Below the pieces are notes generated by a model, which was not told the origin of the DNA, made no database searches, and saw only the letters and a list, made by a program, of their open reading frames with translations. From Candidatus Electrothrix communis (GTDB taxonomy: Bacteria; Desulfobacterota; Desulfobulbia; Desulfobulbales; Desulfobulbaceae): 64,000 nt of DNA. Where the stretch lies: the NCBI GenBank assembly GCA_030644725.1, contig CP130629.1:4293501-4357500 (forward strand), given 5' to 3'. The translations under genes were made by a program, and so were the position numbers. This document shows positions 1 through 64,000 of the stretch, one piece after another (within the stretch, counting starts at the first letter, position 1; every line of letters begins with the position of its first letter).

Positions 1-1534
1 TCACCCGCACCTCTGCCAACTCTTTTTCCAGAGCATCAATTTCCAGCTGCACCGCATCGATATCGATTTCCGCTTCCTCCTCAAAGGTGTCCACATAGCG
101 GGGAATATTGAGGTTGAAGTCGTTTTCCTTGATCTCGTCAAACTCGGCCACATGGGCGTATTTTTCCTCTTCAACCCGTGCAGTATAGGTTGCCATGATT
201 CTGGCCAAGTGCGTTTCAGAAAGAGTGTTCTGATTTTTACTGGACACAAACTCTCGGCTGGCATCAACAAAAAAGACATTACTGCATGCTTCCTTCAACC
301 CCCCTTTTTCACGGGAGCGGTCAAAGACCAGGATAGCCACTGGAATATTGGTGGTCGGAAAGAGGTTGCCCGGTAGGCCGATGACTGCATCCAGCAGGTT
401 TTCCTCAATCATTTTTTGGCGGATACGGCCTTCGGCAGCACCCCGGAACAACACCCCATGGGGAACCACCACAGCGACCCGGCCCTGTTTTTCAAGGGCG
501 GTTTCCACCATATGGCTGATAAAGGCCCAGTCGCCCTTGCTCTTAGGCGGAACGCCGCGCCAGAATCGCTTGTATTGGTCGCTCTCGGCACTTTCCGCAC
601 CCCACTTGTCCAGCGAGAACGGAGGGTTAGCTACCACGCAGTTGAATCGCATCAGTCGGTCATTTTCCAGCAGGAGCGGGCTGTTCAGGGTATCGCACCA
701 TTCTACTCGGGCACTGTCAAAGCTGTGCAGGAACATATTCATGCGGCAGAGTGCCCAGGTGCTGCCGTTGGACTCCTGGCCGAACAGGGCAAAGTTACGG
801 TCGCCCACCTGTTTGGCCGCCTGAATCAAAAGACCGCCCGACCCGCAGGTAGGATCACAGATGCGGTCCCCCGGTTTGGGGCTGGCCAGTTTGGCAACCA
901 GCTCGGTCACCTTGAGCGGGGTAAAGAATTCACCGGCCTTTTTGCCCGAGTCCGAGGCAAATCGTTCAATCAAATAGATGTAGGTATTGCCGATCACATC
1001 CTCGGAGATGAGGCTGGGCTTCATGTTGAGCTGGGGCTTGTGAAAATCCTCCAGCAGCTGTTTGAGGCGGCGGTTGCGGTCTTTGGTTTTGCCGAGGTTG
1101 GCCTCGCTGTTAAAGTCGATATTGCGGAAAACCCCTTCGAGTTTGCTCTTATTGCTCTCTTCAATATGGTCGAGCACGATATTGATCAGCTCACCGATAT
1201 TGGCGGCTGTCCTGCGCTCGTAGAGGCTGGAGTAGGTGGCTGGAAATTCATCCAGAACGGTCTCTTCGCCGGTCTCGTTATTCTTTTCAGTGAGCTTAAC
1301 CACCGGGAGCACAAAACGCTCACGCTCAAGCTTGCGGCGGATACGAACATCATCATCGCCATACTGCTGCTGATACTCTTCATAATGGTCCTGCCAGACA
1401 TCAGAGATATATTTCACGAAGAGCATCGTGAGGATGTAGTCTTTATACTGTGCCGGATCAACAACTCCCCGGAAGGTGTCGCATGCGGCCCATGCTGCGT
1501 TGTTGATGTCTTTTTGCTCTATTTTACTGCTCAT
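1..1534 (-). CDS. hsdM: Type I restriction-modification methylase subunit HsdM (partial)
   Basis: N6-adenine DNA methyltransferase subunit of a type I restriction-modification system; it would work with HsdS and HsdR, neither of which is in view. Read on the minus strand from ATG at 1534, with an AAGGAAAA ribosome site just upstream. The N-terminal bundle begins MSSKIEQKDINNAAWAA. S-adenosylmethionine motif I (DPTCGSGG) lies near 842-857 and catalytic NPPF near 617-628; both are in the frame of the start. The frame is still open at base 2, so the C-terminus lies outside the window. About 511 residues are present, close to the usual HsdM length. It lies immediately beyond the left tmRNA-end duplication, so it may belong to the same defence neighbourhood as the Abi gene. 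Confidence 0.93.
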   Translation of the reverse strand, partial: MSSKIEQKDINNAAWAACDTFRGVVDPAQYKDYILTMLFVKYISDVWQDHYEEYQQQYGDDDVRIRRKLERERFVLPVVKLTEKNNETGEETVLDEFPATYSSLYERRTAANIGELINIVLDHIEESNKSKLEGVFRNIDFNSEANLGKTKDRNRRLKQLLEDFHKPQLNMKPSLISEDVIGNTYIYLIERFASDSGKKAGEFFTPLKVTELVAKLASPKPGDRICDPTCGSGGLLIQAAKQVGDRNFALFGQESNGSTWALCRMNMFLHSFDSARVEWCDTLNSPLLLENDRLMRFNCVVANPPFSLDKWGAESAESDQYKRFWRGVPPKSKGDWAFISHMVETALEKQGRVAVVVPHGVLFRGAAEGRIRQKMIEENLLDAVIGLPGNLFPTTNIPVAILVFDRSREKGGLKEACSNVFFVDASREFVSSKNQNTLSETHLARIMATYTARVEEEKYAHVAEFDEIKENDFNLNIPRYVDTFEEEAEIDIDAVQLEIDALEKELAEVRV

Positions 1535-1659
1535 ATTTTATTTTCCTTGTGCAAACTTTGTGCAAATTGTCAGGAGGTGGGTTGCCCCTGCGGTTCTGTA
1601 CTGAAGGGGATGCTGTTTTTTAGGGAAGTGCTTGCATAACCTAGTCGATGGGAGACGGA

Positions 1660-1731
1660 ATGTCACAGGACACAAAAAAGCCCGCAAACCGTGTTAGGCT
1701 GCGGGCTTATCTGCTACTTGGTGGAGGTGCC
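1660..1731. repeat. Left copy of ssrA 3'-end direct repeat (attL-like)
   Basis: This 72-base segment matches 3086-3157 at 68 of 72 positions by eye, in the same orientation. It carries the last 13 bases of tmRNA (acceptor strand plus CCA) and the tmRNA terminator hairpin, but no rest of ssrA. A 3' remnant of this kind is what integration into a tmRNA gene leaves at the far end of an island. No integrase is visible between the copies. Tandem duplication is the alternative origin. Confidence 0.75.
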
Positions 1732-1891
1732 GTCCGTCAAGCTCACCTCTTAACGCCCTGTATCCTTTGTATGTTATTTTTGCAATATTCGTTTGGTACT
1801 GTAAAAAGTACTGTAAAATAAAAAAGTCATATTTTTTTTCGTACCCGCTTTATGCAGATGTGTTGAACCGCTTTTCAACGGATCATCTCTT

Positions 1892-2893
1892 TCAGTCGAT
1901 CCCGAAAAGCTCTCTCGGAAAGCCGGAGTTGTCCGGGAACCCCATTGCCGTATAAGGGCAGGGTTCAAGAGCCGGTTTACTGTCCACAAGATCGGCAAAC
2001 CTTTTGATCCAATCGGAACTTGGCCCTATCTTTCGGACAAAATACCAGATGACGGCAGCCTGCCCGTATATTCTGCGCCGTGCCTCAAGGCTGAGATTGA
2101 GTTTTTGAAAATACGGGTCAGTTTCAAAGCCCTTTAGGTTGATCGGATTTGCAGAGGTACGGTTCCAAATTCGGGCATGATGGGCACATTTGTTCCGTAA
2201 TATGTTGATCTCGGTAAGCCAGTTTATCAGCGTGGAAGGTTTTGCAAATCCTACGCGACGAATTATTTTTTGTTGGCATCTGCCGTTCAGATTTTCAAAA
2301 TATTTCGACATCAGGCCGTAATCCCAGCACTCAATAACTGCCCAGAAAGGGATGGGCAGTCCTCTTTTCTGGTGCCAGACTATGCAATCTTCCTTACTGC
2401 TATTTATCAGATTACAAAGCCTGTTCATCCATTGATACCAGTGGTTGACCGCTTTGCCGTTTTTCTGCTTGGTTGCGGTGACCTTGGGATTTATAAATTC
2501 TTCTTTCTCGTAGGCGAGCGGATCAATCTTCCCTATTTCATGGGCAATGATACTGCGCATGTAAATTTCAATCCGTTCGATCCCGTCCAGCATGAGCTGA
2601 CGCAGCTTTTTATCAAACAGATACAGGTCTATTATATCGTTAAAGTTGATATTGTCCTGAAATCTGTCATCCCGGACAGGTAGGCCGGTCTTTGTGTCTT
2701 TGAGAAAATTGCCGTCATCGTCAAATTTGGGACGCCTGCACGGATACCAGAAGCCGCTTAACCGGTAGTATCCAATTTGAGACAGCTTGCGGATTGCCCT
2801 TGCTTGGTCGGGAATAATCATTTCCCGTTCTTTGAGACGGGCAACAAGTTCAGGGTATTCTAAATGGGGCTTGATAAGAGGAGGGGAAGGCAT
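1892..2893 (-). CDS. Abi_2 (AbiD/AbiF-type) abortive infection protein
   Basis: Predicted abortive-infection protein of the Abi_2 family, 333 residues. The N-terminus fits the family (YPELVARLKEREMIIPDQAR, then GYYRLSGFWYP). Near residue 235 the segment NILRNKCAHHARIWNR holds the R-x4-H signature of HEPN domains, which in this superfamily usually act as RNases. Whether this protein cleaves RNA, and which phage trigger it senses, is not shown by sequence. It is the only gene between the two tmRNA-end repeats (1660-1731 and 3086-3157), so it reads as a single-gene defence cargo. No clear Shine-Dalgarno site precedes the ATG. Confidence 0.88.
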   Translation of the reverse strand: MPSPPLIKPHLEYPELVARLKEREMIIPDQARAIRKLSQIGYYRLSGFWYPCRRPKFDDDGNFLKDTKTGLPVRDDRFQDNINFNDIIDLYLFDKKLRQLMLDGIERIEIYMRSIIAHEIGKIDPLAYEKEEFINPKVTATKQKNGKAVNHWYQWMNRLCNLINSSKEDCIVWHQKRGLPIPFWAVIECWDYGLMSKYFENLNGRCQQKIIRRVGFAKPSTLINWLTEINILRNKCAHHARIWNRTSANPINLKGFETDPYFQKLNLSLEARRRIYGQAAVIWYFVRKIGPSSDWIKRFADLVDSKPALEPCPYTAMGFPDNSGFPRELFGID

Positions 2894-3085
2894 GAGGACA
2901 CCAAAAACAAGAAGGCCCGACCGTGATACAGATCATGTCTGTAACAGGGGATCGGGCACGATTAAATATATAATACACTAAGAGCCTGTCTTGTCAATAC
3001 CTGAATGCAGACACCGGGCTGCTGAAATTGAGGCCGTGAAGAAAAAGTATTGTAATTTCTGGTGGCTGTCAACGGACTCCCCCGG

Positions 3086-3157
3086 ATGTCACCGGACACA
3101 AAAAAGCCCGCAAACCTTGTTAGGTTGCGGGCTTATCTACTACTTGGTGGAGGTGCC
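3086..3157. repeat. Right copy of ssrA 3'-end direct repeat (attR-like)
   Basis: Counterpart of 1660-1731. Here the repeat forms the true 3' end of ssrA plus its terminator. The four mismatches lie outside the 13-base tmRNA end; three are in or beside the terminator hairpin. The interval between the copies is 1354 bases. Confidence 0.75.
3100..3136 (-). terminator. Rho-independent terminator of ssrA
   Basis: On the minus strand the sequence folds as GCCCGCAACC, a short loop, then a GGTTTGCGGGC arm followed by six T residues. It begins within about ten bases of the tmRNA 3' end. Confidence 0.8.
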
Positions 3158-3505
3158 GGGAGTTGAACCCGGGTCCGAAAATACTCCCCTCACGTATCTA
3201 CATGCTTAGTTCCGAGTAAAGATCTCGTATTCAGCTCTCACCCGGAACGGTGGATTGCTGAATACCAGCCTGTTAGATTCTCGTCTTTCCAATGAGAGGC
3301 ACATCGGTTAGACCAGCCCGAAGAGTCGACGCTTTACTCCGGCCTTACGGGCGCGGACCGGGAAAGCGGCAAAGCAGCTTACGCTGCTACTGCGTAGTTA
3401 TAATCGTCAGCGATTATATTAATTTTCCATCAAGTTTACGAGCTGACAGAACACTCGGCATGCAACGTTGAGCTTTCATATCCCCGTCGAATCCGTTTCA
3501 CCCCC
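3145..3505 (-). ncRNA. ssrA: Transfer-messenger RNA (tmRNA)
   Basis: Rescues stalled ribosomes and tags the unfinished protein for proteolysis. The 5' end GGGGGTGAAACGGATTCGAC and the 3' end ending CTCCACCA form the seven-pair acceptor stem (GGGGGUG with CACCUCC), and the T-arm GGTTCAACTCC is present. The tag reading frame is GCTGACGATTATAACTAC followed by GCAGTAGCAGCGTAA, giving ADDYNYAVAA and stop. Total length 361 bases with encoded CCA, one-piece type. Its protein partner smpB lies just upstream on the same strand. The 3' end is duplicated at 1660-1731, so this gene appears to be an integration target. Confidence 0.97.
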
Positions 3506-3555
3506 ATATCTTTTTTATCCCTCCCTACTCCCTAAGGGGAGGGAGGGAAATTATA

Positions 3556-4005
3556 CTAGTCTTGCTGCCGCAATGATCGTTGAACATCACGGTTTGATTG
3601 TTTCTCTTTTAAGGAGGCCCGCTTGTCATAGAGCTTTTTGCCTCGGGCCAAGCCAAGTTCTATTTTGGCCTTTCCATTATCTATAAAGTATATCTTGAGT
3701 GGGATAAGCGCAACCCCTTTTTCATTCAGTTTGCCGACAAGTTTTCGTACTTCTCGCTTGTGCAGCAGTAATTTACGCACTCTGAGCGGGTCTGTGACAG
3801 AGTGGGCGGCAAAGGCATAGGGTGAAATATGAATGTTGTACAAAAATACTTCACCGTTCTTGAGCTGGGCATAACCGTCTTTAATATTGGCCCGACCTGC
3901 TCTCAGGGACTTGACCTCTGGTCCGGTTAAGACCATACCAGCTTCCATGGTCTTATCGATATGATAATCATGAAAGGCCTTTTTGTTTTTACAGACAATT
4001 TTCAT
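3556..4005 (-). CDS. smpB: SsrA-binding protein SmpB
   Basis: Small basic RNA-binding protein that binds the tRNA-like part of tmRNA and delivers it to stalled ribosomes. 149 residues, the usual family length. Visible family features are the N-terminal [20 protein letters not shown], the [18 protein letters not shown] segment, LYNIHISPY, and a basic C-terminal tail starting near [12 protein letters not shown]. It lies 50 bases upstream of ssrA on the same strand, so the two partners are adjacent. ssrA may also have its own promoter in the gap, which holds a GC-rich inverted repeat (3519-3547). Confidence 0.97.
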
Positions 4006-4151
4006 GGCTCAGTTCATTGCTCAGAGAGTATCCCGCTGATGATCAAAGGGTGTTCCATTTGTTTCTTGTAAGAATATTCAAGAATAATCACTTTTTTTCT
4101 TCTTGGCAAGAGGAGAAGCAAGAAAGGAGCAGTCGGGTTGCGAGTGAAAAT

Positions 4152-4188
4152 AAAAAAAGCCTCCAGGTCTGAAAAGACCGGGAGGCTT
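4152..4188 (-). terminator. Terminator after tRNA-Arg
   Basis: Minus-strand hairpin AGCCTCC-CGGTCT-TTTC-AGACC-GGAGGCT followed by a run of seven T residues. It starts about nine bases beyond the tRNA 3' end. Confidence 0.8.
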
Positions 4189-4196
4189 GAAATTTC

Positions 4197-4273
4197 TGGT
4201 GCGCCTGGCAGGATTCGAACCTGCTACCCTCGGATTCGTAGTCCGATACTCTATCCAGATGAGCTACAGGCGC
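4197..4273 (-). tRNA. tRNA-Arg (anticodon ACG)
   Basis: Cloverleaf on the minus strand: acceptor GCGCCTG pairs with CAGGCGC, encoded ACCA end, T-arm GGTTCGAATCC. The anticodon stem TCGGA/TCCGA encloses loop CTACGAA, anticodon ACG (normally deaminated to ICG to read CGN codons). Length 77 bases. A terminator follows. Confidence 0.96.
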
Positions 4274-4373
4274 AAACGCATACACTCTTTATCATTTTGC
4301 GGGAGATTCTGCAAGATGTTTTTAACAGGTTTGTTGATTTTTCTGAGAAGAAAAGAGGCGCCGTGGTTATTCT

Positions 4374-5180
4374 TTATTTGGATGTCCTTCTTTCTTCAAC
4401 TTTTTTCGTCAGGTCACGACTGCGTCGGGCAACGAAATAGAGGGGGTTATAGGTGAGGCGCACTGCCTGATCAACCTGAAATCTCTTTGTATATTCCTGG
4501 CAAAAGGAATGCAGCTCCTGTCGGGTCCAAGGTTTGCGATTGATGGAATTCACCCCGGTCTGGCGAAGATGATTGAGGACATCGCGTGGCTTGGGGAAAA
4601 GAAAAATTTCTTTATCCTGATAGCTTTCTTCGAGAAGGCATCGTTTTTCCAGCATTGATCTTATCTCTGGTAGGGAGAGGTAATTAAGTCCGACTCCTGT
4701 GAGTTCTTTGATCTCGGGCAGGTTGTCCGGGCCGTAGAGGGAAAAGGCGAGCACGCCGCCGGGAGCCAGAGCGGCCAGGAGCTTGTCCAGGCTCTGTTCT
4801 AAATCATCAAGCCAATGAAAGGTGGAGGATGAGATGATCAGGTCAAAAGGGCCGGGCAGGGGGAGCTTTTCTATATCGCCGGGAAGGAAGCTCAGTTTGT
4901 CAACAGTAAGGTTTTGAGGAAGTCGCTCGGCAAAATCCGGCATGAGATCATTGAGGATCAGGCTCCGGACCTTGATATTGCTGTTGAGGAGTTTGCTGGT
5001 CAGCAGGCCGGTGCAACAGCCGATTTCCAAGACGCTGAGAGCCTGCTGCTCCTTGGTATACTGGGCAGTGACAGCCAGCAGTCGGTCCGCGACCCGATGT
5101 TGGATCGTGGCTTGGCGGTCGTAACTGGCTGCTGCTCGGCGAAATTGGCGGCAGACAAGGTGCTTGTCGATTTTCTGCAT
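4374..5180 (-). CDS. bioC: Malonyl-ACP O-methyltransferase BioC
   Basis: Starts pimelate synthesis for biotin by methylating the free carboxyl of malonyl-ACP (or malonyl-CoA) so that fatty acid synthase can extend it. A class I SAM methyltransferase fold is seen: N-terminal FRRAAASYDRQATIQHRVA typical of BioC, motif I VLEIGCCTGLLTSKLL, the FDLIISSSTFHWLDDLEQ strand, and ALAPGGVLAFSLYGPD. About 268 residues from ATG at 5180; a TTG four codons upstream (5192) is possible. Last gene of bioF-bioG-bioC, 53 bases after bioG. Placement with BioG, which removes the methyl group, supports the call. Confidence 0.92.
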   Translation of the reverse strand: MQKIDKHLVCRQFRRAAASYDRQATIQHRVADRLLAVTAQYTKEQQALSVLEIGCCTGLLTSKLLNSNIKVRSLILNDLMPDFAERLPQNLTVDKLSFLPGDIEKLPLPGPFDLIISSSTFHWLDDLEQSLDKLLAALAPGGVLAFSLYGPDNLPEIKELTGVGLNYLSLPEIRSMLEKRCLLEESYQDKEIFLFPKPRDVLNHLRQTGVNSINRKPWTRQELHSFCQEYTKRFQVDQAVRLTYNPLYFVARRSRDLTKKVEERRTSK

Positions 5181-5233
5181 AATGAACGGCAAGGAGATGC
5201 AGGTTGAGGTTAGCTTTTCAGCTCTTTAACTCT

Positions 5234-6001
5234 TCAGTTTTTTACTTCTTCAATCATTGTTGACCAACTTGGCCAATGATAAAAAGGAAAATGGGGCAGA
5301 GAGAGAGTGCGGCATTGTTTGCGGCCCCAGGCTCGGACCTGATTGCGGGCCGGGAAAATTCTATCCCGCCCGGTAACAATCCTGCTGGTATAGATATTGG
5401 GTACATCTGATTGTACTTTATCGGTAGTATATGTCGTATATGCAGTGGCTAGAGCAAGTAGCTCCTGATGAACCTCTTCGAATGATCGTTCTCCCTTACC
5501 AAAAGAGGCTGTGAACCGGTTTGCTTCCTGTTCATCAGCAAACATGGAACGCTGAAATGCTTCCAGACGGGCCGGAGAAAGTCGCTTTGCCATGTCAGTA
5601 AAGTTGTTTTCAGGAATGCCGAGCTTGTCATGGATGGGATGACAGGTTCCGCCGATTGCGATCGCTGAAGTAATTGTTGAAGCAGGTGTCGAAGTAAGGT
5701 CCGGTGCAGAAAACGTTTTGTTTGCAAACAGCATCGAGGCAGCCCAAACCCCCATAGACCAGGCCAGCAGGTGGATCTTTCGGTAGGGTGCTTTTTTCTG
5801 AAAGTTTTCTTGAAGATTTCTCTGAAGGTCTTCCAGGGCAGAGGATATATCTTCGAAAGCCATGCTGCGATAATCATAGAGCATCAAGACATCAACTGAT
5901 CCGGCATGGATCTCATAAAAAGGTTCCGGGCACATGCCCCAGCCTGCCATAAAGAGCAGGCAGTCCTGATTGCCCTGTTGATGGAGCCAGTAAGCTTTCA
6001 T
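5234..6001 (-). CDS. bioG: Pimeloyl-ACP methyl ester esterase BioG
   Basis: Hydrolyses pimeloyl-ACP methyl ester, ending the chain extension opened by BioC; a BioH substitute of the DUF452 family. 255 residues, alpha/beta hydrolase type. The N-terminal FMAGWGMCPEPF and the nucleophile elbow LLAWSMGVWAA (Ser near residue 105) fit BioG, as does the C-terminal ARNQVRAWGRKQCR followed by HFPFYHWPSW, which should carry the catalytic His. The start ATG overlaps the bioF stop by four bases, so translation is probably coupled. Confidence 0.9.
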   Translation of the reverse strand: MKAYWLHQQGNQDCLLFMAGWGMCPEPFYEIHAGSVDVLMLYDYRSMAFEDISSALEDLQRNLQENFQKKAPYRKIHLLAWSMGVWAASMLFANKTFSAPDLTSTPASTITSAIAIGGTCHPIHDKLGIPENNFTDMAKRLSPARLEAFQRSMFADEQEANRFTASFGKGERSFEEVHQELLALATAYTTYTTDKVQSDVPNIYTSRIVTGRDRIFPARNQVRAWGRKQCRTLSLPHFPFYHWPSWSTMIEEVKN

Positions 6002-7245
6002 GCTGAAGAGACCTGAGTGAGCTGTTCAGCGATCTGTTTCGGTAACGTTGCCAGCTGCTCGGCGTTCATGGCGGCAGTCAGGGAAAGGCGTAAACGGGCG
6101 GTACCTCGCGGGACGGTCGGGGTGCGGACAGCCTGCACCCAGAAACCTTTTTGGCGCAACTGTTTGGCAATCGCGACAGCTTGCCCTTCGTCGCCGATCA
6201 TAACCGGAACGATATGGCTTTCGCCGCCGGTCTTGAGGCCTGCCTCGTGCAAGCCATAACGTACTTGTCGAGCCAGTTCCGCAAGCTGTTGTCGTTCCTT
6301 GCTCATCTTTTGGATGATGGGCAGGATAAAGTTGAGCCAGTGGATATTGACCGGAGGCAGGGCTGTGGTGAAAATAAGCGAGCGTGCTGTATTGACCAAG
6401 TAATTATATACGGTCTCTTCACAGGCCACAAAGGCCCCTTGGCCCCCCCAGGCCTTACCGAAAGTACCCACCAGAAGATCAATCCAATCTGTAACATTCT
6501 GCTCTTCAGCTAAACCTAGTCCCCTGTGACCGCGCACTCCAACAGAATGCGCTTCATCCACATAGAGAAGAGCCCCGTATTGGTCTTTGAGGCGAACCAA
6601 GGTCGGGAGATCGGCACAGTCACCGTCCATGGAAAAGATGGATTCGGTTACAAGAAAAATAACCTTTTTTTTCTGCCCATGAGGTACAGAAGGCCCGGCG
6701 CAGTGCTTTTGCAAGAGTTGCTCAAGGCGATCATAATCAAGATGAGGATAGCGAATCATCTTGGCCTTGGAGAGCCGCATGCCGTCAATAAGGCTGGCAT
6801 GGCAGAGTTTGTCCGCAAGGATCAGATCGCCTTTTTGGGCAAGGGCAGGTAGTAGGCCTATGTTGATATGGTAGCCTGAGTTAAAGATCAAGGCTTTATC
6901 CATGTGGTACGAGCGGGCCAGCTTTTCTTCCAATCGAGAGTACTGGTCATGATTGCCGGTCATGAGGCGGGAGGCACCGCTGCCCAGTCCGAACTGTTCA
7001 ATAAGGTTTTCTTGCTCAAGAGCAGCGTAAAATTTATGGAGCAGGGTCGGATTGCTGGCCAGGCCGAGGTAGTCATTGCCAGCTAAATTGAGGTATTCCC
7101 TGTCTTGGTGCTGGAGGCGAGCGGAACCAGTGAGTTGAACAGGAAGAATCTCCCGTCGTACTCCTTGCTTAGCAAGAGTTCGTAACTGTTCCGTTATGCG
7201 GAAAGTAAATGGATCCACAGTTGTCCTATGAACTTGTTCGTACAT
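5998..7245 (-). CDS. bioF: 8-amino-7-oxononanoate synthase BioF
   Basis: PLP enzyme that condenses pimeloyl-ACP with L-alanine, the first step of biotin ring assembly. Family features: NLAGNDYLGLASNP, GSGASRLMTGNH, ESIFSMDGDCADLP, the YVDEAHSVGVRGHRGLG block with the PLP-facing Asp and His, and the Schiff-base lysine in TFGKAWGGQGAF. About 415 residues from ATG at 7245; a TTG at 7266 would add seven. First gene of the bio operon. bioA, bioD and bioB are not in the window. Confidence 0.94.
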   Translation of the reverse strand: MYEQVHRTTVDPFTFRITEQLRTLAKQGVRREILPVQLTGSARLQHQDREYLNLAGNDYLGLASNPTLLHKFYAALEQENLIEQFGLGSGASRLMTGNHDQYSRLEEKLARSYHMDKALIFNSGYHINIGLLPALAQKGDLILADKLCHASLIDGMRLSKAKMIRYPHLDYDRLEQLLQKHCAGPSVPHGQKKKVIFLVTESIFSMDGDCADLPTLVRLKDQYGALLYVDEAHSVGVRGHRGLGLAEEQNVTDWIDLLVGTFGKAWGGQGAFVACEETVYNYLVNTARSLIFTTALPPVNIHWLNFILPIIQKMSKERQQLAELARQVRYGLHEAGLKTGGESHIVPVMIGDEGQAVAIAKQLRQKGFWVQAVRTPTVPRGTARLRLSLTAAMNAEQLATLPKQIAEQLTQVSSA

Positions 7246-7451
7246 ATTAATCAAGAAGATAATCAAGAAGAGCAGGCTCTGTTTTCAGGGGACTATAATA
7301 TGATATTCAGAAAGAATAGTCAATCTATGGAGAATATGCTGTATTTCTGAGGAAAGATACGATAAGATGCTTGAATATTTTTAGGTGATAACGATAAGGT
7401 CGACTCCCCGATGTTCTGTGGAACGCTGTGGAGCGACTTTTGAAGGTGATT

Positions 7452-9449
7452 ATGAGGGAGCAGAGAAGTGCTATGCTGAGTTTATGGAGTGAACAAGAAG
7501 CCGGGGCCTGTGCAAACGAGCTTGAGCTACGAGTGTACTCGTCGCGTTTATTGGGACGAGATCCTTCATTGGTTTTGCATGGCGGCGGTAATACCTCGGT
7601 AAAGATTACAGAGAGAAATGCTGTCGGCGAAGAGGAAGAGATCCTCTATATTAAAGGAAGCGGATGGGATCTGGAAACCATTGAGGCCGAGGGTTTTGCT
7701 CCGGTGCGTTTGCAGCCTATGATTCAGTTGGCTGGGCTGGATACTCTGACAGATCCGCAAATGGTCAATGAATTAAAAACACAGCTGACCCGCGCCAATG
7801 CTCCTGCCCCCTCTGTGGAAACTATTTTGCACGCAGCCTTGCCGTTTCGCTATGTAGATCATACTCATGCTGATGCGGTGGTGACTATTACCAATACTGC
7901 TGATGGTCGCAAGCGTATAGAAGAAATATACGGTGATCATGTGGTGGTGATTCCCTACGTGATGCCGGGGTTTGATTTGGCCCGTGATGTTGCCCGTTTT
8001 TTTGCTGAACAGGCTGGTCCGCAGACCGTCGGCATGGTTTTGATGAATCATGGCGTTTTTTCCTTTGCTGATTCGGCCAAGGAGTCTTACGAGCGGATGA
8101 TTCAGTTGGTTGATATGGCAGAGCGCTATTTGGATGCCAATAATGCCTGGGAGTTGGCGCCTTCAGTCGACGAGATCGATTCTGATCAGATAAACCGTCT
8201 TGAGGTTGCTAGGTTGCGCCAGGCGGTCTCAGCGAAGGCGGGCAGGCCTCTGCTTCTGCACGTGACCAACAGTACACGAGGACGGAGTTTTGTCCAGCGA
8301 GATGATCTGGGAAGGATTTCTCAGCAGGGGCCAGCAACCCCGGACCATGTGATCCGTACCAAAGCCGTACCCATGCTTGGCCGTGATGTGGAGGGCTATG
8401 CGCAGGCGTACAAGCAATATTTTACCACTCACGAGCCAGCTGCCAAGGAGCGCAAAACCATGCTGGATTCGGCACCACGGGTGATTCTGGACCAGGATCT
8501 TGGGCTGTGCTGTTTAGGGAAATCAGCAAAGGATGCAGCCATTGTTCATGATATCTATGAGCATACAATGGAATGTATTCTACGCGGAGAAAAGCTCGGC
8601 GGCTGGAAGGCCCTGCCTCCTGAAGATCTGTTTGATATGGAATATTGGGATTTGGAGCAGGCTAAGTTGGCCAAGGGCGGCAACACCCCGCTTTTCAGCG
8701 GAGAAGTGGCCTTGGTCACCGGAGCGGCCTCAGGGATTGGGAAGGCCTGTGTCGACTCGTTTTTGCAGAGAGGAGCCGCAGTGGTCGGCTTGGATATTGA
8801 CGAGCGTATTGTTACGGTTTCGGCAGAGGCTGGCTTTCTCGGGATTCCATGCGATCTGACAGATGAAGGGCAGGTGCAGAATGCATTGGATCAGGCCGTG
8901 TGTCGTTTCGGGGGGCTGGATATGTTGGTGCTCAATGCGGGCATGTTCCCCGCCAGCTCAACGATTGCTGAGTTGTCCCTGGAAACATGGCGCAAGGTGA
9001 TGGCGGTGAATCTTGATGCCAATCTTGTTTTACTCCGGGAATGTTATCCCCTGCTGAAAAATGCTCCGGGCAAGGGGCGAGTCGTGGTGATCGGTTCAAA
9101 GAATGTGCCAGCCCCCGGTCCTGGAGCCGGAGCGTACTCAGCTTCCAAAGCAGCCTTGACCCAGCTGATGCGAGTTGCTGCCTTGGAATGGGGCAAGGAT
9201 GGAATTCGGATCAACGCACTGCATCCCAATGCTGTTTTTGATACAGGAATTTGGACAGACGAGGTGCTGGAGGCCAGGGCAAAGCATTATGGTTTATCTG
9301 TGCAGCAGTATAAAACAAATAATTTGCTTGGGGCAGAGGTGCTGAGTCGTCATGTTGCTGAGTTAGCATCTGAAATGTGCGGGGCTTTGTTTGCCAGTAC
9401 AACAGCAGCCCAATTGCCTGTTGACGGAGGTAATGATCGTGTAGTTTGA
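7452..9449 (+). CDS. Bifunctional class II aldolase / short-chain dehydrogenase
   Basis: Two-domain fusion of the kind annotated as bifunctional rhamnulose-1-phosphate aldolase/dehydrogenase. Residues about 20-250 form a class II aldolase/adducin domain (LVLHGGGNTSVK; zinc-type HTHADAV; MNHGVFSF). The C-terminal part from about residue 420 is an SDR: ALVTGAASGIGKA nucleotide site, LVLNAGMFP, and the Y-x3-K active site in AYSASKAALTQL. ATG at 7452 has GAAGG five bases upstream; an in-frame GTG at 7428 would give 673 residues. The SDR likely oxidises a lactaldehyde-like product or acts on a sugar. No sugar kinase or isomerase is adjacent, so the natural substrate is open. Confidence 0.85.
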   Translation: MREQRSAMLSLWSEQEAGACANELELRVYSSRLLGRDPSLVLHGGGNTSVKITERNAVGEEEEILYIKGSGWDLETIEAEGFAPVRLQPMIQLAGLDTLTDPQMVNELKTQLTRANAPAPSVETILHAALPFRYVDHTHADAVVTITNTADGRKRIEEIYGDHVVVIPYVMPGFDLARDVARFFAEQAGPQTVGMVLMNHGVFSFADSAKESYERMIQLVDMAERYLDANNAWELAPSVDEIDSDQINRLEVARLRQAVSAKAGRPLLLHVTNSTRGRSFVQRDDLGRISQQGPATPDHVIRTKAVPMLGRDVEGYAQAYKQYFTTHEPAAKERKTMLDSAPRVILDQDLGLCCLGKSAKDAAIVHDIYEHTMECILRGEKLGGWKALPPEDLFDMEYWDLEQAKLAKGGNTPLFSGEVALVTGAASGIGKACVDSFLQRGAAVVGLDIDERIVTVSAEAGFLGIPCDLTDEGQVQNALDQAVCRFGGLDMLVLNAGMFPASSTIAELSLETWRKVMAVNLDANLVLLRECYPLLKNAPGKGRVVVIGSKNVPAPGPGAGAYSASKAALTQLMRVAALEWGKDGIRINALHPNAVFDTGIWTDEVLEARAKHYGLSVQQYKTNNLLGAEVLSRHVAELASEMCGALFASTTAAQLPVDGGNDRVV

Positions 9450-9901
9450 AAAAAAAATCATATGTACAGTTTTTTGTACTTACGGGAGAGGGCGGGAGAG
9501 AATAGGAATTTTTCTCAGTATGTTGCTTTGTTCATAATATGCTGCCCCAAGCGACCATTTTATCCTGTTGGGCAGTAAGAATTGATTGAAATATTTTTTT
9601 CGGTATGCGATAAAGATAAATATCGTCTGTGAGTCAAAAGGGATACCCGGAAGGGTAGCGAAGAAGATGTCAATTTTCACTAGTTGTACAGTTTTTTGTA
9701 TTGCTATTTTTTTTTGAGGATGGTATTCCTCAACTATGCAAAAGTTTCAGTAGCTGCAGACAGTCGGCAGCAGAAAAGGCCGCGCTCCTGTTCAGATGTT
9801 ACTGGGGTTTATCGTGTTGTTTAAATAATAACTTGTTATCTTGATACTTTTTTGTGAATCCGTATGTTTACGGATGAACGGAGAGGTGGAGGAGTGGTGC
9901 G
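9450..9901. promoter_or_regulatory. Gene-free leader region with repeated TGTACAG-T6 motif
   Basis: No convincing gene in these 450 bases. The 16-mer TGTACAGTTTTTTGTA occurs twice, at 9463-9478 and 9685-9700. An inverted repeat ATCCGTA-tgtt-TACGGAT sits at 9858-9875 in the 5' leader of the next gene, which has a GGAGGAG ribosome site. The segment TAGTTGTACAG recurs 5' of the sortase substrate gene at 18844-18854. A regulatory role is inference. Confidence 0.35.
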
Positions 9902-11323
9902 ATGAAACAGATGAAGAATGGCGTGGCCATCGGGGCTGTCGCCCTTTTTGCTTTAACTGGTTGTGTTGCGGATGTTGCCTATGTTCCACAGAATTCCGGG
10001 TCACAACCCTGTGTCCAGGGGCCTTGTGATGAACAACAGGGAGCTGGTCAAAAGGTAGTGGTAAAAGGAGGGCAGCAGGGGCAGCAGGTGTCTGCGCCTG
10101 ATGCAGTTGCGCCAACTTATGCTCAGCAAGGGCAGCAAGGGCAGGATCTTGGCGAAGGATTGCCTACAAATGTTAACCCCGGTGAGTGTTACTCTCGCTG
10201 TCTTGCCCCGGCTGTTTTTGAAGATGTAGAGGAAGAGATTGAGGTTGCTCCGGCTATGGAGCGGACCGAAATTATTCCTGCCGAGTACGAATGGGTAGAA
10301 GAACAGGTCGTTGCCAAAGAAGCATCTGAGGAAATTAAAGTTATTCCTGGGAGATATGAGCAGCAGACTGAGCAGGTTGTTGTCAAAGAAGAATCTGAAC
10401 AAGTCAAAGTTATTCCTGCACGGTACGAGTGGCAGGAAGTACAGGAAGTTGTCAAAGAGGCTTCTGAAGAATTTAAAGCTATTCCTGCGGTCTATGCATG
10501 GCGTGAAGGGCAGGTTATGGTCTCCCCGGAGATCGTAAAAATAACCTTGACCAACCCCGGTTACGAGGAAGTCAAAGAGCAGGTATTGGTCAAAGCTCCT
10601 TCTGCAAAGTGGATCAAAAAAGCGACGCATTGTTCTCCTGAAGATATCAAAATGGGTCTGACCGACTGTGATACCCTGTGTTATGTAGCCGTTCCCGCTA
10701 TGTACAAAATGGTTATCAAAAAAGTGCCGACAGACTGTGCCGGTGGAGTTGACGGATGCCGGCAGGTAGTGGTTATCCCCGCAGAATACAAGCCGGTTAG
10801 AACAAAGGTTGTTGTTGAGCCCGCAAGGACTGAGACTATTACTGTGCCTGCTGAGTACCGCACAGTCAGAAAACAGGTTATGATTGAGCCCGCCAGGACA
10901 GAGACGGTTGTTATTCCTGCTGAGTACAGAAATGTACAGAAGAAGGTTATGGTTGAACCAGCCCGAACTGAGGTTGTCCCGGTTCCTGCTGAGTACAAGA
11001 CTGTTAGGGTGAAAAAGCTTGTTAAAGAGGCTGAGGAAACAGTTGTTCAGGTTCCTGCCGAATACAAGACTATTGTTAAGAGCGTTAAGGTCTCCGACAG
11101 TAAGATCGTATGGCGTCCGGCTCTTTGTGAGGATGAAGCTGTTGATTCAAAAATCAGAGAGATGCAAAGTGCTTTGAGCCGGGAAGGTTTCTATACCGGA
11201 GAGGTTAACGGCGTACTGACCCAAGAGACCAACGAGGCGATTAGAGCGTATCAGGTTGAACGAGGGTTACCGCAAGGTGGTGGAATGACCCTTGAGACCC
11301 TTGAGTCGTTGGGGATTTATTAA
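9902..11323 (+). CDS. Repeat-built Cys-rich lipoprotein with peptidoglycan-binding domain (copy 1)
   Basis: Function unknown. 473 residues with a lipobox signal (ALFALTGC near residues 13-20), so probably a membrane-anchored lipoprotein. After a Gln-rich linker comes ECYSRCLAP, then about four repeats of a 20-residue unit like IPAEYEWVEEQVVAKEASEE. A Cys-containing core follows (ATHCSPEDIK, DCDTLCYVAVP), then about five units like VPAEYRTVRKQVMIEPARTE. The last 70 residues form a PG_binding_1 domain (MQSALSREGFYTGEVNGVL). The regular units suggest an elongated beta-rich rod reaching the cell wall. Copy 2 follows after a terminator. Copies of this type are usually labelled only as peptidoglycan-binding proteins. 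Confidence 0.85.
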   Translation: MKQMKNGVAIGAVALFALTGCVADVAYVPQNSGSQPCVQGPCDEQQGAGQKVVVKGGQQGQQVSAPDAVAPTYAQQGQQGQDLGEGLPTNVNPGECYSRCLAPAVFEDVEEEIEVAPAMERTEIIPAEYEWVEEQVVAKEASEEIKVIPGRYEQQTEQVVVKEESEQVKVIPARYEWQEVQEVVKEASEEFKAIPAVYAWREGQVMVSPEIVKITLTNPGYEEVKEQVLVKAPSAKWIKKATHCSPEDIKMGLTDCDTLCYVAVPAMYKMVIKKVPTDCAGGVDGCRQVVVIPAEYKPVRTKVVVEPARTETITVPAEYRTVRKQVMIEPARTETVVIPAEYRNVQKKVMVEPARTEVVPVPAEYKTVRVKKLVKEAEETVVQVPAEYKTIVKSVKVSDSKIVWRPALCEDEAVDSKIREMQSALSREGFYTGEVNGVLTQETNEAIRAYQVERGLPQGGGMTLETLESLGIY

Positions 11324-11340
11324 CGATTATGGGAAGGAAC

Positions 11341-11368
11341 AAAGGCGCTTAACGCGCCTTTGTTTTTT
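11341..11368 (+). terminator. Terminator between the two repeat-protein genes
   Basis: AAAGGCGC-ttaac-GCGCCTTT followed by GTTTTTTT, seventeen bases after the first gene's stop. It implies that the two paralogues are at least partly transcribed as separate units. Confidence 0.85.
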
Positions 11369-11413
11369 TACATCAAAACACTCTAGAAAAAACATTTGAA
11401 AAAGGAAAAAGGA

Positions 11414-12694
11414 ATGTTGAAGAAGAGAAATTTTATGATCGCTGCCGCTTTTTTGTTCGCGGTATCTTCACCGGCTGTAGCGCAGCAGTATGGGCAGGTT
11501 GATCCTGGTCAATACGTTAATGAGGGCTTTCCAACCAATGTTCAGCCTGGTGAGTGCTACTCCCGCTGTCTTGCTCCGGCCGTTTACGAGGACGTGGAGG
11601 AGGAAATCGAAGTAGCACCTGCTATGGAGCGAACAGAAATTACCCCGGCAGAGTACGAATGGGTTGATGAGCAGGTTATTGCCAAAGAGGCTTCTGAGCA
11701 GATTGAGACACTTCCTGCGAAATTTGAGTGGACACAAGAAGAGGTCGTCGTCAAGGAAGCATCAGAGGAGATCAAAGTTGTTCCTGCCCAGTATGAGTGG
11801 CGGGACGAGCAGGTCGTCGTCAAAGAGGCTACCGAGGAGTTGAAATCTATTCCTGCCAAGTATGAGTGGATTGACGAGCAGATCATGATTTCTCCTGAGG
11901 TTATCACCATCACCATCACCGATCCTGGTTATGAAGAGGTGAAGGAACAGGTTTTGGTCAAGGCACCTTCGGCGAAATGGATCAAAAAAGCAACCCATTG
12001 TTCTCCTGAAGATATCAAAATGGGTCTGACCGACTGTGATACCTTGTGTTATGTAGCGGTCCCCGCTATGTATAAAATGGTTATCAAGAAAGTGCCGACC
12101 GATGATTGTGGCGGCGTAATCGGTGGATGTCGTCAGGAAGTCGTGATTCCTGCTGAATACAAGGTTGTTCGGAAAAAAGTCGTTGTTGAGCCTGCAAGGA
12201 CTGAGACAGTATCTGTACCGGCAGAGTACAGAACGATGCGTAAGCAGGTCATGATTGCTCCGGCTAGGACAGACGTTGTAACAAATCCACCTGTTACCCA
12301 GATGATTCGCAAGAAAGTAATGGTTGCTCCGTCCCAGACACGAGTAATTCCTGTACCTCCTGAATACAAGAGTGTCAGGGTGAAGAAACTGGTGAAACCG
12401 GCTGAAGAGAACGTTATTACAGTGCCAGCCGAGTACAAAACCATTATTAAGAAGGTTAAGGTTAGCGACAGTAAAATTGTTTGGAAACCTGCACTTTGTA
12501 AGGATGAGCTTGTTGACTCAACTATTCGTCAGGTACAGACAGCCTTAAGTCAGATGGGTTTTTATACCGGTTTGATTGACGGGCAAATGAATCAGGCAAC
12601 CAATGAGGCTATTAGAGCTTTTCAGGTTGAGAACGGTCTTGCTCAGGGCGGCGGATTGACAGAAGAGACTGTTGAAGCTTTAGGGATTTACTAG
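11414..12694 (+). CDS. Repeat-built Cys-rich secreted protein with peptidoglycan-binding domain (copy 2)
   Basis: Paralogue of the preceding gene, function unknown. About 426 residues from ATG at 11414, which has an AAAAAGGA ribosome site; a TTG at 11396 is less likely. It has a cleavable-type signal (FAVSSPAVAQQ) in place of the lipobox, so this copy should be soluble in the periplasm or exported. The order is the same: ECYSRCLAP, four acidic units like IPAKYEWIDEQ, the Cys core, four basic units like VPAEYRTMRKQVMIAPARTD, and a PG_binding_1 domain (VQTALSQMGFYTGLIDGQM). The Cys core is almost identical in DNA to copy 1, whereas the repeats have diverged. Confidence 0.85.
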   Translation: MLKKRNFMIAAAFLFAVSSPAVAQQYGQVDPGQYVNEGFPTNVQPGECYSRCLAPAVYEDVEEEIEVAPAMERTEITPAEYEWVDEQVIAKEASEQIETLPAKFEWTQEEVVVKEASEEIKVVPAQYEWRDEQVVVKEATEELKSIPAKYEWIDEQIMISPEVITITITDPGYEEVKEQVLVKAPSAKWIKKATHCSPEDIKMGLTDCDTLCYVAVPAMYKMVIKKVPTDDCGGVIGGCRQEVVIPAEYKVVRKKVVVEPARTETVSVPAEYRTMRKQVMIAPARTDVVTNPPVTQMIRKKVMVAPSQTRVIPVPPEYKSVRVKKLVKPAEENVITVPAEYKTIIKKVKVSDSKIVWKPALCKDELVDSTIRQVQTALSQMGFYTGLIDGQMNQATNEAIRAFQVENGLAQGGGLTEETVEALGIY

Positions 12695-12736
12695 GATTTC
12701 ATGTAGGAAATCTTTAGAAAATCTGTAGGAACAGAA

Positions 12737-12769
12737 AGCCAAGGGCAATTGCCCTTGGCTTTTTTTTTG
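12737..12769 (+). terminator. Terminator after repeat protein copy 2
   Basis: AGCCAAGGGCAATTGCCCTTGGCT followed by about nine T residues, 43 bases after the stop codon. Confidence 0.9.
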
Positions 12770-12864
12770 CTTGAAGCAAGCTCCTTTGAGCGGGCATTTT
12801 TTCAGCTAGGATTTGCAACGGTGAGGGTGCCCAGAATTGCGTGTCTGTCCGGAATATCAGAGAG

Positions 12865-12890
12865 GGCCGACCGCCGGTCGGGGCCCCTAC
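12865..12890. repeat. GC-rich palindromic repeat ending GCCCCTAC
   Basis: GGCCGACCGCCGGTCGGGGC followed by CCCTAC belongs to the dispersed family of elements with GTAGGGGC/GCCCCTAC ends seen at 18051, 38477, 39732, 39777, 47363, 50392 and 63739. It lies between the convergent repeat-protein and pdsS genes. Confidence 0.5.
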
Positions 12891-12961
12891 GGTACCCGCA
12901 TACAAAATACAAAAGATGAGGGATATGGGGGAAGGTATTTTTTGTTAAATCTCTAATGAAT

Positions 12962-15121
12962 TTATTCTGTAGTGAGCTCGTTACTCGGAACGCAGGGTAA
13001 CGTAATCGTAAAAACCACACCGGATCTCCCATCAGCAAGGTTCTGCACATTTACTCGCCCATCATGATGATCCAGCACTGTACGAACAATATATAATCCA
13101 AGGCCCAGATGGGGTGATTTGTCTTTGACGGTTCGACTGGAAATCATAGAGTGAAAGATTTGTTGCTGCATATCCGGCTCAATAATCGGTCCTTGATTGA
13201 TAACGAGCAGGGATATATTGTTGTCTTCATGTTGCTCAAGCTGAAGTTCAATCGCTGTGTCCGGAGTATGGAAAGATACAGCATTTTCAACAAGCTTCTC
13301 TAAAGCCTGACGTAATCGTACGGGATCACCGTTCACCAAGACCTCATGTTCAGGCGCTTGATAGAGGATGTCGACCTCGCTGAAGGCAGGTCGCCAACCA
13401 TGCTCAAGCCATACTGATACAGCTTTGCCGAGGTCCAGCAACTCCATACTGTCTAACAACAGGGCATTCTTCAAGGTAGTAGCTTCCCGAATTGATGTGA
13501 GAAGCTCCTCCAGTCTCTGGACATCGCGCTCGACCCACTGAATATACTCCATAATACGATCTGAAGGGTTCGTATCAAGTTGTTCCTGACGAAGATTTTT
13601 CACTGAGGCAGCAATACCAGCCAAGGGCGTTCGCATTTCATGTTCAAGGTTATCAGCCATTTGCTCCCGGTGTTCAATCTGCTGTTGGAGCTGGCTGAGC
13701 ATGGACTCTAGGGTGCGACCTAAATCAGCGATTTCATCACTTGCCGAACTCCTGTTGATGGTATTGAGGATCCGTCCGTCAGGAGTAATTGCAGAAGCTG
13801 CTTGGTTGCCCAGTCGACGAATTCGTGCGGAGATGCGGAAGGCAAAAAGGAGCAGGATACAGCCACCAAAAAGAAAGGCGATAACAGAGAGAGAAATGGT
13901 TTCCTCAATTAAGCGGTTGCTGAGAGAAAGAATGGAGTTCGTTGTTTGCTCGACAACTACGGTACCGATGACCTCCTCCTGTTCGTATAATGGGGTAATG
14001 GCGGTCATGACCTCCACCTGCCCGTCTTCCATTAAATAGCTGGTAACAGAATGCTTGCCAGCAAGTCCTTCGCGGATCCCTTGCAAGTCCAGCTCTGTCG
14101 GCTGGGAGACCTGGTCTTTAAATTCCGTTAAAAAGGGATTGATAAAAAAACGATAAAGGGGACGCATCAGCTCATTAATACGACCAGAGAGTTTGTCCGC
14201 CTGTTCTTTGTTGGGTATTTCTGAGGTGCGAAGGCTGCCGACCTGAGCTCTTACTCTTTGATTGCGATCAACAATTCGAATACGCGCATACGGGCGATCA
14301 AGGGATTTCAGTATTGCTTCAATGGGGGTTGAGGTCGTCAAGAGCAGACCCGGTGCCTTGTCTTCCTTTAAGTTTGAGGTGCCGATGAGTGCTTTGATAT
14401 CTCTGGATGCAACATCATCGATATCAGCTATTGTGAAGGCAAGTTTGTTGCCGAGTAACTCCAGATGAATACGTATTTCCAGGATATAGCCGCTGTCGGT
14501 CTGATTCCAAACCCCTTGGATGCGCTGCTCGCTGACAGGGAATTTGATCGGAACATCGGGCATGAGAAAGCCATTAACCCATCCTGGCTCGTAGGCTGTC
14601 ATGAGATACTTTCTTTGGCCTATATCATCACCTATAATAATTTGTAAATGATCGGAACGATCAAGGCGTAACGAGTTTTTGCTCCGATAAATGACATGAT
14701 CATCCTGGACGTCAAAGAGCGCATAAAGGTATTTATCCTGCTTGCCAGCAAGATGTCGAAAATTAAGGGATTTGAGGACGTAGTTTCCTTCTGAGCTAAT
14801 GAGGTGCTCACGGGCAAATTCTTCAGCTTCAGCAAGTTCCGGGCGCCAATCATCGAGCTGGCCGTCCAACCTGATGGTATTGCTGAGCTGAAAGAGATAG
14901 AGATCGCGGTCTTGGTTCAGGCCATGAAATTGTTCTCTATCAAAGAGGTCGTTCCGGTCGGTTAATGCAGCTGAAACCGCTTGGGCGGTAAGACTGAGAG
15001 TCTCCTGCTGACTGATGATCAGGCTGTTCTTCAGGGTGTTGTTCAGGCGCATCCCTAGTAAAGGGAAAAGGAGGAGCAGAAGGGAAAGGAGAGCGAGTTT
15101 TAGGCGCAGAGAGAAACGCAT
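12962..15121 (-). CDS. pdsS: Sensor histidine kinase of the dedicated sortase system
   Basis: Membrane sensor kinase matching the layout of the proteobacterial dedicated sortase system kinase. 719 residues: N-terminal membrane segment (LKLALLSLLLLLFPLLG), a large periplasmic region containing a CBM9-like fold (RLDGQLDDWRPELAEAEEF ... AYEPGWVNGF), a second membrane span (VIAFLFGGCILLLFAFRI) near residue 415, HAMP-type linker, HisKA with LEHEMRTPLAG near residue 490, and HATPase with NAVSFH and GLGLYIVRTVLDHHDG. The CBM9-like domain suggests that it senses a glycan or wall ligand. Gene order pdsR then pdsS on the minus strand fits a two-component operon. Confidence 0.88.
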   Translation of the reverse strand: MRFSLRLKLALLSLLLLLFPLLGMRLNNTLKNSLIISQQETLSLTAQAVSAALTDRNDLFDREQFHGLNQDRDLYLFQLSNTIRLDGQLDDWRPELAEAEEFAREHLISSEGNYVLKSLNFRHLAGKQDKYLYALFDVQDDHVIYRSKNSLRLDRSDHLQIIIGDDIGQRKYLMTAYEPGWVNGFLMPDVPIKFPVSEQRIQGVWNQTDSGYILEIRIHLELLGNKLAFTIADIDDVASRDIKALIGTSNLKEDKAPGLLLTTSTPIEAILKSLDRPYARIRIVDRNQRVRAQVGSLRTSEIPNKEQADKLSGRINELMRPLYRFFINPFLTEFKDQVSQPTELDLQGIREGLAGKHSVTSYLMEDGQVEVMTAITPLYEQEEVIGTVVVEQTTNSILSLSNRLIEETISLSVIAFLFGGCILLLFAFRISARIRRLGNQAASAITPDGRILNTINRSSASDEIADLGRTLESMLSQLQQQIEHREQMADNLEHEMRTPLAGIAASVKNLRQEQLDTNPSDRIMEYIQWVERDVQRLEELLTSIREATTLKNALLLDSMELLDLGKAVSVWLEHGWRPAFSEVDILYQAPEHEVLVNGDPVRLRQALEKLVENAVSFHTPDTAIELQLEQHEDNNISLLVINQGPIIEPDMQQQIFHSMISSRTVKDKSPHLGLGLYIVRTVLDHHDGRVNVQNLADGRSGVVFTITLPCVPSNELTTE

Positions 15122-15188
15122 GGAGTCTGATGCCTAATAATAAGGGGTAGGAGAAATACGGTTATGTGCATATTTTCAGGCGGCGTTC

Positions 15189-15881
15189 TTATGGCTGCCA
15201 GCGATATCCCATGCCATATTCGGAACGAATAGCCTTGAAATCGGGATCAACATCTTGAAATTTATCTCGGATTCTTCGGATATGCGCAGCAATCGCATTA
15301 TTGGTGACAATGACGCTGGCCGCCTCCATCAACTGCTCGTGATTTTTGACATGCCCTGGCCGCCTGGCGAGACAGACCAGTATCCAGAATTCAGTCAGGG
15401 TTAGGCTGATCGGATGGCTCTTCCAGTATACTTCCTTCCGATCTTCATCAATCTGCAAATCCTTATGCTGGATAATCTTGTTTTCCGTTGTATTGCTGCG
15501 TAAGACCTCAACGGTTCGAAACAGAGCAGATATTCTGGCAGGGAGAAAGTCCAGGGTTGTTGTATCCTTGGTCAGGTAGTCCCAGGCACCCAGGCGCAGG
15601 CCGGAAACCCGATCTAGGTCCGAATTGCGAGCTGTGAGGAAAATAATCGGAATAACAGGGGATAAAGAGCGAAGGTGTTGGCAGAGATCAAAGCCACCAG
15701 CCATTTCCTCTCCGAGCATGACATCTAAGATGGCAAGATCAGGTAGAGAACGGGCAAAGGCGGACATGGCTTCGGGCTTGCTGCTGTAGGTGGCAACGTC
15801 ATAGCCTTCGCGCTGGAGGGCCTGAGCATAATTAGCCTGCAGTCTGGAATCATCTTCAACAAGAGCGATTCGATAGGTCAT
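15189..15881 (-). CDS. pdsR: Response regulator of the dedicated sortase system
   Basis: OmpR-family transcription regulator, 230 residues. The receiver domain (RIALVEDDSRLQANYAQAL) has phosphoacceptor Asp in DLAILDVMLGEE, Thr in IIFLTARNSD and Lys in DYLTKD. The C-terminal winged helix contains SLTLTEFWILVCLARRPGHV and IAAHIRRIRDKFQDVDPDF. It lies 67 bases upstream of pdsS. Probable targets are the sortase substrate and the small anchor-protein gene, both preceded by phased GTCATNAT repeats. A perfect CTTCTTCA/TGAAGAAG inverted repeat at 15967-15983 lies in its own upstream region. Confidence 0.9.
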   Translation of the reverse strand: MTYRIALVEDDSRLQANYAQALQREGYDVATYSSKPEAMSAFARSLPDLAILDVMLGEEMAGGFDLCQHLRSLSPVIPIIFLTARNSDLDRVSGLRLGAWDYLTKDTTTLDFLPARISALFRTVEVLRSNTTENKIIQHKDLQIDEDRKEVYWKSHPISLTLTEFWILVCLARRPGHVKNHEQLMEAASVIVTNNAIAAHIRRIRDKFQDVDPDFKAIRSEYGMGYRWQP

Positions 15882-16170
15882 GGCAATGGCAGTGTCCGAG
15901 GCCTGTTTTGGGCGTTAAGATTAATAAAAAGCGTATGAATCTCGTTATTGCGTAATCGTTGATCAACTTCTTCATTGAAGAAGTGAAACGCCCGGTGGTA
16001 AAAAGAAGACTGCTGTATACATCAGGTCATTTCGCCGGACATGCCCTAGCGGTATTTATTGTAAAATGCTGAGGCTAAGCCCGCTTTTCGGGTGGACTTT
16101 GAATAAATGAACCATAAAATAATTCATGGTTCATGTAAAGAAATTCTTTTTACGCGCGACATGCACTTAC
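15882..16170. promoter_or_regulatory. Region upstream of pdsR
   Basis: About 290 bases without a gene between pdsR and the stop of the CAP lipoprotein gene. It contains the inverted repeat CTTCTTCATTGAAGAAG at 15967-15983, a plausible operator or attenuator for pdsRS. Nothing else is recognised. Confidence 0.3.
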
Positions 16171-16767
16171 TTAATAAGGCTTCTGACCGACCATGTTTCC
16201 TCGAGGAGAGTACTGGCATACCCAGATCTGTGCTTTATTTGAGCAGGCAGCCATACCGCATCCGACCTCAGTCGTACTTTTCCAGACAACCTGGGTGTAA
16301 TGTCCGCAGACACCGTGACAGCTGTTGCTTGCATAATCATAATCTTTCACTTCATTACCCCAAGCATCAACCACGTTCTGCTCGATTATCTCCTGCATTG
16401 ACGAAGTGCCGTCAGATTGTTGTGCTCCTCCTGCCCAATAAATATTTTCTCCGTTAGGACCTGTGCTGTGCTTCATTTTGCAACCATCCTGGGTCAACTG
16501 GCCAGCCCATTGTTGGGCACTGACGGCTAAATCGTTCGACCACTTGAGGGCAGGTACGCCGGTCTTGGTGCGCCATTGATTATGGGCAGCAACCATGGTC
16601 ACCGGATTAATGGTGGATTTTTTTTGGGTAATAGAGGTGTTCAGGGCTGCCTCGGTATCCATCAAGGTAGGGGAAGCTTTTTCTGTTGTAAAAGAGTTGG
16701 TCGTTGGGCTCGTTACGCAGGATGTGAGCAGGAATCCTGAAAGTAATGTTATGGTTTTTTTATTCAT
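16171..16767 (-). CDS. CAP-domain (SCP/PR-1-like) lipoprotein, copy 1
   Basis: Secreted CAP-superfamily protein. About 198 residues from ATG at 16767, which has AGGAGG upstream; a longer start at 16803 is possible. The lipobox LLSGFLLTSC near residue 18 predicts a lipoprotein. CAP signatures: AHNQWRTKTGVPALKWSNDL, GENIYWAGG, DYASNSCHGVCGHYTQVVW, IWVCQYSPRGNM. The family includes sterol- or glycan-binding and protease-like proteins; the specific role here is unknown. It is a paralogue of the gene at 18147-18704, with the P460 cytochrome between them. A candidate c-di-GMP-I-type riboswitch lies about 320 bases upstream on the same strand. Confidence 0.9.
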   Translation of the reverse strand: MNKKTITLLSGFLLTSCVTSPTTNSFTTEKASPTLMDTEAALNTSITQKKSTINPVTMVAAHNQWRTKTGVPALKWSNDLAVSAQQWAGQLTQDGCKMKHSTGPNGENIYWAGGAQQSDGTSSMQEIIEQNVVDAWGNEVKDYDYASNSCHGVCGHYTQVVWKSTTEVGCGMAACSNKAQIWVCQYSPRGNMVGQKPY

Positions 16768-17089
16768 CCTGTGGTTTCCTCCTGTAATTATTTGAAAAAA
16801 CATCTTTTGTGGAATTCTCTGCGCAGTTATATATGAACCTTATGTGGTATAACAGTTGGGAAAAGAAAATTACTCTGAACGTAGACGCAGGCATTACTCT
16901 GCCGCAATCAATTGTCCGGCGATTAAAGGTCGAGATTCAGCACCGAAGTGATCGGTCTGAAGAAGTTTTTGAGCGATACATGAAAAGAAACGGCAACAGG
17001 AAATGAGCCTGACGATAAAGTAGGAAGTTGTACTTTGGATAAGCACTTTTTTTGCGGAATTCATAACAGACTTCCCGGTATTCAGACAT

Positions 17090-17170
17090 GAAAGCAGGTA
17101 ACCCGGCGGTCTCCTCAGAGATCCGTGGCTTTCCGACACCGCCTCACGACGGCTGTGGCTTTTTCAACTT
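17090..17170 (-). ncRNA. Candidate c-di-GMP-I (GEMM-I)-like riboswitch aptamer
   Basis: On the minus strand a hairpin CCGTC-GTGA-GGCGG with a GNRA tetraloop is followed by TGTCGGAAAGCCACGG, then ATCTC-TGAG-GAGAC and CGCCGGGTTACC. This order, with AAAGCCACGG and CCGGGTTACC as landmarks, is that of GEMM-I aptamers. The 5' strand is less typical: the usual GGCAAACC is replaced by an AAAAAGCCACAG segment. The next gene downstream is the CAP lipoprotein at 16767. No intrinsic terminator is obvious between them, so the expression platform is unclear. Confidence 0.55.
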
Positions 17171-17416
17171 TCCAATTCCGACCGGAAAGTGAAGGCACCT
17201 ACTCAGTAGGTAAGTATTGCCATTTATTATGGTAACATAATATTATAAGCCTTGCGGTTCGTGTTTATCAAGTATTTTTCTAAAAAAGAAGACGTTCAGT
17301 CAGCATCAGGATATTTCCATACGTATCAGCTCGCTGTTGTATGATTTTTTTTAAATATTGTGAATTCTAGTCTGTTTGTTTCTTATCTGCATTTTGCACT
17401 TATCTGATGAAGACAA

Positions 17417-17899
17417 TTACTTGTCAAACTCATGAACCAGGATATAGTCATTTTTGGCTTTATTGAGGTGGCAGGCTATGCATTTTTCAGATTTACCCGC
17501 CTCCTGCACTTCGCCGGTCGGGCTGTATTGGGCCCAGAACCAGTCACCTTTAGTCGGGTTGTATCCTTGTACTTTGTACATAATTGTGATTGCCTTCACT
17601 TCATCTGCCGGACTCAAATTATATTTAACCACCATTGACCCGTTTTGAAGCGGTGGGCCTTTTGAATCCAAAGCCTGTTTGTTGACATATATTTTATGCT
17701 TCGGTCCGTGCGGGCCTTTGCTGTTGTACGTCCCCTGATGATCCGGCCAGAATGCCCATGTTTCAAATGGATGAATGTCGGTGATGTGCTTCCACACCGC
17801 TTTGGCCTCCGGTTCCGGCATTTTTTCCGGCTGAGCGAAAAAGGTGCAACCCAACAATATGCCGCTGATAAAACATCCTGTGGCTATTTTTTTAACCAT
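17417..17899 (-). CDS. Cytochrome P460-family mono-haem lipoprotein
   Basis: Predicted periplasmic c-type haem lipoprotein, 160 residues. The signal ends in a lipobox (FISGILLGC, residue 18). One haem-binding motif, CIACH, lies near the C-terminus (residues about 140-144). The body (KIYVNKQAL, MVVKYNLSPADEV, ITIMYKVQGYNPTKGDWFWA) matches the cytochrome P460 fold, whose members oxidise hydroxylamine or act as detoxifying or electron-transfer haem proteins. Substrate is not predicted. It lies between the two CAP paralogues on the same strand, with gene-free leaders on both sides, so a single transcript is uncertain. Confidence 0.85.
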   Translation of the reverse strand: MVKKIATGCFISGILLGCTFFAQPEKMPEPEAKAVWKHITDIHPFETWAFWPDHQGTYNSKGPHGPKHKIYVNKQALDSKGPPLQNGSMVVKYNLSPADEVKAITIMYKVQGYNPTKGDWFWAQYSPTGEVQEAGKSEKCIACHLNKAKNDYILVHEFDK

Positions 17900-18050
17900 G
17901 CGATTAACCTTGTTGAATGAGATGTAATTACAGATAGGTAATCTTTGTTGTGGGATTATGTGGTCGAGTTCAAGTCTGTTTTTTTCAGATGAGCATTTTG
18001 CACGTAGGAATCAATAAGAAATACCTTACCCCTCCTTATGCCGGGTGCCG

Positions 18051-18115
18051 TAGGGGCAAATCTATGTGTTTGCCCAGACGGTGAGAGTTCAGGTCAGGCC
18101 CGGGGACCTGACCCT
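18051..18115. repeat. Dispersed GTAGGGGC-family palindromic element
   Basis: Begins GTAGGGGCAAATCTATGTGT, continues with TTGCCC, and ends GGGGACCTGACCCTAC. The same design (GTAGGGGCAGACCTGTGTGT then CTGCCC) occurs at 39732 and inside purL at 63739-63800. Confidence 0.65.
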
Positions 18116-18146
18116 ACAGTCCCGCATCTAAAAAATGGGGCCTTAC

Positions 18147-18704
18147 TTAATAAGGCTTCTCACCGACCATATTACCTGCTGGAGTATATTGGCACACCCA
18201 AATTTGCGATTTATCCTCGCAGGTCGCCATGCCGCAACCGACTTCCGTCGTGGCCTTCCAAACGACCTGGGTATAATGTCCGCAGACGTCGTGGCAGCTG
18301 TTGTCGCTGTAATCATAGTCTTTAATTTCATCGCCCCATTTGTCGACGACGTTCTGCGCTGTTATGTTCTGCATTTTTGTGCTGCCGTCGGAGCTGGTAG
18401 CCGGGCCAGCTATGTAAATATTTTCTCCGTATTTTCCCCCACTATGTCCGGGGTGACAACCGTTTTCAGTCAGGTGTTGCGCCCATTTTTGAGAGGCTTC
18501 GGCTAATTCGTCCGACCATTTGAGATCCGGGACACCGGTTTTGGAACGCCATTGGTTATGAGCGGTGGTTATTGCTACGGAATCAACAGCTTTTTGCCCT
18601 TCAGCCGCGTTGCTTGTTCCTCCAGTCACAGAAAGCAGGAGGCAAAGCGTCCCTGTCAGAGTCAATCTGCTGTGAAGATTCAATTTTCTTGGTTTTATTT
18701 CCAT
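18147..18704 (-). CDS. CAP-domain (SCP/PR-1-like) secreted protein, copy 2
   Basis: Close paralogue of the 16171-16767 protein, 185 residues. It has a standard signal peptide (LTGTLCLLLSVTGGTSNAAEG) rather than a lipobox, so it should be released to the periplasm or exported, whereas copy 1 should be membrane-anchored. CAP signatures: AHNQWRSKTGVPDLKWSDEL, KYGENIYIAGP, CGHYTQVVWKATTEVGCGMA, WVCQYTPAGNMVGEKPY. Four Cys in the core could form disulfides. It sits between the P460 gene and the divergent sortase-substrate gene. Function unknown beyond the fold. Confidence 0.9.
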   Translation of the reverse strand: MEIKPRKLNLHSRLTLTGTLCLLLSVTGGTSNAAEGQKAVDSVAITTAHNQWRSKTGVPDLKWSDELAEASQKWAQHLTENGCHPGHSGGKYGENIYIAGPATSSDGSTKMQNITAQNVVDKWGDEIKDYDYSDNSCHDVCGHYTQVVWKATTEVGCGMATCEDKSQIWVCQYTPAGNMVGEKPY

Positions 18705-18843
18705 AGTAAATTACTCCTTTATGTGAGAGTTAAGGAAAGTGGTTTACTGCTGACCCGTCCCTGATAATTTTTTTAAAATATGTTTATTGGACAATATTGT
18801 CAAACTTTTTATTTTTACCGGAGAAATTATGCGACTGTTGAAA

Positions 18844-18950
18844 TAGTTGTACAGGATTTTTTTGCAGACAGAGGCAAGTTTGTCACAGACTGTCATTTTT
18901 TTTGAAAGACACGTCATCATCCAGCTGAAAGTCCGTCATGATCATCGTTC
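18844..18950 (+). promoter_or_regulatory. Candidate control region of the sortase substrate
   Basis: Contains TAGTTGTACAG (18844-18854), the 11-mer also seen at 9681-9691, and two GTCATNAT boxes at 18913 and 18935, 22 bases apart. The boxes recur at 21886, 21896, 21917 and 21939 (the last partial). The spacing fits an OmpR-type regulator such as PdsR. This is inference. Confidence 0.35.
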
Positions 18951-19012
18951 ATACTGTGTGCAGAAACTAGAAACGAACGGAGCAAGTTTTATCAACACAG
19001 GAGGATGTATTC

Positions 19013-21262
19013 ATGACACCGGAAGAAGAAAAAAGAGCTGTATCAGCCCCGTATATGGATCCCGGTTATTTGATGGTAACAATCTATACCCTTGGTGTGG
19101 CGATGCTCGTCCTGCTCGGGTGGTTCGGCAATGCCGGTGCTGTGCCCGGCGGAGAAAGCAGGCCGGGCGAAGCTGTTCGACAAGAAAGGCAGGAAATGTC
19201 AGCACCTGAGTTGGAACCTGAGTTAACACCTGATGCGGTGCAACAGGGTGAGCTGCTCCTGCCCGGAGCGGAGCCGGGAAAATATCGTCCAGCCCCCATG
19301 CTCTCTATGGATGTTGATATCAGGGTGAGCGGTATAGTTGCACGGGCCTCGGTCAAGCAGCGGTTTACCAATGACTCTGACGAGTGGGTTGAAGCCTTAT
19401 ACGTCTTCCCCCTTCCTGACGAGAGTGCTGTTGATCACCTGGAGATGCGGATTAACGACCGTCTTATTATCGGAAAAATTCAGAAAAAAGAAGAGGCTCG
19501 CCAAACCTATGAGACGGCGAAGAAGGAGGGAAAGAAAGCCTCGCTGCTCTCGCAATTGCGTCCCAATATGTTCACCACGGCGGTCGCTAATATCGGCCCC
19601 AAAGAAACCATCGTTATTCAGATTGAATATCAGCAGGTGGTGCAGCGGCAGGACAGGGTGTACTCGTTGCGCTTTCCCATGGTTGTTGGCCCGCGATATA
19701 CTCCAGGAGCCTCAGCTCATATTTTTGCCGAAAGCGGAAGAGGGGAGGGCGGAGAAGATGGATATACCATGAGTGCACATGGACTAACGGGAACATCGAT
19801 GGGGGCAGCGACAAGCGGTGTTCACTTTCCTGCATTGGAAGCACTCTCCGTTGTCGGGCCGGATGAGGAACCGGTTAATCCGGTAACTCTTCATGTGAAC
19901 CTTGCCGCTGGCATGGAAATATCTCGGATTGCCAGCCTCTATCATGGTATCGCAAGTAAGAAAAATGAGGATAGCAGCCTGGATATTCAGTTTACCGGAG
20001 AGGTAACAGCGGACCGTGATTTTGTTCTGGAATGGGAGCCGGAAAGATCGCAAACTCCAATGGCTACCCTGTTCAGCGAGCAGCGGGGAGATGAACGCTA
20101 TATGCTGCTCATGGTCATGCCGCCGGAACAGGAGCAACAGGAACCCCTTGCCCGTGAGGTCGTTTTCATCCTTGATACGTCCGGGTCAATGGGCGGCGAA
20201 TCCATCAGGCAGGCCAAAACAGCCTTGCTCATGGCCGTGGAGCGCATGCGTCCGCAGGATCGATTCAATGTGATTGAATTTAACAGCCGGGCAAGAGCGT
20301 TGTTTCGCGACAGCAAGGCGGGCAGCCGGGAAAACGTAGAGCAGGCAGTGGCCTTTATTGATCAGCTTGAGGCTGACGGTGGTACTGAGATTAGAAAGGC
20401 CCTGGAATTGGCCCTAGACGGCAAGCAGAAACACGAACGGATTCGACAGGTTGTTTTTTTGACAGACGGTTCTGTCAGCAATGAAGAAGAACTCTTCACC
20501 TTGATCCATAATCAGCTCGGAGATTCCCGTTTGTTCACTGTGGGGATCGGCTCGGCCCCGAATAGCTATTTCATGACCAGGGCCGCAACTCTGGGGAGAG
20601 GGAGTTATACTTTTATCGGCAAACTGGAAGAAGTGCGGGAGAAAATGACCAGCCTGTTTGCCATGCTTGAGCAGCCTGCTGTCACCAATCTTCAGCTGAG
20701 CGGAGCTGACGGCTTTGAAATTCTTCCTGCTCCGCTCCCGGATCTCTATCAGGGAGAGCCCCTGACCGTGGTTATGAAGGGGCGGGGGAGGGCGGATAAA
20801 CTGCTTCTTGCCGGGATGCAGGGCGGGTTAAAACCTTGGCGGGCAGCAATCGATACCATCGCCTTTGCTGAGAGACCGGGAATTGCCGTGCTCTGGGCAA
20901 GGAAGAAAATCAAAATTCTGATGGACAGCCTTGCCTCCGGAGCGGATGCACAACAGGTCGAACAGAAAGTGACAGAACTGGCGTTGACCAATCATCTTGT
21001 CAGTCGTTATACCAGCTTGGTGGCTGTGGAAGAAAAGATATCACGGCCCGGTGATTCTGATGGTTCCAACGATCCTGATGATCCGAATACGTCATTGCAG
21101 AAGCAGAAGGTAAAAACCAATCTACCAGTTGGCTGGGTGCATGATAAGGTTTTTGCGGGAGGAGCAAATACCGCCACCTCGGCACCTCTGTTCTTCTTGA
21201 TTGGCTTGTTTTTGCTGTCGTTATCCGCCTTTCTTTTCTGGATGCAATGGAGGAGACAATGA
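19013..21262 (+). CDS. Dedicated sortase target protein (VIT and VWA domains)
   Basis: Surface or envelope protein of the proteobacterial sortase-target type, 749 residues. An N-terminal membrane anchor (PYMDPGYLMVTIYTLGVAML) is followed by a VIT domain (residues about 95-230: VKQRFTNDSDEWVEALYVFP, TAVANIGPKETIVIQIEYQQ) and a VWA domain from about residue 385 with the MIDAS DTSGSMGGESI and LTDGS. The C-terminus has the sorting layout: GANTATSAPL, hydrophobic span FFLIGLFLLSLSAFLFW, basic tail QWRRQ. A clean LPXTG is absent; NLPVGW occurs about 20 residues earlier. Start chosen at ATG 19013 after AGGAGG. The sortase overlaps its stop. Confidence 0.92.
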   Translation: MTPEEEKRAVSAPYMDPGYLMVTIYTLGVAMLVLLGWFGNAGAVPGGESRPGEAVRQERQEMSAPELEPELTPDAVQQGELLLPGAEPGKYRPAPMLSMDVDIRVSGIVARASVKQRFTNDSDEWVEALYVFPLPDESAVDHLEMRINDRLIIGKIQKKEEARQTYETAKKEGKKASLLSQLRPNMFTTAVANIGPKETIVIQIEYQQVVQRQDRVYSLRFPMVVGPRYTPGASAHIFAESGRGEGGEDGYTMSAHGLTGTSMGAATSGVHFPALEALSVVGPDEEPVNPVTLHVNLAAGMEISRIASLYHGIASKKNEDSSLDIQFTGEVTADRDFVLEWEPERSQTPMATLFSEQRGDERYMLLMVMPPEQEQQEPLAREVVFILDTSGSMGGESIRQAKTALLMAVERMRPQDRFNVIEFNSRARALFRDSKAGSRENVEQAVAFIDQLEADGGTEIRKALELALDGKQKHERIRQVVFLTDGSVSNEEELFTLIHNQLGDSRLFTVGIGSAPNSYFMTRAATLGRGSYTFIGKLEEVREKMTSLFAMLEQPAVTNLQLSGADGFEILPAPLPDLYQGEPLTVVMKGRGRADKLLLAGMQGGLKPWRAAIDTIAFAERPGIAVLWARKKIKILMDSLASGADAQQVEQKVTELALTNHLVSRYTSLVAVEEKISRPGDSDGSNDPDDPNTSLQKQKVKTNLPVGWVHDKVFAGGANTATSAPLFFLIGLFLLSLSAFLFWMQWRRQ

Positions 21263-21825
21263 AGATAAACTGGTCATGGAAAATTATCCTTTTCCCTGCA
21301 ATCGTCGGGATGATCTGTTTTGGTAACGGGCTGTGGATACACGGCAAGGCCCTTTTGGCTCAAGTGCTCCTCCAACGGGCGTGGGCGCAGACCCAGGTTC
21401 GGGGAGAATCGGTTAAACCGTGGCCTTGGGCTGATACCTGGCCAGTGGCGAGACTGCGCACAGAAAAATATAATCAGGATCTTATCGTGCTTGCAGGGCA
21501 GTCTGGTCAGGCCCTTGCCTTCGGGCCGGGCATGCTGGAAGTAGGGGGCAAACCGGGGCAGCCGGGATTTTGTATTCTGGCTGCCCACCGGGATACCCAT
21601 TTCAGCTTTCTTCGCAGGGTGCAAGTAGGAGATGTTTTTACCTTGGAGGATAGGCAGGGCAGGCTATGGCAATATCGGGTTAATGGGATGACAATACGTC
21701 AGGCCGCAGAGCTTTATCTGGAGCCGCAAGAAAGTTCACAGTTAGCCTTGGTCACCTGTTATCCTTCTCAGGCCCTGAGTTCAGGCACCCGTCAGCGCTA
21801 CGTTGTTCTGGCAGACAGGATATAG
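21259..21825 (+). CDS. Sortase, marine proteobacterial type
   Basis: Class of sortase found in Gram-negative bacteria, expected to cleave the VIT/VWA protein encoded just upstream. About 188 residues from ATG at 21259, which has GGAGGAG upstream and overlaps the previous stop as ATGA; an ATG at 21247 adds four residues. One N-terminal membrane segment (IILFPAIVGMICFGNGLW). Catalytic triad: His110 in FCILAAHRDTHFSFL, Cys167 in LVTCYP, Arg178 or Arg180 in GTRQRYVVL. The acceptor for the cleaved substrate is not known; this organism should have thin peptidoglycan and an outer membrane. Confidence 0.94.
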   Translation: MKINWSWKIILFPAIVGMICFGNGLWIHGKALLAQVLLQRAWAQTQVRGESVKPWPWADTWPVARLRTEKYNQDLIVLAGQSGQALAFGPGMLEVGGKPGQPGFCILAAHRDTHFSFLRRVQVGDVFTLEDRQGRLWQYRVNGMTIRQAAELYLEPQESSQLALVTCYPSQALSSGTRQRYVVLADRI

Positions 21826-21885
21826 AGATTCAATGTTTTGGTTTTTACTTGTTATGTTGAGGGGTTATTCGGTACAATTTTTTTG

Positions 21886-21945
21886 GTCATAATTCGTCAT
21901 TATTCCTTAAGGGTAAGTCATTATTGATCGGGGACTCCGTCATGG
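21886..21945 (+). promoter_or_regulatory. Four phased GTCAT boxes upstream of small anchor gene
   Basis: GTCATAAT at 21886, GTCATTAT at 21896, GTCATTAT at 21917 and GTCATGG at 21939. Start-to-start spacings are 10, 21 and 22 bases, about one or two helical turns. An OmpR-family regulator often binds such phased direct repeats. PdsR is the natural candidate. Confidence 0.4.
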
Positions 21946-22005
21946 TCTTGGTGCATAATAACAATTAAAGAAGAGATAGTTGGTCTGCAACCAAAGGAGA
22001 ACAAG

Positions 22006-22239
22006 TTGATGATGAAAGAAAAACAGAACAGTAATGAATTGCACGCAGCTCTGGACCCTGGTTATCTGATGCTGGCTGTGTACGTGCTTGGTGTGACCTT
22101 TTTGGTTCTGTTTGCTTGGCTTGGTGGAAATAGCACTGCGCTTGAGGGGGATCATCAGAGCACAGATAGGGTCGTGGCTCATGAGTTGATGACAGAGCCG
22201 CCTGTTGTTGCGGATCGTTTTATAACTGATCAGGGATGA
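22006..22239 (+). CDS. Small membrane protein sharing the sortase substrate's N-terminal anchor
   Basis: 77 residues (or 75-76 from the second or third ATG) after an AAAGGAG ribosome site. Residues about 15-42 (ALDPGYLMLAVYVLGV, then TFLVLFAWLGG) match the N-terminal segment of the 749-residue sortase substrate: DPGYLM, Y-x-LGV, LVL and W-x-G coincide. The remainder is a short polar tail ending VVADRFITDQG. No known domain. It could be a standalone anchor, a chaperone-like partner or a remnant of a duplicated substrate gene. Phased GTCAT boxes precede it. The zinc-ribbon gene follows after ten bases. Confidence 0.75.
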   Translation: MMMKEKQNSNELHAALDPGYLMLAVYVLGVTFLVLFAWLGGNSTALEGDHQSTDRVVAHELMTEPPVVADRFITDQG

Positions 22240-22249
22240 CGGATAAGCC

Positions 22250-22777
22250 ATGAAACAAAGCATTGAAGCGGAGCTGCAATATTGTCCCGATTGCATGGAT
22301 GAATACCGAGCGGAAATTACGACCTGTGCCGCTTGTAATATCCCCTTGGTTAGCGGAAAAAAAATGCTGGAAGTTAGGCAAAATCCGGCGCGGGAACAGG
22401 CAGGGCGTACTATGGTGATCAGCCCGGATGATGAGCTGGTGAGCATCAGAAGGGGCCCTCTTGTTCAAATGAAGGATTTTCAGTCCATGCTCAAACGGGA
22501 AGGAATCCCCTCAATAGCTGTGAGTGAAGACAGTAACTGCGGGCAGGGAAGTTGCGCGACTAATTTGTTTGTCCAGATAAGAAAGAGCGATCTACAGGAT
22601 GTCGTGGCAATTCTGGAGCGCGATCATGTCCGCTCAACAGGATTGGAAGACCATGATTTGTCCACAGCCGGGGCTGTCATTGATACAGCAGCGGAGCAGG
22701 CAACCTGCCCGGCCTGCGGTTACAGCTTCTCGACCACCGAAGCTTCCTGCCCTGATTGCGGGCTTTGTTTCGGTTGA
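22250..22777 (+). CDS. Protein with two zinc ribbons flanking a DUF2007-like domain
   Basis: 175 residues, probably cytoplasmic. The N-terminal zinc ribbon CPDCMDEYRAEITTCAAC and C-terminal ribbon CPACGYSFSTTEASCPDC flank a middle segment (LVQMKDFQSMLKREGIPSIA ... LFVQIRKSDLQDVVAIL) that resembles DUF2007-type putative signal-transducing domains. The central CGQGSC may add a metal site. It lies ten bases after the small anchor gene, so it is probably co-transcribed with it. A hairpin without a T run (22812-22833) follows the stop. Function unknown. Confidence 0.75.
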   Translation: MKQSIEAELQYCPDCMDEYRAEITTCAACNIPLVSGKKMLEVRQNPAREQAGRTMVISPDDELVSIRRGPLVQMKDFQSMLKREGIPSIAVSEDSNCGQGSCATNLFVQIRKSDLQDVVAILERDHVRSTGLEDHDLSTAGAVIDTAAEQATCPACGYSFSTTEASCPDCGLCFG

Positions 22778-22811
22778 TGTTTTTTTTGATAGGGAAGTAA
22801 GTTGAAACAAC

Positions 22812-22833
22812 ATGCCCGCTGTTCGGCGGGCAT
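22812..22833 (+). terminator. Hairpin after the zinc-ribbon gene
   Basis: ATGCCCGC-tgttcg-GCGGGCAT, 35 bases after the stop. No T run follows, so it may stabilise the mRNA end rather than terminate. Confidence 0.4.
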
Positions 22834-23003
22834 CCCGTGTTATCTCACATCACTACCTGCCCTCACAGTTTAGAGTTAACCGTAAGTTTTCAGCGCAAGA
22901 GAAGAATACGCAGAGCAGGTAGCTGTTTTTTAGCAAGATTTACCAGTGTAATTTGCCAGTGTAGCGATCGGCATGAACACCTTGTTGTCGCCGTTTGCCG
23001 GGA

Positions 23004-26000
23004 TTACATCGCCTCATCCGCTCCTATATCGCTGCTCGCTCCCTGTGGCCGGGAATCACCGTCCATGTCATCGGCAACTTCGATCTCACTATCGCCAGCA
23101 TCAATGGCCGGAGATGAAGGCTTCAGGTGAAAATTTTCGTTCAGAGGATCGACAAGCTCCGGATCAGTATTGACAAGGTTGTTTGTACCCCAGTTTATAA
23201 TTCCCGGACTAACCGCATGATAATTAAACGTGTTATCATGCATAAGATTATAGTCGGCAGTGACAACAGCGCCGCTCTCGGATCTAAAGCCCATATGCAC
23301 TCCGGTTATAATGTTGTTGTAGGCATGCACGATCGAATTGTTCTTTGCAGACAATCCCCACTGAGTCCCCCCGTACATTGTATTGTGATAGAAATTTATT
23401 ACTGAATTGTCGAAAATATAACCCATACTTTCCGTACTTGTTATGGTGTTTGTGATATTACCGGAACTGTCTTCGAATTTCATCGGCCATCTGGCTCGTA
23501 TTCGACTTTTGCTAACATTGGCCTGACCCACTCTTTTTATTGAAATGCCTACATTCCATGATCTGAGGTCAGAACCAACTATATCAACAGCATCTACATC
23601 AACAGCCTCGATAGCATAAACACCATCGCTGCCGGAACCTCCCGTCCCTGATATAATTGTATCATATACAGAGAGTTGGCTTCCTCCTACCATTCTTATA
23701 TCCGCCCCTAATGCGTTGTTGTCAAAAAGACTGCCGGAAACAGTACACGTTGCGGATGATTTTAAATCATTATACAAATCTAACCCACCCCTATTGTCTC
23801 TGAAGGTCGAATTGGTAACCTCTATATTGTCAATGTTAGAAGTACGAACTGCTGTCCCATTGCCAGCAATGGTCGAATCGGCAATGGTTAGATTGGCACT
23901 GTTCGTGACAATTATTCCCATAAAATCATTTTCAATAATATGACTACCCGATACATTGAGACTCTTGCTGACATCATTAAATTGAAGGTAAACACCCATC
24001 TTACCGCTATTCCTTACGTAAGAGTCTGTAATTGTCACATTTTGCACCAGACCTCCACCAGAGAATCCTATTGTTCCGCTCCCGTTAATGTCGGAATCAA
24101 TAATATGCATGTCGCCGGTAATTGTACCGACCACGAGCCCTGCTGTTCCGGCATCAAGGATCTGATTACCAGCAAAGGACTCAATCGTAGGTCCATTGTT
24201 TATGATTATTCCTGCGGTTCCGCTTCTGGAAATAATATTGTCGTTGAAGGAAACAAATGCATTCTCGCCAAAAATGCCAACTCCCGGATGTTTGGCATTC
24301 TCAAAAAGACTGTTGGTAACAGTTGCTCTACCATCAATCCTTAAATTCGGCCCAAGATTATTATTTCTGATCGTGCAACCATCCATTGTGACAACAGTGC
24401 CAGGTCCCAGCATGACATTAACCATGCCACTTCCTTCAACAATAAGATTGGATATATTGGCCGTAGAACCTTCATTCAACACAACCAGACCTGCGGTAAA
24501 CCTATTAGTAAGAGGATCTTGAAGATCTCCCCTTCCGTTTTGTGACAATCGTTCCGGCCCCTCAGTTGCAGCGCTGCCCTCAATAAGCCCTACATCGGAG
24601 TCTTCAGTTACCGTAATGCCAGGAGCGCCATTAGAGCGGATGATATTCATGGAAATAAGGTCCACTTTGGCATGTATCATACCGATCCCGGCTGCTCCAT
24701 TATATTCGATCGTATTACCCACTTCCTCACCCACCAGGACTCTCTTAGCGGATCCGTTATGACCGATCCCTGCTTCTCCATTCCTGAGCAGGGAGTTATT
24801 CCTGATAGCTGCAACCTGAGCCCCATCTTTCATACCGATGCCAGCCATGCCGTTTGCATGCAGCGAGTTGTTGGTAATGTCGCCGACTTTGGCATCAAAG
24901 GCTATACCGATACCGGCCTTGGTGTTAGCGGTCATCTCGTTGTGAAAGATTTCAAAGACATTGGCACAGCCGTGTATTTCTATGCCTGCCGTGCCCGCTT
25001 GTGTTCCAGTGTTGTTGTTAATGACGACGTAGCCGATATTATTTTGTGGAATCGTGGTGGTACCGCCGTCTTCATCGTCGTCATACAGGCAGCTGACGGC
25101 TCCTTGAGCCGCAGTGTGAACAAAATTACCGTCTATAATCTGATACAAATCCTGCCCTGAGTAGGGATCATGGCCTCCGCTGTTCAGGGCTCCGATACCA
25201 GCGCCGTCGTCCTGAAGGCCTGCTGTACCTGCGTTGAGCACGGAGTTGGCAATGACAACGGGCCGGGTTGGACGATTAATGCCGCTTTCCCAGACAAGTT
25301 CATTTACGCCGCGCCGAGCATCAATGCCAGCTCCAGATGAGTCGTAGACCGCATTATTATAGATGTAGGGATGAGCTCCGTGCTGCGCCTTGATGCCTGG
25401 GGCATCATAAAAGGGTTCTGGCAGATCATCACCAAAATAACCGCTTTTGAACGCTTCATTATGGTACATAATGCTGTAGGCGTAATAGTCGTCGCTCAGG
25501 TTGGGACCATCGTTTGCGCCGATAATATTGTTGATCAGAGCTGGATGGGCATCATAGAGGACATTATCATAGCGAAAATCATCATTTTGACAGATATCGT
25601 TTTCAACGGAAACGCCTTTACTATCAGTATTGAAGACAGCAGAGGCGCTAAAGCCAGCAGAACCGTTGTTCCGAACGATGTTGTCAATGAGGAGTGGAGA
25701 AGCACCCTGACTTTGAATAGTTCTGGCATGGCCGCAGGCGGTCTGATCCACTGCGGGCATGTTTTGGATGGTGAAACCGTCCAGCCAGGTTCCCAAGGTG
25801 GCCCCTTTGGGGAGATGGAGCAGGGGTTTATTTGTAGACAGCCCGGTTCCGTCAATGATGGTAGCTTGCGCTCTGACCAACCCTTTTTTTGCATTAATCT
25901 GAGGAAAGGTATTATAGGTGAGGTCGAGTTCGGGATTGTTGAATTCATCAAGATGTCCAACAACCGTTCCGCGTAGATCACCCCCAGCGCTGATCAACTT

Positions 26001-27119
26001 GACGCTGGGTTTCATCACGATGTTTTCCTTATAGGTTCCGGGAAGAACGACAACACGGTCCCGGGAAAATGCATCAGCAGCATTGATGCCTGCCTGAATG
26101 GTTCCATAGGGTTTTGCTTGGCTGCCGTTTCCATCAACTGCTCCGGCCTGGACATGGATCAGATCAACATCTTTGGCGACCCAGTTATGGAGAAATTCAT
26201 AGAGAACTGGTTTTCGATATTCATTGGAATCAACCCCGTCAATCAGCCCTTTGTAGCAATAAAACTGGGCGTATTGACCACCTTGACCTTTGCGGTCATC
26301 CTCCGTTTGGCGCATGGTTAGAACAAGGGCATCGCTTTCATACACATGGGCGGTATCCTGAAGATCGCTGTTCTCCGCGAACATTTCGTCAATGACCAGA
26401 GCAGGAGCGTCATCCTGGGAGACCACGTTCTCTGCCTCGGTCAACACATCAACATAGCTGAGCGAACGCATGTCCGGGCCAGTATAATTTAGATTCAAAC
26501 TGGGTAGGTAATCATAAAAATCAGATGCAGCCGATGCGACAGAGGTTTCCTGCTGGGGAACAGATGCGTAGCCTGTACACAGGCCTTCCCCTTTAATATC
26601 GAGGACCTTATTGGCTCCGTCATTTATGCCGTCCGCAGCAAGATCAGTTACCGTACCGCCTGCATCAACAGAGGAACGAAAGGGCTCCGAACCGGTCCAG
26701 ATCAGCATATTACCGTTTTCCATCCAGGCTTCAGCAACGGAGTTGTCGTTATCGTTAAATATTTGGCTGGGAGCTAAGTCGATAATCAGCAGGACATCAG
26801 ATTTGCCATCGGACATCCGTTGATTCATCCAGGAGACAAGATTTTCTTGTCTGGTGTGATCGTAGATTTTTGTTTGCTGACCGGGTGATGGCAAATGATC
26901 TGATTTATCACCTCGGAGACCAGGGGACTTGAGATAGGTGGCCAGCTCCTTTTGTTGTTGAGCCGTCATCCAGTTTTTAACTCCCGGCGCGAAAACAGCC
27001 ACGTCGTTCAGGGCGGCGTGTCCGGGGGCGGTGCAGCAAAAAATACCCCACAGCGACAACGCCATGCCTTTCCTGATTTTCCCCTCCTTTTTTGGGAAAA
27101 TGATTGCGTAACTTCTCAT
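23004..27119 (-). CDS. Giant right-handed beta-helix repeat protein
   Basis: 1371 residues with an N-terminal signal sequence (basic start, then MALSLWGIFCCTAPGHA). The first 320 residues are a non-repetitive domain (FAPGVKNWMTAQQQKELATY). Then DUF1565-like VDGNGSQAKPYGTIQAGINA opens a parallel beta-helix with many units such as NGMAGIGMKDGAQVAAIRNN and LRNGEAGIGHNGSAKRV, running to about residue 1280. The C-terminus DPLNENFHLKPSSPAIDAGD and DIGADEAM is the choice-of-anchor Q type. No Cys-rich or enzymatic motif is seen, so it may be a carbohydrate-active enzyme or an adhesin. It follows the propeller/cyclase gene after 62 bases on the same strand. Confidence 0.87.
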   Translation of the reverse strand: MRSYAIIFPKKEGKIRKGMALSLWGIFCCTAPGHAALNDVAVFAPGVKNWMTAQQQKELATYLKSPGLRGDKSDHLPSPGQQTKIYDHTRQENLVSWMNQRMSDGKSDVLLIIDLAPSQIFNDNDNSVAEAWMENGNMLIWTGSEPFRSSVDAGGTVTDLAADGINDGANKVLDIKGEGLCTGYASVPQQETSVASAASDFYDYLPSLNLNYTGPDMRSLSYVDVLTEAENVVSQDDAPALVIDEMFAENSDLQDTAHVYESDALVLTMRQTEDDRKGQGGQYAQFYCYKGLIDGVDSNEYRKPVLYEFLHNWVAKDVDLIHVQAGAVDGNGSQAKPYGTIQAGINAADAFSRDRVVVLPGTYKENIVMKPSVKLISAGGDLRGTVVGHLDEFNNPELDLTYNTFPQINAKKGLVRAQATIIDGTGLSTNKPLLHLPKGATLGTWLDGFTIQNMPAVDQTACGHARTIQSQGASPLLIDNIVRNNGSAGFSASAVFNTDSKGVSVENDICQNDDFRYDNVLYDAHPALINNIIGANDGPNLSDDYYAYSIMYHNEAFKSGYFGDDLPEPFYDAPGIKAQHGAHPYIYNNAVYDSSGAGIDARRGVNELVWESGINRPTRPVVIANSVLNAGTAGLQDDGAGIGALNSGGHDPYSGQDLYQIIDGNFVHTAAQGAVSCLYDDDEDGGTTTIPQNNIGYVVINNNTGTQAGTAGIEIHGCANVFEIFHNEMTANTKAGIGIAFDAKVGDITNNSLHANGMAGIGMKDGAQVAAIRNNSLLRNGEAGIGHNGSAKRVLVGEEVGNTIEYNGAAGIGMIHAKVDLISMNIIRSNGAPGITVTEDSDVGLIEGSAATEGPERLSQNGRGDLQDPLTNRFTAGLVVLNEGSTANISNLIVEGSGMVNVMLGPGTVVTMDGCTIRNNNLGPNLRIDGRATVTNSLFENAKHPGVGIFGENAFVSFNDNIISRSGTAGIIINNGPTIESFAGNQILDAGTAGLVVGTITGDMHIIDSDINGSGTIGFSGGGLVQNVTITDSYVRNSGKMGVYLQFNDVSKSLNVSGSHIIENDFMGIIVTNSANLTIADSTIAGNGTAVRTSNIDNIEVTNSTFRDNRGGLDLYNDLKSSATCTVSGSLFDNNALGADIRMVGGSQLSVYDTIISGTGGSGSDGVYAIEAVDVDAVDIVGSDLRSWNVGISIKRVGQANVSKSRIRARWPMKFEDSSGNITNTITSTESMGYIFDNSVINFYHNTMYGGTQWGLSAKNNSIVHAYNNIITGVHMGFRSESGAVVTADYNLMHDNTFNYHAVSPGIINWGTNNLVNTDPELVDPLNENFHLKPSSPAIDAGDSEIEVADDMDGDSRPQGASSDIGADEAM

Positions 27120-27181
27120 AATCCATAGGCTGGATTAATCTGAAGATACAGTGCTGGCACGGTAACATTCTGGAGTGCAGG

Positions 27182-30100
27182 TTATTTAAAATTCAACCTG
27201 CTCACCCCGTCCCAATCTTCTCCGACCCCGTTTTCCAAATAATGCTCGCACCGACAGAGGTAAATTTTCACTGCCTCATCTGTCGGACATTGCAATAAGC
27301 AGTCTTGGAATATTTTTTGGGCCATGTCGATCCTGCCGGATCTGTAAAGATGCACCCCCTCTTCAAAGGACTTCTTCGAGGAGATTTTTAAGGAGCGTAT
27401 ATTTCTTGGTAACCCGTCTAATGCCTCATAGAGGGTTACGGGCTGTGTTTTTCCTTTGACCATAACCCGGTCCACTTCTCTTACGTTCCACTGCCGGGCA
27501 TCGGGCAGCCTGCGATACGTCTCTTCTGTGAAGAGGATATTAACACCGTAATATTTGGTCAGCTGCTCAATACGAGAGGCGAGATTGACAGCGTCACTTA
27601 TGACGGTTCCGTCCATTCGATGCTCGCTGCCGACGGTCCCCAGCATGAGGTTACCAGTATTGATGCCTATACCGATTCTGATGACCTGATCATGATTTTT
27701 AATACGTTGCTGTGTTCGCGGGTCAAGCAGGATTTTGTTCATTTGGATAGCCGTATGCAGGGCCTGTTGGGCAGAGGCAAATAAGGCCATAACCGCATCG
27801 CCGATGTACTTGTCAATAAAACCTTCGGAATGTTGGACTGCCGGAGCGATTTGCCCGAGAAAGGAGTTGATGAAGTCAAAGGTCTCTTTCGGGGTGAGGC
27901 CTTCGGAAATTTCGGTGAAATTGCGAATATCCGCGAATAAGACGGTCATTGTTCGTTCCACTTGGTCGCCGAGACCGACTTCGAGGAGGCTTTTCTTGCC
28001 GAGAAAATTGAGAAAATCATGGGGGACAAAGCGGTTGTAGGATTCAGAGAGCTCTCTTTCCTGTTCCTTGGCAAGCCGTTCAACCCTTGTTGCTTTTCTT
28101 TCCAGTTCGATCTGGTTTTTTTGCTGCTCCAAGGTGTGATGTAATTTTTTTATGCGGTTCCTGTGTGCCTTGATGCCTGTCAAAATCAACAGGAGCAGGA
28201 CGGATAAACTGGTCGCAAGGCGAAACCAGAGGCGCTCGTAATAATGTGGGTTCTTGTAAAAAGCGAGCCTCGCCTCTTCCTGCGAGGGAACGCCATCGTT
28301 ATTCATCCCCTTGACACGAAACACATAGTTTCCTGGCGGGAGATTGGTATATGAAACATCGCGTTGTTTACCAGGAACCGACCAGCTCTGATCAAAGCCG
28401 TCCAGTTTATACTGGAGCAAGTTTTTTTCAGGGGAAACAAAACTGAGAACCGCGAAATGGAAGTTGAGGCGGGTCTTGTCAGCAGGAACAGTACGTTTCT
28501 CCATAATTTTATTGCTGTTGTGGGATGCAATATTTGAGGAAAGGATAATTGTTTTTGGAGAGAGCGTGTTGATAGGAATATTTTCTGGATTGATAACAGC
28601 CACCCCTCCATAGGTGCCGACCCAGAAATTCCCTTCACTGTCTTGCTCGGACCACGCGTTAGAAGTGGGATTTTTTTTCAGCCCTGAGTTATTATCAAAG
28701 AGGGTAATTGGAAATTTTTCTTTTTTGCCGTTGAGAACCTGATTGAGATCATGCTGGGACACATAAAAAAGACCAAAGGTGGTGGTCATCCAGAGCTTGT
28801 TTTTTCTATCTCGCAAGACCTCAAAAACGCTATCTGTAAAGAGACCGTGTTTGGAGGTAAGGTTTTGGATATTTTTTTCTTTTAGGATGGATATGCCGCT
28901 ATTGGTCATTATCCAGAGCCCACCCTGGCCGTCATCGTAAAAGCGAAAGATGACATTTCCCAGTATTCCGTTATCTTTTGTGAATCTTTGTTTTATTTCG
29001 CCTTGTTCATAAATATGGACACCGCCTCCATCGGTTCCTATCCAGATTCTTCCAGCAGCATCTTCATGCAAACAAAGAATATAGTCGTTGATTAAGCCTG
29101 GAGTGGTATCTGTTGTGTAGTTGGTCAGGTGTCCTGTTGGATCCATCATGCTGAGGCCCGACTGGGTGCCGATCCAGAAATTTCCCGCGTGATCTTCCAG
29201 AGCGAGGCGCACCTTATCGGAGATAAGTCCGTTTTTCATGCTCAGCTGCTGAACGACTTTTCTGTTCTCCAAGATCAGGATGCCGTGTCCATAGGTGCTC
29301 ACCCAGATTTTGCCGGAGCTTTCTTTATACAGATGCCTGATTCTGGTTTGTAAGAGTGGATCAGTGAGTTTTTCTATTTTTTCGAGCTGTGGAATAACAA
29401 GATTCAGTCCCTGATTCGTGGCCACCAGGAATTCCCCGCTTTTTTCTTCCAGCACGGCATTAACTGTATCATCAAAAAGGCCTTCATCCTGGGTGTAGAT
29501 AGTAAACTTGGGCTCGGATAATCGTTCCAGTCCTGGCTGGGTGCCGACCCAAAGGCTGCCTTCCTTATCCTGATAGACAGAAAAGACTATGTTATCGTTG
29601 AGCCCGTCGGCCTGGCTAAAAAAATCAAAGCTGCCGTTATAAAATCGGATCAGTCCACTGGATCCGGTCAACCAGAGCGCACCGTTTCTGTCCTGGAATA
29701 TTTTCGAATTCGCGACTTTTTGGCGATTATGTTTGTTCTTACTCTCCTCGAAACTTAGCTTGAAGAGTTTCCTGGTTTTGTTTTCTTTGATCAGTATGAG
29801 GGTATCCGAGGTGATGGCCCAGAGTCCCTTGCCGTTACTGTCTTTGATCATGTACTCAAGAGGGGCCTCGGATATCAGAGAAGCAAGCTCCCCCTGATAG
29901 GAGGTGAAGCTATCCGCACCTTTCTTGCGCACGTACACACCGTTTTTCTGATTGGTCCCAATCCAGATAGCCCCCTCTTCATCCTGGCAGATAAAGTTAA
30001 CGAGTTTTGTTGCCAAGCTTTCCGGGCTGATAAAACGCTGGAAAGTAATTCCGTCATAAGAGGTAACCCCGGCAGTGGTCCCGATCCAGATCCTTCCCTC

Positions 30101-30535
30101 GCCATCTTCAAATAATTCTCTTACAGAATCACTGGGTAGGCCGTCCTGGGTATCGAAATGAGTAAATACATTATCGCGAAAACGAAAAAGACCGCTATCA
30201 TTGGTGCCGACCCATAAATTCCCCTTACTATCAATGAGTAAACTGCGGACAGCCGAAGCTGGAAAATCATCGCGGGTTAAGCGGTTATAGTAGAGAAACT
30301 CCTCCCCATCAAACCTGACCAGTTCCCGGTAGGTTGCCAACCAGAGAAATCCGGTATCATCCTGGGCAATGTCAAGGACGCTTTTTATTCTGTTGTTGTG
30401 GGAATAGGATGTATGCAGGTACTGTGAGATCGGGAGTTCTGGATTTAAGGGCTGGGAAAAAAGAGGGGTCTGCAAAAAGAACAGATCAAAGCAGGCAAGA
30501 AAACCGGACAGGGAGAATAGAAGGTATTTTATCAT
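27182..30535 (-). CDS. Two-component-type propeller receptor fused to class III adenylate/guanylate cyclase
   Basis: 1117-residue membrane receptor: signal sequence, then about a dozen beta-propeller repeats (FLWLATYRELVRFDGEEFLY; GRIWIGTTAGVTSYDG; GSLWVGTQPGLERLSE) to about residue 650. A Y_Y_Y domain follows (YKLDGFDQSW, YTNLPPGNYVFRVKGMNNDG), then a membrane span (RLATSLSVLLLLILTGIK), a coiled coil and a class III cyclase with metal Asp residues in VLFADIRNFTEIS and FIDKYIGDAVMALF. The C-terminal 65 residues look TPR-like (GVHLYRSGRIDMAQKIFQ). It should turn an external ligand into cAMP or cGMP. The beta-helix gene is downstream in the same operon. Confidence 0.9.
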   Translation of the reverse strand: MIKYLLFSLSGFLACFDLFFLQTPLFSQPLNPELPISQYLHTSYSHNNRIKSVLDIAQDDTGFLWLATYRELVRFDGEEFLYYNRLTRDDFPASAVRSLLIDSKGNLWVGTNDSGLFRFRDNVFTHFDTQDGLPSDSVRELFEDGEGRIWIGTTAGVTSYDGITFQRFISPESLATKLVNFICQDEEGAIWIGTNQKNGVYVRKKGADSFTSYQGELASLISEAPLEYMIKDSNGKGLWAITSDTLILIKENKTRKLFKLSFEESKNKHNRQKVANSKIFQDRNGALWLTGSSGLIRFYNGSFDFFSQADGLNDNIVFSVYQDKEGSLWVGTQPGLERLSEPKFTIYTQDEGLFDDTVNAVLEEKSGEFLVATNQGLNLVIPQLEKIEKLTDPLLQTRIRHLYKESSGKIWVSTYGHGILILENRKVVQQLSMKNGLISDKVRLALEDHAGNFWIGTQSGLSMMDPTGHLTNYTTDTTPGLINDYILCLHEDAAGRIWIGTDGGGVHIYEQGEIKQRFTKDNGILGNVIFRFYDDGQGGLWIMTNSGISILKEKNIQNLTSKHGLFTDSVFEVLRDRKNKLWMTTTFGLFYVSQHDLNQVLNGKKEKFPITLFDNNSGLKKNPTSNAWSEQDSEGNFWVGTYGGVAVINPENIPINTLSPKTIILSSNIASHNSNKIMEKRTVPADKTRLNFHFAVLSFVSPEKNLLQYKLDGFDQSWSVPGKQRDVSYTNLPPGNYVFRVKGMNNDGVPSQEEARLAFYKNPHYYERLWFRLATSLSVLLLLILTGIKAHRNRIKKLHHTLEQQKNQIELERKATRVERLAKEQERELSESYNRFVPHDFLNFLGKKSLLEVGLGDQVERTMTVLFADIRNFTEISEGLTPKETFDFINSFLGQIAPAVQHSEGFIDKYIGDAVMALFASAQQALHTAIQMNKILLDPRTQQRIKNHDQVIRIGIGINTGNLMLGTVGSEHRMDGTVISDAVNLASRIEQLTKYYGVNILFTEETYRRLPDARQWNVREVDRVMVKGKTQPVTLYEALDGLPRNIRSLKISSKKSFEEGVHLYRSGRIDMAQKIFQDCLLQCPTDEAVKIYLCRCEHYLENGVGEDWDGVSRLNFK

Positions 30536-30540
30536 GATCC

Positions 30541-30920
30541 AGAGTTGTTTATTACACAGGCGGTTCTGGTTTTCTGATCCTTTATGAGCTCAGTGCAAAA
30601 GGGGCGGGGATATATCTCAGACATATTGCAGGATCATCGCTGCGTAGCAGATTTTGTCACCTTTGGCAAATATTACTGTATCGTATAAATAGTGGGATAA
30701 CAAGGGATTTATGTCGTTCCTTTTTCGTTGTCCGGTAGAATGCGTTATTGTTCAGCGGACGCCTGCTCATCACCGGCTGGGGCTTCCTGTGTTGCTTCCC
30801 TTCTGGGGGTATGCTATATTTTTGCCTAAACAATGACAATTCACGAGTTCAGAAAAGGATGCCAGCGTCGTTTTCGGGCGGGGAAAGGGCATTCCTGATA
30901 AAAATTTAACAGAAAGAGAT
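30541..30920. other. Gene-free intergenic region
   Basis: About 380 bases between divergent genes. I see no gene, RNA or clear repeat. The short reading frames here resemble no known protein. Confidence 0.5.
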
Positions 30921-30923
30921 GTA

Positions 30924-31496
30924 ATGAAGTTTCGAGGAATTAATCACTTGGCCTTGGTGACTGCGGATATGGAGGCAACCATCCGTTTCTGGCGGGATCT
31001 TATAGGGATGCGATTGATCCACGGATATGGTGAAGTTGATTTTCGCCAGTACTTTTTTGAGATTGATGAGCAGAGTTGCTTGTCCTTCTTTGAGTGGGAG
31101 GGAGCAGAACCCGTGGCGAAAAAGCTGCATGGCCAGCCGACTTCCGGTCCTCGTGTCTTTGATCATCTTGCCTTTGGGATGGATTCCAAGAAAGAAGTTT
31201 GGGCGCTGAAAGATAAGCTGGAGGCGGCAGGTTTTGCCTGTTCCGACATGATTGATCATGATTTTATCCACTCTGTGTACTCCTTTGATCCGAATGGAAT
31301 ACCCATTGAGTTCTGCTATGAGGTGAAGGGGCGAGAGATTCGCAGGGATCCCGTTGTCAATGATACCGATCCTCCTCCTGCGGCCCTGGAAGGTACAGAG
31401 CCGCAACCGGGGATATGGCCTAAGGTCACCGAACCCACACCTCAGGAAGAGTGGGAGGTCAAGGCAGGTGATGGCAGCGGTTTTTTAAAGAAATAG
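30924..31496 (+). CDS. VOC-family (glyoxalase/dioxygenase fold) protein
   Basis: 190 residues. Two VOC half-repeats: GINHLALVTADMEATIRFWR with the first metal His, and RVFDHLAFGMDSKKEVWALK with a second His. The metal-ligand Glu is expected in GIPIEFCYEVKG. The C-terminal 40 residues (Pro-rich, GTEPQPGIWPKVTEPTP) extend beyond the normal fold. The family includes glyoxalase I, extradiol dioxygenases and fosfomycin-type resistance enzymes; substrate cannot be assigned. It stands alone, with a palindromic repeat region following. Confidence 0.82.
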   Translation: MKFRGINHLALVTADMEATIRFWRDLIGMRLIHGYGEVDFRQYFFEIDEQSCLSFFEWEGAEPVAKKLHGQPTSGPRVFDHLAFGMDSKKEVWALKDKLEAAGFACSDMIDHDFIHSVYSFDPNGIPIEFCYEVKGREIRRDPVVNDTDPPPAALEGTEPQPGIWPKVTEPTPQEEWEVKAGDGSGFLKK

Positions 31497-31539
31497 CCCG
31501 GAAATTGGAGGTGGCCCTGGCCCTTTTGGGGGTGTAGTC

Positions 31540-31640
31540 CTATAGGGGCATCCCTGCCTGTCTTACCCTGAAGAACAGGGCGACCGCCGGGTACCCTGCC
31601 TACAAAAAAAGATGCAGGGGCACGGCATAAGGGGTAAGGT
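31540..31640. repeat. Degenerate GTAGGGGC-family repeat cluster
   Basis: Contains TATAGGGGCATCCCTGCCTG, GGGCGACCGCCGGGTACCC, CTGCCTAC and a solitary GCAGGGGCACGGCATAAGGG arm. Related in sequence to the palindromes at 12865, 38477 and 47363 but decayed. Confidence 0.45.
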
Positions 31641-31699
31641 ATTTCTGGTTCAATTGCTTACCCTGAAAAGATTATGAAACAGTTGCTGGAGGAGAGTGC

Positions 31700-32530
31700 A
31701 TGAAGTTGCTTGTCTGTACGGACCTAGACCGCACCTTGTTGCCCAACGGTCCACAGGCGGAGTCGCCCGAGGCTCGACCTGCCTTTGCTGCCCTGGCAGA
31801 GAATCCGCGCGTTTGCATCGTCTATGTGACCGGGCGCAGTATTCGGCTCACCGAAGAGGCCATTGAAGAATTTCAGGTGCCTTTCCCAGATGTCCTGATT
31901 GCTGATGTGGGGACCAGCATCTGTCATCGTGCGCAGGGAAAATGGCAGCATGACCGGGATTGGGATGCCTTACTCAGCAGGGAATGGTCTCGGGCCAACA
32001 ACGGCTTGCCTGGTCTTCTGCTTGAGTTGCCAGGTTTGGAGATGCAGGAAGAGGAGAAACAGACCCGGTTCAAGCTCAGTTATTATGTGGATGCGGATGT
32101 GGATCGGCAGCGTCTTGCCCGGTCAATCAACTCCATTCTGGCGCAGCAGGAGATTCGGGCCTCGCTCATCTGGAGTCATGACGAAGTGACTGATCAGGAG
32201 CTGCTGGATATCCTGCCCGCAGGTGCTGATAAATATCAGGCCCTTCAATTTCTTCGACGTCAGTTGGGGTACCATCCTGATGAGATGCTTTTTTCCGGGG
32301 ATAGCGGCAATGATCTGGAGGTGCTGACCAGCGAGATTCCGGCGGTGCTGGTGGCTAATGCCCGGCAGGAAGTGGCGGAGAAGGCGCGGATGATGGCAAT
32401 AATCGCTGGCAATGGAGCAAGCCTTTATCTTGCCCGTGGTGGATTCCAGGGGATGAACGGCTGTTACAGTGCCGGGATACTGGAAGGGGTGGCGCATTAT
32501 TACCCCGAGATTTTTCAATACGATCCGTAA
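31700..32530 (+). CDS. Sucrose-phosphatase-like HAD-IIB hydrolase
   Basis: 276-residue HAD phosphatase of the sucrose-6-phosphate phosphatase type. HAD motif I is CTDLDRTLLP (nucleophile Asp near residue 8), motif II VYVTGRS, the lysine region in AGADKYQALQFLRRQLG, and motif IV FSGDSGNDLEVL. Substrate-end features ANARQEVAEKA and GILEGVAHYYPEI also fit plant and bacterial sucrose phosphatases. It would free sucrose from sucrose-6F-phosphate as a compatible solute. No sucrose-phosphate synthase is adjacent, so mannosyl- or glucosylglycerate phosphate are alternatives. GGAGGAG precedes the ATG. Confidence 0.82.
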   Translation: MKLLVCTDLDRTLLPNGPQAESPEARPAFAALAENPRVCIVYVTGRSIRLTEEAIEEFQVPFPDVLIADVGTSICHRAQGKWQHDRDWDALLSREWSRANNGLPGLLLELPGLEMQEEEKQTRFKLSYYVDADVDRQRLARSINSILAQQEIRASLIWSHDEVTDQELLDILPAGADKYQALQFLRRQLGYHPDEMLFSGDSGNDLEVLTSEIPAVLVANARQEVAEKARMMAIIAGNGASLYLARGGFQGMNGCYSAGILEGVAHYYPEIFQYDP

Positions 32531-32895
32531 GGGTCCTCGTACCGTTGGTGTTCTATAGCAGGAGGGGCACAGGCTTCTGTCGCATTGGCACGCATATGCC
32601 GTTCTCTCCTTTCCTCCTCGTATATTGAATAATCATTATGAATGCAGGTGACGTTGCAATTGCTTGGTTGTGCCAATTGTGCAGATGAGGAGGAAGGTTG
32701 TTGCGTTTGCTTGCCCTTTGGTTTTTTCTTATTATCATCAATAAAGACAAGGTACAAGCTGAAGAGTATGAGAAGGCCTGCTATTGTTGCCAGCGGTGCC
32801 AGATCGTTTTTTGACTTACATGAGAGATTGGCGAGGCGACCAATCAACAGCGGCACAAAAAAGATAAATAAGACTAAGAATAAGAGCGTCTTCAT
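32515..32895 (-). CDS. Small membrane protein, unknown
   Basis: 126 residues, not recognised. Two hydrophobic segments (LLFLVLFIFFVPLLIGRLA; LATIAGLLILFSLYLVFI) precede a Lys/Gln/Ser-rich linker and a polar tail with Cys (NCNVTCIHNDY), ending HQRYEDPYGSY. It overlaps the 3' end of the convergent phosphatase gene by 16 bases. The ribosome site is weak. The paired membrane spans make a real gene more likely than chance, but support is limited. Confidence 0.5.
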   Translation of the reverse strand: MKTLLFLVLFIFFVPLLIGRLANLSCKSKNDLAPLATIAGLLILFSLYLVFIDDNKKKPKGKQTQQPSSSSAQLAQPSNCNVTCIHNDYSIYEEERRERHMRANATEACAPPAIEHQRYEDPYGSY

Positions 32896-33155
32896 TATGG
32901 TTGTAAAAAGAAGATAAGAAAAGGATTTCTCCTAACGACTTAAGCGCCTTGATTGGCTGGACTGTCATCTCGATAGGAGCCATTTATAGCCGGAATCTTT
33001 GTCATACCTGCCTGCTCATTACCTGATTATCTCTTCCAGAGAAGTGAATCAGAGTTATAGATGCTTGTAAATTGCTAACCATAAAAAGGGCTATTAAGCA
33101 AGGAGAAGTTTGCTGTTGCGATGAATGGGGGTCTATCGGAGAGAAGGCCGGGCCA

Positions 33156-33195
33156 GAAAAAAACCGGGTACGTGCAACGCAACGCACGTACCCGG
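33156..33195 (-). terminator. Terminator after the RCC1-repeat gene
   Basis: Minus-strand hairpin CCGGGTACGTGC with eight-base loop and GCACGTACCCGG, followed by seven T residues. It lies about 140 bases beyond the RCC1-repeat stop. Confidence 0.8.
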
Positions 33196-33333
33196 CTAAG
33201 ACAAAGAGGACAACCAAGAACCCTTACTGATAATAATAATCAATTTAGCAGAAAAAGTCAAGTTTCTGGTAACATCTCTTGTACCACCTTGTTTATGGGG
33301 GGATATTTTTTATCGTTCCGTAGAGACTAAAAT

Positions 33334-34584
33334 TTAGTCGCTGTCTTTTCCAATTTGTACTGGAGAGTGCTTGATAGTTTTAATACCATCTCCGAGCTGT
33401 CCCCATGCCCAGAGTGAGCCGTCGTTTTTGAGGGCAAGGCTGAGATACTCTCCTGCGGTGACGGCAGTCCAGTCGCTGTCTTTTCCGATTCGGACCGGAG
33501 AATATCTGTTGGTTTCAGAACCGTCTCCCAGTTGGCCGCTCCTATTATGTCCCCATGCCCAGAGTGAGCCGTCCTTTTTAAGGGCAAGGCTGTGATATGC
33601 TCCTGTAGCTACGCTAGCCCAGTCATTGTCTCTCCCGATTCGGACCAGAGAGCGAGGGGTGTTGTCAGAACCGTTTCCGAGCTGACCGTACATATTTCGT
33701 CCCCATGCCCAGAGTGAGCCGTCGTTTTTAATGGCAAGACTGTGACTAGAGGGGAAGGGAAGGCTGTTTCCTCCCGTTGCAATAGCAGTCCAGTTGCTGT
33801 CTGTTCCGATTCGGACCGGCGAGCGTGAACTGGCGCTCCCCCACTCCCAGAGCGAACCATCATTTTTAAGGGCAAGGTTGTAAAAAACTCTTGTTGCGAT
33901 GGCGGTCCAGTCGTTGTCTTTCCCGATCCGAATTGGAGAAGGCCTTTCGGTTAGAGAGCCGTCCCCAAGCTGACCGTACATGTTATCGCCCCATGCCCAG
34001 AGCGAGCCGTCGTTTTTGAGAGCAAGGCGGTGAAGCCATCCTGCGGTGACAGTAGCCCAGTCGTTGTCTGTTCCAATTCGGACCGGAGAATGCTTGATGG
34101 TTTCAAGGTCGCCTCCGAGTCGCCCCCATGCCCAGAGCGAGCCGTCGTTTTTGAGGGCAAGACTGTGCCGCCATCCTGCCGTAACAGCAGCCCAGTCGCT
34201 GTCTGTTCCCATTTGTCTCGGAGAATGCCTGTTGATTTCAGAACCGTCTCCGAGCTGACCCGATGTATTTTTCCCCCATGCCCATAAGGTACCATTTGGT
34301 TTAATAGTCAGGCTGTGTTCGTATACAGCCAAGGTGCTGCTCTCAATGCTTTTGTTGAGTTGTGTATCATGAGCAGTACTGCTCATATTTTTTGTTTTGG
34401 CTGTTTTTTTTATAGGATTTTTTATTATAACTTCAGTGTCCTGCTGTGGTTCTGGGGGGAATATAAGCGGTGAGAAAAAATAAATGATGGGCAGTGTAAT
34501 CAGTAAAATTACTGCGGCGACATATCCGAGTGCGTGCAGAATAACGTCTTTAATCAATGAAAAAAGTTCGTTTTTTTTGATCAT
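33334..34584 (-). CDS. RCC1-repeat (chromosome condensation regulator-like propeller) protein
   Basis: 416 residues. An N-terminal membrane anchor (HALGYVAAVILLITLPIIYFF, about residues 16-36) is followed by a Thr/Lys linker and about six to seven RCC1-type units such as LWAWGKNTSGQLGDGSEINR and HSLALKNDGSLWAWG. The units are highly similar to each other (SDWAAVTAG, NDWTAIATR variants), as if recently amplified. It should form a periplasmic or surface seven-bladed propeller anchored at the inner membrane. Partner unknown. It ends with its own terminator, and an IS1634-type transposase lies upstream. Confidence 0.85.
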   Translation of the reverse strand: MIKKNELFSLIKDVILHALGYVAAVILLITLPIIYFFSPLIFPPEPQQDTEVIIKNPIKKTAKTKNMSSTAHDTQLNKSIESSTLAVYEHSLTIKPNGTLWAWGKNTSGQLGDGSEINRHSPRQMGTDSDWAAVTAGWRHSLALKNDGSLWAWGRLGGDLETIKHSPVRIGTDNDWATVTAGWLHRLALKNDGSLWAWGDNMYGQLGDGSLTERPSPIRIGKDNDWTAIATRVFYNLALKNDGSLWEWGSASSRSPVRIGTDSNWTAIATGGNSLPFPSSHSLAIKNDGSLWAWGRNMYGQLGNGSDNTPRSLVRIGRDNDWASVATGAYHSLALKKDGSLWAWGHNRSGQLGDGSETNRYSPVRIGKDSDWTAVTAGEYLSLALKNDGSLWAWGQLGDGIKTIKHSPVQIGKDSD

Positions 34585-34695
34585 TGTTCAGTAGGTAAAA
34601 GCGCAATGTGGAGTTTTTAATTTTTTCTTAAAATATCAAGATGTCATAACCCAACTTTGCGACACAGAGGAAACAAAACCCTTAAAATCAGCGCA

Positions 34696-36558
34696 TTAAT
34701 GGTTTTGATGATTCGTTCTTGGCACCACAGATTTTTTTATTTTCATCTTTTTTCTTACTGTCCCGCCGGGATAGTACGGCATTTCAAGGGCATCATAGAT
34801 TATCTGTTGTCTTGGTTCTGGTGCTGTACTTTTCCTTATGTGAAGCATTTCACCATCTTCACATTTCATTGATGTTGTCGTGAGAACTTGACCATCAAGC
34901 TGTCTTCTTAAACCATCCCAGCTCGAATGAATATTATGTTGTTTCAACCGGTAACGAATTGAATGGACCAAATGGTATGCGAGCAGAGTAATGAACAGAT
35001 GCCCGCTCACTCTACTTGTAATCTGATGATGAATAGGACGTAGCCCCAGCTCCGATTTAAGACATCGAAAAACGGCTTCCAGCTCTGTCAACATGGTGTA
35101 AGTGTGCCACAACGCTGATTCATCAAGCTGGGTATGATTCGTTCGAAGGCAGTACACACCAGGATGCGTAGCCTGGGTGTTTTGTTTGTCTTTCCGTTTC
35201 CAGGTAACCTGTGAGGCATTGCCTGTTTTTTCGTCCTTGTCTACATCTACTTGATAATGTTGAGCCGAACGGGAATATTGTTGTTTAAGTCGGCCAAGTT
35301 TTTCTACAACTTTTTCATATTTCTTCGTACAATATTTCTTATGCAGACCGGAATGTAATTTCTTCAACTCTTCCTCAAAGCGAGTTGAAGAGCAATCCTG
35401 CATTGCCTGCTCCTTTTTCTCACGAAGAGTTGAGTGACAATAGAGCTCAATCTCACCTGTTTCTTCGTTAATTTTTCTCTGTGCTTTGACGGTATTTTCA
35501 CCAGTCCTTTTAACCACGATTGCCTCTTGCTCACAAAACTCACGCTTCCGTTTCCTGCTGACAACTATGTATTTGTAACCATTCTCTTTCAGCCAGGTAA
35601 TGTTTTTTTCCGTCGCAATCCCGGCATCCATGACTATTGTTGGTTTTTTCTGAGGATTAAGGCACTTTTCATGGAGTTCTGTAATCATCTGCTCCAAGGT
35701 ACTTGCTTCGCCCACATTACCGGAAAAAATTTCACTTCTTTTGGGAAATCCGCTGGCATCAAGAACTAGCCCAAGGGTCACAAGAGGACAATCGGTACGT
35801 TTTTCTTTAGATTTCCCGAGGGCTGCCAGTTTATTATATTTACCGCTGCCTTCAAGATAGGTGTTGGTGAGGTCGTAGAGGGTAATGGTTTCTTTGAATT
35901 GAAAAACACTTTTTTCTTTTTTATAAAGATAGCTCTCTATTTCGTCTTTATTTTTAAGCAACAGATCGGAAGCTTGGTAGAACTTGTACAGATTCATTTC
36001 CTCGAAATCACTACCAATAAGTTCTCCGAGACCGGATTTGTTTTGGAGCCAGTCATGGGTTGCCAGTTCACTGCCGGGGTGAACCATACGGCCTACAATC
36101 GTACCAATTGCAGCATATCTTTGAGGGCGAGTTAAACCCAGCTCAGTGAGTTTTTGCTCAAGTCCCATCTCTTTTACAGTCTCATAGGCAACATGCTCAA
36201 CACTTACACTCCTTGGTCTGGATGTTTCCAAACTGTCAATATCAACAGAATAATGCTGAGAGATCTCCTTGTTGCCAACGCCGCCATCCCCTTGTTTTCG
36301 TATGATTTTTGCCGCATATTGCTGAGCGGCTACTTCTATATCATCAGGTGATGCGAACAATGGCCGCTGCCCATACAAAATTTGTTCAATACGCTTGGCA
36401 AGAGGCCTCCAGCTCTCTTTTGGAAAAGAAAAATCAATCCCCAGGTTGAGAACAATTCGTTGGCTCGTACCATTTCCAGTACGTACATTTTCTACAAGCC
36501 TGTAGGTGAAATATTGTTTGGCACCATATTTGCTGCATGCCGTTTTTCTAATAAACAT
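34696..36558 (-). CDS. IS1634-type (IS4-group) transposase
   Basis: 620-residue DDE transposase. N-terminal TYRLVENVRTGNGTSQRIVL and the catalytic region features (ETITLYDLTNTYLEGSG; TIVMDAGIATEKNITWLKEN; VISRKRKRE-type YIVVSRKRKRE; the late segment LTELEAVFRCLKSELGLRPI with YHLVHSIRYRLKQ) fit the IS1634 branch. The reading frame is intact, so the element may still be active. I could not fix the terminal inverted repeats: both sides share a TTTGCG core in inverted orientation (near 34656 and 36620) but with poor extension. AT content around it is higher than in neighbours. Confidence 0.9.
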   Translation of the reverse strand: MFIRKTACSKYGAKQYFTYRLVENVRTGNGTSQRIVLNLGIDFSFPKESWRPLAKRIEQILYGQRPLFASPDDIEVAAQQYAAKIIRKQGDGGVGNKEISQHYSVDIDSLETSRPRSVSVEHVAYETVKEMGLEQKLTELGLTRPQRYAAIGTIVGRMVHPGSELATHDWLQNKSGLGELIGSDFEEMNLYKFYQASDLLLKNKDEIESYLYKKEKSVFQFKETITLYDLTNTYLEGSGKYNKLAALGKSKEKRTDCPLVTLGLVLDASGFPKRSEIFSGNVGEASTLEQMITELHEKCLNPQKKPTIVMDAGIATEKNITWLKENGYKYIVVSRKRKREFCEQEAIVVKRTGENTVKAQRKINEETGEIELYCHSTLREKKEQAMQDCSSTRFEEELKKLHSGLHKKYCTKKYEKVVEKLGRLKQQYSRSAQHYQVDVDKDEKTGNASQVTWKRKDKQNTQATHPGVYCLRTNHTQLDESALWHTYTMLTELEAVFRCLKSELGLRPIHHQITSRVSGHLFITLLAYHLVHSIRYRLKQHNIHSSWDGLRRQLDGQVLTTTSMKCEDGEMLHIRKSTAPEPRQQIIYDALEMPYYPGGTVRKKMKIKKSVVPRTNHQNH

Positions 36559-36960
36559 GACATCAGCATACTCGAAAATCCAGTAATTTCAAGCCAAACG
36601 GGTCACTTCTTGGCACCGCAAAAGGTTTGAAAAATATAACTAATTAATATTACATGAAAAATATTTTCACGGCCAACGAAAAATCAGCTAGTTGGGCAGA
36701 TCTTAATAATAATTCTCGCAAAGTTGGGATAAGAAAACACACTGAAATTCATAAGTAAACAAAAAAAACATCGGTTGTAATGTAGAAAAGGACTCATTTC
36801 GGTATCACAGGGTAAAAATGGAGGGAGGAGTGATGTGGGATACAGGGCGGAAGGGTGGGCAATATTTCGTTCGGCCAAATCTGTTCGAAAATTGCCACGT
36901 TGCCCACCCTACGCTGTACCCGAATTATGCAGTGAATAAAGGAAAGGGGGAAGAGAAAAA
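36559..36960. repeat. Intergenic region with GGGTGGGCAA/TTGCCCACCC inverted repeat
   Basis: About 400 bases with no gene. It holds the right flank of the transposase and, at 36852-36910, an imperfect element with AGGGTGGGCAA at one end and TTGCCCACCCT at the other, typical of a small dispersed palindromic repeat but different from the GTAGGGGC family. Confidence 0.45.
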
Positions 36961-36963
36961 GGC

Positions 36964-37001
36964 AAAAAAAAACCCGCGAACCAATGAAGGTCGCGGGTTT
37001 T
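36964..37001 (-). terminator. Terminator after tRNA-Leu
   Basis: Minus-strand hairpin ACCCGCGA ... TCGCGGGT followed by nine T residues. It lies about 33 bases beyond the tRNA and probably ends the gap-pgk-tpiA-secG-tRNA transcript or the tRNA alone. Confidence 0.85.
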
Positions 37002-37033
37002 ACTGAACTACTATGATACTACAATATAAAAAA

Positions 37034-37119
37034 TGGTGCCGAAGGCCGGAGTCGAACCGGCACGAGCGTAACTCACTACCCCCTCAAGATAGCGTGTCTA
37101 CCAATTCCACCACTTCGGC
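37034..37119 (-). tRNA. tRNA-Leu (anticodon GAG)
   Basis: Class II tRNA with long variable arm on the minus strand: acceptor GCCGAAG pairs with CTTCGGC, encoded ACCA, T-arm GGTTCGACTCC. The anticodon stem CTATC/GGTAG encloses TTGAGGG, anticodon GAG. 86 bases with CCA. It lies 20 bases after secG, a common arrangement. Confidence 0.96.
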
Positions 37120-37139
37120 ACGCAAGGTATATTTATTTT

Positions 37140-37703
37140 TCATTCAGCCTGTTCCGGGGCTGTTTCCGTTTCCTGCTCAACCGGAGCAACTTGCTCTTCA
37201 GCAGCAGGGACAACTTCGATGTTCTGCGCTTCAGCTACCGGCTCTTCTTCTATGGCTGGAAGTTCAACCTCAGCAGCTTCGCTTTCCTGAACAGCCGGGG
37301 AAGCAGTTGCTTCTTCTGAAAGAGCTTCCTGTACAGCAGGAGAGGCTTCAGCTTCCGGTGCAGGCAGCTGAACTTGGCTTTCCGTTTCCGGCATGGGAAT
37401 GGTAACCGGTGCTTCCTTTTGTGCTGGAGCAGTCGTTTCCTGAGCTGGCAAATTCTTCATAATGGAATCGCTGTGCTCATTCGCAGAAATATAGGCCAAA
37501 GAAATCGAGGTGCCCATAAAAACAATCGCTGAAAAAGTAGTTATCTTGTTCAGCAGAGGCACCGGGCCTTCTGATCCAAAAACTGACTGGCCGGAACCGC
37601 CAAAGGTGGCTCCAATATCTGCTCCTTTGCCGTGCTGTAAAAGCACGATGGCAATCAGGAAAAAAGAAACCAGTACATGTGTTATAATAAGTAAGGTCGT
37701 CAT
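37140..37703 (-). CDS. secG: Preprotein translocase subunit SecG with acidic tail
   Basis: Inner-membrane subunit of SecYEG that aids SecA-driven export. The first 75 residues are standard SecG: membrane span LIITHVLVSFFLIAIVLLQ, GKGADIGATFGGSGQSVFGS, second span FSAIVFMGTSISLAYI. The total is 187 residues because of a 110-residue Pro/Glu/Ala-rich, strongly acidic, low-complexity tail, versus about 75-130 residues overall in most relatives. Its start overlaps the tpiA stop (ATGA). Confidence 0.93.
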   Translation of the reverse strand: MTTLLIITHVLVSFFLIAIVLLQHGKGADIGATFGGSGQSVFGSEGPVPLLNKITTFSAIVFMGTSISLAYISANEHSDSIMKNLPAQETTAPAQKEAPVTIPMPETESQVQLPAPEAEASPAVQEALSEEATASPAVQESEAAEVELPAIEEEPVAEAQNIEVVPAAEEQVAPVEQETETAPEQAE

Positions 37704-38461
37704 GTAAAATTGATTATCCTAGCAAAAGACTCGGCTTGTAAGGCTGCGCCGCCCACAAGAGCGCCGTCAATATCGGGCTGAGCCATGAGGCTGTCAATAT
37801 TTTCAGGTTTGACCGAGCCACCATACAATATCCTGACAGAGTCGGCAAGTGTTTTTTCGTATAAAGTAACAAGAGCGTTGCGAATAAAGGCATGGACTTC
37901 TTGGGCCTGCTCTTTGGTCGCTGTTTTTCCGGTCCCAATTGCCCAAACCGGCTCATAGGCGACCACCACCTGTTGCATCTGGTTTGCCTGAACATCTTGC
38001 AGGCCTTGTTTGAGCTGCTCCTCAACGGTCTTAAAGGTGTTACCTTGTTCACGTTCCTCTAATGTCTCACCGACACAGAGGATGGGTGTTAGGCCGAATT
38101 GCAGGGCACCTACCAGGCGGCGGTTGACCATGGCATTATCTTCACCAAAGACATGACGACGCTCTGAATGCCCGAGAATGACCATGTCTACCCCCACATC
38201 CTGAAGCATGGGCGGGGAGATCTCTCCGGTATAAGCCCCTTGCTCTTCCCAGGCTACATTCTGGGCCGCAACTCTGATCGGCGCATCCGCACCTGATACA
38301 GCCTCGTTAACTGCTGCCAAGGAAGTAAAGGCCGGGGCTATCATCACTTCACGATCCGTCAGGCCCTTGCAGGAAGCGGCAACCGCCGAAGCAAGTTTCA
38401 CAGCCTCGGCTCTGGTCAGATACATCTTCCAGTTTCCGGCGATCAGCGGTTTTCGTGTCAT
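37700..38461 (-). CDS. tpiA: Triosephosphate isomerase
   Basis: Interconverts dihydroxyacetone phosphate and glyceraldehyde 3-phosphate. 253 residues, normal length. Signatures: N-terminal LIAGNWKMYLT (Asn and Lys of the active site), ILGHSERRHVFGE (catalytic His), VVAYEPVWAIGTGKTA (catalytic Glu and flexible loop), RILYGGSVKPEN phosphate site. Third gene of gap-pgk-tpiA-secG, translationally coupled to secG. A 28-base perfect palindrome separates it from pgk. Confidence 0.97.
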   Translation of the reverse strand: MTRKPLIAGNWKMYLTRAEAVKLASAVAASCKGLTDREVMIAPAFTSLAAVNEAVSGADAPIRVAAQNVAWEEQGAYTGEISPPMLQDVGVDMVILGHSERRHVFGEDNAMVNRRLVGALQFGLTPILCVGETLEEREQGNTFKTVEEQLKQGLQDVQANQMQQVVVAYEPVWAIGTGKTATKEQAQEVHAFIRNALVTLYEKTLADSVRILYGGSVKPENIDSLMAQPDIDGALVGGAALQAESFARIINFT

Positions 38462-38476
38462 ATTATATCCTTTCGA

Positions 38477-38504
38477 GTAGGGGCACGGCGCGCCGTGCCC
38501 CTAC
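38477..38504. repeat. 28-base perfect palindrome, GTAGGGGC family
   Basis: GTAGGGGCACGGCG followed by its exact reverse complement. Sits between pgk and tpiA on the operon transcript, so it would form a strong hairpin in the mRNA. Confidence 0.85.
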
Positions 38505-38525
38505 GGCATTCTGCAAAATAAATTT

Positions 38526-39704
38526 TTATCCTTCCAGTGCCGTCACACCGGGAAGATCCTTGCCTTCCATGAGCATGAGAAAGGCACCGCCACCAGTGGA
38601 CATATAGGAAATATTATCTGCCTCACCGGACAAACGTACAGCAGCATTGGAATCCCCGCCACCGGTGATGCTCAGGGCATGGGCCGAAGCCACTGTATGG
38701 GCCAGGGCCATTGTTCCTCTGGCATAGGCATCCATCTCAAAGGCACCCATGGGGCCGTTCCAAATGATGGTTTTGGCGTCAGTCAGCACTTCGGAAAAGC
38801 AAATTACCGAAGCTGGACCAATATCCAGGGCCATCCAGCTCTCCGGGATATCCTGGATCGTGACCTGTTTGCGCACAGCGTCCGGGGCAAACCGGTCCGC
38901 AGCAATGACGTCCACAGGCAGATAGACTTTAACGCCTTTTTCCTTGGCATCAACCAGCAGCTGCCGGGCATTGTCCAGTAGGTCATCCTCCACCTTGGAG
39001 GTCCCCACGGAATATCCCTGACTTTTAAGAAAGGTATTGGCCATGGCCCCGCCGATGAGCAGGCAGTCCACCTTGTTCAGCATATTGGTTAGCGCTTCCA
39101 GCTTGCCCGAGACCTTGGCCCCGCCGATAATAGCTGCTAGCGGGCGCTGGGGATTATCAACCGAACGATGGAAATAGGACATTTCCTTATCCAACAGCAA
39201 ACCGGCAGCCTTTTCTGTGCAGTTTTCCGCAATCCCAGTCACCGAAGCATGGGCTCGATGGGAGACGGCAAAGGCATCATTGATATAGACATCAGCCAGC
39301 GCAGCGAGCTGTTTGGCGAATTCTGGGTCGTTGGCCTGTTCTTCAACATGGAAACGGAGATTCTCCAGCAAAACGATATCGCTGTTGTTCATGGCAGCGA
39401 CAGCGCTTTCCGCTTCCGGGCCCACGCAGTCCTGAGCCATGCGTACAGGTTTGTCGAGAAGAGCGGATAGGTACTTGGCAACCGGTGCCAAGGAGTATTT
39501 CTCCACCCGTTGGCCCTTGGGCCGCCCCATGTGGGAAGCAAGAATGACCTTTGCCTCTTGCTCCAAGGCGTATTGAATCGTGGGAAGAACAGTGCGGATC
39601 CGTAGATCATCGGTGATTTCGCCCTGCTCATTCATGGGCACGTTGAAATCGACCCGAATCAGCACCCGTTTTCCGGTGATATCAAGATCACGAATTGTGT
39701 TCAT
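38526..39704 (-). CDS. pgk: Phosphoglycerate kinase
   Basis: Transfers phosphate between 1,3-bisphosphoglycerate and ADP. 392 residues from ATG at 39704, which has AGGAGC upstream; the longer open frame to 39791 runs into palindromic repeats and is not credible. Signatures: VLIRVDFNVP, ASHMGRPKG, LLENLRFHVEEQ, INDAFAVSHRAHAS, AIIGGAKVSGK, and the nucleotide-binding GPMGAFE and TGGGDSNAA. Second gene of the gap-pgk-tpiA-secG cluster. Confidence 0.97.
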   Translation of the reverse strand: MNTIRDLDITGKRVLIRVDFNVPMNEQGEITDDLRIRTVLPTIQYALEQEAKVILASHMGRPKGQRVEKYSLAPVAKYLSALLDKPVRMAQDCVGPEAESAVAAMNNSDIVLLENLRFHVEEQANDPEFAKQLAALADVYINDAFAVSHRAHASVTGIAENCTEKAAGLLLDKEMSYFHRSVDNPQRPLAAIIGGAKVSGKLEALTNMLNKVDCLLIGGAMANTFLKSQGYSVGTSKVEDDLLDNARQLLVDAKEKGVKVYLPVDVIAADRFAPDAVRKQVTIQDIPESWMALDIGPASVICFSEVLTDAKTIIWNGPMGAFEMDAYARGTMALAHTVASAHALSITGGGDSNAAVRLSGEADNISYMSTGGGAFLMLMEGKDLPGVTALEG

Positions 39705-39731
39705 ATTGCTCCTGTCAGGAAATTCCAATCC

Positions 39732-39837
39732 GTAGGGGCAGACCTGTGTGTCTGCCCTGGAATATCGCGGTTTCCTGTAGGGGCATGGCATGCCGTGCCC
39801 CTACAATATTTTGCACAAACGACTAACGGTCGCCCCT
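39732..39837. repeat. Cluster of GTAGGGGC-family repeats between gap and pgk
   Basis: Three pieces: GTAGGGGCAGACCTGTGTGT plus CTGCCC at 39732-39757, the palindrome GTAGGGGCATGGCATGCCGT plus GCCCCTAC at 39777-39804, and a half element GGTCGCCCCTAC at about 39827-39838 that abuts the gap stop codon. Repeats fill almost the whole gap-pgk spacer. Confidence 0.8.
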
Positions 39838-41056
39838 ACACCATCCGTTCAGCCACGGAAACGGTCAGGTCACCGAGCATATTGGTGTAGCTGCCCAGTT
39901 CGTTATCATACCATCCGTAGATGACTGCCTGGGTCATGGGGATTTCCAGGACAGGCGGAACCTGACCCGGCTCAAAATTACAGCTTTTCAGATGCTCCAG
40001 ATTGACCTTCAAGGAGGCGGTGCGGGTATGGGTCTCGGTGGACTCAATCACCGCAGCAGCTTCTGGGGTTCCGATAATATCGGAGGAAACATTCTGGCCC
40101 GCAGAATACTTGAGGTAATGATTTGATTCCGCGTAATCTTTATAGATGCTGTTGATCAGATTGCGCTTAATCGGGTTTTCCAGCTCATCTTGAAGATTGA
40201 GCACCAACACGATCAGGGATCCTGTGGATGTGGGGATACGGACAGACTCGGCAATAAAACCGATCCCTTTCATCTCCGGGATAACCAGACCCAAGGCCTT
40301 GGCTGCACCGGTGGTGGTCAGGATGATATTATTGAGAATGGAGCGGTTCTTGCGCAGATCAGTGGCCCCGGCTGGTGGTACAGAATCCAGGACTTTCTGG
40401 CTGCCTGTAGCGGCATGCACCGTGACCATAGATGCGGTGAGCATCCGGTCCGCGCCGAAATGATCCATGAGCGGCTTGATCATGTAGGACAGGCAGGTGG
40501 TGGTGCAGGAGGCTGCGGAGATAATAGAGTGCTGCTCCGGCTTATAATCGTCGTCATTAATGCCCATCACCGTGGTGATCGCATCCTCGGGCATATCAAT
40601 TCCCTTGGATTTGATCTTAAAGGGGGCAGAGACCATGACTTTTTCTGCTCCGGCCTGAAGATGACCGCGTACTGAGCCCCAACCTTCCTCGGCATCGGCG
40701 GTAGGATCTTTGAATGCGCCTGTGGTGTCGGCCACTATGCGAACATTATTTTTCTGCCATTGAATATCCTTGGGGTTACGGGCTTCGCGGAGCACGGTGA
40801 CCGGAATGCCGTTCACGGTCATGGTGCCTGCGGCCTCGTTCAGGTTCTCAATGACCCGACCGCCCTTATGTCCGTGGAGATACGTGGACAGCCTGCCGTA
40901 GGAGGAGTCCTTTTCAATGGTTGCGGCGATGTCTTCCAGGCCGCTGCCGACCTGACGTCCAAGGTTGACAACAATCTCTGAGAAAAATTGTCGGGAAACA
41001 TGATGCCAGAGTGAAAGTTTTCCGATTCTTCCGAGGCCGTTGATTCCAAGTTTCAT
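39836..41056 (-). CDS. gap: Glyceraldehyde-3-phosphate dehydrogenase (long form)
   Basis: NAD(P)-dependent oxidation of glyceraldehyde 3-phosphate. Signatures: LGINGLGRIGKLSLW nucleotide site, active-site Cys in SIISAASCTTTCLSYM, TVHAATGSQKVLDSVPPAG, and C-terminal YGWYDNELGSYTNML. At 406 residues it is about 70 longer than the usual 330-340, with extra sequence after the first strand (SRQFFSEIVVNLGRQVGSGL) and elsewhere. GGAGAG precedes the ATG. First gene of the gap-pgk-tpiA-secG set. Confidence 0.94.
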   Translation of the reverse strand: MKLGINGLGRIGKLSLWHHVSRQFFSEIVVNLGRQVGSGLEDIAATIEKDSSYGRLSTYLHGHKGGRVIENLNEAAGTMTVNGIPVTVLREARNPKDIQWQKNNVRIVADTTGAFKDPTADAEEGWGSVRGHLQAGAEKVMVSAPFKIKSKGIDMPEDAITTVMGINDDDYKPEQHSIISAASCTTTCLSYMIKPLMDHFGADRMLTASMVTVHAATGSQKVLDSVPPAGATDLRKNRSILNNIILTTTGAAKALGLVIPEMKGIGFIAESVRIPTSTGSLIVLVLNLQDELENPIKRNLINSIYKDYAESNHYLKYSAGQNVSSDIIGTPEAAAVIESTETHTRTASLKVNLEHLKSCNFEPGQVPPVLEIPMTQAVIYGWYDNELGSYTNMLGDLTVSVAERMV

Positions 41057-41650
41057 ATTAAATTCTCTCCTTTTTTTGTCCGCAAGACCGTCATTGGTTC
41101 AGTATTGATGAATACTGCCATTGAGCTAGCCTGTGTCCGCTCATTGCGTGTGGACATTTTAACAAATGGAAGTATGATATTCTGAATCAGATTTCTATAT
41201 ATGGTATAAAAGCATTTATTACAATCGAAAACCGTTGTACAGAAAAAACAATTTTGTTGTTCTTCTGGTTCCCTGGGAACAACGCTGAGGACATTATACG
41301 GCTCTGTAACGAGCCTTTTTTGTAAGGTCAAGGTGCTGATGTTTTGTTTGAAAACGTTTCTCTTTTTTGCTCTTGCGGTACGCGTTCTTGCCGATTTTGA
41401 GCAGGTTTGCATGTACTCTGTGAAGACATAGGGCAAACGGCTTGGAACAAAAGACTTTGAATAAATGGCTTTGAACATTGGGCAGGAACGTGATAAGAAA
41501 GGCTTAACGGAAAGTGACTCCGTTGTATAATTAATTTTTATCCACTTTTTAACCATAAAGATTCTGTCAGTACGGGACAGTTTGTTCAGCGCAATATTGC
41601 GTCTGCCTCCCCTGTCTGATACGTATCTTCAACCTGAATAGTAACACCTT
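41057..41650. promoter_or_regulatory. Divergent intergenic region upstream of gap and biotin carboxylase
   Basis: 594 bases between divergent genes, so it must hold the promoter of gap and probably that of the carboxylase. One long reading frame on the minus strand (41053-41556) has no protein-like pattern and is rejected. I recognise no riboswitch or RNA. Confidence 0.4.
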
Positions 41651-43645
41651 ATGTTTACAAAAATTCTTATAGCAAACCGGGGTGAAATTGCCTGTCGAAT
41701 TATCAGGACAGCACGGGCAATGGGTATTAAAACAGTTGCTGTGTTTTCCGATGCTGATAGAGCGGCCCTTCATGTTCGGATGGCCGATGAAGCGGTCCAT
41801 ATAGGTGCATCGTCGCCAACAGAAAGTTACCTGGACGTTGAAAAAATACTTGATGCCTGCAAAAGTACCGGTGCAGAGGCCGTGCATCCGGGATACGGTT
41901 TTCTTTCAGAAAATGATACTTTTTGCCGACGGCTGGGAGAGGAAGGAATTGTTTTTATCGGTCCTCCGGTTGAGTCCATAACCAGCATGGGGGATAAGAT
42001 AACCTCCAAGCAGATTGCTGAGCAGGCCGGGGTTAATACCATACCGGGGTATGATGGTATTCTGGAAGATGCTGACCAGGCCGTGGAAAAGGCGGCTGAG
42101 ATTGGGTATCCGGTCATGCTTAAGGCGACTGCGGGCGGCGGGGGCAAGGGGATGCGGATTGCTCGCAATGACCAGGAATGCCGAGATGGATTTGAGCGGG
42201 CAGCGGGGGAGGCCAAATCCAGTTTTGGCGATGGTCGTCTCCTGATTGAGAAATATATTGAGCAGCCTCGTCATATCGAGATTCAGGTGATGGCGGATCA
42301 GCACGGCAATGTTGTCTATCTCGGGGAGCGGGAATGTTCCCTGCAACGGAGGCATCAGAAGGTTATTGAAGAGGCCCCATCGCCTTTTCTGACCCCAGAG
42401 ACCCGCCAACAGATGGGGGAACAGGCGGTCATGTTGGCCAAGGCGGTGAATTACACCTCTGCCGGAACCGTGGAGTGCATTGTCGATCAGGAGCAGAATT
42501 TTTATTTCCTGGAGATGAACACCCGTCTCCAGGTGGAGCACCCGATAACCGAGATGGTAACTGGGTGTGATCTGGTGGAGTTGATGATCCGGGTTGCAGC
42601 GGGTCAGCCCCTGCCCATGTCCCAGGACGATATCCAGCTGAAGGGCTGGGCTGTTGAGTGCCGGGTTTATGCGGAAGATCCGGTCCGTGATTTTTTGCCG
42701 TCCATCGGCAGGATCACCGTGTATCAGCCGCCCTATGAAGATATGGAGACTGTTCGCGTGGACAGCGGGATTGTCGAGGGGAGTGAAATATCGGTCTATT
42801 ATGATCCCATGATCTCCAAACTGGTGACCAAGGGCAAGGATAGGGAGGAGGCGATCTCTGCTATGCAGGAGGCCTTGGACGAATACGTTATTCAGGGGGT
42901 CGCCACCAATATTAATTTTCTGTCCGCTTTGATCGCGCACCCGAGGTTTCAGCGGGGAGATCTTTCTACCGGTTTTATTGACGAGGAATTTGCTCACGGC
43001 TTCCGTGATACCGAAACAAGGGTGGAAGACCCGGATATCCCCATTGTGGTAGCAGGTATTGTTCATCGATTGTACATGGATAGGGCTGCCAAGATCAGCG
43101 GCCAGATGGCCGGACATGAACGCCGGGTGACAGATTCCTGGGTAGTGGTTATCGGAGACGTGCATAAGCCTCTTTCTGTCAAAACCTTTCAGGCTGATTG
43201 TGGTTATCGTGTTGATTATGATGGGAGAAATTATAGAGTGAAGACGGACTGGCAGTTTTCCCAGAAGGTCTTTCACGGCACCATTAACAACCATCGCTTT
43301 TGTTTACAGGTAAACAGACAAGGGCTCGGGTATGCGATCCTCTATCGCGGGTTGAGAATCAATGCTCTGGTGATGACCCCGAGGGTGGCTGAGCTGCATC
43401 GGATTATGCCCATCACGGCAGCTGTTGATCTGTCCAAATTTCTGCTGGCACCCATGCCGGGCCTGCTGGTGAAGCTGGCTGTGCAAGCTGGACAGGAGGT
43501 GAAGGCCGGGCAGGAACTGGCGGTTATCGAGGCCATGAAAATGGAAAACGTTCTCCGAGCGCCAGCAGACGGGAAGATCGCTAGTATCGGAGCAAGCCTG
43601 GGCGATTGTCTGACCGTTGATCAGGTGATTCTTGAATTTGCCTGA
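41651..43645 (+). CDS. Acyl-CoA carboxylase alpha subunit (biotin carboxylase plus biotin carrier)
   Basis: 664 residues in the layout of acetyl/propionyl/methylcrotonyl-CoA carboxylase alpha subunits. Biotin carboxylase residues 1-450: KILIANRGEIACRIIRTARA, EAVHPGYGFLSENDTFC, ATP grasp loop KATAGGGGKGMRIA, QRRHQKVIEEAPSP, NTRLQVEHPITEMVTG. A linker (BT-like) region follows, then a C-terminal biotinyl domain with the biotin lysine in VIEAMKMENVLRAP. Carboxybiotin made here needs a carboxyltransferase partner, which is not in the window. Propionyl-CoA carboxylase is a reasonable guess. The next gene overlaps if its longest frame is used. Confidence 0.9.
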   Translation: MFTKILIANRGEIACRIIRTARAMGIKTVAVFSDADRAALHVRMADEAVHIGASSPTESYLDVEKILDACKSTGAEAVHPGYGFLSENDTFCRRLGEEGIVFIGPPVESITSMGDKITSKQIAEQAGVNTIPGYDGILEDADQAVEKAAEIGYPVMLKATAGGGGKGMRIARNDQECRDGFERAAGEAKSSFGDGRLLIEKYIEQPRHIEIQVMADQHGNVVYLGERECSLQRRHQKVIEEAPSPFLTPETRQQMGEQAVMLAKAVNYTSAGTVECIVDQEQNFYFLEMNTRLQVEHPITEMVTGCDLVELMIRVAAGQPLPMSQDDIQLKGWAVECRVYAEDPVRDFLPSIGRITVYQPPYEDMETVRVDSGIVEGSEISVYYDPMISKLVTKGKDREEAISAMQEALDEYVIQGVATNINFLSALIAHPRFQRGDLSTGFIDEEFAHGFRDTETRVEDPDIPIVVAGIVHRLYMDRAAKISGQMAGHERRVTDSWVVVIGDVHKPLSVKTFQADCGYRVDYDGRNYRVKTDWQFSQKVFHGTINNHRFCLQVNRQGLGYAILYRGLRINALVMTPRVAELHRIMPITAAVDLSKFLLAPMPGLLVKLAVQAGQEVKAGQELAVIEAMKMENVLRAPADGKIASIGASLGDCLTVDQVILEFA

Positions 43646-43664
43646 GTTGGATACTGAATTGGAT

Positions 43665-44927
43665 ATGATGAAACAGGTCGTGAAGAAATTTCAGAGTAGA
43701 TCTCTTGGGGCTGTTGCGATTCTTTTTCTTTGTTTGAGCGGGATGATCAGCTCGGTACATGCAGAAGTCGCAGAATCTGGAGAAAGAGACCCAGCCTTTC
43801 AGGGCTGGCTCAAGGCCTTTGCTCCGCGTGCGGCCAAGCAGGGCATCAGCAGGGATCTCTATCAACAGGCCTTTGCCGGGATCACGGCACCGGACAATGA
43901 GGTGCTCCGTAAGGCGGCCTTTCAACCGGAATTTACCACCGAGATCTGGGATTATCTGGATACAGCGGTGAATGCGGTCACGGTTGCCCAGGGCCGGGTT
44001 GTGGCGAAGAAACATCGGGCATGGCTGGATAGGATTTCTGCTCGTTTCGGCGTGGAAGCACCGGTGCTGCTGGCGATTTGGTCCATTGAAAGTCGCTACG
44101 GTGCCGTGCTGGAACGTCCTGGGCGTCTCCATTACGTGCCCCAAGCTTTGGCCACCTTGGCCTATGGGGATAAAAATCGGCGTCGATTTGGCGAGCAGCA
44201 GTTGCTCGCGGCCTTACAGATTGTTCGGGATGGTGATGTGGGCTTTGCCCAACTCTACGGCTCCTGGGCCGGGGCTATGGGGCATACCCAGTTTATTCCC
44301 ACCAGTTACCAGGCCTATGGGGTGGATATGGATAAGGACGGGCGGCGGGATATTTGGACTTCCGTGCCTGATGCCTTGGCCACAGCGGCCAATCTTCTCC
44401 ATAAAAACGGCTGGCGGACCGGTAAGTCCTGGGGCTATGAGGTGCGGGTGCCAAAGAACGGCGTGCAATATCGGGGGGAAACCAAGACCCTTACCCAGTG
44501 GCGGCAGCTTGGTTTTACTCGGCCTAACGGAAGCATTTTTTCTGAACCAGGTGCTAAGGCTGAGCTTAAAATGCTAGCTGGTGCCCGTGGGCCCGGTTTT
44601 CTGGTTCAACGCAATTTTTTCATTATCAAGCGCTATAATGCCTCGGATTTTTATGCCTTGGCTGTGAGCCTACTTTCTGACCGGCTGGCCGGGAAACAGG
44701 GGATGGTGCAACTTTGGCCCAGGCCAGCTGATGCGCTTTTTCCTGAGGAAAAATTCGAGTTGCAGGAGTTATTGCAGGCAAGGGGCTTCTACGAGGGGGC
44801 TATTGACGGGGATCTCGGCGCGGGCACCCGCAAGGGGATCAAGGCTTTTCAGGGCAGGGTGGGGATGTACCCTGACGGGAAGCCGACTCGTGGGGTCTTG
44901 GAGGCGTTACGGAAAGCCTTGAAGTAG
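43665..44927 (+). CDS. mltB: MltB-type lytic murein transglycosylase with peptidoglycan-binding domain
   Basis: Cleaves peptidoglycan glycan strands with formation of 1,6-anhydro-muramyl ends. About 420 residues from ATG at 43665; the open frame extends to a TTG at 43632 inside the upstream gene. Signal sequence FLCLSGMISSVHAEV, then SLT_2 domain: catalytic Glu in LLAIWSIESRYGAVLE, FAQLYGSWAGAMGHTQFIPT, DALATAANLLHKNGWRTG, LVQRNFFIIKRYNASDFYAL. A C-terminal PG_binding_1 domain (LQELLQARGFYEGAIDGDLG). The last 29 codons are overlapped by the antisense small gene at 44839-45045. Confidence 0.92.
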   Translation: MMKQVVKKFQSRSLGAVAILFLCLSGMISSVHAEVAESGERDPAFQGWLKAFAPRAAKQGISRDLYQQAFAGITAPDNEVLRKAAFQPEFTTEIWDYLDTAVNAVTVAQGRVVAKKHRAWLDRISARFGVEAPVLLAIWSIESRYGAVLERPGRLHYVPQALATLAYGDKNRRRFGEQQLLAALQIVRDGDVGFAQLYGSWAGAMGHTQFIPTSYQAYGVDMDKDGRRDIWTSVPDALATAANLLHKNGWRTGKSWGYEVRVPKNGVQYRGETKTLTQWRQLGFTRPNGSIFSEPGAKAELKMLAGARGPGFLVQRNFFIIKRYNASDFYALAVSLLSDRLAGKQGMVQLWPRPADALFPEEKFELQELLQARGFYEGAIDGDLGAGTRKGIKAFQGRVGMYPDGKPTRGVLEALRKALK

Positions 44928-45045
44928 CGGCGTTCCGTAGCTTTTCCTTTAACCTGTCTCCGCCCAAGGCAATGCATAACCGCCGTAGCTCGCTTGTTTT
45001 TTTCAGCCGAGCCGTGACGGCCTGCGGACTCATGTCAGTCTTCAT
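44839..45045 (-). CDS. Small partner of nucleotidyltransferase (possible TA module)
   Basis: 68 residues. The N-terminal 40 (MKTDMSPQAVTARLKKTSEL then RRLCIALGGD) match a small protein type that often follows nucleotidyltransferase genes of this kind. Its ATG lies inside the end of the nucleotidyltransferase gene (11-base overlap), implying coupled translation. The C-terminal part is Pro/Ser-rich, unlike the family, and lies antisense to the 3' end of mltB, as if the frame had run on past its original stop. Confidence 0.55.
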   Translation of the reverse strand: MKTDMSPQAVTARLKKTSELRRLCIALGGDRLKEKLRNAATSRLSVTPPRPHESASRQGTSPPCPEKP

Positions 45046-45499
45046 CTAATATGCTCCGCAGGTTCATAATGTCATCCTGATCCTGACCGCTCAGTCGTTT
45101 TGATTTTAATTCGATTAGGCCCCGTGGAGAAACCACCGGCAGTTCTCCCCCTTCCCAAGCTACCCTTTGCCTGCTCTCCCAGACAGTTTCCATTTTTGGA
45201 GTCACCAGCAGCATATCCAGCATTAAGGTGTCCCCTTCATCCGGCAAGATTTTCGTCAGCCGGTATATCTGTATTGCATCTCCGCTCAAACGCATCAGCC
45301 CGACATCAAAGTCAAACCCAAGTCGCTTGGCAACCCTCTTGGTCTTTTCCAGGCTCTCCGGCTCAATCAGGATATCAATGTCAAGCGTAGCGCGGGGGAA
45401 TGCATATACCGCCATGGCAAGGCCACCGCAGAGAGCATAGTCCACCTGCTCTCTGTTTAGTTCTTTGACAAGTTGCGAAAATTCTGCAAACAATTCCAT
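45035..45499 (-). CDS. Nucleotidyltransferase-fold protein (AbiEii/DUF6036-like)
   Basis: 154 residues. The nucleotidyltransferase signature is YALCGGLAMAVYAFPRATLD followed by IDILIE, giving the G-G and D-x-D pattern of the Pol-beta fold. Further features are TLMLDMLLVTP and the C-terminal LIELKSKRLSGQDQDDIMNL typical of AbiEii-like or MNT-like toxins and of housekeeping-like cassettes of unknown role. The small overlapping partner downstream makes a toxin-antitoxin-like pair plausible, but activity is not shown. Confidence 0.8.
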   Translation of the reverse strand: MELFAEFSQLVKELNREQVDYALCGGLAMAVYAFPRATLDIDILIEPESLEKTKRVAKRLGFDFDVGLMRLSGDAIQIYRLTKILPDEGDTLMLDMLLVTPKMETVWESRQRVAWEGGELPVVSPRGLIELKSKRLSGQDQDDIMNLRSILDED

Positions 45500-45945
45500 A
45501 GAGCGTGCCGGAGTTCATTTTTTGGTTGTGGGATACTGGCGTAGGATGGCATTCGAGGGGGGAAAAGGCAAGCTGTTTTTTCTGGGGAAAATGGAGAGGA
45601 AATCATATGGTGAGAAAGGAAGGATTCGGCTTGGGCATTGAAGGTCACCTTAATCATCATCAGTTCAAGAAAGGTTTCCGCCGCTGATGAACATCTCCGC
45701 TTTCCTCCTGGTAATCGTCTCCGTAAGCCTGTTTTGCGCGGCATCAGGCACCCTCAATCTTTCATCAGCAGACTTTTAAATCTCTTCGAGCTGTAAAAAC
45801 AACAAGATGATATGATAGAATGTAACCAACTGTTTGGTTGCATCTCTCATGGAAGAAGATGTATGCTGAAGTACCAGAGTTGATACCCCGCTGCCTGCGG
45901 CGTACCTTAAATATCACTGTCGTGTTGATACACTGTCCTTGGAGG
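45500..45945. other. Gene-free intergenic region
   Basis: About 440 bases between the divergent nucleotidyltransferase and cyclase genes. The cyclase frame stays open back to 45838, but that extension (LIPRCLRRTLNITVVLIHCP) is not protein-like. No RNA gene or repeat is recognised. Confidence 0.45.
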
Positions 45946-47301
45946 ATGGAGCTGCTCATTTTGTCTGATATCAGGAAGAAATTCGATGACCTCACTCATG
46001 AACGCGATAATTATCGCGAGCAGGTCCAACGTCTTGACCGCGAGGTTCTCCGTTTACAGGAAGAGCTGGGCGAAGTTCGGCAAGAGCTGCGACTTGCTGA
46101 GGAGGTTTTTGCTGGCAGCGTTGAGGGGACTATTATCACGGATTCCGAATTTCGTGTCCTGCGGGTTAATCCTGCATTTACCCGGATAACCGGCTGCCAA
46201 CCCCATGAGGTCGTGGGCAGCAAACTCTCTTGGCTGGATGACGTGGACTTTGCCCGAGAGGTGCTTGTCAGCCTGGATGAACAAGATCGCTGGAGAGGGG
46301 AACACCGGGATATCACAAAAAGTGGTGCCAACTACGTGAGCTGGCTGAATATCAGCAGTGTGAAAAATGCCCAGGGGAAGGTGACGGACTATATTGTAGC
46401 CTTTCTTGATATTACGGAGGGGAAATCTCGGGAGGAGGAAAACGACCGCTATCTTGAAGAGCTGAATGCCTCCTATCGTCGTTTTGTTCCCCAGCGCTTT
46501 CTTGAATATCTGGAAAAACCGAGCATTATTGATATTGAATTGGGCAATCACGTGGAACGCTCCATGACGGTTCTTTTTACAGATATTGTCGATTTTACCC
46601 GTCTTTCTGAGAGTATGAGTCCAACTGAGAATTTCAGGTTTATTAATTCTTATTTGAGCATCATGGAACCGATCATCACCCGGCATAACGGGTTTATCGA
46701 CAAATATATCGGCGATGCTGTCATGGCCTTATTCGACGGTAAGGCCGATGATGCGGTCAGGGCTGCAATAGCCATGTTGCGTATTCTGATCTCGTACAAT
46801 GAAGGGAGAGGCCGGGCCGGATATAAGCCTATAAAGATCAGTATCGGTGTCAATACCGGTACCCTGATGCTGGGCACCGTAGGCAGTCCTCTGCGCATGG
46901 AAGGGACGGTTGTCAGTGATTCCGTGAACGTGGCAGCGCGGATTGAAGGGGTCAATAAAATCTACCGAACCACGTTGCTGATCGGTGAGGAAACCTATAA
47001 CTCCTTAGAAAGTCCAGATGATTTTGCGTTACGACGCATTGACCAATTTAAGGCAAGGGGGAAGTCCAAAACAGTGACTATTTACGAGGTCTTTGAAACC
47101 GATCCTCCAGAGGTTAAAGAGGCCAAGCTGCAATCCCTGCATGTCTTTGTCGAGGCGGTGAATCTCTATCATTCCGGACAGTTCTCTGAGGCGAAGCAAT
47201 TATTTGATGAATGTACCGTTAAATGCGGGCAAGACCGGGTTGCCCGCTATTATACCAAATGCTGTCATCGCCACCTGAATATCGAGGAAAAACGGTGGTA
47301 G
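45946..47301 (+). CDS. PAS-domain class III adenylate/guanylate cyclase
   Basis: About 451 residues from ATG at 45946; a TTG at 45961 or an upstream start at 45838 cannot be excluded, since the GGAGG is very close to the ATG. Order: coiled coil (KKFDDLTHERDNYREQVQRL), PAS domain (EGTIITDSEFRVLRVNPAFT; SWLNISSVKNAQGKVTDYIV), then a class III cyclase with metal Asp in VLFTDIVDFTRLSES and FIDKYIGDAVMALF, and NTGTLMLGTVGSPLRMEGTV. The C-terminus (EAVNLYHSGQFSEAKQLF) repeats the TPR-like tail of the propeller cyclase at 27182. Cytoplasmic; makes cAMP or cGMP in response to a PAS ligand. Confidence 0.9.
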   Translation: MELLILSDIRKKFDDLTHERDNYREQVQRLDREVLRLQEELGEVRQELRLAEEVFAGSVEGTIITDSEFRVLRVNPAFTRITGCQPHEVVGSKLSWLDDVDFAREVLVSLDEQDRWRGEHRDITKSGANYVSWLNISSVKNAQGKVTDYIVAFLDITEGKSREEENDRYLEELNASYRRFVPQRFLEYLEKPSIIDIELGNHVERSMTVLFTDIVDFTRLSESMSPTENFRFINSYLSIMEPIITRHNGFIDKYIGDAVMALFDGKADDAVRAAIAMLRILISYNEGRGRAGYKPIKISIGVNTGTLMLGTVGSPLRMEGTVVSDSVNVAARIEGVNKIYRTTLLIGEETYNSLESPDDFALRRIDQFKARGKSKTVTIYEVFETDPPEVKEAKLQSLHVFVEAVNLYHSGQFSEAKQLFDECTVKCGQDRVARYYTKCCHRHLNIEEKRW

Positions 47302-47362
47302 ATCCCTGTCGATATTGCAGGTGCTTATGCCGTGTTTCTCATTTTTTGTATGCAGGGATGTC

Positions 47363-47390
47363 GTAGGGGCACGGCGTGCCGTGCCCCTAC
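47363..47390. repeat. 28-base perfect palindrome, GTAGGGGC family
   Basis: GTAGGGGCACGGCG plus TGCCGTGCCCCTAC. Lies between the cyclase gene and the TolC-like gene, whose longest frame begins inside it; that start is therefore not used. Confidence 0.85.
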
Positions 47391-47450
47391 AGTCTTGCAT
47401 TTGACAAGGTAGATCCCCCCCCCTGTAACTTTTTAACAGGCACGTCCATT

Positions 47451-48968
47451 ATGTATTTTTTCCTGAAATTGTATAAGGCAGATCATAGTTCTGGAATTCA
47501 TCATCCCAGAATGCCTCTCATCCTCGTTGCTCTCCTCTTTGCCATGAGCTGCGGAAGCCCGGCTGTTGCAGCTCCTTCCGAGCAGGAAGTACAGAATATG
47601 AGCTTGGCAGAGGCTGTTACCCTGGCCTTACGTCATAGTCGTACCGTAGAAAGCGCCTATCTTGATCGTCTTCTGGAAAAATTTGATCTGAAAACAGCTC
47701 AGGATAAATTTTCCCCTGATTTTTCTCTCTTTTCTTCAGCCTCTCAGGCAGACAGAGAAGGGAAATCTTCATACAGCACGGAAGTCGGTGGAGAAGCTGT
47801 CCTCAAGGTGCCAACTGGCGGAGAATTCAGTCTGACTTGGAGCCAGCCTGTTCATACTTCAGATAATGATCAATGGCTTGATAATTTCGGGAATGATCTT
47901 GTCCTTTCTTTTACGCAGCCCCTCCTTAAAGGAGGTGGCGTGCAGGTAAACAGGGCTGATCAGGTTCTTGCGGAATATGAAGAACGAAATAATTTGTTAC
48001 AGTTGAAAGAAACCTTAATAGACACGATCACCCAGGTCGTTTATGCCTATCGGAGGCTTTTGTTGGCCCGGCGCGGACTGGAGATTAACCGTTTATCTTT
48101 TAAGCGAGCCAAAGAGCTGCTGGAAAGAAACCGGATTTTGATCGAAGAGGGGCGCAAGGCCAAGGTGGATATTATCGAGAATGAAGCGAGTGTGGCGAAC
48201 CAGGAATTACGCTTTATGATCAGTCAGAACGATGTTGAAACAAAGAAGCTGGACTTGCTCAAGTTGCTCGATATTGACCGACATACCTTAATAGAACCGA
48301 TTGAGTCAATGAAGGTGGAGCCTGTTGAACTGAAACTGGCAACCTTGTTACAAATTGTCTTTGCAAATCGGCCTGAGTATCGGCAGGCTTTGGTCGCCTT
48401 GAACATGGCTCAAACTAATTTGTTGTTGGCAAAGAATAAACAGCTTTGGCAATTGGATCTTGAAACCCAATACAATATGACGGATTCGGGCGGATATACT
48501 GTCGGCAGTTTAGAAGAGGAGAGTTCCGGGGCAGGAGATTATTTTGTTGCGATGAAATTAAAAATACCCTTTGGTGATGAATCGACAGAGCGTGAACTCC
48601 TCCGGGCCAAGGTGGCCTGGCGACAGGCAAAGATCGCCTTGCAGGAGTTGAAGGAGAATATAGAGATCTCTGTCCAGAATACGCATCGGGATATTGGCAT
48701 GAAATGGAAGCAGGTTGAACTTTCTCAGAAGGCTCGGGAGTTGTCCCAGAAACAGCTTGATGTTGAATTGGAAAAATTTAAGAATAACAAGTCAAGTAAC
48801 TTTCAGGTGGTGACGTATCAGGATCGTTTAATTGAGGCGGAACACGATGAAAACAGCAAGAAAATGGCATACCTTAATGCCTTGACAGAGCTGGATATGT
48901 ATTTGGGCACAACATTGGAGCATTGGGGAATTGACCTTGAAAATGCAGGAAAGGCGGAACTGCCATGA
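47451..48968 (+). CDS. TolC-family outer-membrane efflux protein
   Basis: Outer-membrane channel of a tripartite export system. About 505 residues from ATG at 47451, or 485 from ATG at 47511, whose signal sequence (LILVALLFAMSCGSPAVAAP) is the best one. The TolC helical hairpins are seen as two related halves: SLAEAVTLALRHSRTVESAY, LLLARRGLEINRLSFKRAKE, and SVQNTHRDIGMKWKQVELSQ. The stop overlaps the start of the HlyD-family gene (ATGA). Together with the adaptor, ATPase and permease downstream it forms a complete type-I/MacAB-like export operon. Confidence 0.9.
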   Translation: MYFFLKLYKADHSSGIHHPRMPLILVALLFAMSCGSPAVAAPSEQEVQNMSLAEAVTLALRHSRTVESAYLDRLLEKFDLKTAQDKFSPDFSLFSSASQADREGKSSYSTEVGGEAVLKVPTGGEFSLTWSQPVHTSDNDQWLDNFGNDLVLSFTQPLLKGGGVQVNRADQVLAEYEERNNLLQLKETLIDTITQVVYAYRRLLLARRGLEINRLSFKRAKELLERNRILIEEGRKAKVDIIENEASVANQELRFMISQNDVETKKLDLLKLLDIDRHTLIEPIESMKVEPVELKLATLLQIVFANRPEYRQALVALNMAQTNLLLAKNKQLWQLDLETQYNMTDSGGYTVGSLEEESSGAGDYFVAMKLKIPFGDESTERELLRAKVAWRQAKIALQELKENIEISVQNTHRDIGMKWKQVELSQKARELSQKQLDVELEKFKNNKSSNFQVVTYQDRLIEAEHDENSKKMAYLNALTELDMYLGTTLEHWGIDLENAGKAELP

Positions 48969-50386
48969 GTAATGTACAGAGGTCTCTTGAAGAGGAAACT
49001 GATCCTACTGAAAAATATCATCAATTACAGGCTGCTCATTATCAGCTTGAAGATGATCATTTTGCATTGCAGCACCAGCTCAAGCGTACCAGACGACGTT
49101 ATAGGCTGTTCTTCCTTTTGTTGATTATCGCTGGAATCGGGGCCGGTGGTTATTTTTGGCGCGGAGAATTGGCCCCCCTTCTTCCCGGCGTTCCCGGTTT
49201 GGAAAAACAAGACGATGAGCCGAAAGAGTCGCTTGTGACGGTTGAAAAGCAAACCTTGCGGAATACCCTTTCTCTAACAGGTAAAATAGAACCGCTTGGG
49301 CAGATTGAAATCGTTGCCCCCTTGGAAGGGATGGTGCTGGAGAAAAATTTTCAATACGGAGATTTTGTTGCAAAAGATACACTACTGCTGCTCATTGATA
49401 CTGAGAACGAAGAGGCTAAATACCGAGAAGCGCAGGCAGCGTACCTGGAAGCTGAGGATAAATTGAAGTCCTTGAAAAAATGGGGAAAGAATTTGGAGGT
49501 TGTAACGATACGGCATGAGTTAAAGAAACAACAGTATACCCTGAAAACGACCCAAAGAGATCTTAAAAAAAATAAGCGTTTGTTGAAAAAAGGAATTGTG
49601 CCAAGCTCAGAAGTTGAACAACTGGAAGAGAGTTATCAGAATCAGCAGAGGGAGATTGCATTTCTTCAACAAAAACTTGCTTTGATGTTAGAAAAGGGCA
49701 GTAGGGATAACATACATATAGCTGAACTGAAAAAGAAAAATTCCTTGCTCAAGATGAAGGCACTTGAGGCCCGCATTGCAAAAGCGCAACTGATCAGCCC
49801 TATTGATGGCGTTATTTTATTACCTGTCAGCCGTAAGCAAGAAGCTCCTTTTAAGATTCAACCGGGCAGTTTCGTGGAGCAGGATCAGGTGCTGTTCACC
49901 GTTGCCGATCTACACGGGTTTAATATACGCGCCCAAGTTGATGAAAATGATATCCTCAAACTCCAACTGGGGCAGGAGGTCGATATAACAGGGGATGCCT
50001 TTCAGGATGATCTTACCCTGAAGGGGACAGTGCAGTATATTTCTTTTCAGGCTGATGCACAGGAGCCTGGGAAAGCATCTTCTTTTTCTGCTCGTATTTC
50101 GGTTGCCGCCCCGACAGATGAGCAGAAAAAACGTCTGCTCCTGGGGATGTCAGCCGATATGGAAGTGCTTATTTCGGAAAAACCCAATGCCATTATTATC
50201 CCCTTTGCCTTGGTTACTCTTGATGACAAGAAACAGGCATGGGTGACTAAGGTTGTTGAGGCGACTGGGGAAAATGAAAAGGTCAAAGTCAAGATCGGCG
50301 CAACAGAGGCCAATACCGTGGAGATTCTCGAAGGACTTGAGGTCGGCGACAAGATTATGCGGGAGCCTTTGCCACCTCCGTTGTAG
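48965..50386 (+). CDS. HlyD/MacA-family periplasmic adaptor
   Basis: Periplasmic membrane-fusion protein that links the inner-membrane ABC permease to the TolC-like channel. 473 residues: cytoplasmic N-terminus, one membrane span (YRLFFLLLIIAGIGAGGYFW), lipoyl half-domain (LTGKIEPLGQIEIVAPLEGM), long coiled-coil hairpin (about residues 140-260, RHELKKQQYTLKTTQRDLKK), second lipoyl half (AQLISPIDGVILLPVSRKQE), and beta-barrel/MPD region (IRAQVDENDILKLQLGQEVD). ATGA overlap with the TolC gene. A 28-base palindrome follows the stop. Confidence 0.92.
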   Translation: MSNVQRSLEEETDPTEKYHQLQAAHYQLEDDHFALQHQLKRTRRRYRLFFLLLIIAGIGAGGYFWRGELAPLLPGVPGLEKQDDEPKESLVTVEKQTLRNTLSLTGKIEPLGQIEIVAPLEGMVLEKNFQYGDFVAKDTLLLLIDTENEEAKYREAQAAYLEAEDKLKSLKKWGKNLEVVTIRHELKKQQYTLKTTQRDLKKNKRLLKKGIVPSSEVEQLEESYQNQQREIAFLQQKLALMLEKGSRDNIHIAELKKKNSLLKMKALEARIAKAQLISPIDGVILLPVSRKQEAPFKIQPGSFVEQDQVLFTVADLHGFNIRAQVDENDILKLQLGQEVDITGDAFQDDLTLKGTVQYISFQADAQEPGKASSFSARISVAAPTDEQKKRLLLGMSADMEVLISEKPNAIIIPFALVTLDDKKQAWVTKVVEATGENEKVKVKIGATEANTVEILEGLEVGDKIMREPLPPPL

Positions 50387-50391
50387 GCGTT

Positions 50392-50419
50392 GTAGGGGCA
50401 CGGCGTACCGTGTCCCTAC
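50392..50419. repeat. 28-base near-palindrome, GTAGGGGC family
   Basis: GTAGGGGCACGGCG followed by TACCGTGTCCCTAC. It sits between the adaptor and ATPase genes, inside the presumed operon transcript. Confidence 0.8.
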
Positions 50420-50473
50420 GGTGCCAGTTTTTAATTGGTAAGGAATTGTTGTCGAATCCATCCATGAGATATT

Positions 50474-51136
50474 ATGCTGAAAATACGTGACCTCTATAAA
50501 TCCTATCAGGTCGGCCATACCATGATGCCGATTCTCAAAGGCATTAACCTTGATGTTCATCAGGCGGATTTTTTGGCGGTAACCGGTTCCTCGGGAAGCG
50601 GTAAGTCCACCCTGATGAGCATTATGGGCCTGCTGGATAAACCGACGCGCGGACGGTATTGGTTGGATGATAAGGAAGTCCTCCATTGCAGCGATGATGA
50701 ACTTGCTGCCATGAGAAACCAGAAAATCGGTTTTGTCTTCCAGTCATTCTATTTGCTGCAACGCCTGACCGCTGTGGAAAATGTCGGTTGCCCCCTTCGT
50801 TACAGCAAAGTCCCTCCCAAAGAAATACATCGTCGTTCTCTGGCGATGTTGGAAAAAATGGGACTGGCTGATCGCGCCACCCATCGCCCTGATGAGTTAT
50901 CCGGTGGGCAGCAGCAGCGGGTCGCTATTGCCCGCGCCCTCATCGGTAAACCGGCAATCGTCCTTGCCGATGAACCCACCGGTGCTCTGGATTCCCATGT
51001 GAGTAAAGAAATAATGGATTTGTTCATAAGCCTCAATCAGGAGGAAGGTATTACGATTATTATCATCACCCATGATGAAAAGATCGCTCAACAATGCTCC
51101 CGCCATGTGATTATGGAAGACGGGGTGTTGAGGTAG
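50474..51136 (+). CDS. MacB/LolD-type ABC transporter ATP-binding protein
   Basis: 220-residue ATPase of a mechanotransmission-type exporter. Walker [18 protein letters not shown]-loop region [11 protein letters not shown], signature [18 protein letters not shown], Walker [14 protein letters not shown], switch His in IIIITHDEK. Its partner permease begins two bases after the stop. The order TolC-adaptor-ATPase-permease matches MacAB-like exporters of peptides, siderophores or macrolides; substrate unknown. Confidence 0.94.
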
Positions 51137-51138
51137 CC

Positions 51139-52299
51139 ATGTTGATGACCTATGTGCGAGAAGCTGTCCGCAGCTTGTATACGGCGAAGCAGCGAACCTT
51201 GCTGGCCTTAATCGGTATAAGTATTGCTATCGGTGCGGTTATTGCTCTGGTTTCTATTGGGATTATTTGGGGTGAGGAATCTATGAAACGTTTTTCTGAG
51301 TTAAGCCCGGATATTTTGCAGATCGAAGCTCCTTGGACTCGAGGAGATGAGGAAGGTATCAGTGTACAAGATGCTTTTCTGTTGCTTGATAGTAGTCAGA
51401 CGCTTGCCGATTTGGTGCCTCTAATAATGGATAGTGGCGGGTATTTTTTTGGTGGTGAGAATGGGTGGGCTATGATTATAGGAACAACAGTAAAATATAA
51501 AGAAATGAATAGACTGCGACTTAAATCCGGGCGATTTATTTCAATACTGGACAAAAATAAGGCATATGTGGTCATAGGAACAAAATTGTTAAATAAACCT
51601 GAATTTAAGGGGTTCACCGGCTCCCTGATTGGCTCCACAGTCAAATTGCAAAATAAGCCGTACACGATTATTGGAACTATTGAAGAGAGTGCTGATAATT
51701 GGGAGGCTAATTTTTCGATTATACCTATTTCCACAGCAATTCGTTTTTCTGGTAAAAAAAATATTAGTAAAATTACCGCTCGAATGAAACAGGGTGTAGA
51801 CTTTCGAGTTGCGACTAAAGAAATTCAACGATATTTCAAACAGAGAAACAATATAGAAGTCACAGTGAAGGCAAATGTGCAAGCGATTAAAGCTGCTCAA
51901 GAACAAGCCGCCATGAAAACCGTGTTGTTAGGTATTATCAGCAGCATTTCCCTCTTAGTCGGCGGAGTCGGCATTATGAACGTCATGCTCACCTCTGTGA
52001 TGGATCGGCGGCGAGAAATCGGCATCCTCCGAGCCATTGGCGCTCGACAGCGAGACATTCGCCGTCAATTTTTAACAGAGGCAGTTATCCTTTCTTTGAT
52101 CGGTGGGATTCTCGGAGCGGGTTTAGGAATTCTTTCCTGTTATATAGTCTGCTCTATCAATAAATGGAATTTTTTTATACCTGAACTGGGCATCTGGCTG
52201 GGCGTGGGGGTGTCATCGTTGGTCGGTATTTTCTTTGGCTTTTATCCTGCCCATAAGGCCGCTAAACTTGATCCTATCACGGCCTTGCGTTCGGAGTGA
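51139..52299 (+). CDS. MacB-like ABC transporter permease
   Basis: About 386 residues from ATG at 51139; the longer frame from 51094 lies within the ATPase gene and is rejected. Four membrane spans: one after the N-terminus (LLALIGISIAIGAVIALVSI), a large periplasmic MacB_PCD domain, then three at the C-terminus (LLGIISSISLLVGGVGIMNV, ILGAGLGILSCYIVC, GIWLGVGVSSLVGIFFGFYP). Family signature MDRRREIGILRAIGARQRDI. Unlike E. coli MacB, the ATPase is a separate chain. Last gene of the export operon, followed by a hairpin. Confidence 0.93.
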   Translation: MLMTYVREAVRSLYTAKQRTLLALIGISIAIGAVIALVSIGIIWGEESMKRFSELSPDILQIEAPWTRGDEEGISVQDAFLLLDSSQTLADLVPLIMDSGGYFFGGENGWAMIIGTTVKYKEMNRLRLKSGRFISILDKNKAYVVIGTKLLNKPEFKGFTGSLIGSTVKLQNKPYTIIGTIEESADNWEANFSIIPISTAIRFSGKKNISKITARMKQGVDFRVATKEIQRYFKQRNNIEVTVKANVQAIKAAQEQAAMKTVLLGIISSISLLVGGVGIMNVMLTSVMDRRREIGILRAIGARQRDIRRQFLTEAVILSLIGGILGAGLGILSCYIVCSINKWNFFIPELGIWLGVGVSSLVGIFFGFYPAHKAAKLDPITALRSE

Positions 52300-52363
52300 T
52301 TGCCGTCCTGCTTAGCAAAAAAATATGATGGGAGTGAGTTGCTAAGGTGGGAAGGAGTTGAGC

Positions 52364-52392
52364 CCCGGTCGGAGCAGATCCGACCGGGTTCT
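52364..52392 (+). terminator. Hairpin terminating the export operon
   Basis: CCCGGTCGGA-gcaga-TCCGACCGGG followed by TTCTT. It lies between convergent genes and could serve both strands; the T run is short. Confidence 0.6.
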
Positions 52393-52416
52393 TAAAAAAG
52401 AGAGGAAAACGAGATC

Positions 52417-53628
52417 TCAGCCCTCAAGCGCGGCCAGGGCGTTCTTGATTCGTTCCATGCCCTCTTTAATGACCTCCATAGAGGTCGCAAAGGAGAAGCG
52501 GACAAACTCATCCGAACCAAAGGCGACGCCCGGCACTGAAGCAACCTTGGCCTGGTCCAGAAAGTAGGCAGCCATGTCTGTGGAATTTTTCAGCGGCACC
52601 CCGTTAAAGGACTTACCGTAATAGGCGGAAAAATTCGGGAAGACATAAAAGGCCCCGCTGGGGTTAACACAGGTAACGCCTTCGATGGACTTCAGGTCGT
52701 TGACAAAGAAATCGCGCCGGGGCAGAAAGGCCTCTTTCATCACGCTGGGAAAGTCCTGTGGTCCGGTCAGAGCGGCCAGGGCTGCATACTGTGACGGTGC
52801 AGCAGGGTTGGAGGTGGACTGGCTCTGCACCTTATTCATGGCTTTGATCAGATGCAAAGGCCCGGCAGAGTAGCCGATCCGCCAACCGGTCATGGCAAAG
52901 GACTTGGAAACCCCGTTCAGGACAATGGTCTGCGCCTTCAAAGCAGGCTCCACATCGAGGATATGGGGGAGTTTGCCGTCCATATAGGTGACGGTCTCAT
53001 AGATATCATCGGTAACGATCAGCCATCCTCGCTCCAGAGCCATCTTGGCCACAGCCTTGAGAGCGGTGGTGGAAAAGACAGAACCTGCGGGGTTGGACGG
53101 GCTGTTGAGAAAAATGGCACGGGTCTTATCGGTTGCCTTGGCTGCCAAGGTTTCCGGATTCAGATCAAAGTCTATGGACTCATCCAAAGGAACAATGACC
53201 GGTACACCGCCTGCTAGCTGGACCATAGGCGGGTAGGAAACCCAGTACGGGGCCGGGATCAGCACCTCATCGCCGGGATTGAGCATGGCCTGAAAGATAT
53301 TATACAGTCCGTGCTTGCCTCCGCAACAGACCTGGATTTCATCCGGGGTATACTCCCAGCCATGATCTTCCTTAAAACGCATGCAGATAGCCTCCCGCAG
53401 TTCCGGGATGCCAGGGACAGCTGTATAGCGGGTATGGCCGTCGTCGATGGCTTTTTTACCGGCTTCGCAAACATGCTTCGGAGTGTCGAAATCCGGCTCA
53501 CCAACGCTAAAATTCAGAATATCCTCACCTGCCGCTTTCAGCGCCTTGGCCTTGGCATTGATCGCTAAGGTAGGGGAGGGCGGTACCTGTAATACGCGTT
53601 CAGCAAGAGTGATTATTTCCTGAGACAT
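52417..53628 (-). CDS. Class I PLP-dependent aminotransferase (aspartate aminotransferase type)
   Basis: 403 residues from ATG at 53628, which has GAGGAAAA upstream; the frame to 53730 is not protein-like. Fold-type I aminotransferase close to bacterial AspB-type aspartate aminotransferases: LNFSVGEPDFDTPKHV, YTAVPGIPELREAI, VCCGGKHGLYNIFQAMLNPG, LNSPSNPAGSVFS, the PLP lysine in NGVSKSFAMTGWRIGY, and the C-terminal FSFATSMEVIKEGMERI with the substrate-binding Arg. It likely interconverts aspartate and oxaloacetate. Stands alone. Confidence 0.92.
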   Translation of the reverse strand: MSQEIITLAERVLQVPPSPTLAINAKAKALKAAGEDILNFSVGEPDFDTPKHVCEAGKKAIDDGHTRYTAVPGIPELREAICMRFKEDHGWEYTPDEIQVCCGGKHGLYNIFQAMLNPGDEVLIPAPYWVSYPPMVQLAGGVPVIVPLDESIDFDLNPETLAAKATDKTRAIFLNSPSNPAGSVFSTTALKAVAKMALERGWLIVTDDIYETVTYMDGKLPHILDVEPALKAQTIVLNGVSKSFAMTGWRIGYSAGPLHLIKAMNKVQSQSTSNPAAPSQYAALAALTGPQDFPSVMKEAFLPRRDFFVNDLKSIEGVTCVNPSGAFYVFPNFSAYYGKSFNGVPLKNSTDMAAYFLDQAKVASVPGVAFGSDEFVRFSFATSMEVIKEGMERIKNALAALEG

Positions 53629-53963
53629 GATTTTTTCCTCTTCAAGGGGGTTGTATAAAAATGTGCTTGTGGTTTCACAAGGGAAATTCTTCCCTGCTCT
53701 ATCAGGTTCCGCCTTTTTTATCAAGAGCAATCGTGCCTATTCTGCGAAATTTTTGTTCGCTGTGGTATAGACGTCGAGTTGATCTCCATAGAGGTTCTCT
53801 TGCTGGAAAATGGGGTATGAGGGACTCTACGCCTTATTTTTAGGGCAATGTAAAAAAATGATGTTTTTTTACCGAAAAAGCTTTCTTTTTTATCGGAGCG
53901 GGCTTATTATAAAAATACAAGAAGATATTAATTCTCTTTTAATAATGAATAGCGGAGGATGCT

Positions 53964-54134
53964 ATGAGTGATATAAGCACAGGTGGATATGAGTCAATGG
54001 TATGGATCTCCGATAAAGACGGCAAAGAATATGCCTGCTATCTCAAAGATGTTAAAAATAAAGGTGAGTTAACCGATGAGGAGAAAGCAAAATGCATGGA
54101 CGTGAATTGTCTTATCGGTACTGAACGTTGGTAA
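53964..54134 (+). CDS. Small 56-residue protein, unknown
   Basis: Reads MSDISTGGYESMVWISDKDG, then KEYACYLKDVKNKGELTDEE and KAKCMDVNCLIGTERW. GGAGG lies five bases before the ATG, and a strong terminator follows the stop at 54160-54190, so it is well supported as a standalone transcript. Three Cys (one CYL, then KC and NC near the end) and acidic/basic helical centre; no signal or membrane segment. No family recognised. Confidence 0.75.
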   Translation: MSDISTGGYESMVWISDKDGKEYACYLKDVKNKGELTDEEKAKCMDVNCLIGTERW

Positions 54135-54159
54135 AAATCCCACAGTTCTTCTTCCTCTC

Positions 54160-54190
54160 AACGCTCCCTTTGTGGGGCGTTTTCTTTTTT
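54160..54190 (+). terminator. Terminator after the 56-residue gene
   Basis: AACGCTCC-ctttgt-GGGGCGTT followed by a T-rich tail (TTCTTTTTT). Confidence 0.85.
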
Positions 54191-56040
<1,850 letters not shown>

Positions 56041-56147
56041 TATAGGAATTTTCATTTTTCCGTTTTTATCGCAGTTAGTTAAGAGCATGCTTGAAGACTT
56101 GTTGGTTACGATGGTGATTGGAGTCGTTTTGTTGTTATACTTACAGT

Positions 56148-57446
56148 ATGAAACTGACAACATATCAAAGAAAAGACAAGGAGATTTTTCGCAGAATATT
56201 TGAGGAAAATTGGGATAATTTCAAAGATAAATACCCCGTTTACGATAGTGATCAATACGAAATACCGGTACAAAAAATGCTCAATTGCAGTAAAGAATCC
56301 GGCGGTTACTGCGAGTATATTTGCATGAAATGCGGTCGTGATCTTCGTCGTGTCTGCTTCAGCTGTAAAAGTTGTTTTTGTCTTTCGTGCGCAAAAGTCT
56401 ATGCTGATAATATGGTGAGCCAAGTCAGCAAAATGTTACACCCCGGTGTAATATACCGGCACTGTATTTTGACAGTACCGGAGCAATCACGCCAAGTGTT
56501 TTATGATAATCGTCATGATGGCGAATTGTTGTCAAAATTAATGCGGACCGGCTATCAATGTCTTGAAGATGTAGTCAGTGCAGTAAAGGGTGTGGATGTA
56601 AAAATTGGAGCAATCATGGTTGTTCAGACTCATGGTCGTTCTGGTCGTTATAACCCTCACTTGCATGTGATTATGACGGATGGCGGTGTTGCGACAAAAA
56701 GTAAAAAATGGGTAAGTTTAGGCTATTTTCCCTATGAGATGCTTCATAGAAAATGGCAGTACCATCTGTTGAATATGATTTCAGATTTTTTTGGTAGGCC
56801 AATTCAGAAGCTTGTAAATCTGTTATGGAAGCAATATCCGAAAGGGTTTGTTGCCCATGTAACAAAAGGTAAGGTTCCTGAAAAGTGCAAAGGATTGGCG
56901 CGATATTTAGCCAAATACGTTGCTTCGCCTCCTATCGCGGTCAGCCGTATTGTAGAGTATGACGGCAAATCAGTAACGTATTGGTATCGTGATCATAAGA
57001 GTAAAGCAATAAAGGTTGAAGAAGTTCCCGTTTTTACATTCATAGGTAGAATGGTGCAACATATACTGGTGAAAGGGTTCAAACGAGTACGCTATTACGG
57101 TCTTCAGGCAACAAAGAGTTTTAGTAAATGGTGCGAAATTATCAAGGAAGGGATACGAAAAATAGGGAAGGCAGTTAAGGGGACTTATGAAATTGTCTCC
57201 CCGAAGAAATACCAGGAAAGATACCGTGATGTTGCAGGGAAGGATCCTTTTGTTTGTAAGTACTGCGGTGGAGATATGATCTTGTGGAAGATTTGGCATC
57301 CGAAGTACGGATATCTCTTTGATGAGGAAAAGCTGATCAAGCAGGATAAGTATGGAGTTAAGGAGTGGTTTGAAAAGAGAAGGGGAGATACCGTTCGGCC
57401 CGCCGCCAGAGGAATACAACTACCGTTGTTCTCTTTGTCAGTTTGA
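56148..57446 (+). CDS. IS91-family HUH transposase
   Basis: Rolling-circle type transposase, about 432 residues from ATG at 56148. An N-terminal zinc-binding domain (CEYICMKCGRDLRRVCFSC, then KSCFCLSCAK) leads into the Y2-type region with the HUH motif in GRYNPHLHVIMTDGG, then RYLAKYVASPPIAVSRIVEY and YWYRDHKS. A C-terminal CKYCGGDMILWKI could be a second zinc site. Catalytic tyrosines are expected in the LARYLAKY segment. The frame is intact. Confidence 0.9.
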   Translation: MKLTTYQRKDKEIFRRIFEENWDNFKDKYPVYDSDQYEIPVQKMLNCSKESGGYCEYICMKCGRDLRRVCFSCKSCFCLSCAKVYADNMVSQVSKMLHPGVIYRHCILTVPEQSRQVFYDNRHDGELLSKLMRTGYQCLEDVVSAVKGVDVKIGAIMVVQTHGRSGRYNPHLHVIMTDGGVATKSKKWVSLGYFPYEMLHRKWQYHLLNMISDFFGRPIQKLVNLLWKQYPKGFVAHVTKGKVPEKCKGLARYLAKYVASPPIAVSRIVEYDGKSVTYWYRDHKSKAIKVEEVPVFTFIGRMVQHILVKGFKRVRYYGLQATKSFSKWCEIIKEGIRKIGKAVKGTYEIVSPKKYQERYRDVAGKDPFVCKYCGGDMILWKIWHPKYGYLFDEEKLIKQDKYGVKEWFEKRRGDTVRPAARGIQLPLFSLSV

Positions 57447-57582
57447 GATTGGTGTTAATGAGGCTGTTATCGACGCAGAAATAGGTTCAGCCAAGTTTAA
57501 TGGGTATTATTATGATGGTGTTATGCCTGTTCTTGGATGTCCAAATTGTAATCATGAAACAATGGAATACACTCAGGACTAA
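57352..57582 (+). CDS. Small zinc-ribbon protein carried by the IS91-like element
   Basis: 76 residues, starting inside the transposase gene in another frame and ending just before the element's terminal hairpin. CSLCQFEIGVNEAVIDAEIG and LGCPNCNHETMEY give two CxxC pairs, so a zinc ribbon is likely. Composition is protein-like, whereas a shadow frame would not be expected to keep paired CxxC motifs. Function unknown; it could assist transposition or be a passenger. Start choice is uncertain. Confidence 0.6.
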   Translation: MELRSGLKREGEIPFGPPPEEYNYRCSLCQFEIGVNEAVIDAEIGSAKFNGYYYDGVMPVLGCPNCNHETMEYTQD

Positions 57583-60822
<3,240 letters not shown>

Positions 60823-60927
60823 GGGATATTGAGGGTATAACCCAGGAACGCCCGGTGTTAAAACACCGGGCTATTATCGGGCTGTCCCTCCGGGACGCTG
60901 TGCGTCCTTCTGAGGCAGAAGCTTAAC

Positions 60928-60976
60928 CCGTCCCGGAGGGACGCACCAAACATAGCCCAGGGTTTTAACCCTGGGT
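60928..60976. repeat. REP-like palindromic repeat left of RAYT
   Basis: CCGTCCCGGAGGGACGCACC then AAACATAGCCCAGGGTTTTA and ACCCTGGG. Almost the same sequence occurs at 61521-61570 on the far side of the Y1 transposase gene. Confidence 0.8.
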
Positions 60977-61066
60977 GGGGCCGGTTAACCCATGAGGCGG
61001 GAAGATAGGGATACACCGTGTCCCGGATGCCACCCCGCGATAAATCACGGAGCAAAGGGAGAAATC

Positions 61067-61519
61067 ATGTCGCATTCATATATCAGTTGCCACATCCAGT
61101 ACGTGTTCAGCACCAAAGGACGGGAACCCTGGATCACACCGGATATCCACGAACGCCTGTTTACATATATGAATGGAACAGCACAGAAAAACAACATGGC
61201 CTCATTGCGGGTCGGCGGCACCGAAGACCATGTGCATCAGCTCGTCTCCCTTCCAGCAACCCTGTCCATCGCCAAGGCGGTCCAGCTCATCAAGGGCAAT
61301 TCCTCAAAATGGATTCACGAGACCTTTTCGCAACACCGACATTTTTATTGGCAGGAAGGCTACGGCGCATTCAGCGTCAGCGTTTCGCAAATTGAAAGGA
61401 TCATCGCATATATAGATAACCAGCAGGAACATCATCGTTTCAGCTCCTTTGAAGAAGAATTCCTGTTGTTGCTGAAAAAACATCGGACGGAATACGATGA
61501 ACAGTATGTGTTCGGATAA
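61067..61519 (+). CDS. REP-associated Y1 transposase (RAYT, IS200-like)
   Basis: About 150 residues from ATG at 61067 with AAAGGGAG upstream. HUH single-strand transposase: HIQYVFSTKGREPWITPDIH, the HUH motif in GGTEDHVHQLVSLPA, SKWIHETFSQHRHFYWQEGY, and the catalytic Tyr in ISQIERIIAYIDNQQEHH-type sequence (IERIIAYIDNQQEHHRF). REP-like repeats flank it on both sides, and CACCCCGCGATAAATCACGG occurs just upstream and again at 61666-61685. It may act on those repeats rather than carry itself. Confidence 0.9.
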   Translation: MSHSYISCHIQYVFSTKGREPWITPDIHERLFTYMNGTAQKNNMASLRVGGTEDHVHQLVSLPATLSIAKAVQLIKGNSSKWIHETFSQHRHFYWQEGYGAFSVSVSQIERIIAYIDNQQEHHRFSSFEEEFLLLLKKHRTEYDEQYVFG

Positions 61520-61520
61520 C

Positions 61521-61695
61521 CAGTCCCGGAGGGACGGCACCGAACATAGCCCAGGGTTTTAACCCTGGGGCGGTTAACTCTGGGGCCAGGGCTTCAGGCC
61601 GCAATCGGCGTATGCCCCGCGCGATACCCGCCCTGCGATACGATATTATCCCCCGGCGATCCCCACCCCGCGATAAATCACGGGGCTATGAGCGA
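61521..61695. repeat. REP-like palindromic repeats right of RAYT
   Basis: CCAGTCCCGGAGGGACGGCA, CATAGCCCAGGGTTTTAACC and CTGGGG at 61521-61570 mirror the left flank. Further on, CACCCCGCGATAAATCACGG recurs at about 61666-61685. No gene lies between 61520 and 61760. Confidence 0.75.
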
Positions 61696-61760
61696 ATGTC
61701 CCGCCGGGACAAGAAAACCCTGACGGCACCCGTTCCCAGGTGCCGTCAGCACCGCCATCC

Positions 61761-64000
61761 TTATTTCACACACCAATTATAAGCATTACGAAACATCTGC
61801 AACCAAGGCGAAACCTCCAGCCCCTGCATTTCCTGCGGCAACCAATGACACTGCCAGCCCAGGAAGGCCCGTTCCGGGTGAGGCATCATAGCCAAATGGC
61901 GACCGTCCGGGGAGCAGAGCCCGGCAAAGCCGTCCGGCGAGCCGTTAGGGTTAAAGGGATACTGCTCCGTGGCTACGCCGTTGTCATCGGTGTAGACTAG
62001 CGGAATCAGCCTCTTCCCGACAACCTCTGCCCGCACTGCCTGATCCGGAAAATGGAGCTTGCCCTCACCATGATCCACATGGATACCAAAGACCAATTCC
62101 GACATCCCCTGGAGCATGATGGCCGGACTCTCCTGCACCCGTACCGTTGCCCAGCGGGACTCAAAGCGACCTGAGTCGTTATGGACAAAGCGGGGTTGGG
62201 CCTCGGCTTCCAGTCCCTGCCAAGGCACCCAGCCCAGCAGGCCAAAGAGCTGGCAGCCGTTGCAGATACCCAGGGTAAAGGTGTCAGGCCGGTTGTAGAA
62301 CGCGGTAAACATGTCCTTGATCCGGTCATTGAACAGAATGGTGGCGGCCCAGCCCTTGGCTGATTCTGGCACATCGGCGTAGGAAAAACCACCCACCGCC
62401 GCAATACCCCGGAACCCATCCAGGGTGATGCGTCCGGCCAACAGGTCGGTCATGGTAATGTCCCAGGGTTCAAAGCCAGCAGCGTAGAAGGAGGAACTCA
62501 TCTCCCGGTCCGAGTTGGAACCCTCATCACGGAGGATAGCCACCTTGGGCTTATCAGTGGCGGTCAAGAGGGCCTTGGGCGCAGGCTCCGGCGTGAAGGG
62601 CAGCTTATAGGCCGGGGCGATGCGGTCATAGATTGCCGCCTTTTCCGCATCAGCGCAGGCCGGGTTCATCTGGAGGCGTTCCAGCTGATAACTGGTCTCC
62701 TCCCATTCCTGACGCAACACCCGCATGTCCTCATCCAGGACTAGGTCGCTGTTGTATTGGATGCGAATCTGTTTCTTCACAGTGCTGTTGCCCAGCAGGA
62801 TGTTGTCCACTTCAGCCGCAGCAAGGATTTCCTGGACATGATCAAGTTCGTCCAGGCGGCATTCCAGCACCAGTCCAAGTTCTTCGTTGAAGAGGAACGG
62901 GATGGCCTCGGCCTCACCTGTCAATGCAAGCTCCAGACCACAGTTGCCTGCAAAGGCCATCTCCAAGACCGTAGTAATCAGGCCGCCGTCGGAGCGATCA
63001 TGACCAGCCAAGATTGATCCTTGGTCGATCAGCTGCTGAACAGCAGCAAAGGCCCGTCGCAAGAGGGCCGGATCATCCATGTCCGGGCTCTCATTGCCCA
63101 GGTTGCCCAGGGTCTGGGCCAAGGCCGAGCCGCCGAGTCGTGCCTTGCCCGGTGCCAGCTCAATGAGGAGCAGGGCTGAACCCGGCTCCTTGATATCTGG
63201 AGTCACGACCTTGCTGATATCGCTCATGGCCGCATAGGCCGAGATCACCAGTTCGCGCGGGGATTTCACGGTCTCCTCGCCCACCATAGTAGCCATAGAG
63301 AGGGAGTCCTTGCCGCCGTCCACGGCCATGCCGGTGGCGATCATGGCATCACGCATGGCCCGGGCTGCATCGTTCATGGCCGCGCCTTCGCCTTTCAGCT
63401 TGGGGGCCCACATCCAGTTGGCTGAGCATTTCACCTGGTCCGGATCATCAATCCTGGCCCAGATCAGATTGGTCCAGGCCTCGCCCACTGCCATTCTGGC
63501 CCCGGCAGCCGGATCAACCAGCATTTTTATGGGTTGCTCACCAATTGCTGTGGCTCCTCCGGTCAGGCCGAAATGGGATTGGGCCACTACAGCCACATCC
63601 GCCATAGGCAGTTGGAGCGGGCCGCAGCATTGCTGCTGGACAATGAGGCCGGTTACGGCCCGGTCCACCTTGTTGGTCAGGAAGCGTTTGGAGCCCACCG
63701 AGACCAGTCGCAGGACGTTGTGGAGGTGATCGCGTACTGTAGGGGCGGCTCCCCGTGGCCGCCCGGACGGATCAGGGCAGACACAGGGGTCTACCCCTAC
63801 GGGAATCCGCTGATCCTCAAAGGTCTTCTGCGGGATATCGCCCAGCACCTCGTTCAGTTCCACATCCACCGGAGTGGTTCCGTCCTGTTCGTCATGAACG
63901 ATGAAACGAAGATCGCCGGTGACCTCGCCCAGCACTTCGCAACCGACTTTTTCCCGCTCGCAGATGGCCTGGAATTTTTCGATATTCTCCGGGCTGATCA
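61761..64000 (-). CDS. purL: Phosphoribosylformylglycinamidine synthase PurL (partial, long form)
   Basis: Fourth step of purine synthesis: ATP- and glutamine-dependent conversion of FGAR to FGAM. The frame is open at the right edge (upstream residues NIEKFQAICEREKVGCEVLG), so the N-terminus is missing; about 746 residues are in view. Synthetase region: TGLIVQQQCCGPLQLP, VDGGKDSLSMATMV, AGHDRSDGGLITTVLEMAFA. C-terminal glutaminase: catalytic Cys in LGICNGCQLFGLLGW and His/Glu in AMMPHPERAFLG. A 62-base palindromic repeat lies in frame at 63739-63800, giving the unusual linker VGVDPCVCPDPSGRPRGAAP. Confidence 0.94.
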   Translation of the reverse strand, partial: ISPENIEKFQAICEREKVGCEVLGEVTGDLRFIVHDEQDGTTPVDVELNEVLGDIPQKTFEDQRIPVGVDPCVCPDPSGRPRGAAPTVRDHLHNVLRLVSVGSKRFLTNKVDRAVTGLIVQQQCCGPLQLPMADVAVVAQSHFGLTGGATAIGEQPIKMLVDPAAGARMAVGEAWTNLIWARIDDPDQVKCSANWMWAPKLKGEGAAMNDAARAMRDAMIATGMAVDGGKDSLSMATMVGEETVKSPRELVISAYAAMSDISKVVTPDIKEPGSALLLIELAPGKARLGGSALAQTLGNLGNESPDMDDPALLRRAFAAVQQLIDQGSILAGHDRSDGGLITTVLEMAFAGNCGLELALTGEAEAIPFLFNEELGLVLECRLDELDHVQEILAAAEVDNILLGNSTVKKQIRIQYNSDLVLDEDMRVLRQEWEETSYQLERLQMNPACADAEKAAIYDRIAPAYKLPFTPEPAPKALLTATDKPKVAILRDEGSNSDREMSSSFYAAGFEPWDITMTDLLAGRITLDGFRGIAAVGGFSYADVPESAKGWAATILFNDRIKDMFTAFYNRPDTFTLGICNGCQLFGLLGWVPWQGLEAEAQPRFVHNDSGRFESRWATVRVQESPAIMLQGMSELVFGIHVDHGEGKLHFPDQAVRAEVVGKRLIPLVYTDDNGVATEQYPFNPNGSPDGFAGLCSPDGRHLAMMPHPERAFLGWQCHWLPQEMQGLEVSPWLQMFRNAYNWCVK
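63739..63800. repeat. GTAGGGGC-family palindrome inside purL coding sequence
   Basis: Minus-strand sequence starts GTAGGGGTAGACCCCTGTGT, continues with CTGCCCTGATCC, and ends GGGGAGCCGCCCCTAC. It matches the intergenic element at 39732. It is read in frame without a stop, between QKTFEDQRIP and TVRDHLHNVLRL. Confidence 0.85.

What the first reader, a model, noticed from the sequence alone, without database searches (positions are those of the whole stretch)
9902..12694. Tandem envelope rods: two Cys-rich repeat proteins with wall-binding ends, one lipidated and one soluble
The paralogues share four acidic units, a conserved Cys core, four to five basic PARTE units and a peptidoglycan-binding domain, but differ at the anchor (lipobox versus cleavable signal). 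The acid/base block layout suggests self-association or pairing. Function is undescribed as far as I can tell, and they sit next to the sortase locus kinase gene.
Basis: partly seen in the sequence, partly recalled or inferred. Interest (0 to 1): 0.62.

Follow-up and report, generated by a model that had tools for sequence, protein, structure and literature searches.

The report
Mirror-armed wall-bound rods of cable bacteria
Two neighbouring genes of a cable bacterium encode cysteine-rich exported proteins made of two repeat arms, equal in unit number in every relative measured, with a cell-wall-binding domain at the end; they are candidates for parts that brace the envelope around the bacterium's electric fibres, which remains to be tested.

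Summary
ORF1 (9902-11323, lipobox) and ORF2 (likely start ATG 11414, to 12694) are paralogues with two repeat blocks, a Cys core and a peptidoglycan-binding domain above Pfam's cut-off. The genome is Candidatus Electrothrix, a cable bacterium. The pair is in 7 of 8 sampled Electrothrix; the sister genus (probably Ca. Electronema, not named by any search) has one ordinary rod in 5 of 5.

(1) Each protein is two arms of 23-residue units with the same number in both: 2+2, 3+3, 4+4, 5+5 or 6+6, in 30 of 30 measurable proteins. One of them, from Methylobacterium, was found after the rule was noted. The arms probably pair. (2) Three Cys are in 19 of 19 cable rods and 0 of 10 non-cable relatives. (3) A paralogue with 22-27 Cys occurs in 4 of 13 genomes, two from each genus.

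The acid/base argument fails: the sister genus has two basic blocks. The sortase link fails: the rods do not follow the sortase.

Best reading: disulphide-clamped two-ply rods fixed to peptidoglycan, ORF1 also membrane-tethered. A tie to the conductive fibres is untested. Both AlphaFold models were poor.

The parts
9902..11323 (+). ORF1, 473 aa, predicted lipoprotein rod with C-terminal peptidoglycan-binding domain
   Evidence: orthologue in 7 of 8 Electrothrix
9902..9964 (+). ORF1 signal peptide with lipobox LTGC (lipid Cys21)
   Evidence: sequence motif; the Cys is in all 7 ORF1 rows
9965..10186 (+). ORF1 variable linker (aa 22-95) with Cys37 and Cys42; residues before the first core Cys vary from 95 to 144 between species while arm A keeps its length
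10187..10612 (+). ORF1 arm A: Cys96 to Trp237, CYSR + six 23-residue units, acidic
10613..10678 (+). ORF1 Cys core between the arms (Cys244, Cys256; next Cys260 opens arm B)
10679..11113 (+). ORF1 arm B: Cys260 to Trp404, six 23-residue units plus a short stretch with Cys279..Cys286, basic
11114..11320 (+). ORF1 Cys409 and PG_binding_1 domain (Pfam match aa 416-470)
11336..11366 (+). hairpin followed by a T run between ORF1 and ORF2 (intrinsic-terminator-like)
   Evidence: fold -19.3 kcal/mol, z -6.2; not listed by the consensus scan; hairpins in the same gap in L013, L025 and L014
11414..12694 (+). ORF2, 426 aa, predicted soluble exported rod with C-terminal peptidoglycan-binding domain
   Evidence: orthologue in 7 of 8 Electrothrix
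11414..11482 (+). ORF2 signal peptide, predicted cut after Ala23 (AVA|QQ)
   Evidence: sequence motif
11555..11980 (+). ORF2 arm A: Cys48 to Trp189, CYSR + six 23-residue units, acidic
11981..12046 (+). ORF2 Cys core between the arms (Cys196, Cys208; next Cys212 opens arm B)
12047..12484 (+). ORF2 arm B: Cys212 to Trp357, six units plus a short stretch with Cys232..Cys239, basic
12485..12691 (+). ORF2 Cys362 and PG_binding_1 domain (Pfam match aa 370-423)
12733..12764 (+). terminator-like hairpin after ORF2
12962..21825 (.). neighbours, not part of the finding: sortase-system kinase (12962-15121 -) and regulator (15189-15881 -), two CAP-domain proteins, cytochrome P460-like, VIT/VWA sortase target (19013-21262 +), class GN sortase (21247-21825 +)
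   Evidence: kinase and regulator below, target and sortase above their NCBIfam cut-offs; the rods do not follow the sortase

Best explanation
The two genes make periplasmic rods fixed to peptidoglycan. Shown by sequence: export signals, a wall-binding domain at the C-terminus, two arms with the same number of 23-residue units, and Cys at the arm ends. Inferred: arm A folds back on (or pairs with) arm B unit by unit, so that a two-ply rod results, clamped at its ends by disulphides among the Cys. ORF1 also has a lipid anchor and a linker of variable length, so it would tie a membrane (probably the outer one) to the wall. ORF2 is the free, wall-bound form, built with a nearly identical Cys core. 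In the cable lineage the rods have more units (5+5 and 6+6, against 4+4 in the next genus g14) and three further Cys, which fits a role in bracing the periplasm that carries the fibres. The fibre link is an inference and is untested.
For: PG_binding_1 above cut-off in both. Equal unit number in both arms: 28 of 28 two-arm rows (27, one); a four-cap protein reads as 3+3+3+3 (positions, re-read with the rule in mind) and a Methylobacterium protein as 2+2, the latter found after the rule was noted. In 21 of 21 pairs of 7 representative proteins, arm A scores best against arm A and arm B against arm B of the other protein, so the units were not gained by doubling a whole arm. Cys: three in 29 of 29 rows, three more in 19 of 19 cable and 0 of 10 non-cable rows; Cys232 and Cys239 are present or missing together in 14 of 14 Electrothrix rows, 12 with both and 2 with neither, as expected of a disulphide pair. 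The core is 94.7% identical between paralogues within a genome, the wall-binding domain 62%. Codon usage: ORF2 ranks 1 and ORF1 ranks 3 of 41 window ORFs in likeness to rpoB and its neighbours, a weak sign of high expression. Published fibre sheaths are protein fibres on a polysaccharide layer, most likely peptidoglycan; they are rich in S, disulphides are suggested, and they withstand SDS/EDTA (PMC8238962, passages).
Against: Both AlphaFold models are of low confidence (mean pLDDT 51.2 and 45.6), so neither fold-back nor beta structure is shown; the second model left most of arm B without strands. Disulphides, lipidation, membrane choice and wall binding are untested. The rows are related, so the Cys and arm counts are few evolutionary events, not many. 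Within one protein, arm A and arm B score 49-73 bits against each other, as much as some distant A-A pairs. Relatives occur outside the cable clade (8 of 244 non-cable genomes of the order; 2 of 24 in another family), so the basic function is not tied to conduction. The fibre-sheath paper reads the Amide I band (1643 cm-1) as mainly disordered protein, which does not favour a beta-rich main component.
Confidence: 0.5

Rival explanations
1. General membrane-to-wall tether, like other lipoprotein tethers, with no special tie to the fibres; the extra Cys and units are envelope reinforcement in a long filament.
For: Non-cable relatives exist; 5 of 10 full-length ones have a lipobox-like Cys and 10 of 10 the three shared core Cys.
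Against: Does not by itself explain why three more Cys are fixed in 19 of 19 cable rows and in 0 of 10 relatives, nor the hyper-Cys paralogue in both genera.
Confidence: 0.3
2. Structural component of the fibre itself: the rods polymerise by half-staggered pairing of arm A of one chain with arm B of the next, cross-linked by Cys, and form the insulating shell or bind nickel.
For: Equal arms, cable-only Cys, opposite block charges in Electrothrix, expression-like codon bias, S-rich and disulphide-suggesting fibres on a wall layer. No fibre protein is established in the passages read.
Against: Charges do not fit in the sister genus. The Amide I band is read as disordered. No metal site is shown. 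Related proteins occur outside the cable clade.
Confidence: 0.15
3. Part of the dedicated sortase system next door: the rods are its scaffold or regulated output.
For: Adjacent kinase and regulator genes in the window and in 5 of 5 other Electrothrix loci.
Against: Sortase in 6 of 8 Electrothrix and 0 of 5 sister-genus genomes, rods in 7 of 8 and 5 of 5. No sorting signal. In 4 of 4 sister-genus loci the rod sits beside the aldolase/dehydrogenase gene without the sortase genes.
Confidence: 0.03

Closest known systems
PG_binding_1 (PF01471) proteins, such as the C-terminal region matched by NCBIfam HxsA (TIGR03979) and spore SleB (TIGR02869)
   Same: The C-terminal wall-binding domain.
   Different: Those NCBIfam hits lie at the C-terminal end and below their cut-offs; the repeat arms and Cys caps have no hit above a curated cut-off in Pfam or NCBIfam and no confident PDB sequence match.
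Outer-membrane-to-peptidoglycan lipoprotein tethers (Pal and OmpA family, Lpp; recalled)
   Same: ORF1 would work like one: lipobox at one end, wall-binding domain at the other.
   Different: Different wall-binding domain (no OmpA-type hit), a repeat rod between, several Cys, and a soluble paralogue beside it.
Proteobacterial dedicated sortase system (TIGR03784, 03785, 03787, 03788)
   Same: Next-door genes in the window and in other Electrothrix.
   Different: The rods are neither sortase nor target, and their occurrence does not follow the sortase.
Conductive fibres of cable bacteria (PMC8238962; PMC11976967)
   Same: Same organisms and same compartment; the fibres are S-rich and lie on a wall layer.
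   Different: No protein is established for the fibres in the passages read, and no metal site or location is shown here.

Membership tests
PG_binding_1 domain proteins (PF01471) | HMM score above Pfam's gathering cut-off | tested here: met
   36.6 and 41.9 bits against 23
PG_binding_1 domain proteins (PF01471) | binds peptidoglycan in vitro | not testable with these tools
   needs a pull-down
OM-wall lipoprotein tether (Pal, OmpA, Lpp kind) | lipobox (ORF1) | tested here: met
   LTGC at aa 18-21, the Cys in 7 of 7 ORF1 rows; motif only
OM-wall lipoprotein tether (Pal, OmpA, Lpp kind) | OmpA-type wall-binding domain or Lpp-type C-terminal Lys | tested here: not met
   no OmpA-type family among the Pfam hits up to E = 1; C-termini are ...LGIY
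OM-wall lipoprotein tether (Pal, OmpA, Lpp kind) | outer-membrane location | not testable with these tools
   -
Sortase targets | C-terminal sorting signal with hydrophobic segment | tested here: not met
   both chains end in the wall-binding domain, read by eye
Dedicated sortase system | occurs together with the class GN sortase | tested here: not met
Multihaem nanowire cytochromes | CXXCH haem motifs | tested here: not met
   none in the two sequences, read by eye
Cable-bacterium fibre protein | present in both cable genera | tested here: inconclusive
   7 of 8 Electrothrix and 5 of 5 of the sister genus g10; that g10 is Ca. Electronema is inferred from its place in the rpoB tree
Cable-bacterium fibre protein | found in extracted fibres, binds the nickel cofactor | not testable with these tools
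   -

The most novel reading that the evidence does not exclude
The rods are building parts of the conductive fibre system itself: chains zip together arm A to arm B, are locked by the cable-specific Cys, and hang the fibre on the wall (ORF1 from the membrane side, ORF2 along the wall). Arm length then acts as a ruler that was extended as the fibre compartment evolved, and the hyper-Cys paralogue is a further cross-linker or metal-binding variant.
Probability: 0.15. Interest if true: 0.95.

Novelty: new variant of a known kind. Interest (0 to 1): 0.66.

Why it matters
In the passages I could read, no protein is established as the material of the electric fibres of cable bacteria. Here is a small, concrete candidate set for the fibre-wall interface: exported, with a wall-binding domain, kept in Electrothrix and its sister genus, with Cys fixed in that clade and in none of the 10 relatives compared. 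Apart from that, the equal-arm rule (n units plus n units over five size classes) is an unusually exact constraint on a repeat protein. It makes a simple structural prediction, that the two arms pair.

Tried and rejected
AlphaFold2 of ORF2 (6 rows) and of the ORF1 C-terminal half (6 rows): low confidence. I therefore ran no fold search and use the models only as a hint of beta strands.

Sortase link: tested by profile and rejected. Acid/base pairing: tested by block charge and rejected as a general feature.

First rpoB tree: the G011 row was an antisense ORF, my error. Repeated with the right strand for G011 and without G212. There g1 + g10 100/99, g14 outside them 98/96; g14 is a single row with under half of the columns.

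Family tree: the 29-row tree carries a warning that long branches meet between the cable and non-cable groups and is rooted at the midpoint. With four hyper-Cys rows added the branches are longer, those rows differ in composition, their place is unsure, and the g10 rods fall next to the non-cable rows (82/94) instead of with Electrothrix. The Electrothrix pair stays together (96/91). I rely for the g10 position, which is therefore less certain than the bootstrap says.

Searches for more homologues to test the arm rule: order and class of G212, phylum sample, viral contigs and phages gave nothing new. Plasmids gave nothing with a g14 core, one Methylobacterium hit with G638 as query, and only that same place with the Methylobacterium stretch. 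Genomes of other phyla could not be searched here, so a wider spread of the family is not excluded.

Rows dropped before counts: fragments G017 (C52) and G070 (C391). The four hyper-Cys rows are kept out of the 29-row Cys count and could not be measured for arms by the script. G479b was first measured as 177/157 and noted as not fitting; it was re-read by its four Cys caps. G006 (69% complete) has no detected rod. Rfam was not searched.

Promoter and terminator scan: 1 promoter-like site against 3.9 expected by chance; the hairpin between the genes was not listed although direct folding shows it.
Full report
WHAT IS THERE. The window lies in a 4.85-Mb single contig. Same-genus genome G004 carries the pair on a contig of 134,848 bases, the length of the Candidatus Electrothrix aarhusensis contig MTKO01000070 that came up by name, and an rpoB tree puts the window's genome next to G004 (83/82). 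So this is a cable bacterium of the genus Ca. Electrothrix. The two ORFs are real, on the plus strand; ORF2 should start at ATG 11414. Both have a C-terminal PG_binding_1 domain above Pfam's cut-off. Nothing else passes a curated cut-off in Pfam or NCBIfam except PG_binding_2 at the same place, and PDB sequence hits are weak (best E 0.0061) and at the C-terminal end. ORF1 has a lipobox Cys in 7 of 7 orthologues; ORF2 has an ordinary signal peptide.

WHO HAS IT. With the core as query (no wall-binding domain), 20 of 257 genomes of the order match: 7 of 8 in the window's genus (the missing one is 69% complete), 5 of 5 in genus g10, 3 of 5 in g14, and 5 others. A phylum-wide sample gives 2 of 395, one of them the window's genome (the same with a non-cable query). 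One further family has 2 of 24. Genus g10 is the sister of Electrothrix in the rpoB tree (100/99), with g14 next (98/96; one row, under half of the columns). I take g10 to be Ca. Electronema, the second described cable genus; no call names it. Each g10 genome has one ordinary rod gene, beside the same aldolase/dehydrogenase gene that precedes ORF1 in the window in 4 of 4 g10 loci examined (L019, L020, L021, L031). In the 29-row family tree the ORF1 clade (96/99) and the ORF2 clade (100/100) lie together inside Electrothrix (100/100), so the pair arose by duplication in that genus (see the caution under Tried and rejected).

TWO ARMS OF EQUAL LENGTH. The 23-residue period is far beyond chance. 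Cutting each protein at its Cys and Trp marks gives two arms: arm A = C-x-x-x + n units ending in Trp, arm B = C-x + n units ending in Trp. The C-to-W distances are 72/70, 95/93, 118/116 and 141/144-146. These are n = 3, 4, 5 and 6 in both arms; Electrothrix arm B is 5-7 residues longer than six exact units, in the stretch with Cys232..Cys239. All 28 two-arm rows obey (27, G504). G479b was first noted as not fitting; it has four Cys caps, and between cap and Trp the distances are 72, 72, 70, 70, that is 3+3+3+3 (positions, differences taken by hand, a reading made with the rule in mind). After I had written the rule down, a plasmid search found one relative in Methylobacterium bullatum; its arms are 49/47, exactly 2+2. 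Five size classes all match; if arm sizes were paired at random among five classes, only 1 of 120 pairings would do so (my arithmetic; the classes are related by descent, so this is a guide and not a proper probability). Among 7 representative proteins, arm A scores best with arm A and arm B with arm B of the other protein in 21 of 21 pairs, so the equality did not come from doubling a whole arm; within one protein, A and B score 49-73 bits. The simplest cause is that arm A and arm B pair unit by unit. The A-A-B-B order of the four-cap protein would suit a nested fold-back. This is inference; the structure predictions were too weak to show it (pLDDT 51.2, pTM 0.23, strands of mostly 7 and 12 residues alternating; pLDDT 45.6, pTM 0.31, most of arm B without strands).

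CYSTEINES. Three Cys (ORF2 48, 212, 362) are in 29 of 29 rows. Three more (52, 196, 208) are in 19 of 19 cable rows and 0 of 10 non-cable rows. Cys232 and Cys239 are in 12 of 14 Electrothrix rows and missing together in the other two, both ORF1. ORF1 has two more in its linker, in 7 of 7. The rows are not independent: the cable-only Cys are best seen as one set of changes on one branch. Of 96 columns invariant in the cable rows, 22 are absent from all 10 non-cable rows, and 3 of those 22 are Cys; the cable chains hold 1.9% Cys overall. The core around these Cys is the most constrained part: 94.7% identical between the paralogues of one genome (pooled over 7), against 88% in the N-terminal cap, 66% and 73% in the acidic and basic blocks and 62% in the wall-binding domain. 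At fourfold sites in the core, paralogues in one genome differ less (0.42) than paralogues across genomes (0.56); the other regions differ little (0.54-0.59 against 0.58-0.61). That hints at gene conversion in the core (the sites are few and not independent).

A HYPER-CYSTEINE RELATIVE. Four of 13 genomes of the two genera, two from each, carry a third kind (409-449 aa from the chosen start, 22-27 Cys) in which Cys align with all eight ORF2 Cys in 4 of 4. In the other genomes of the two genera the query finds the ordinary rods (and a short remnant in G005), except G006, which has no match; in the 60 other family genomes only C-terminal stretches match, in 4 genomes. The window's own genome lacks this kind, so it is an accessory.

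CHARGE AND SORTASE. The C block is basic in 29 of 29 rows. The N block is acidic in Electrothrix (14 of 14) and basic in g10 (5 of 5). Acid/base zipping is therefore not a shared mechanism; marine against freshwater life may explain the difference (inference). The neighbouring VIT/VWA target and class GN sortase pass their NCBIfam cut-offs; the kinase and regulator have the dedicated-sortase models as best hits, below the cut-offs. The rods do not follow the sortase across genomes.

EXPRESSION. A strong hairpin with a T run lies between the genes and another after ORF2. Between the genes, hairpins with changed sequence fold in three other genomes; by eye G005 has one too, while G002 has hairpins without a clear T run. 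Codon usage of ORF2 and ORF1 ranks first and third of 41 window ORFs (not all of them need be genes) in likeness to rpoB and three neighbouring ORFs, which I read as rpoC (part), rplL and rplJ. Both are weak signs of a well-expressed structural protein.

LINK TO THE FIBRES. From passages and the Discussion of PMC8238962: the fibres are protein, lie on a polysaccharide sheath that is most likely peptidoglycan, are rich in S and Ni, may hold many disulphides, and survive SDS/EDTA; the Amide I band was read as mainly disordered. From PMC11976967 (outline, passages and one section): no nickel-binding fibre candidate was identified, a cytochrome family is proposed for extra- or intercellular conduction, and the fibres of the Electronema and Electrothrix strains differ in shape. 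The passages seen of PMC13047784, PMC11247825, PMC10580974 and PMC12093952 establish no fibre protein; the earlier PilA idea is doubted there. Passages of PMC6307468 give fibres of about 50 nm in the periplasm of each ridge. Searches for cable bacteria with 'peptidoglycan-binding' or with 'cysteine-rich' gave 0 papers; preprints and most subscription journals are not in that library, and the 2019 genome and proteome paper was not held. The rods fit the interface of fibre and wall by predicted address, chemistry and lineage, but nothing here shows that they touch the fibre.

VERDICT. The rod, wall-binding and two-anchor reading is supported by sequence. The acid/base and sortase arguments are not. 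The new points are the equal-arm rule, the cable-only Cys and the hyper-Cys relative.

Noticed in passing
L028:350-1630 (+), L027:6200-7744 (-), L029:7578-8828 (-), L030:915-2144 (-): Hyper-Cys paralogue (22-27 Cys in 409-449 aa from the chosen starts) with the same Cys frame and wall-binding end, in 4 of 13 genomes of the two genera; the two Electrothrix copies share three neighbouring genes.
   Followed up: partly
G005:C1:2044474-2044659: Open frame of 188 aa whose C-terminal part is 52% identical to the hyper-Cys kind; possibly a remnant.
   Followed up: no
G007:C1:1196523-1199137: The class GN sortase match is in two pieces about 2 kb apart, as if interrupted by an insertion.
   Followed up: no
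G003, G005, G007 (whole genomes): No NicO/RcnA match at E <= 0.001 in three Electrothrix of 96% completeness, although a passage of PMC11247825 reports rcnA in all closed cable genomes; conversely G011, G013 and G043 outside the two genera do match, with many His in the G011 and G013 proteins.
   Followed up: no
window 22250-22777 (+): 175-aa ORF with weak HypA and double-zinc-ribbon hits, below the curated cut-offs.
   Followed up: no
window 58001-64000: G+C is 0.56-0.60 against 0.43-0.54 in the rest of the window.
   Followed up: no
L155:1348-2061 (+): Methylobacterium bullatum relative (237 aa, 2+2 arms) with a Gly/Tyr-rich tail where the cable proteins have the wall-binding domain (no family search run on it); the plasmid table used here lists no gene there.
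   Followed up: partly
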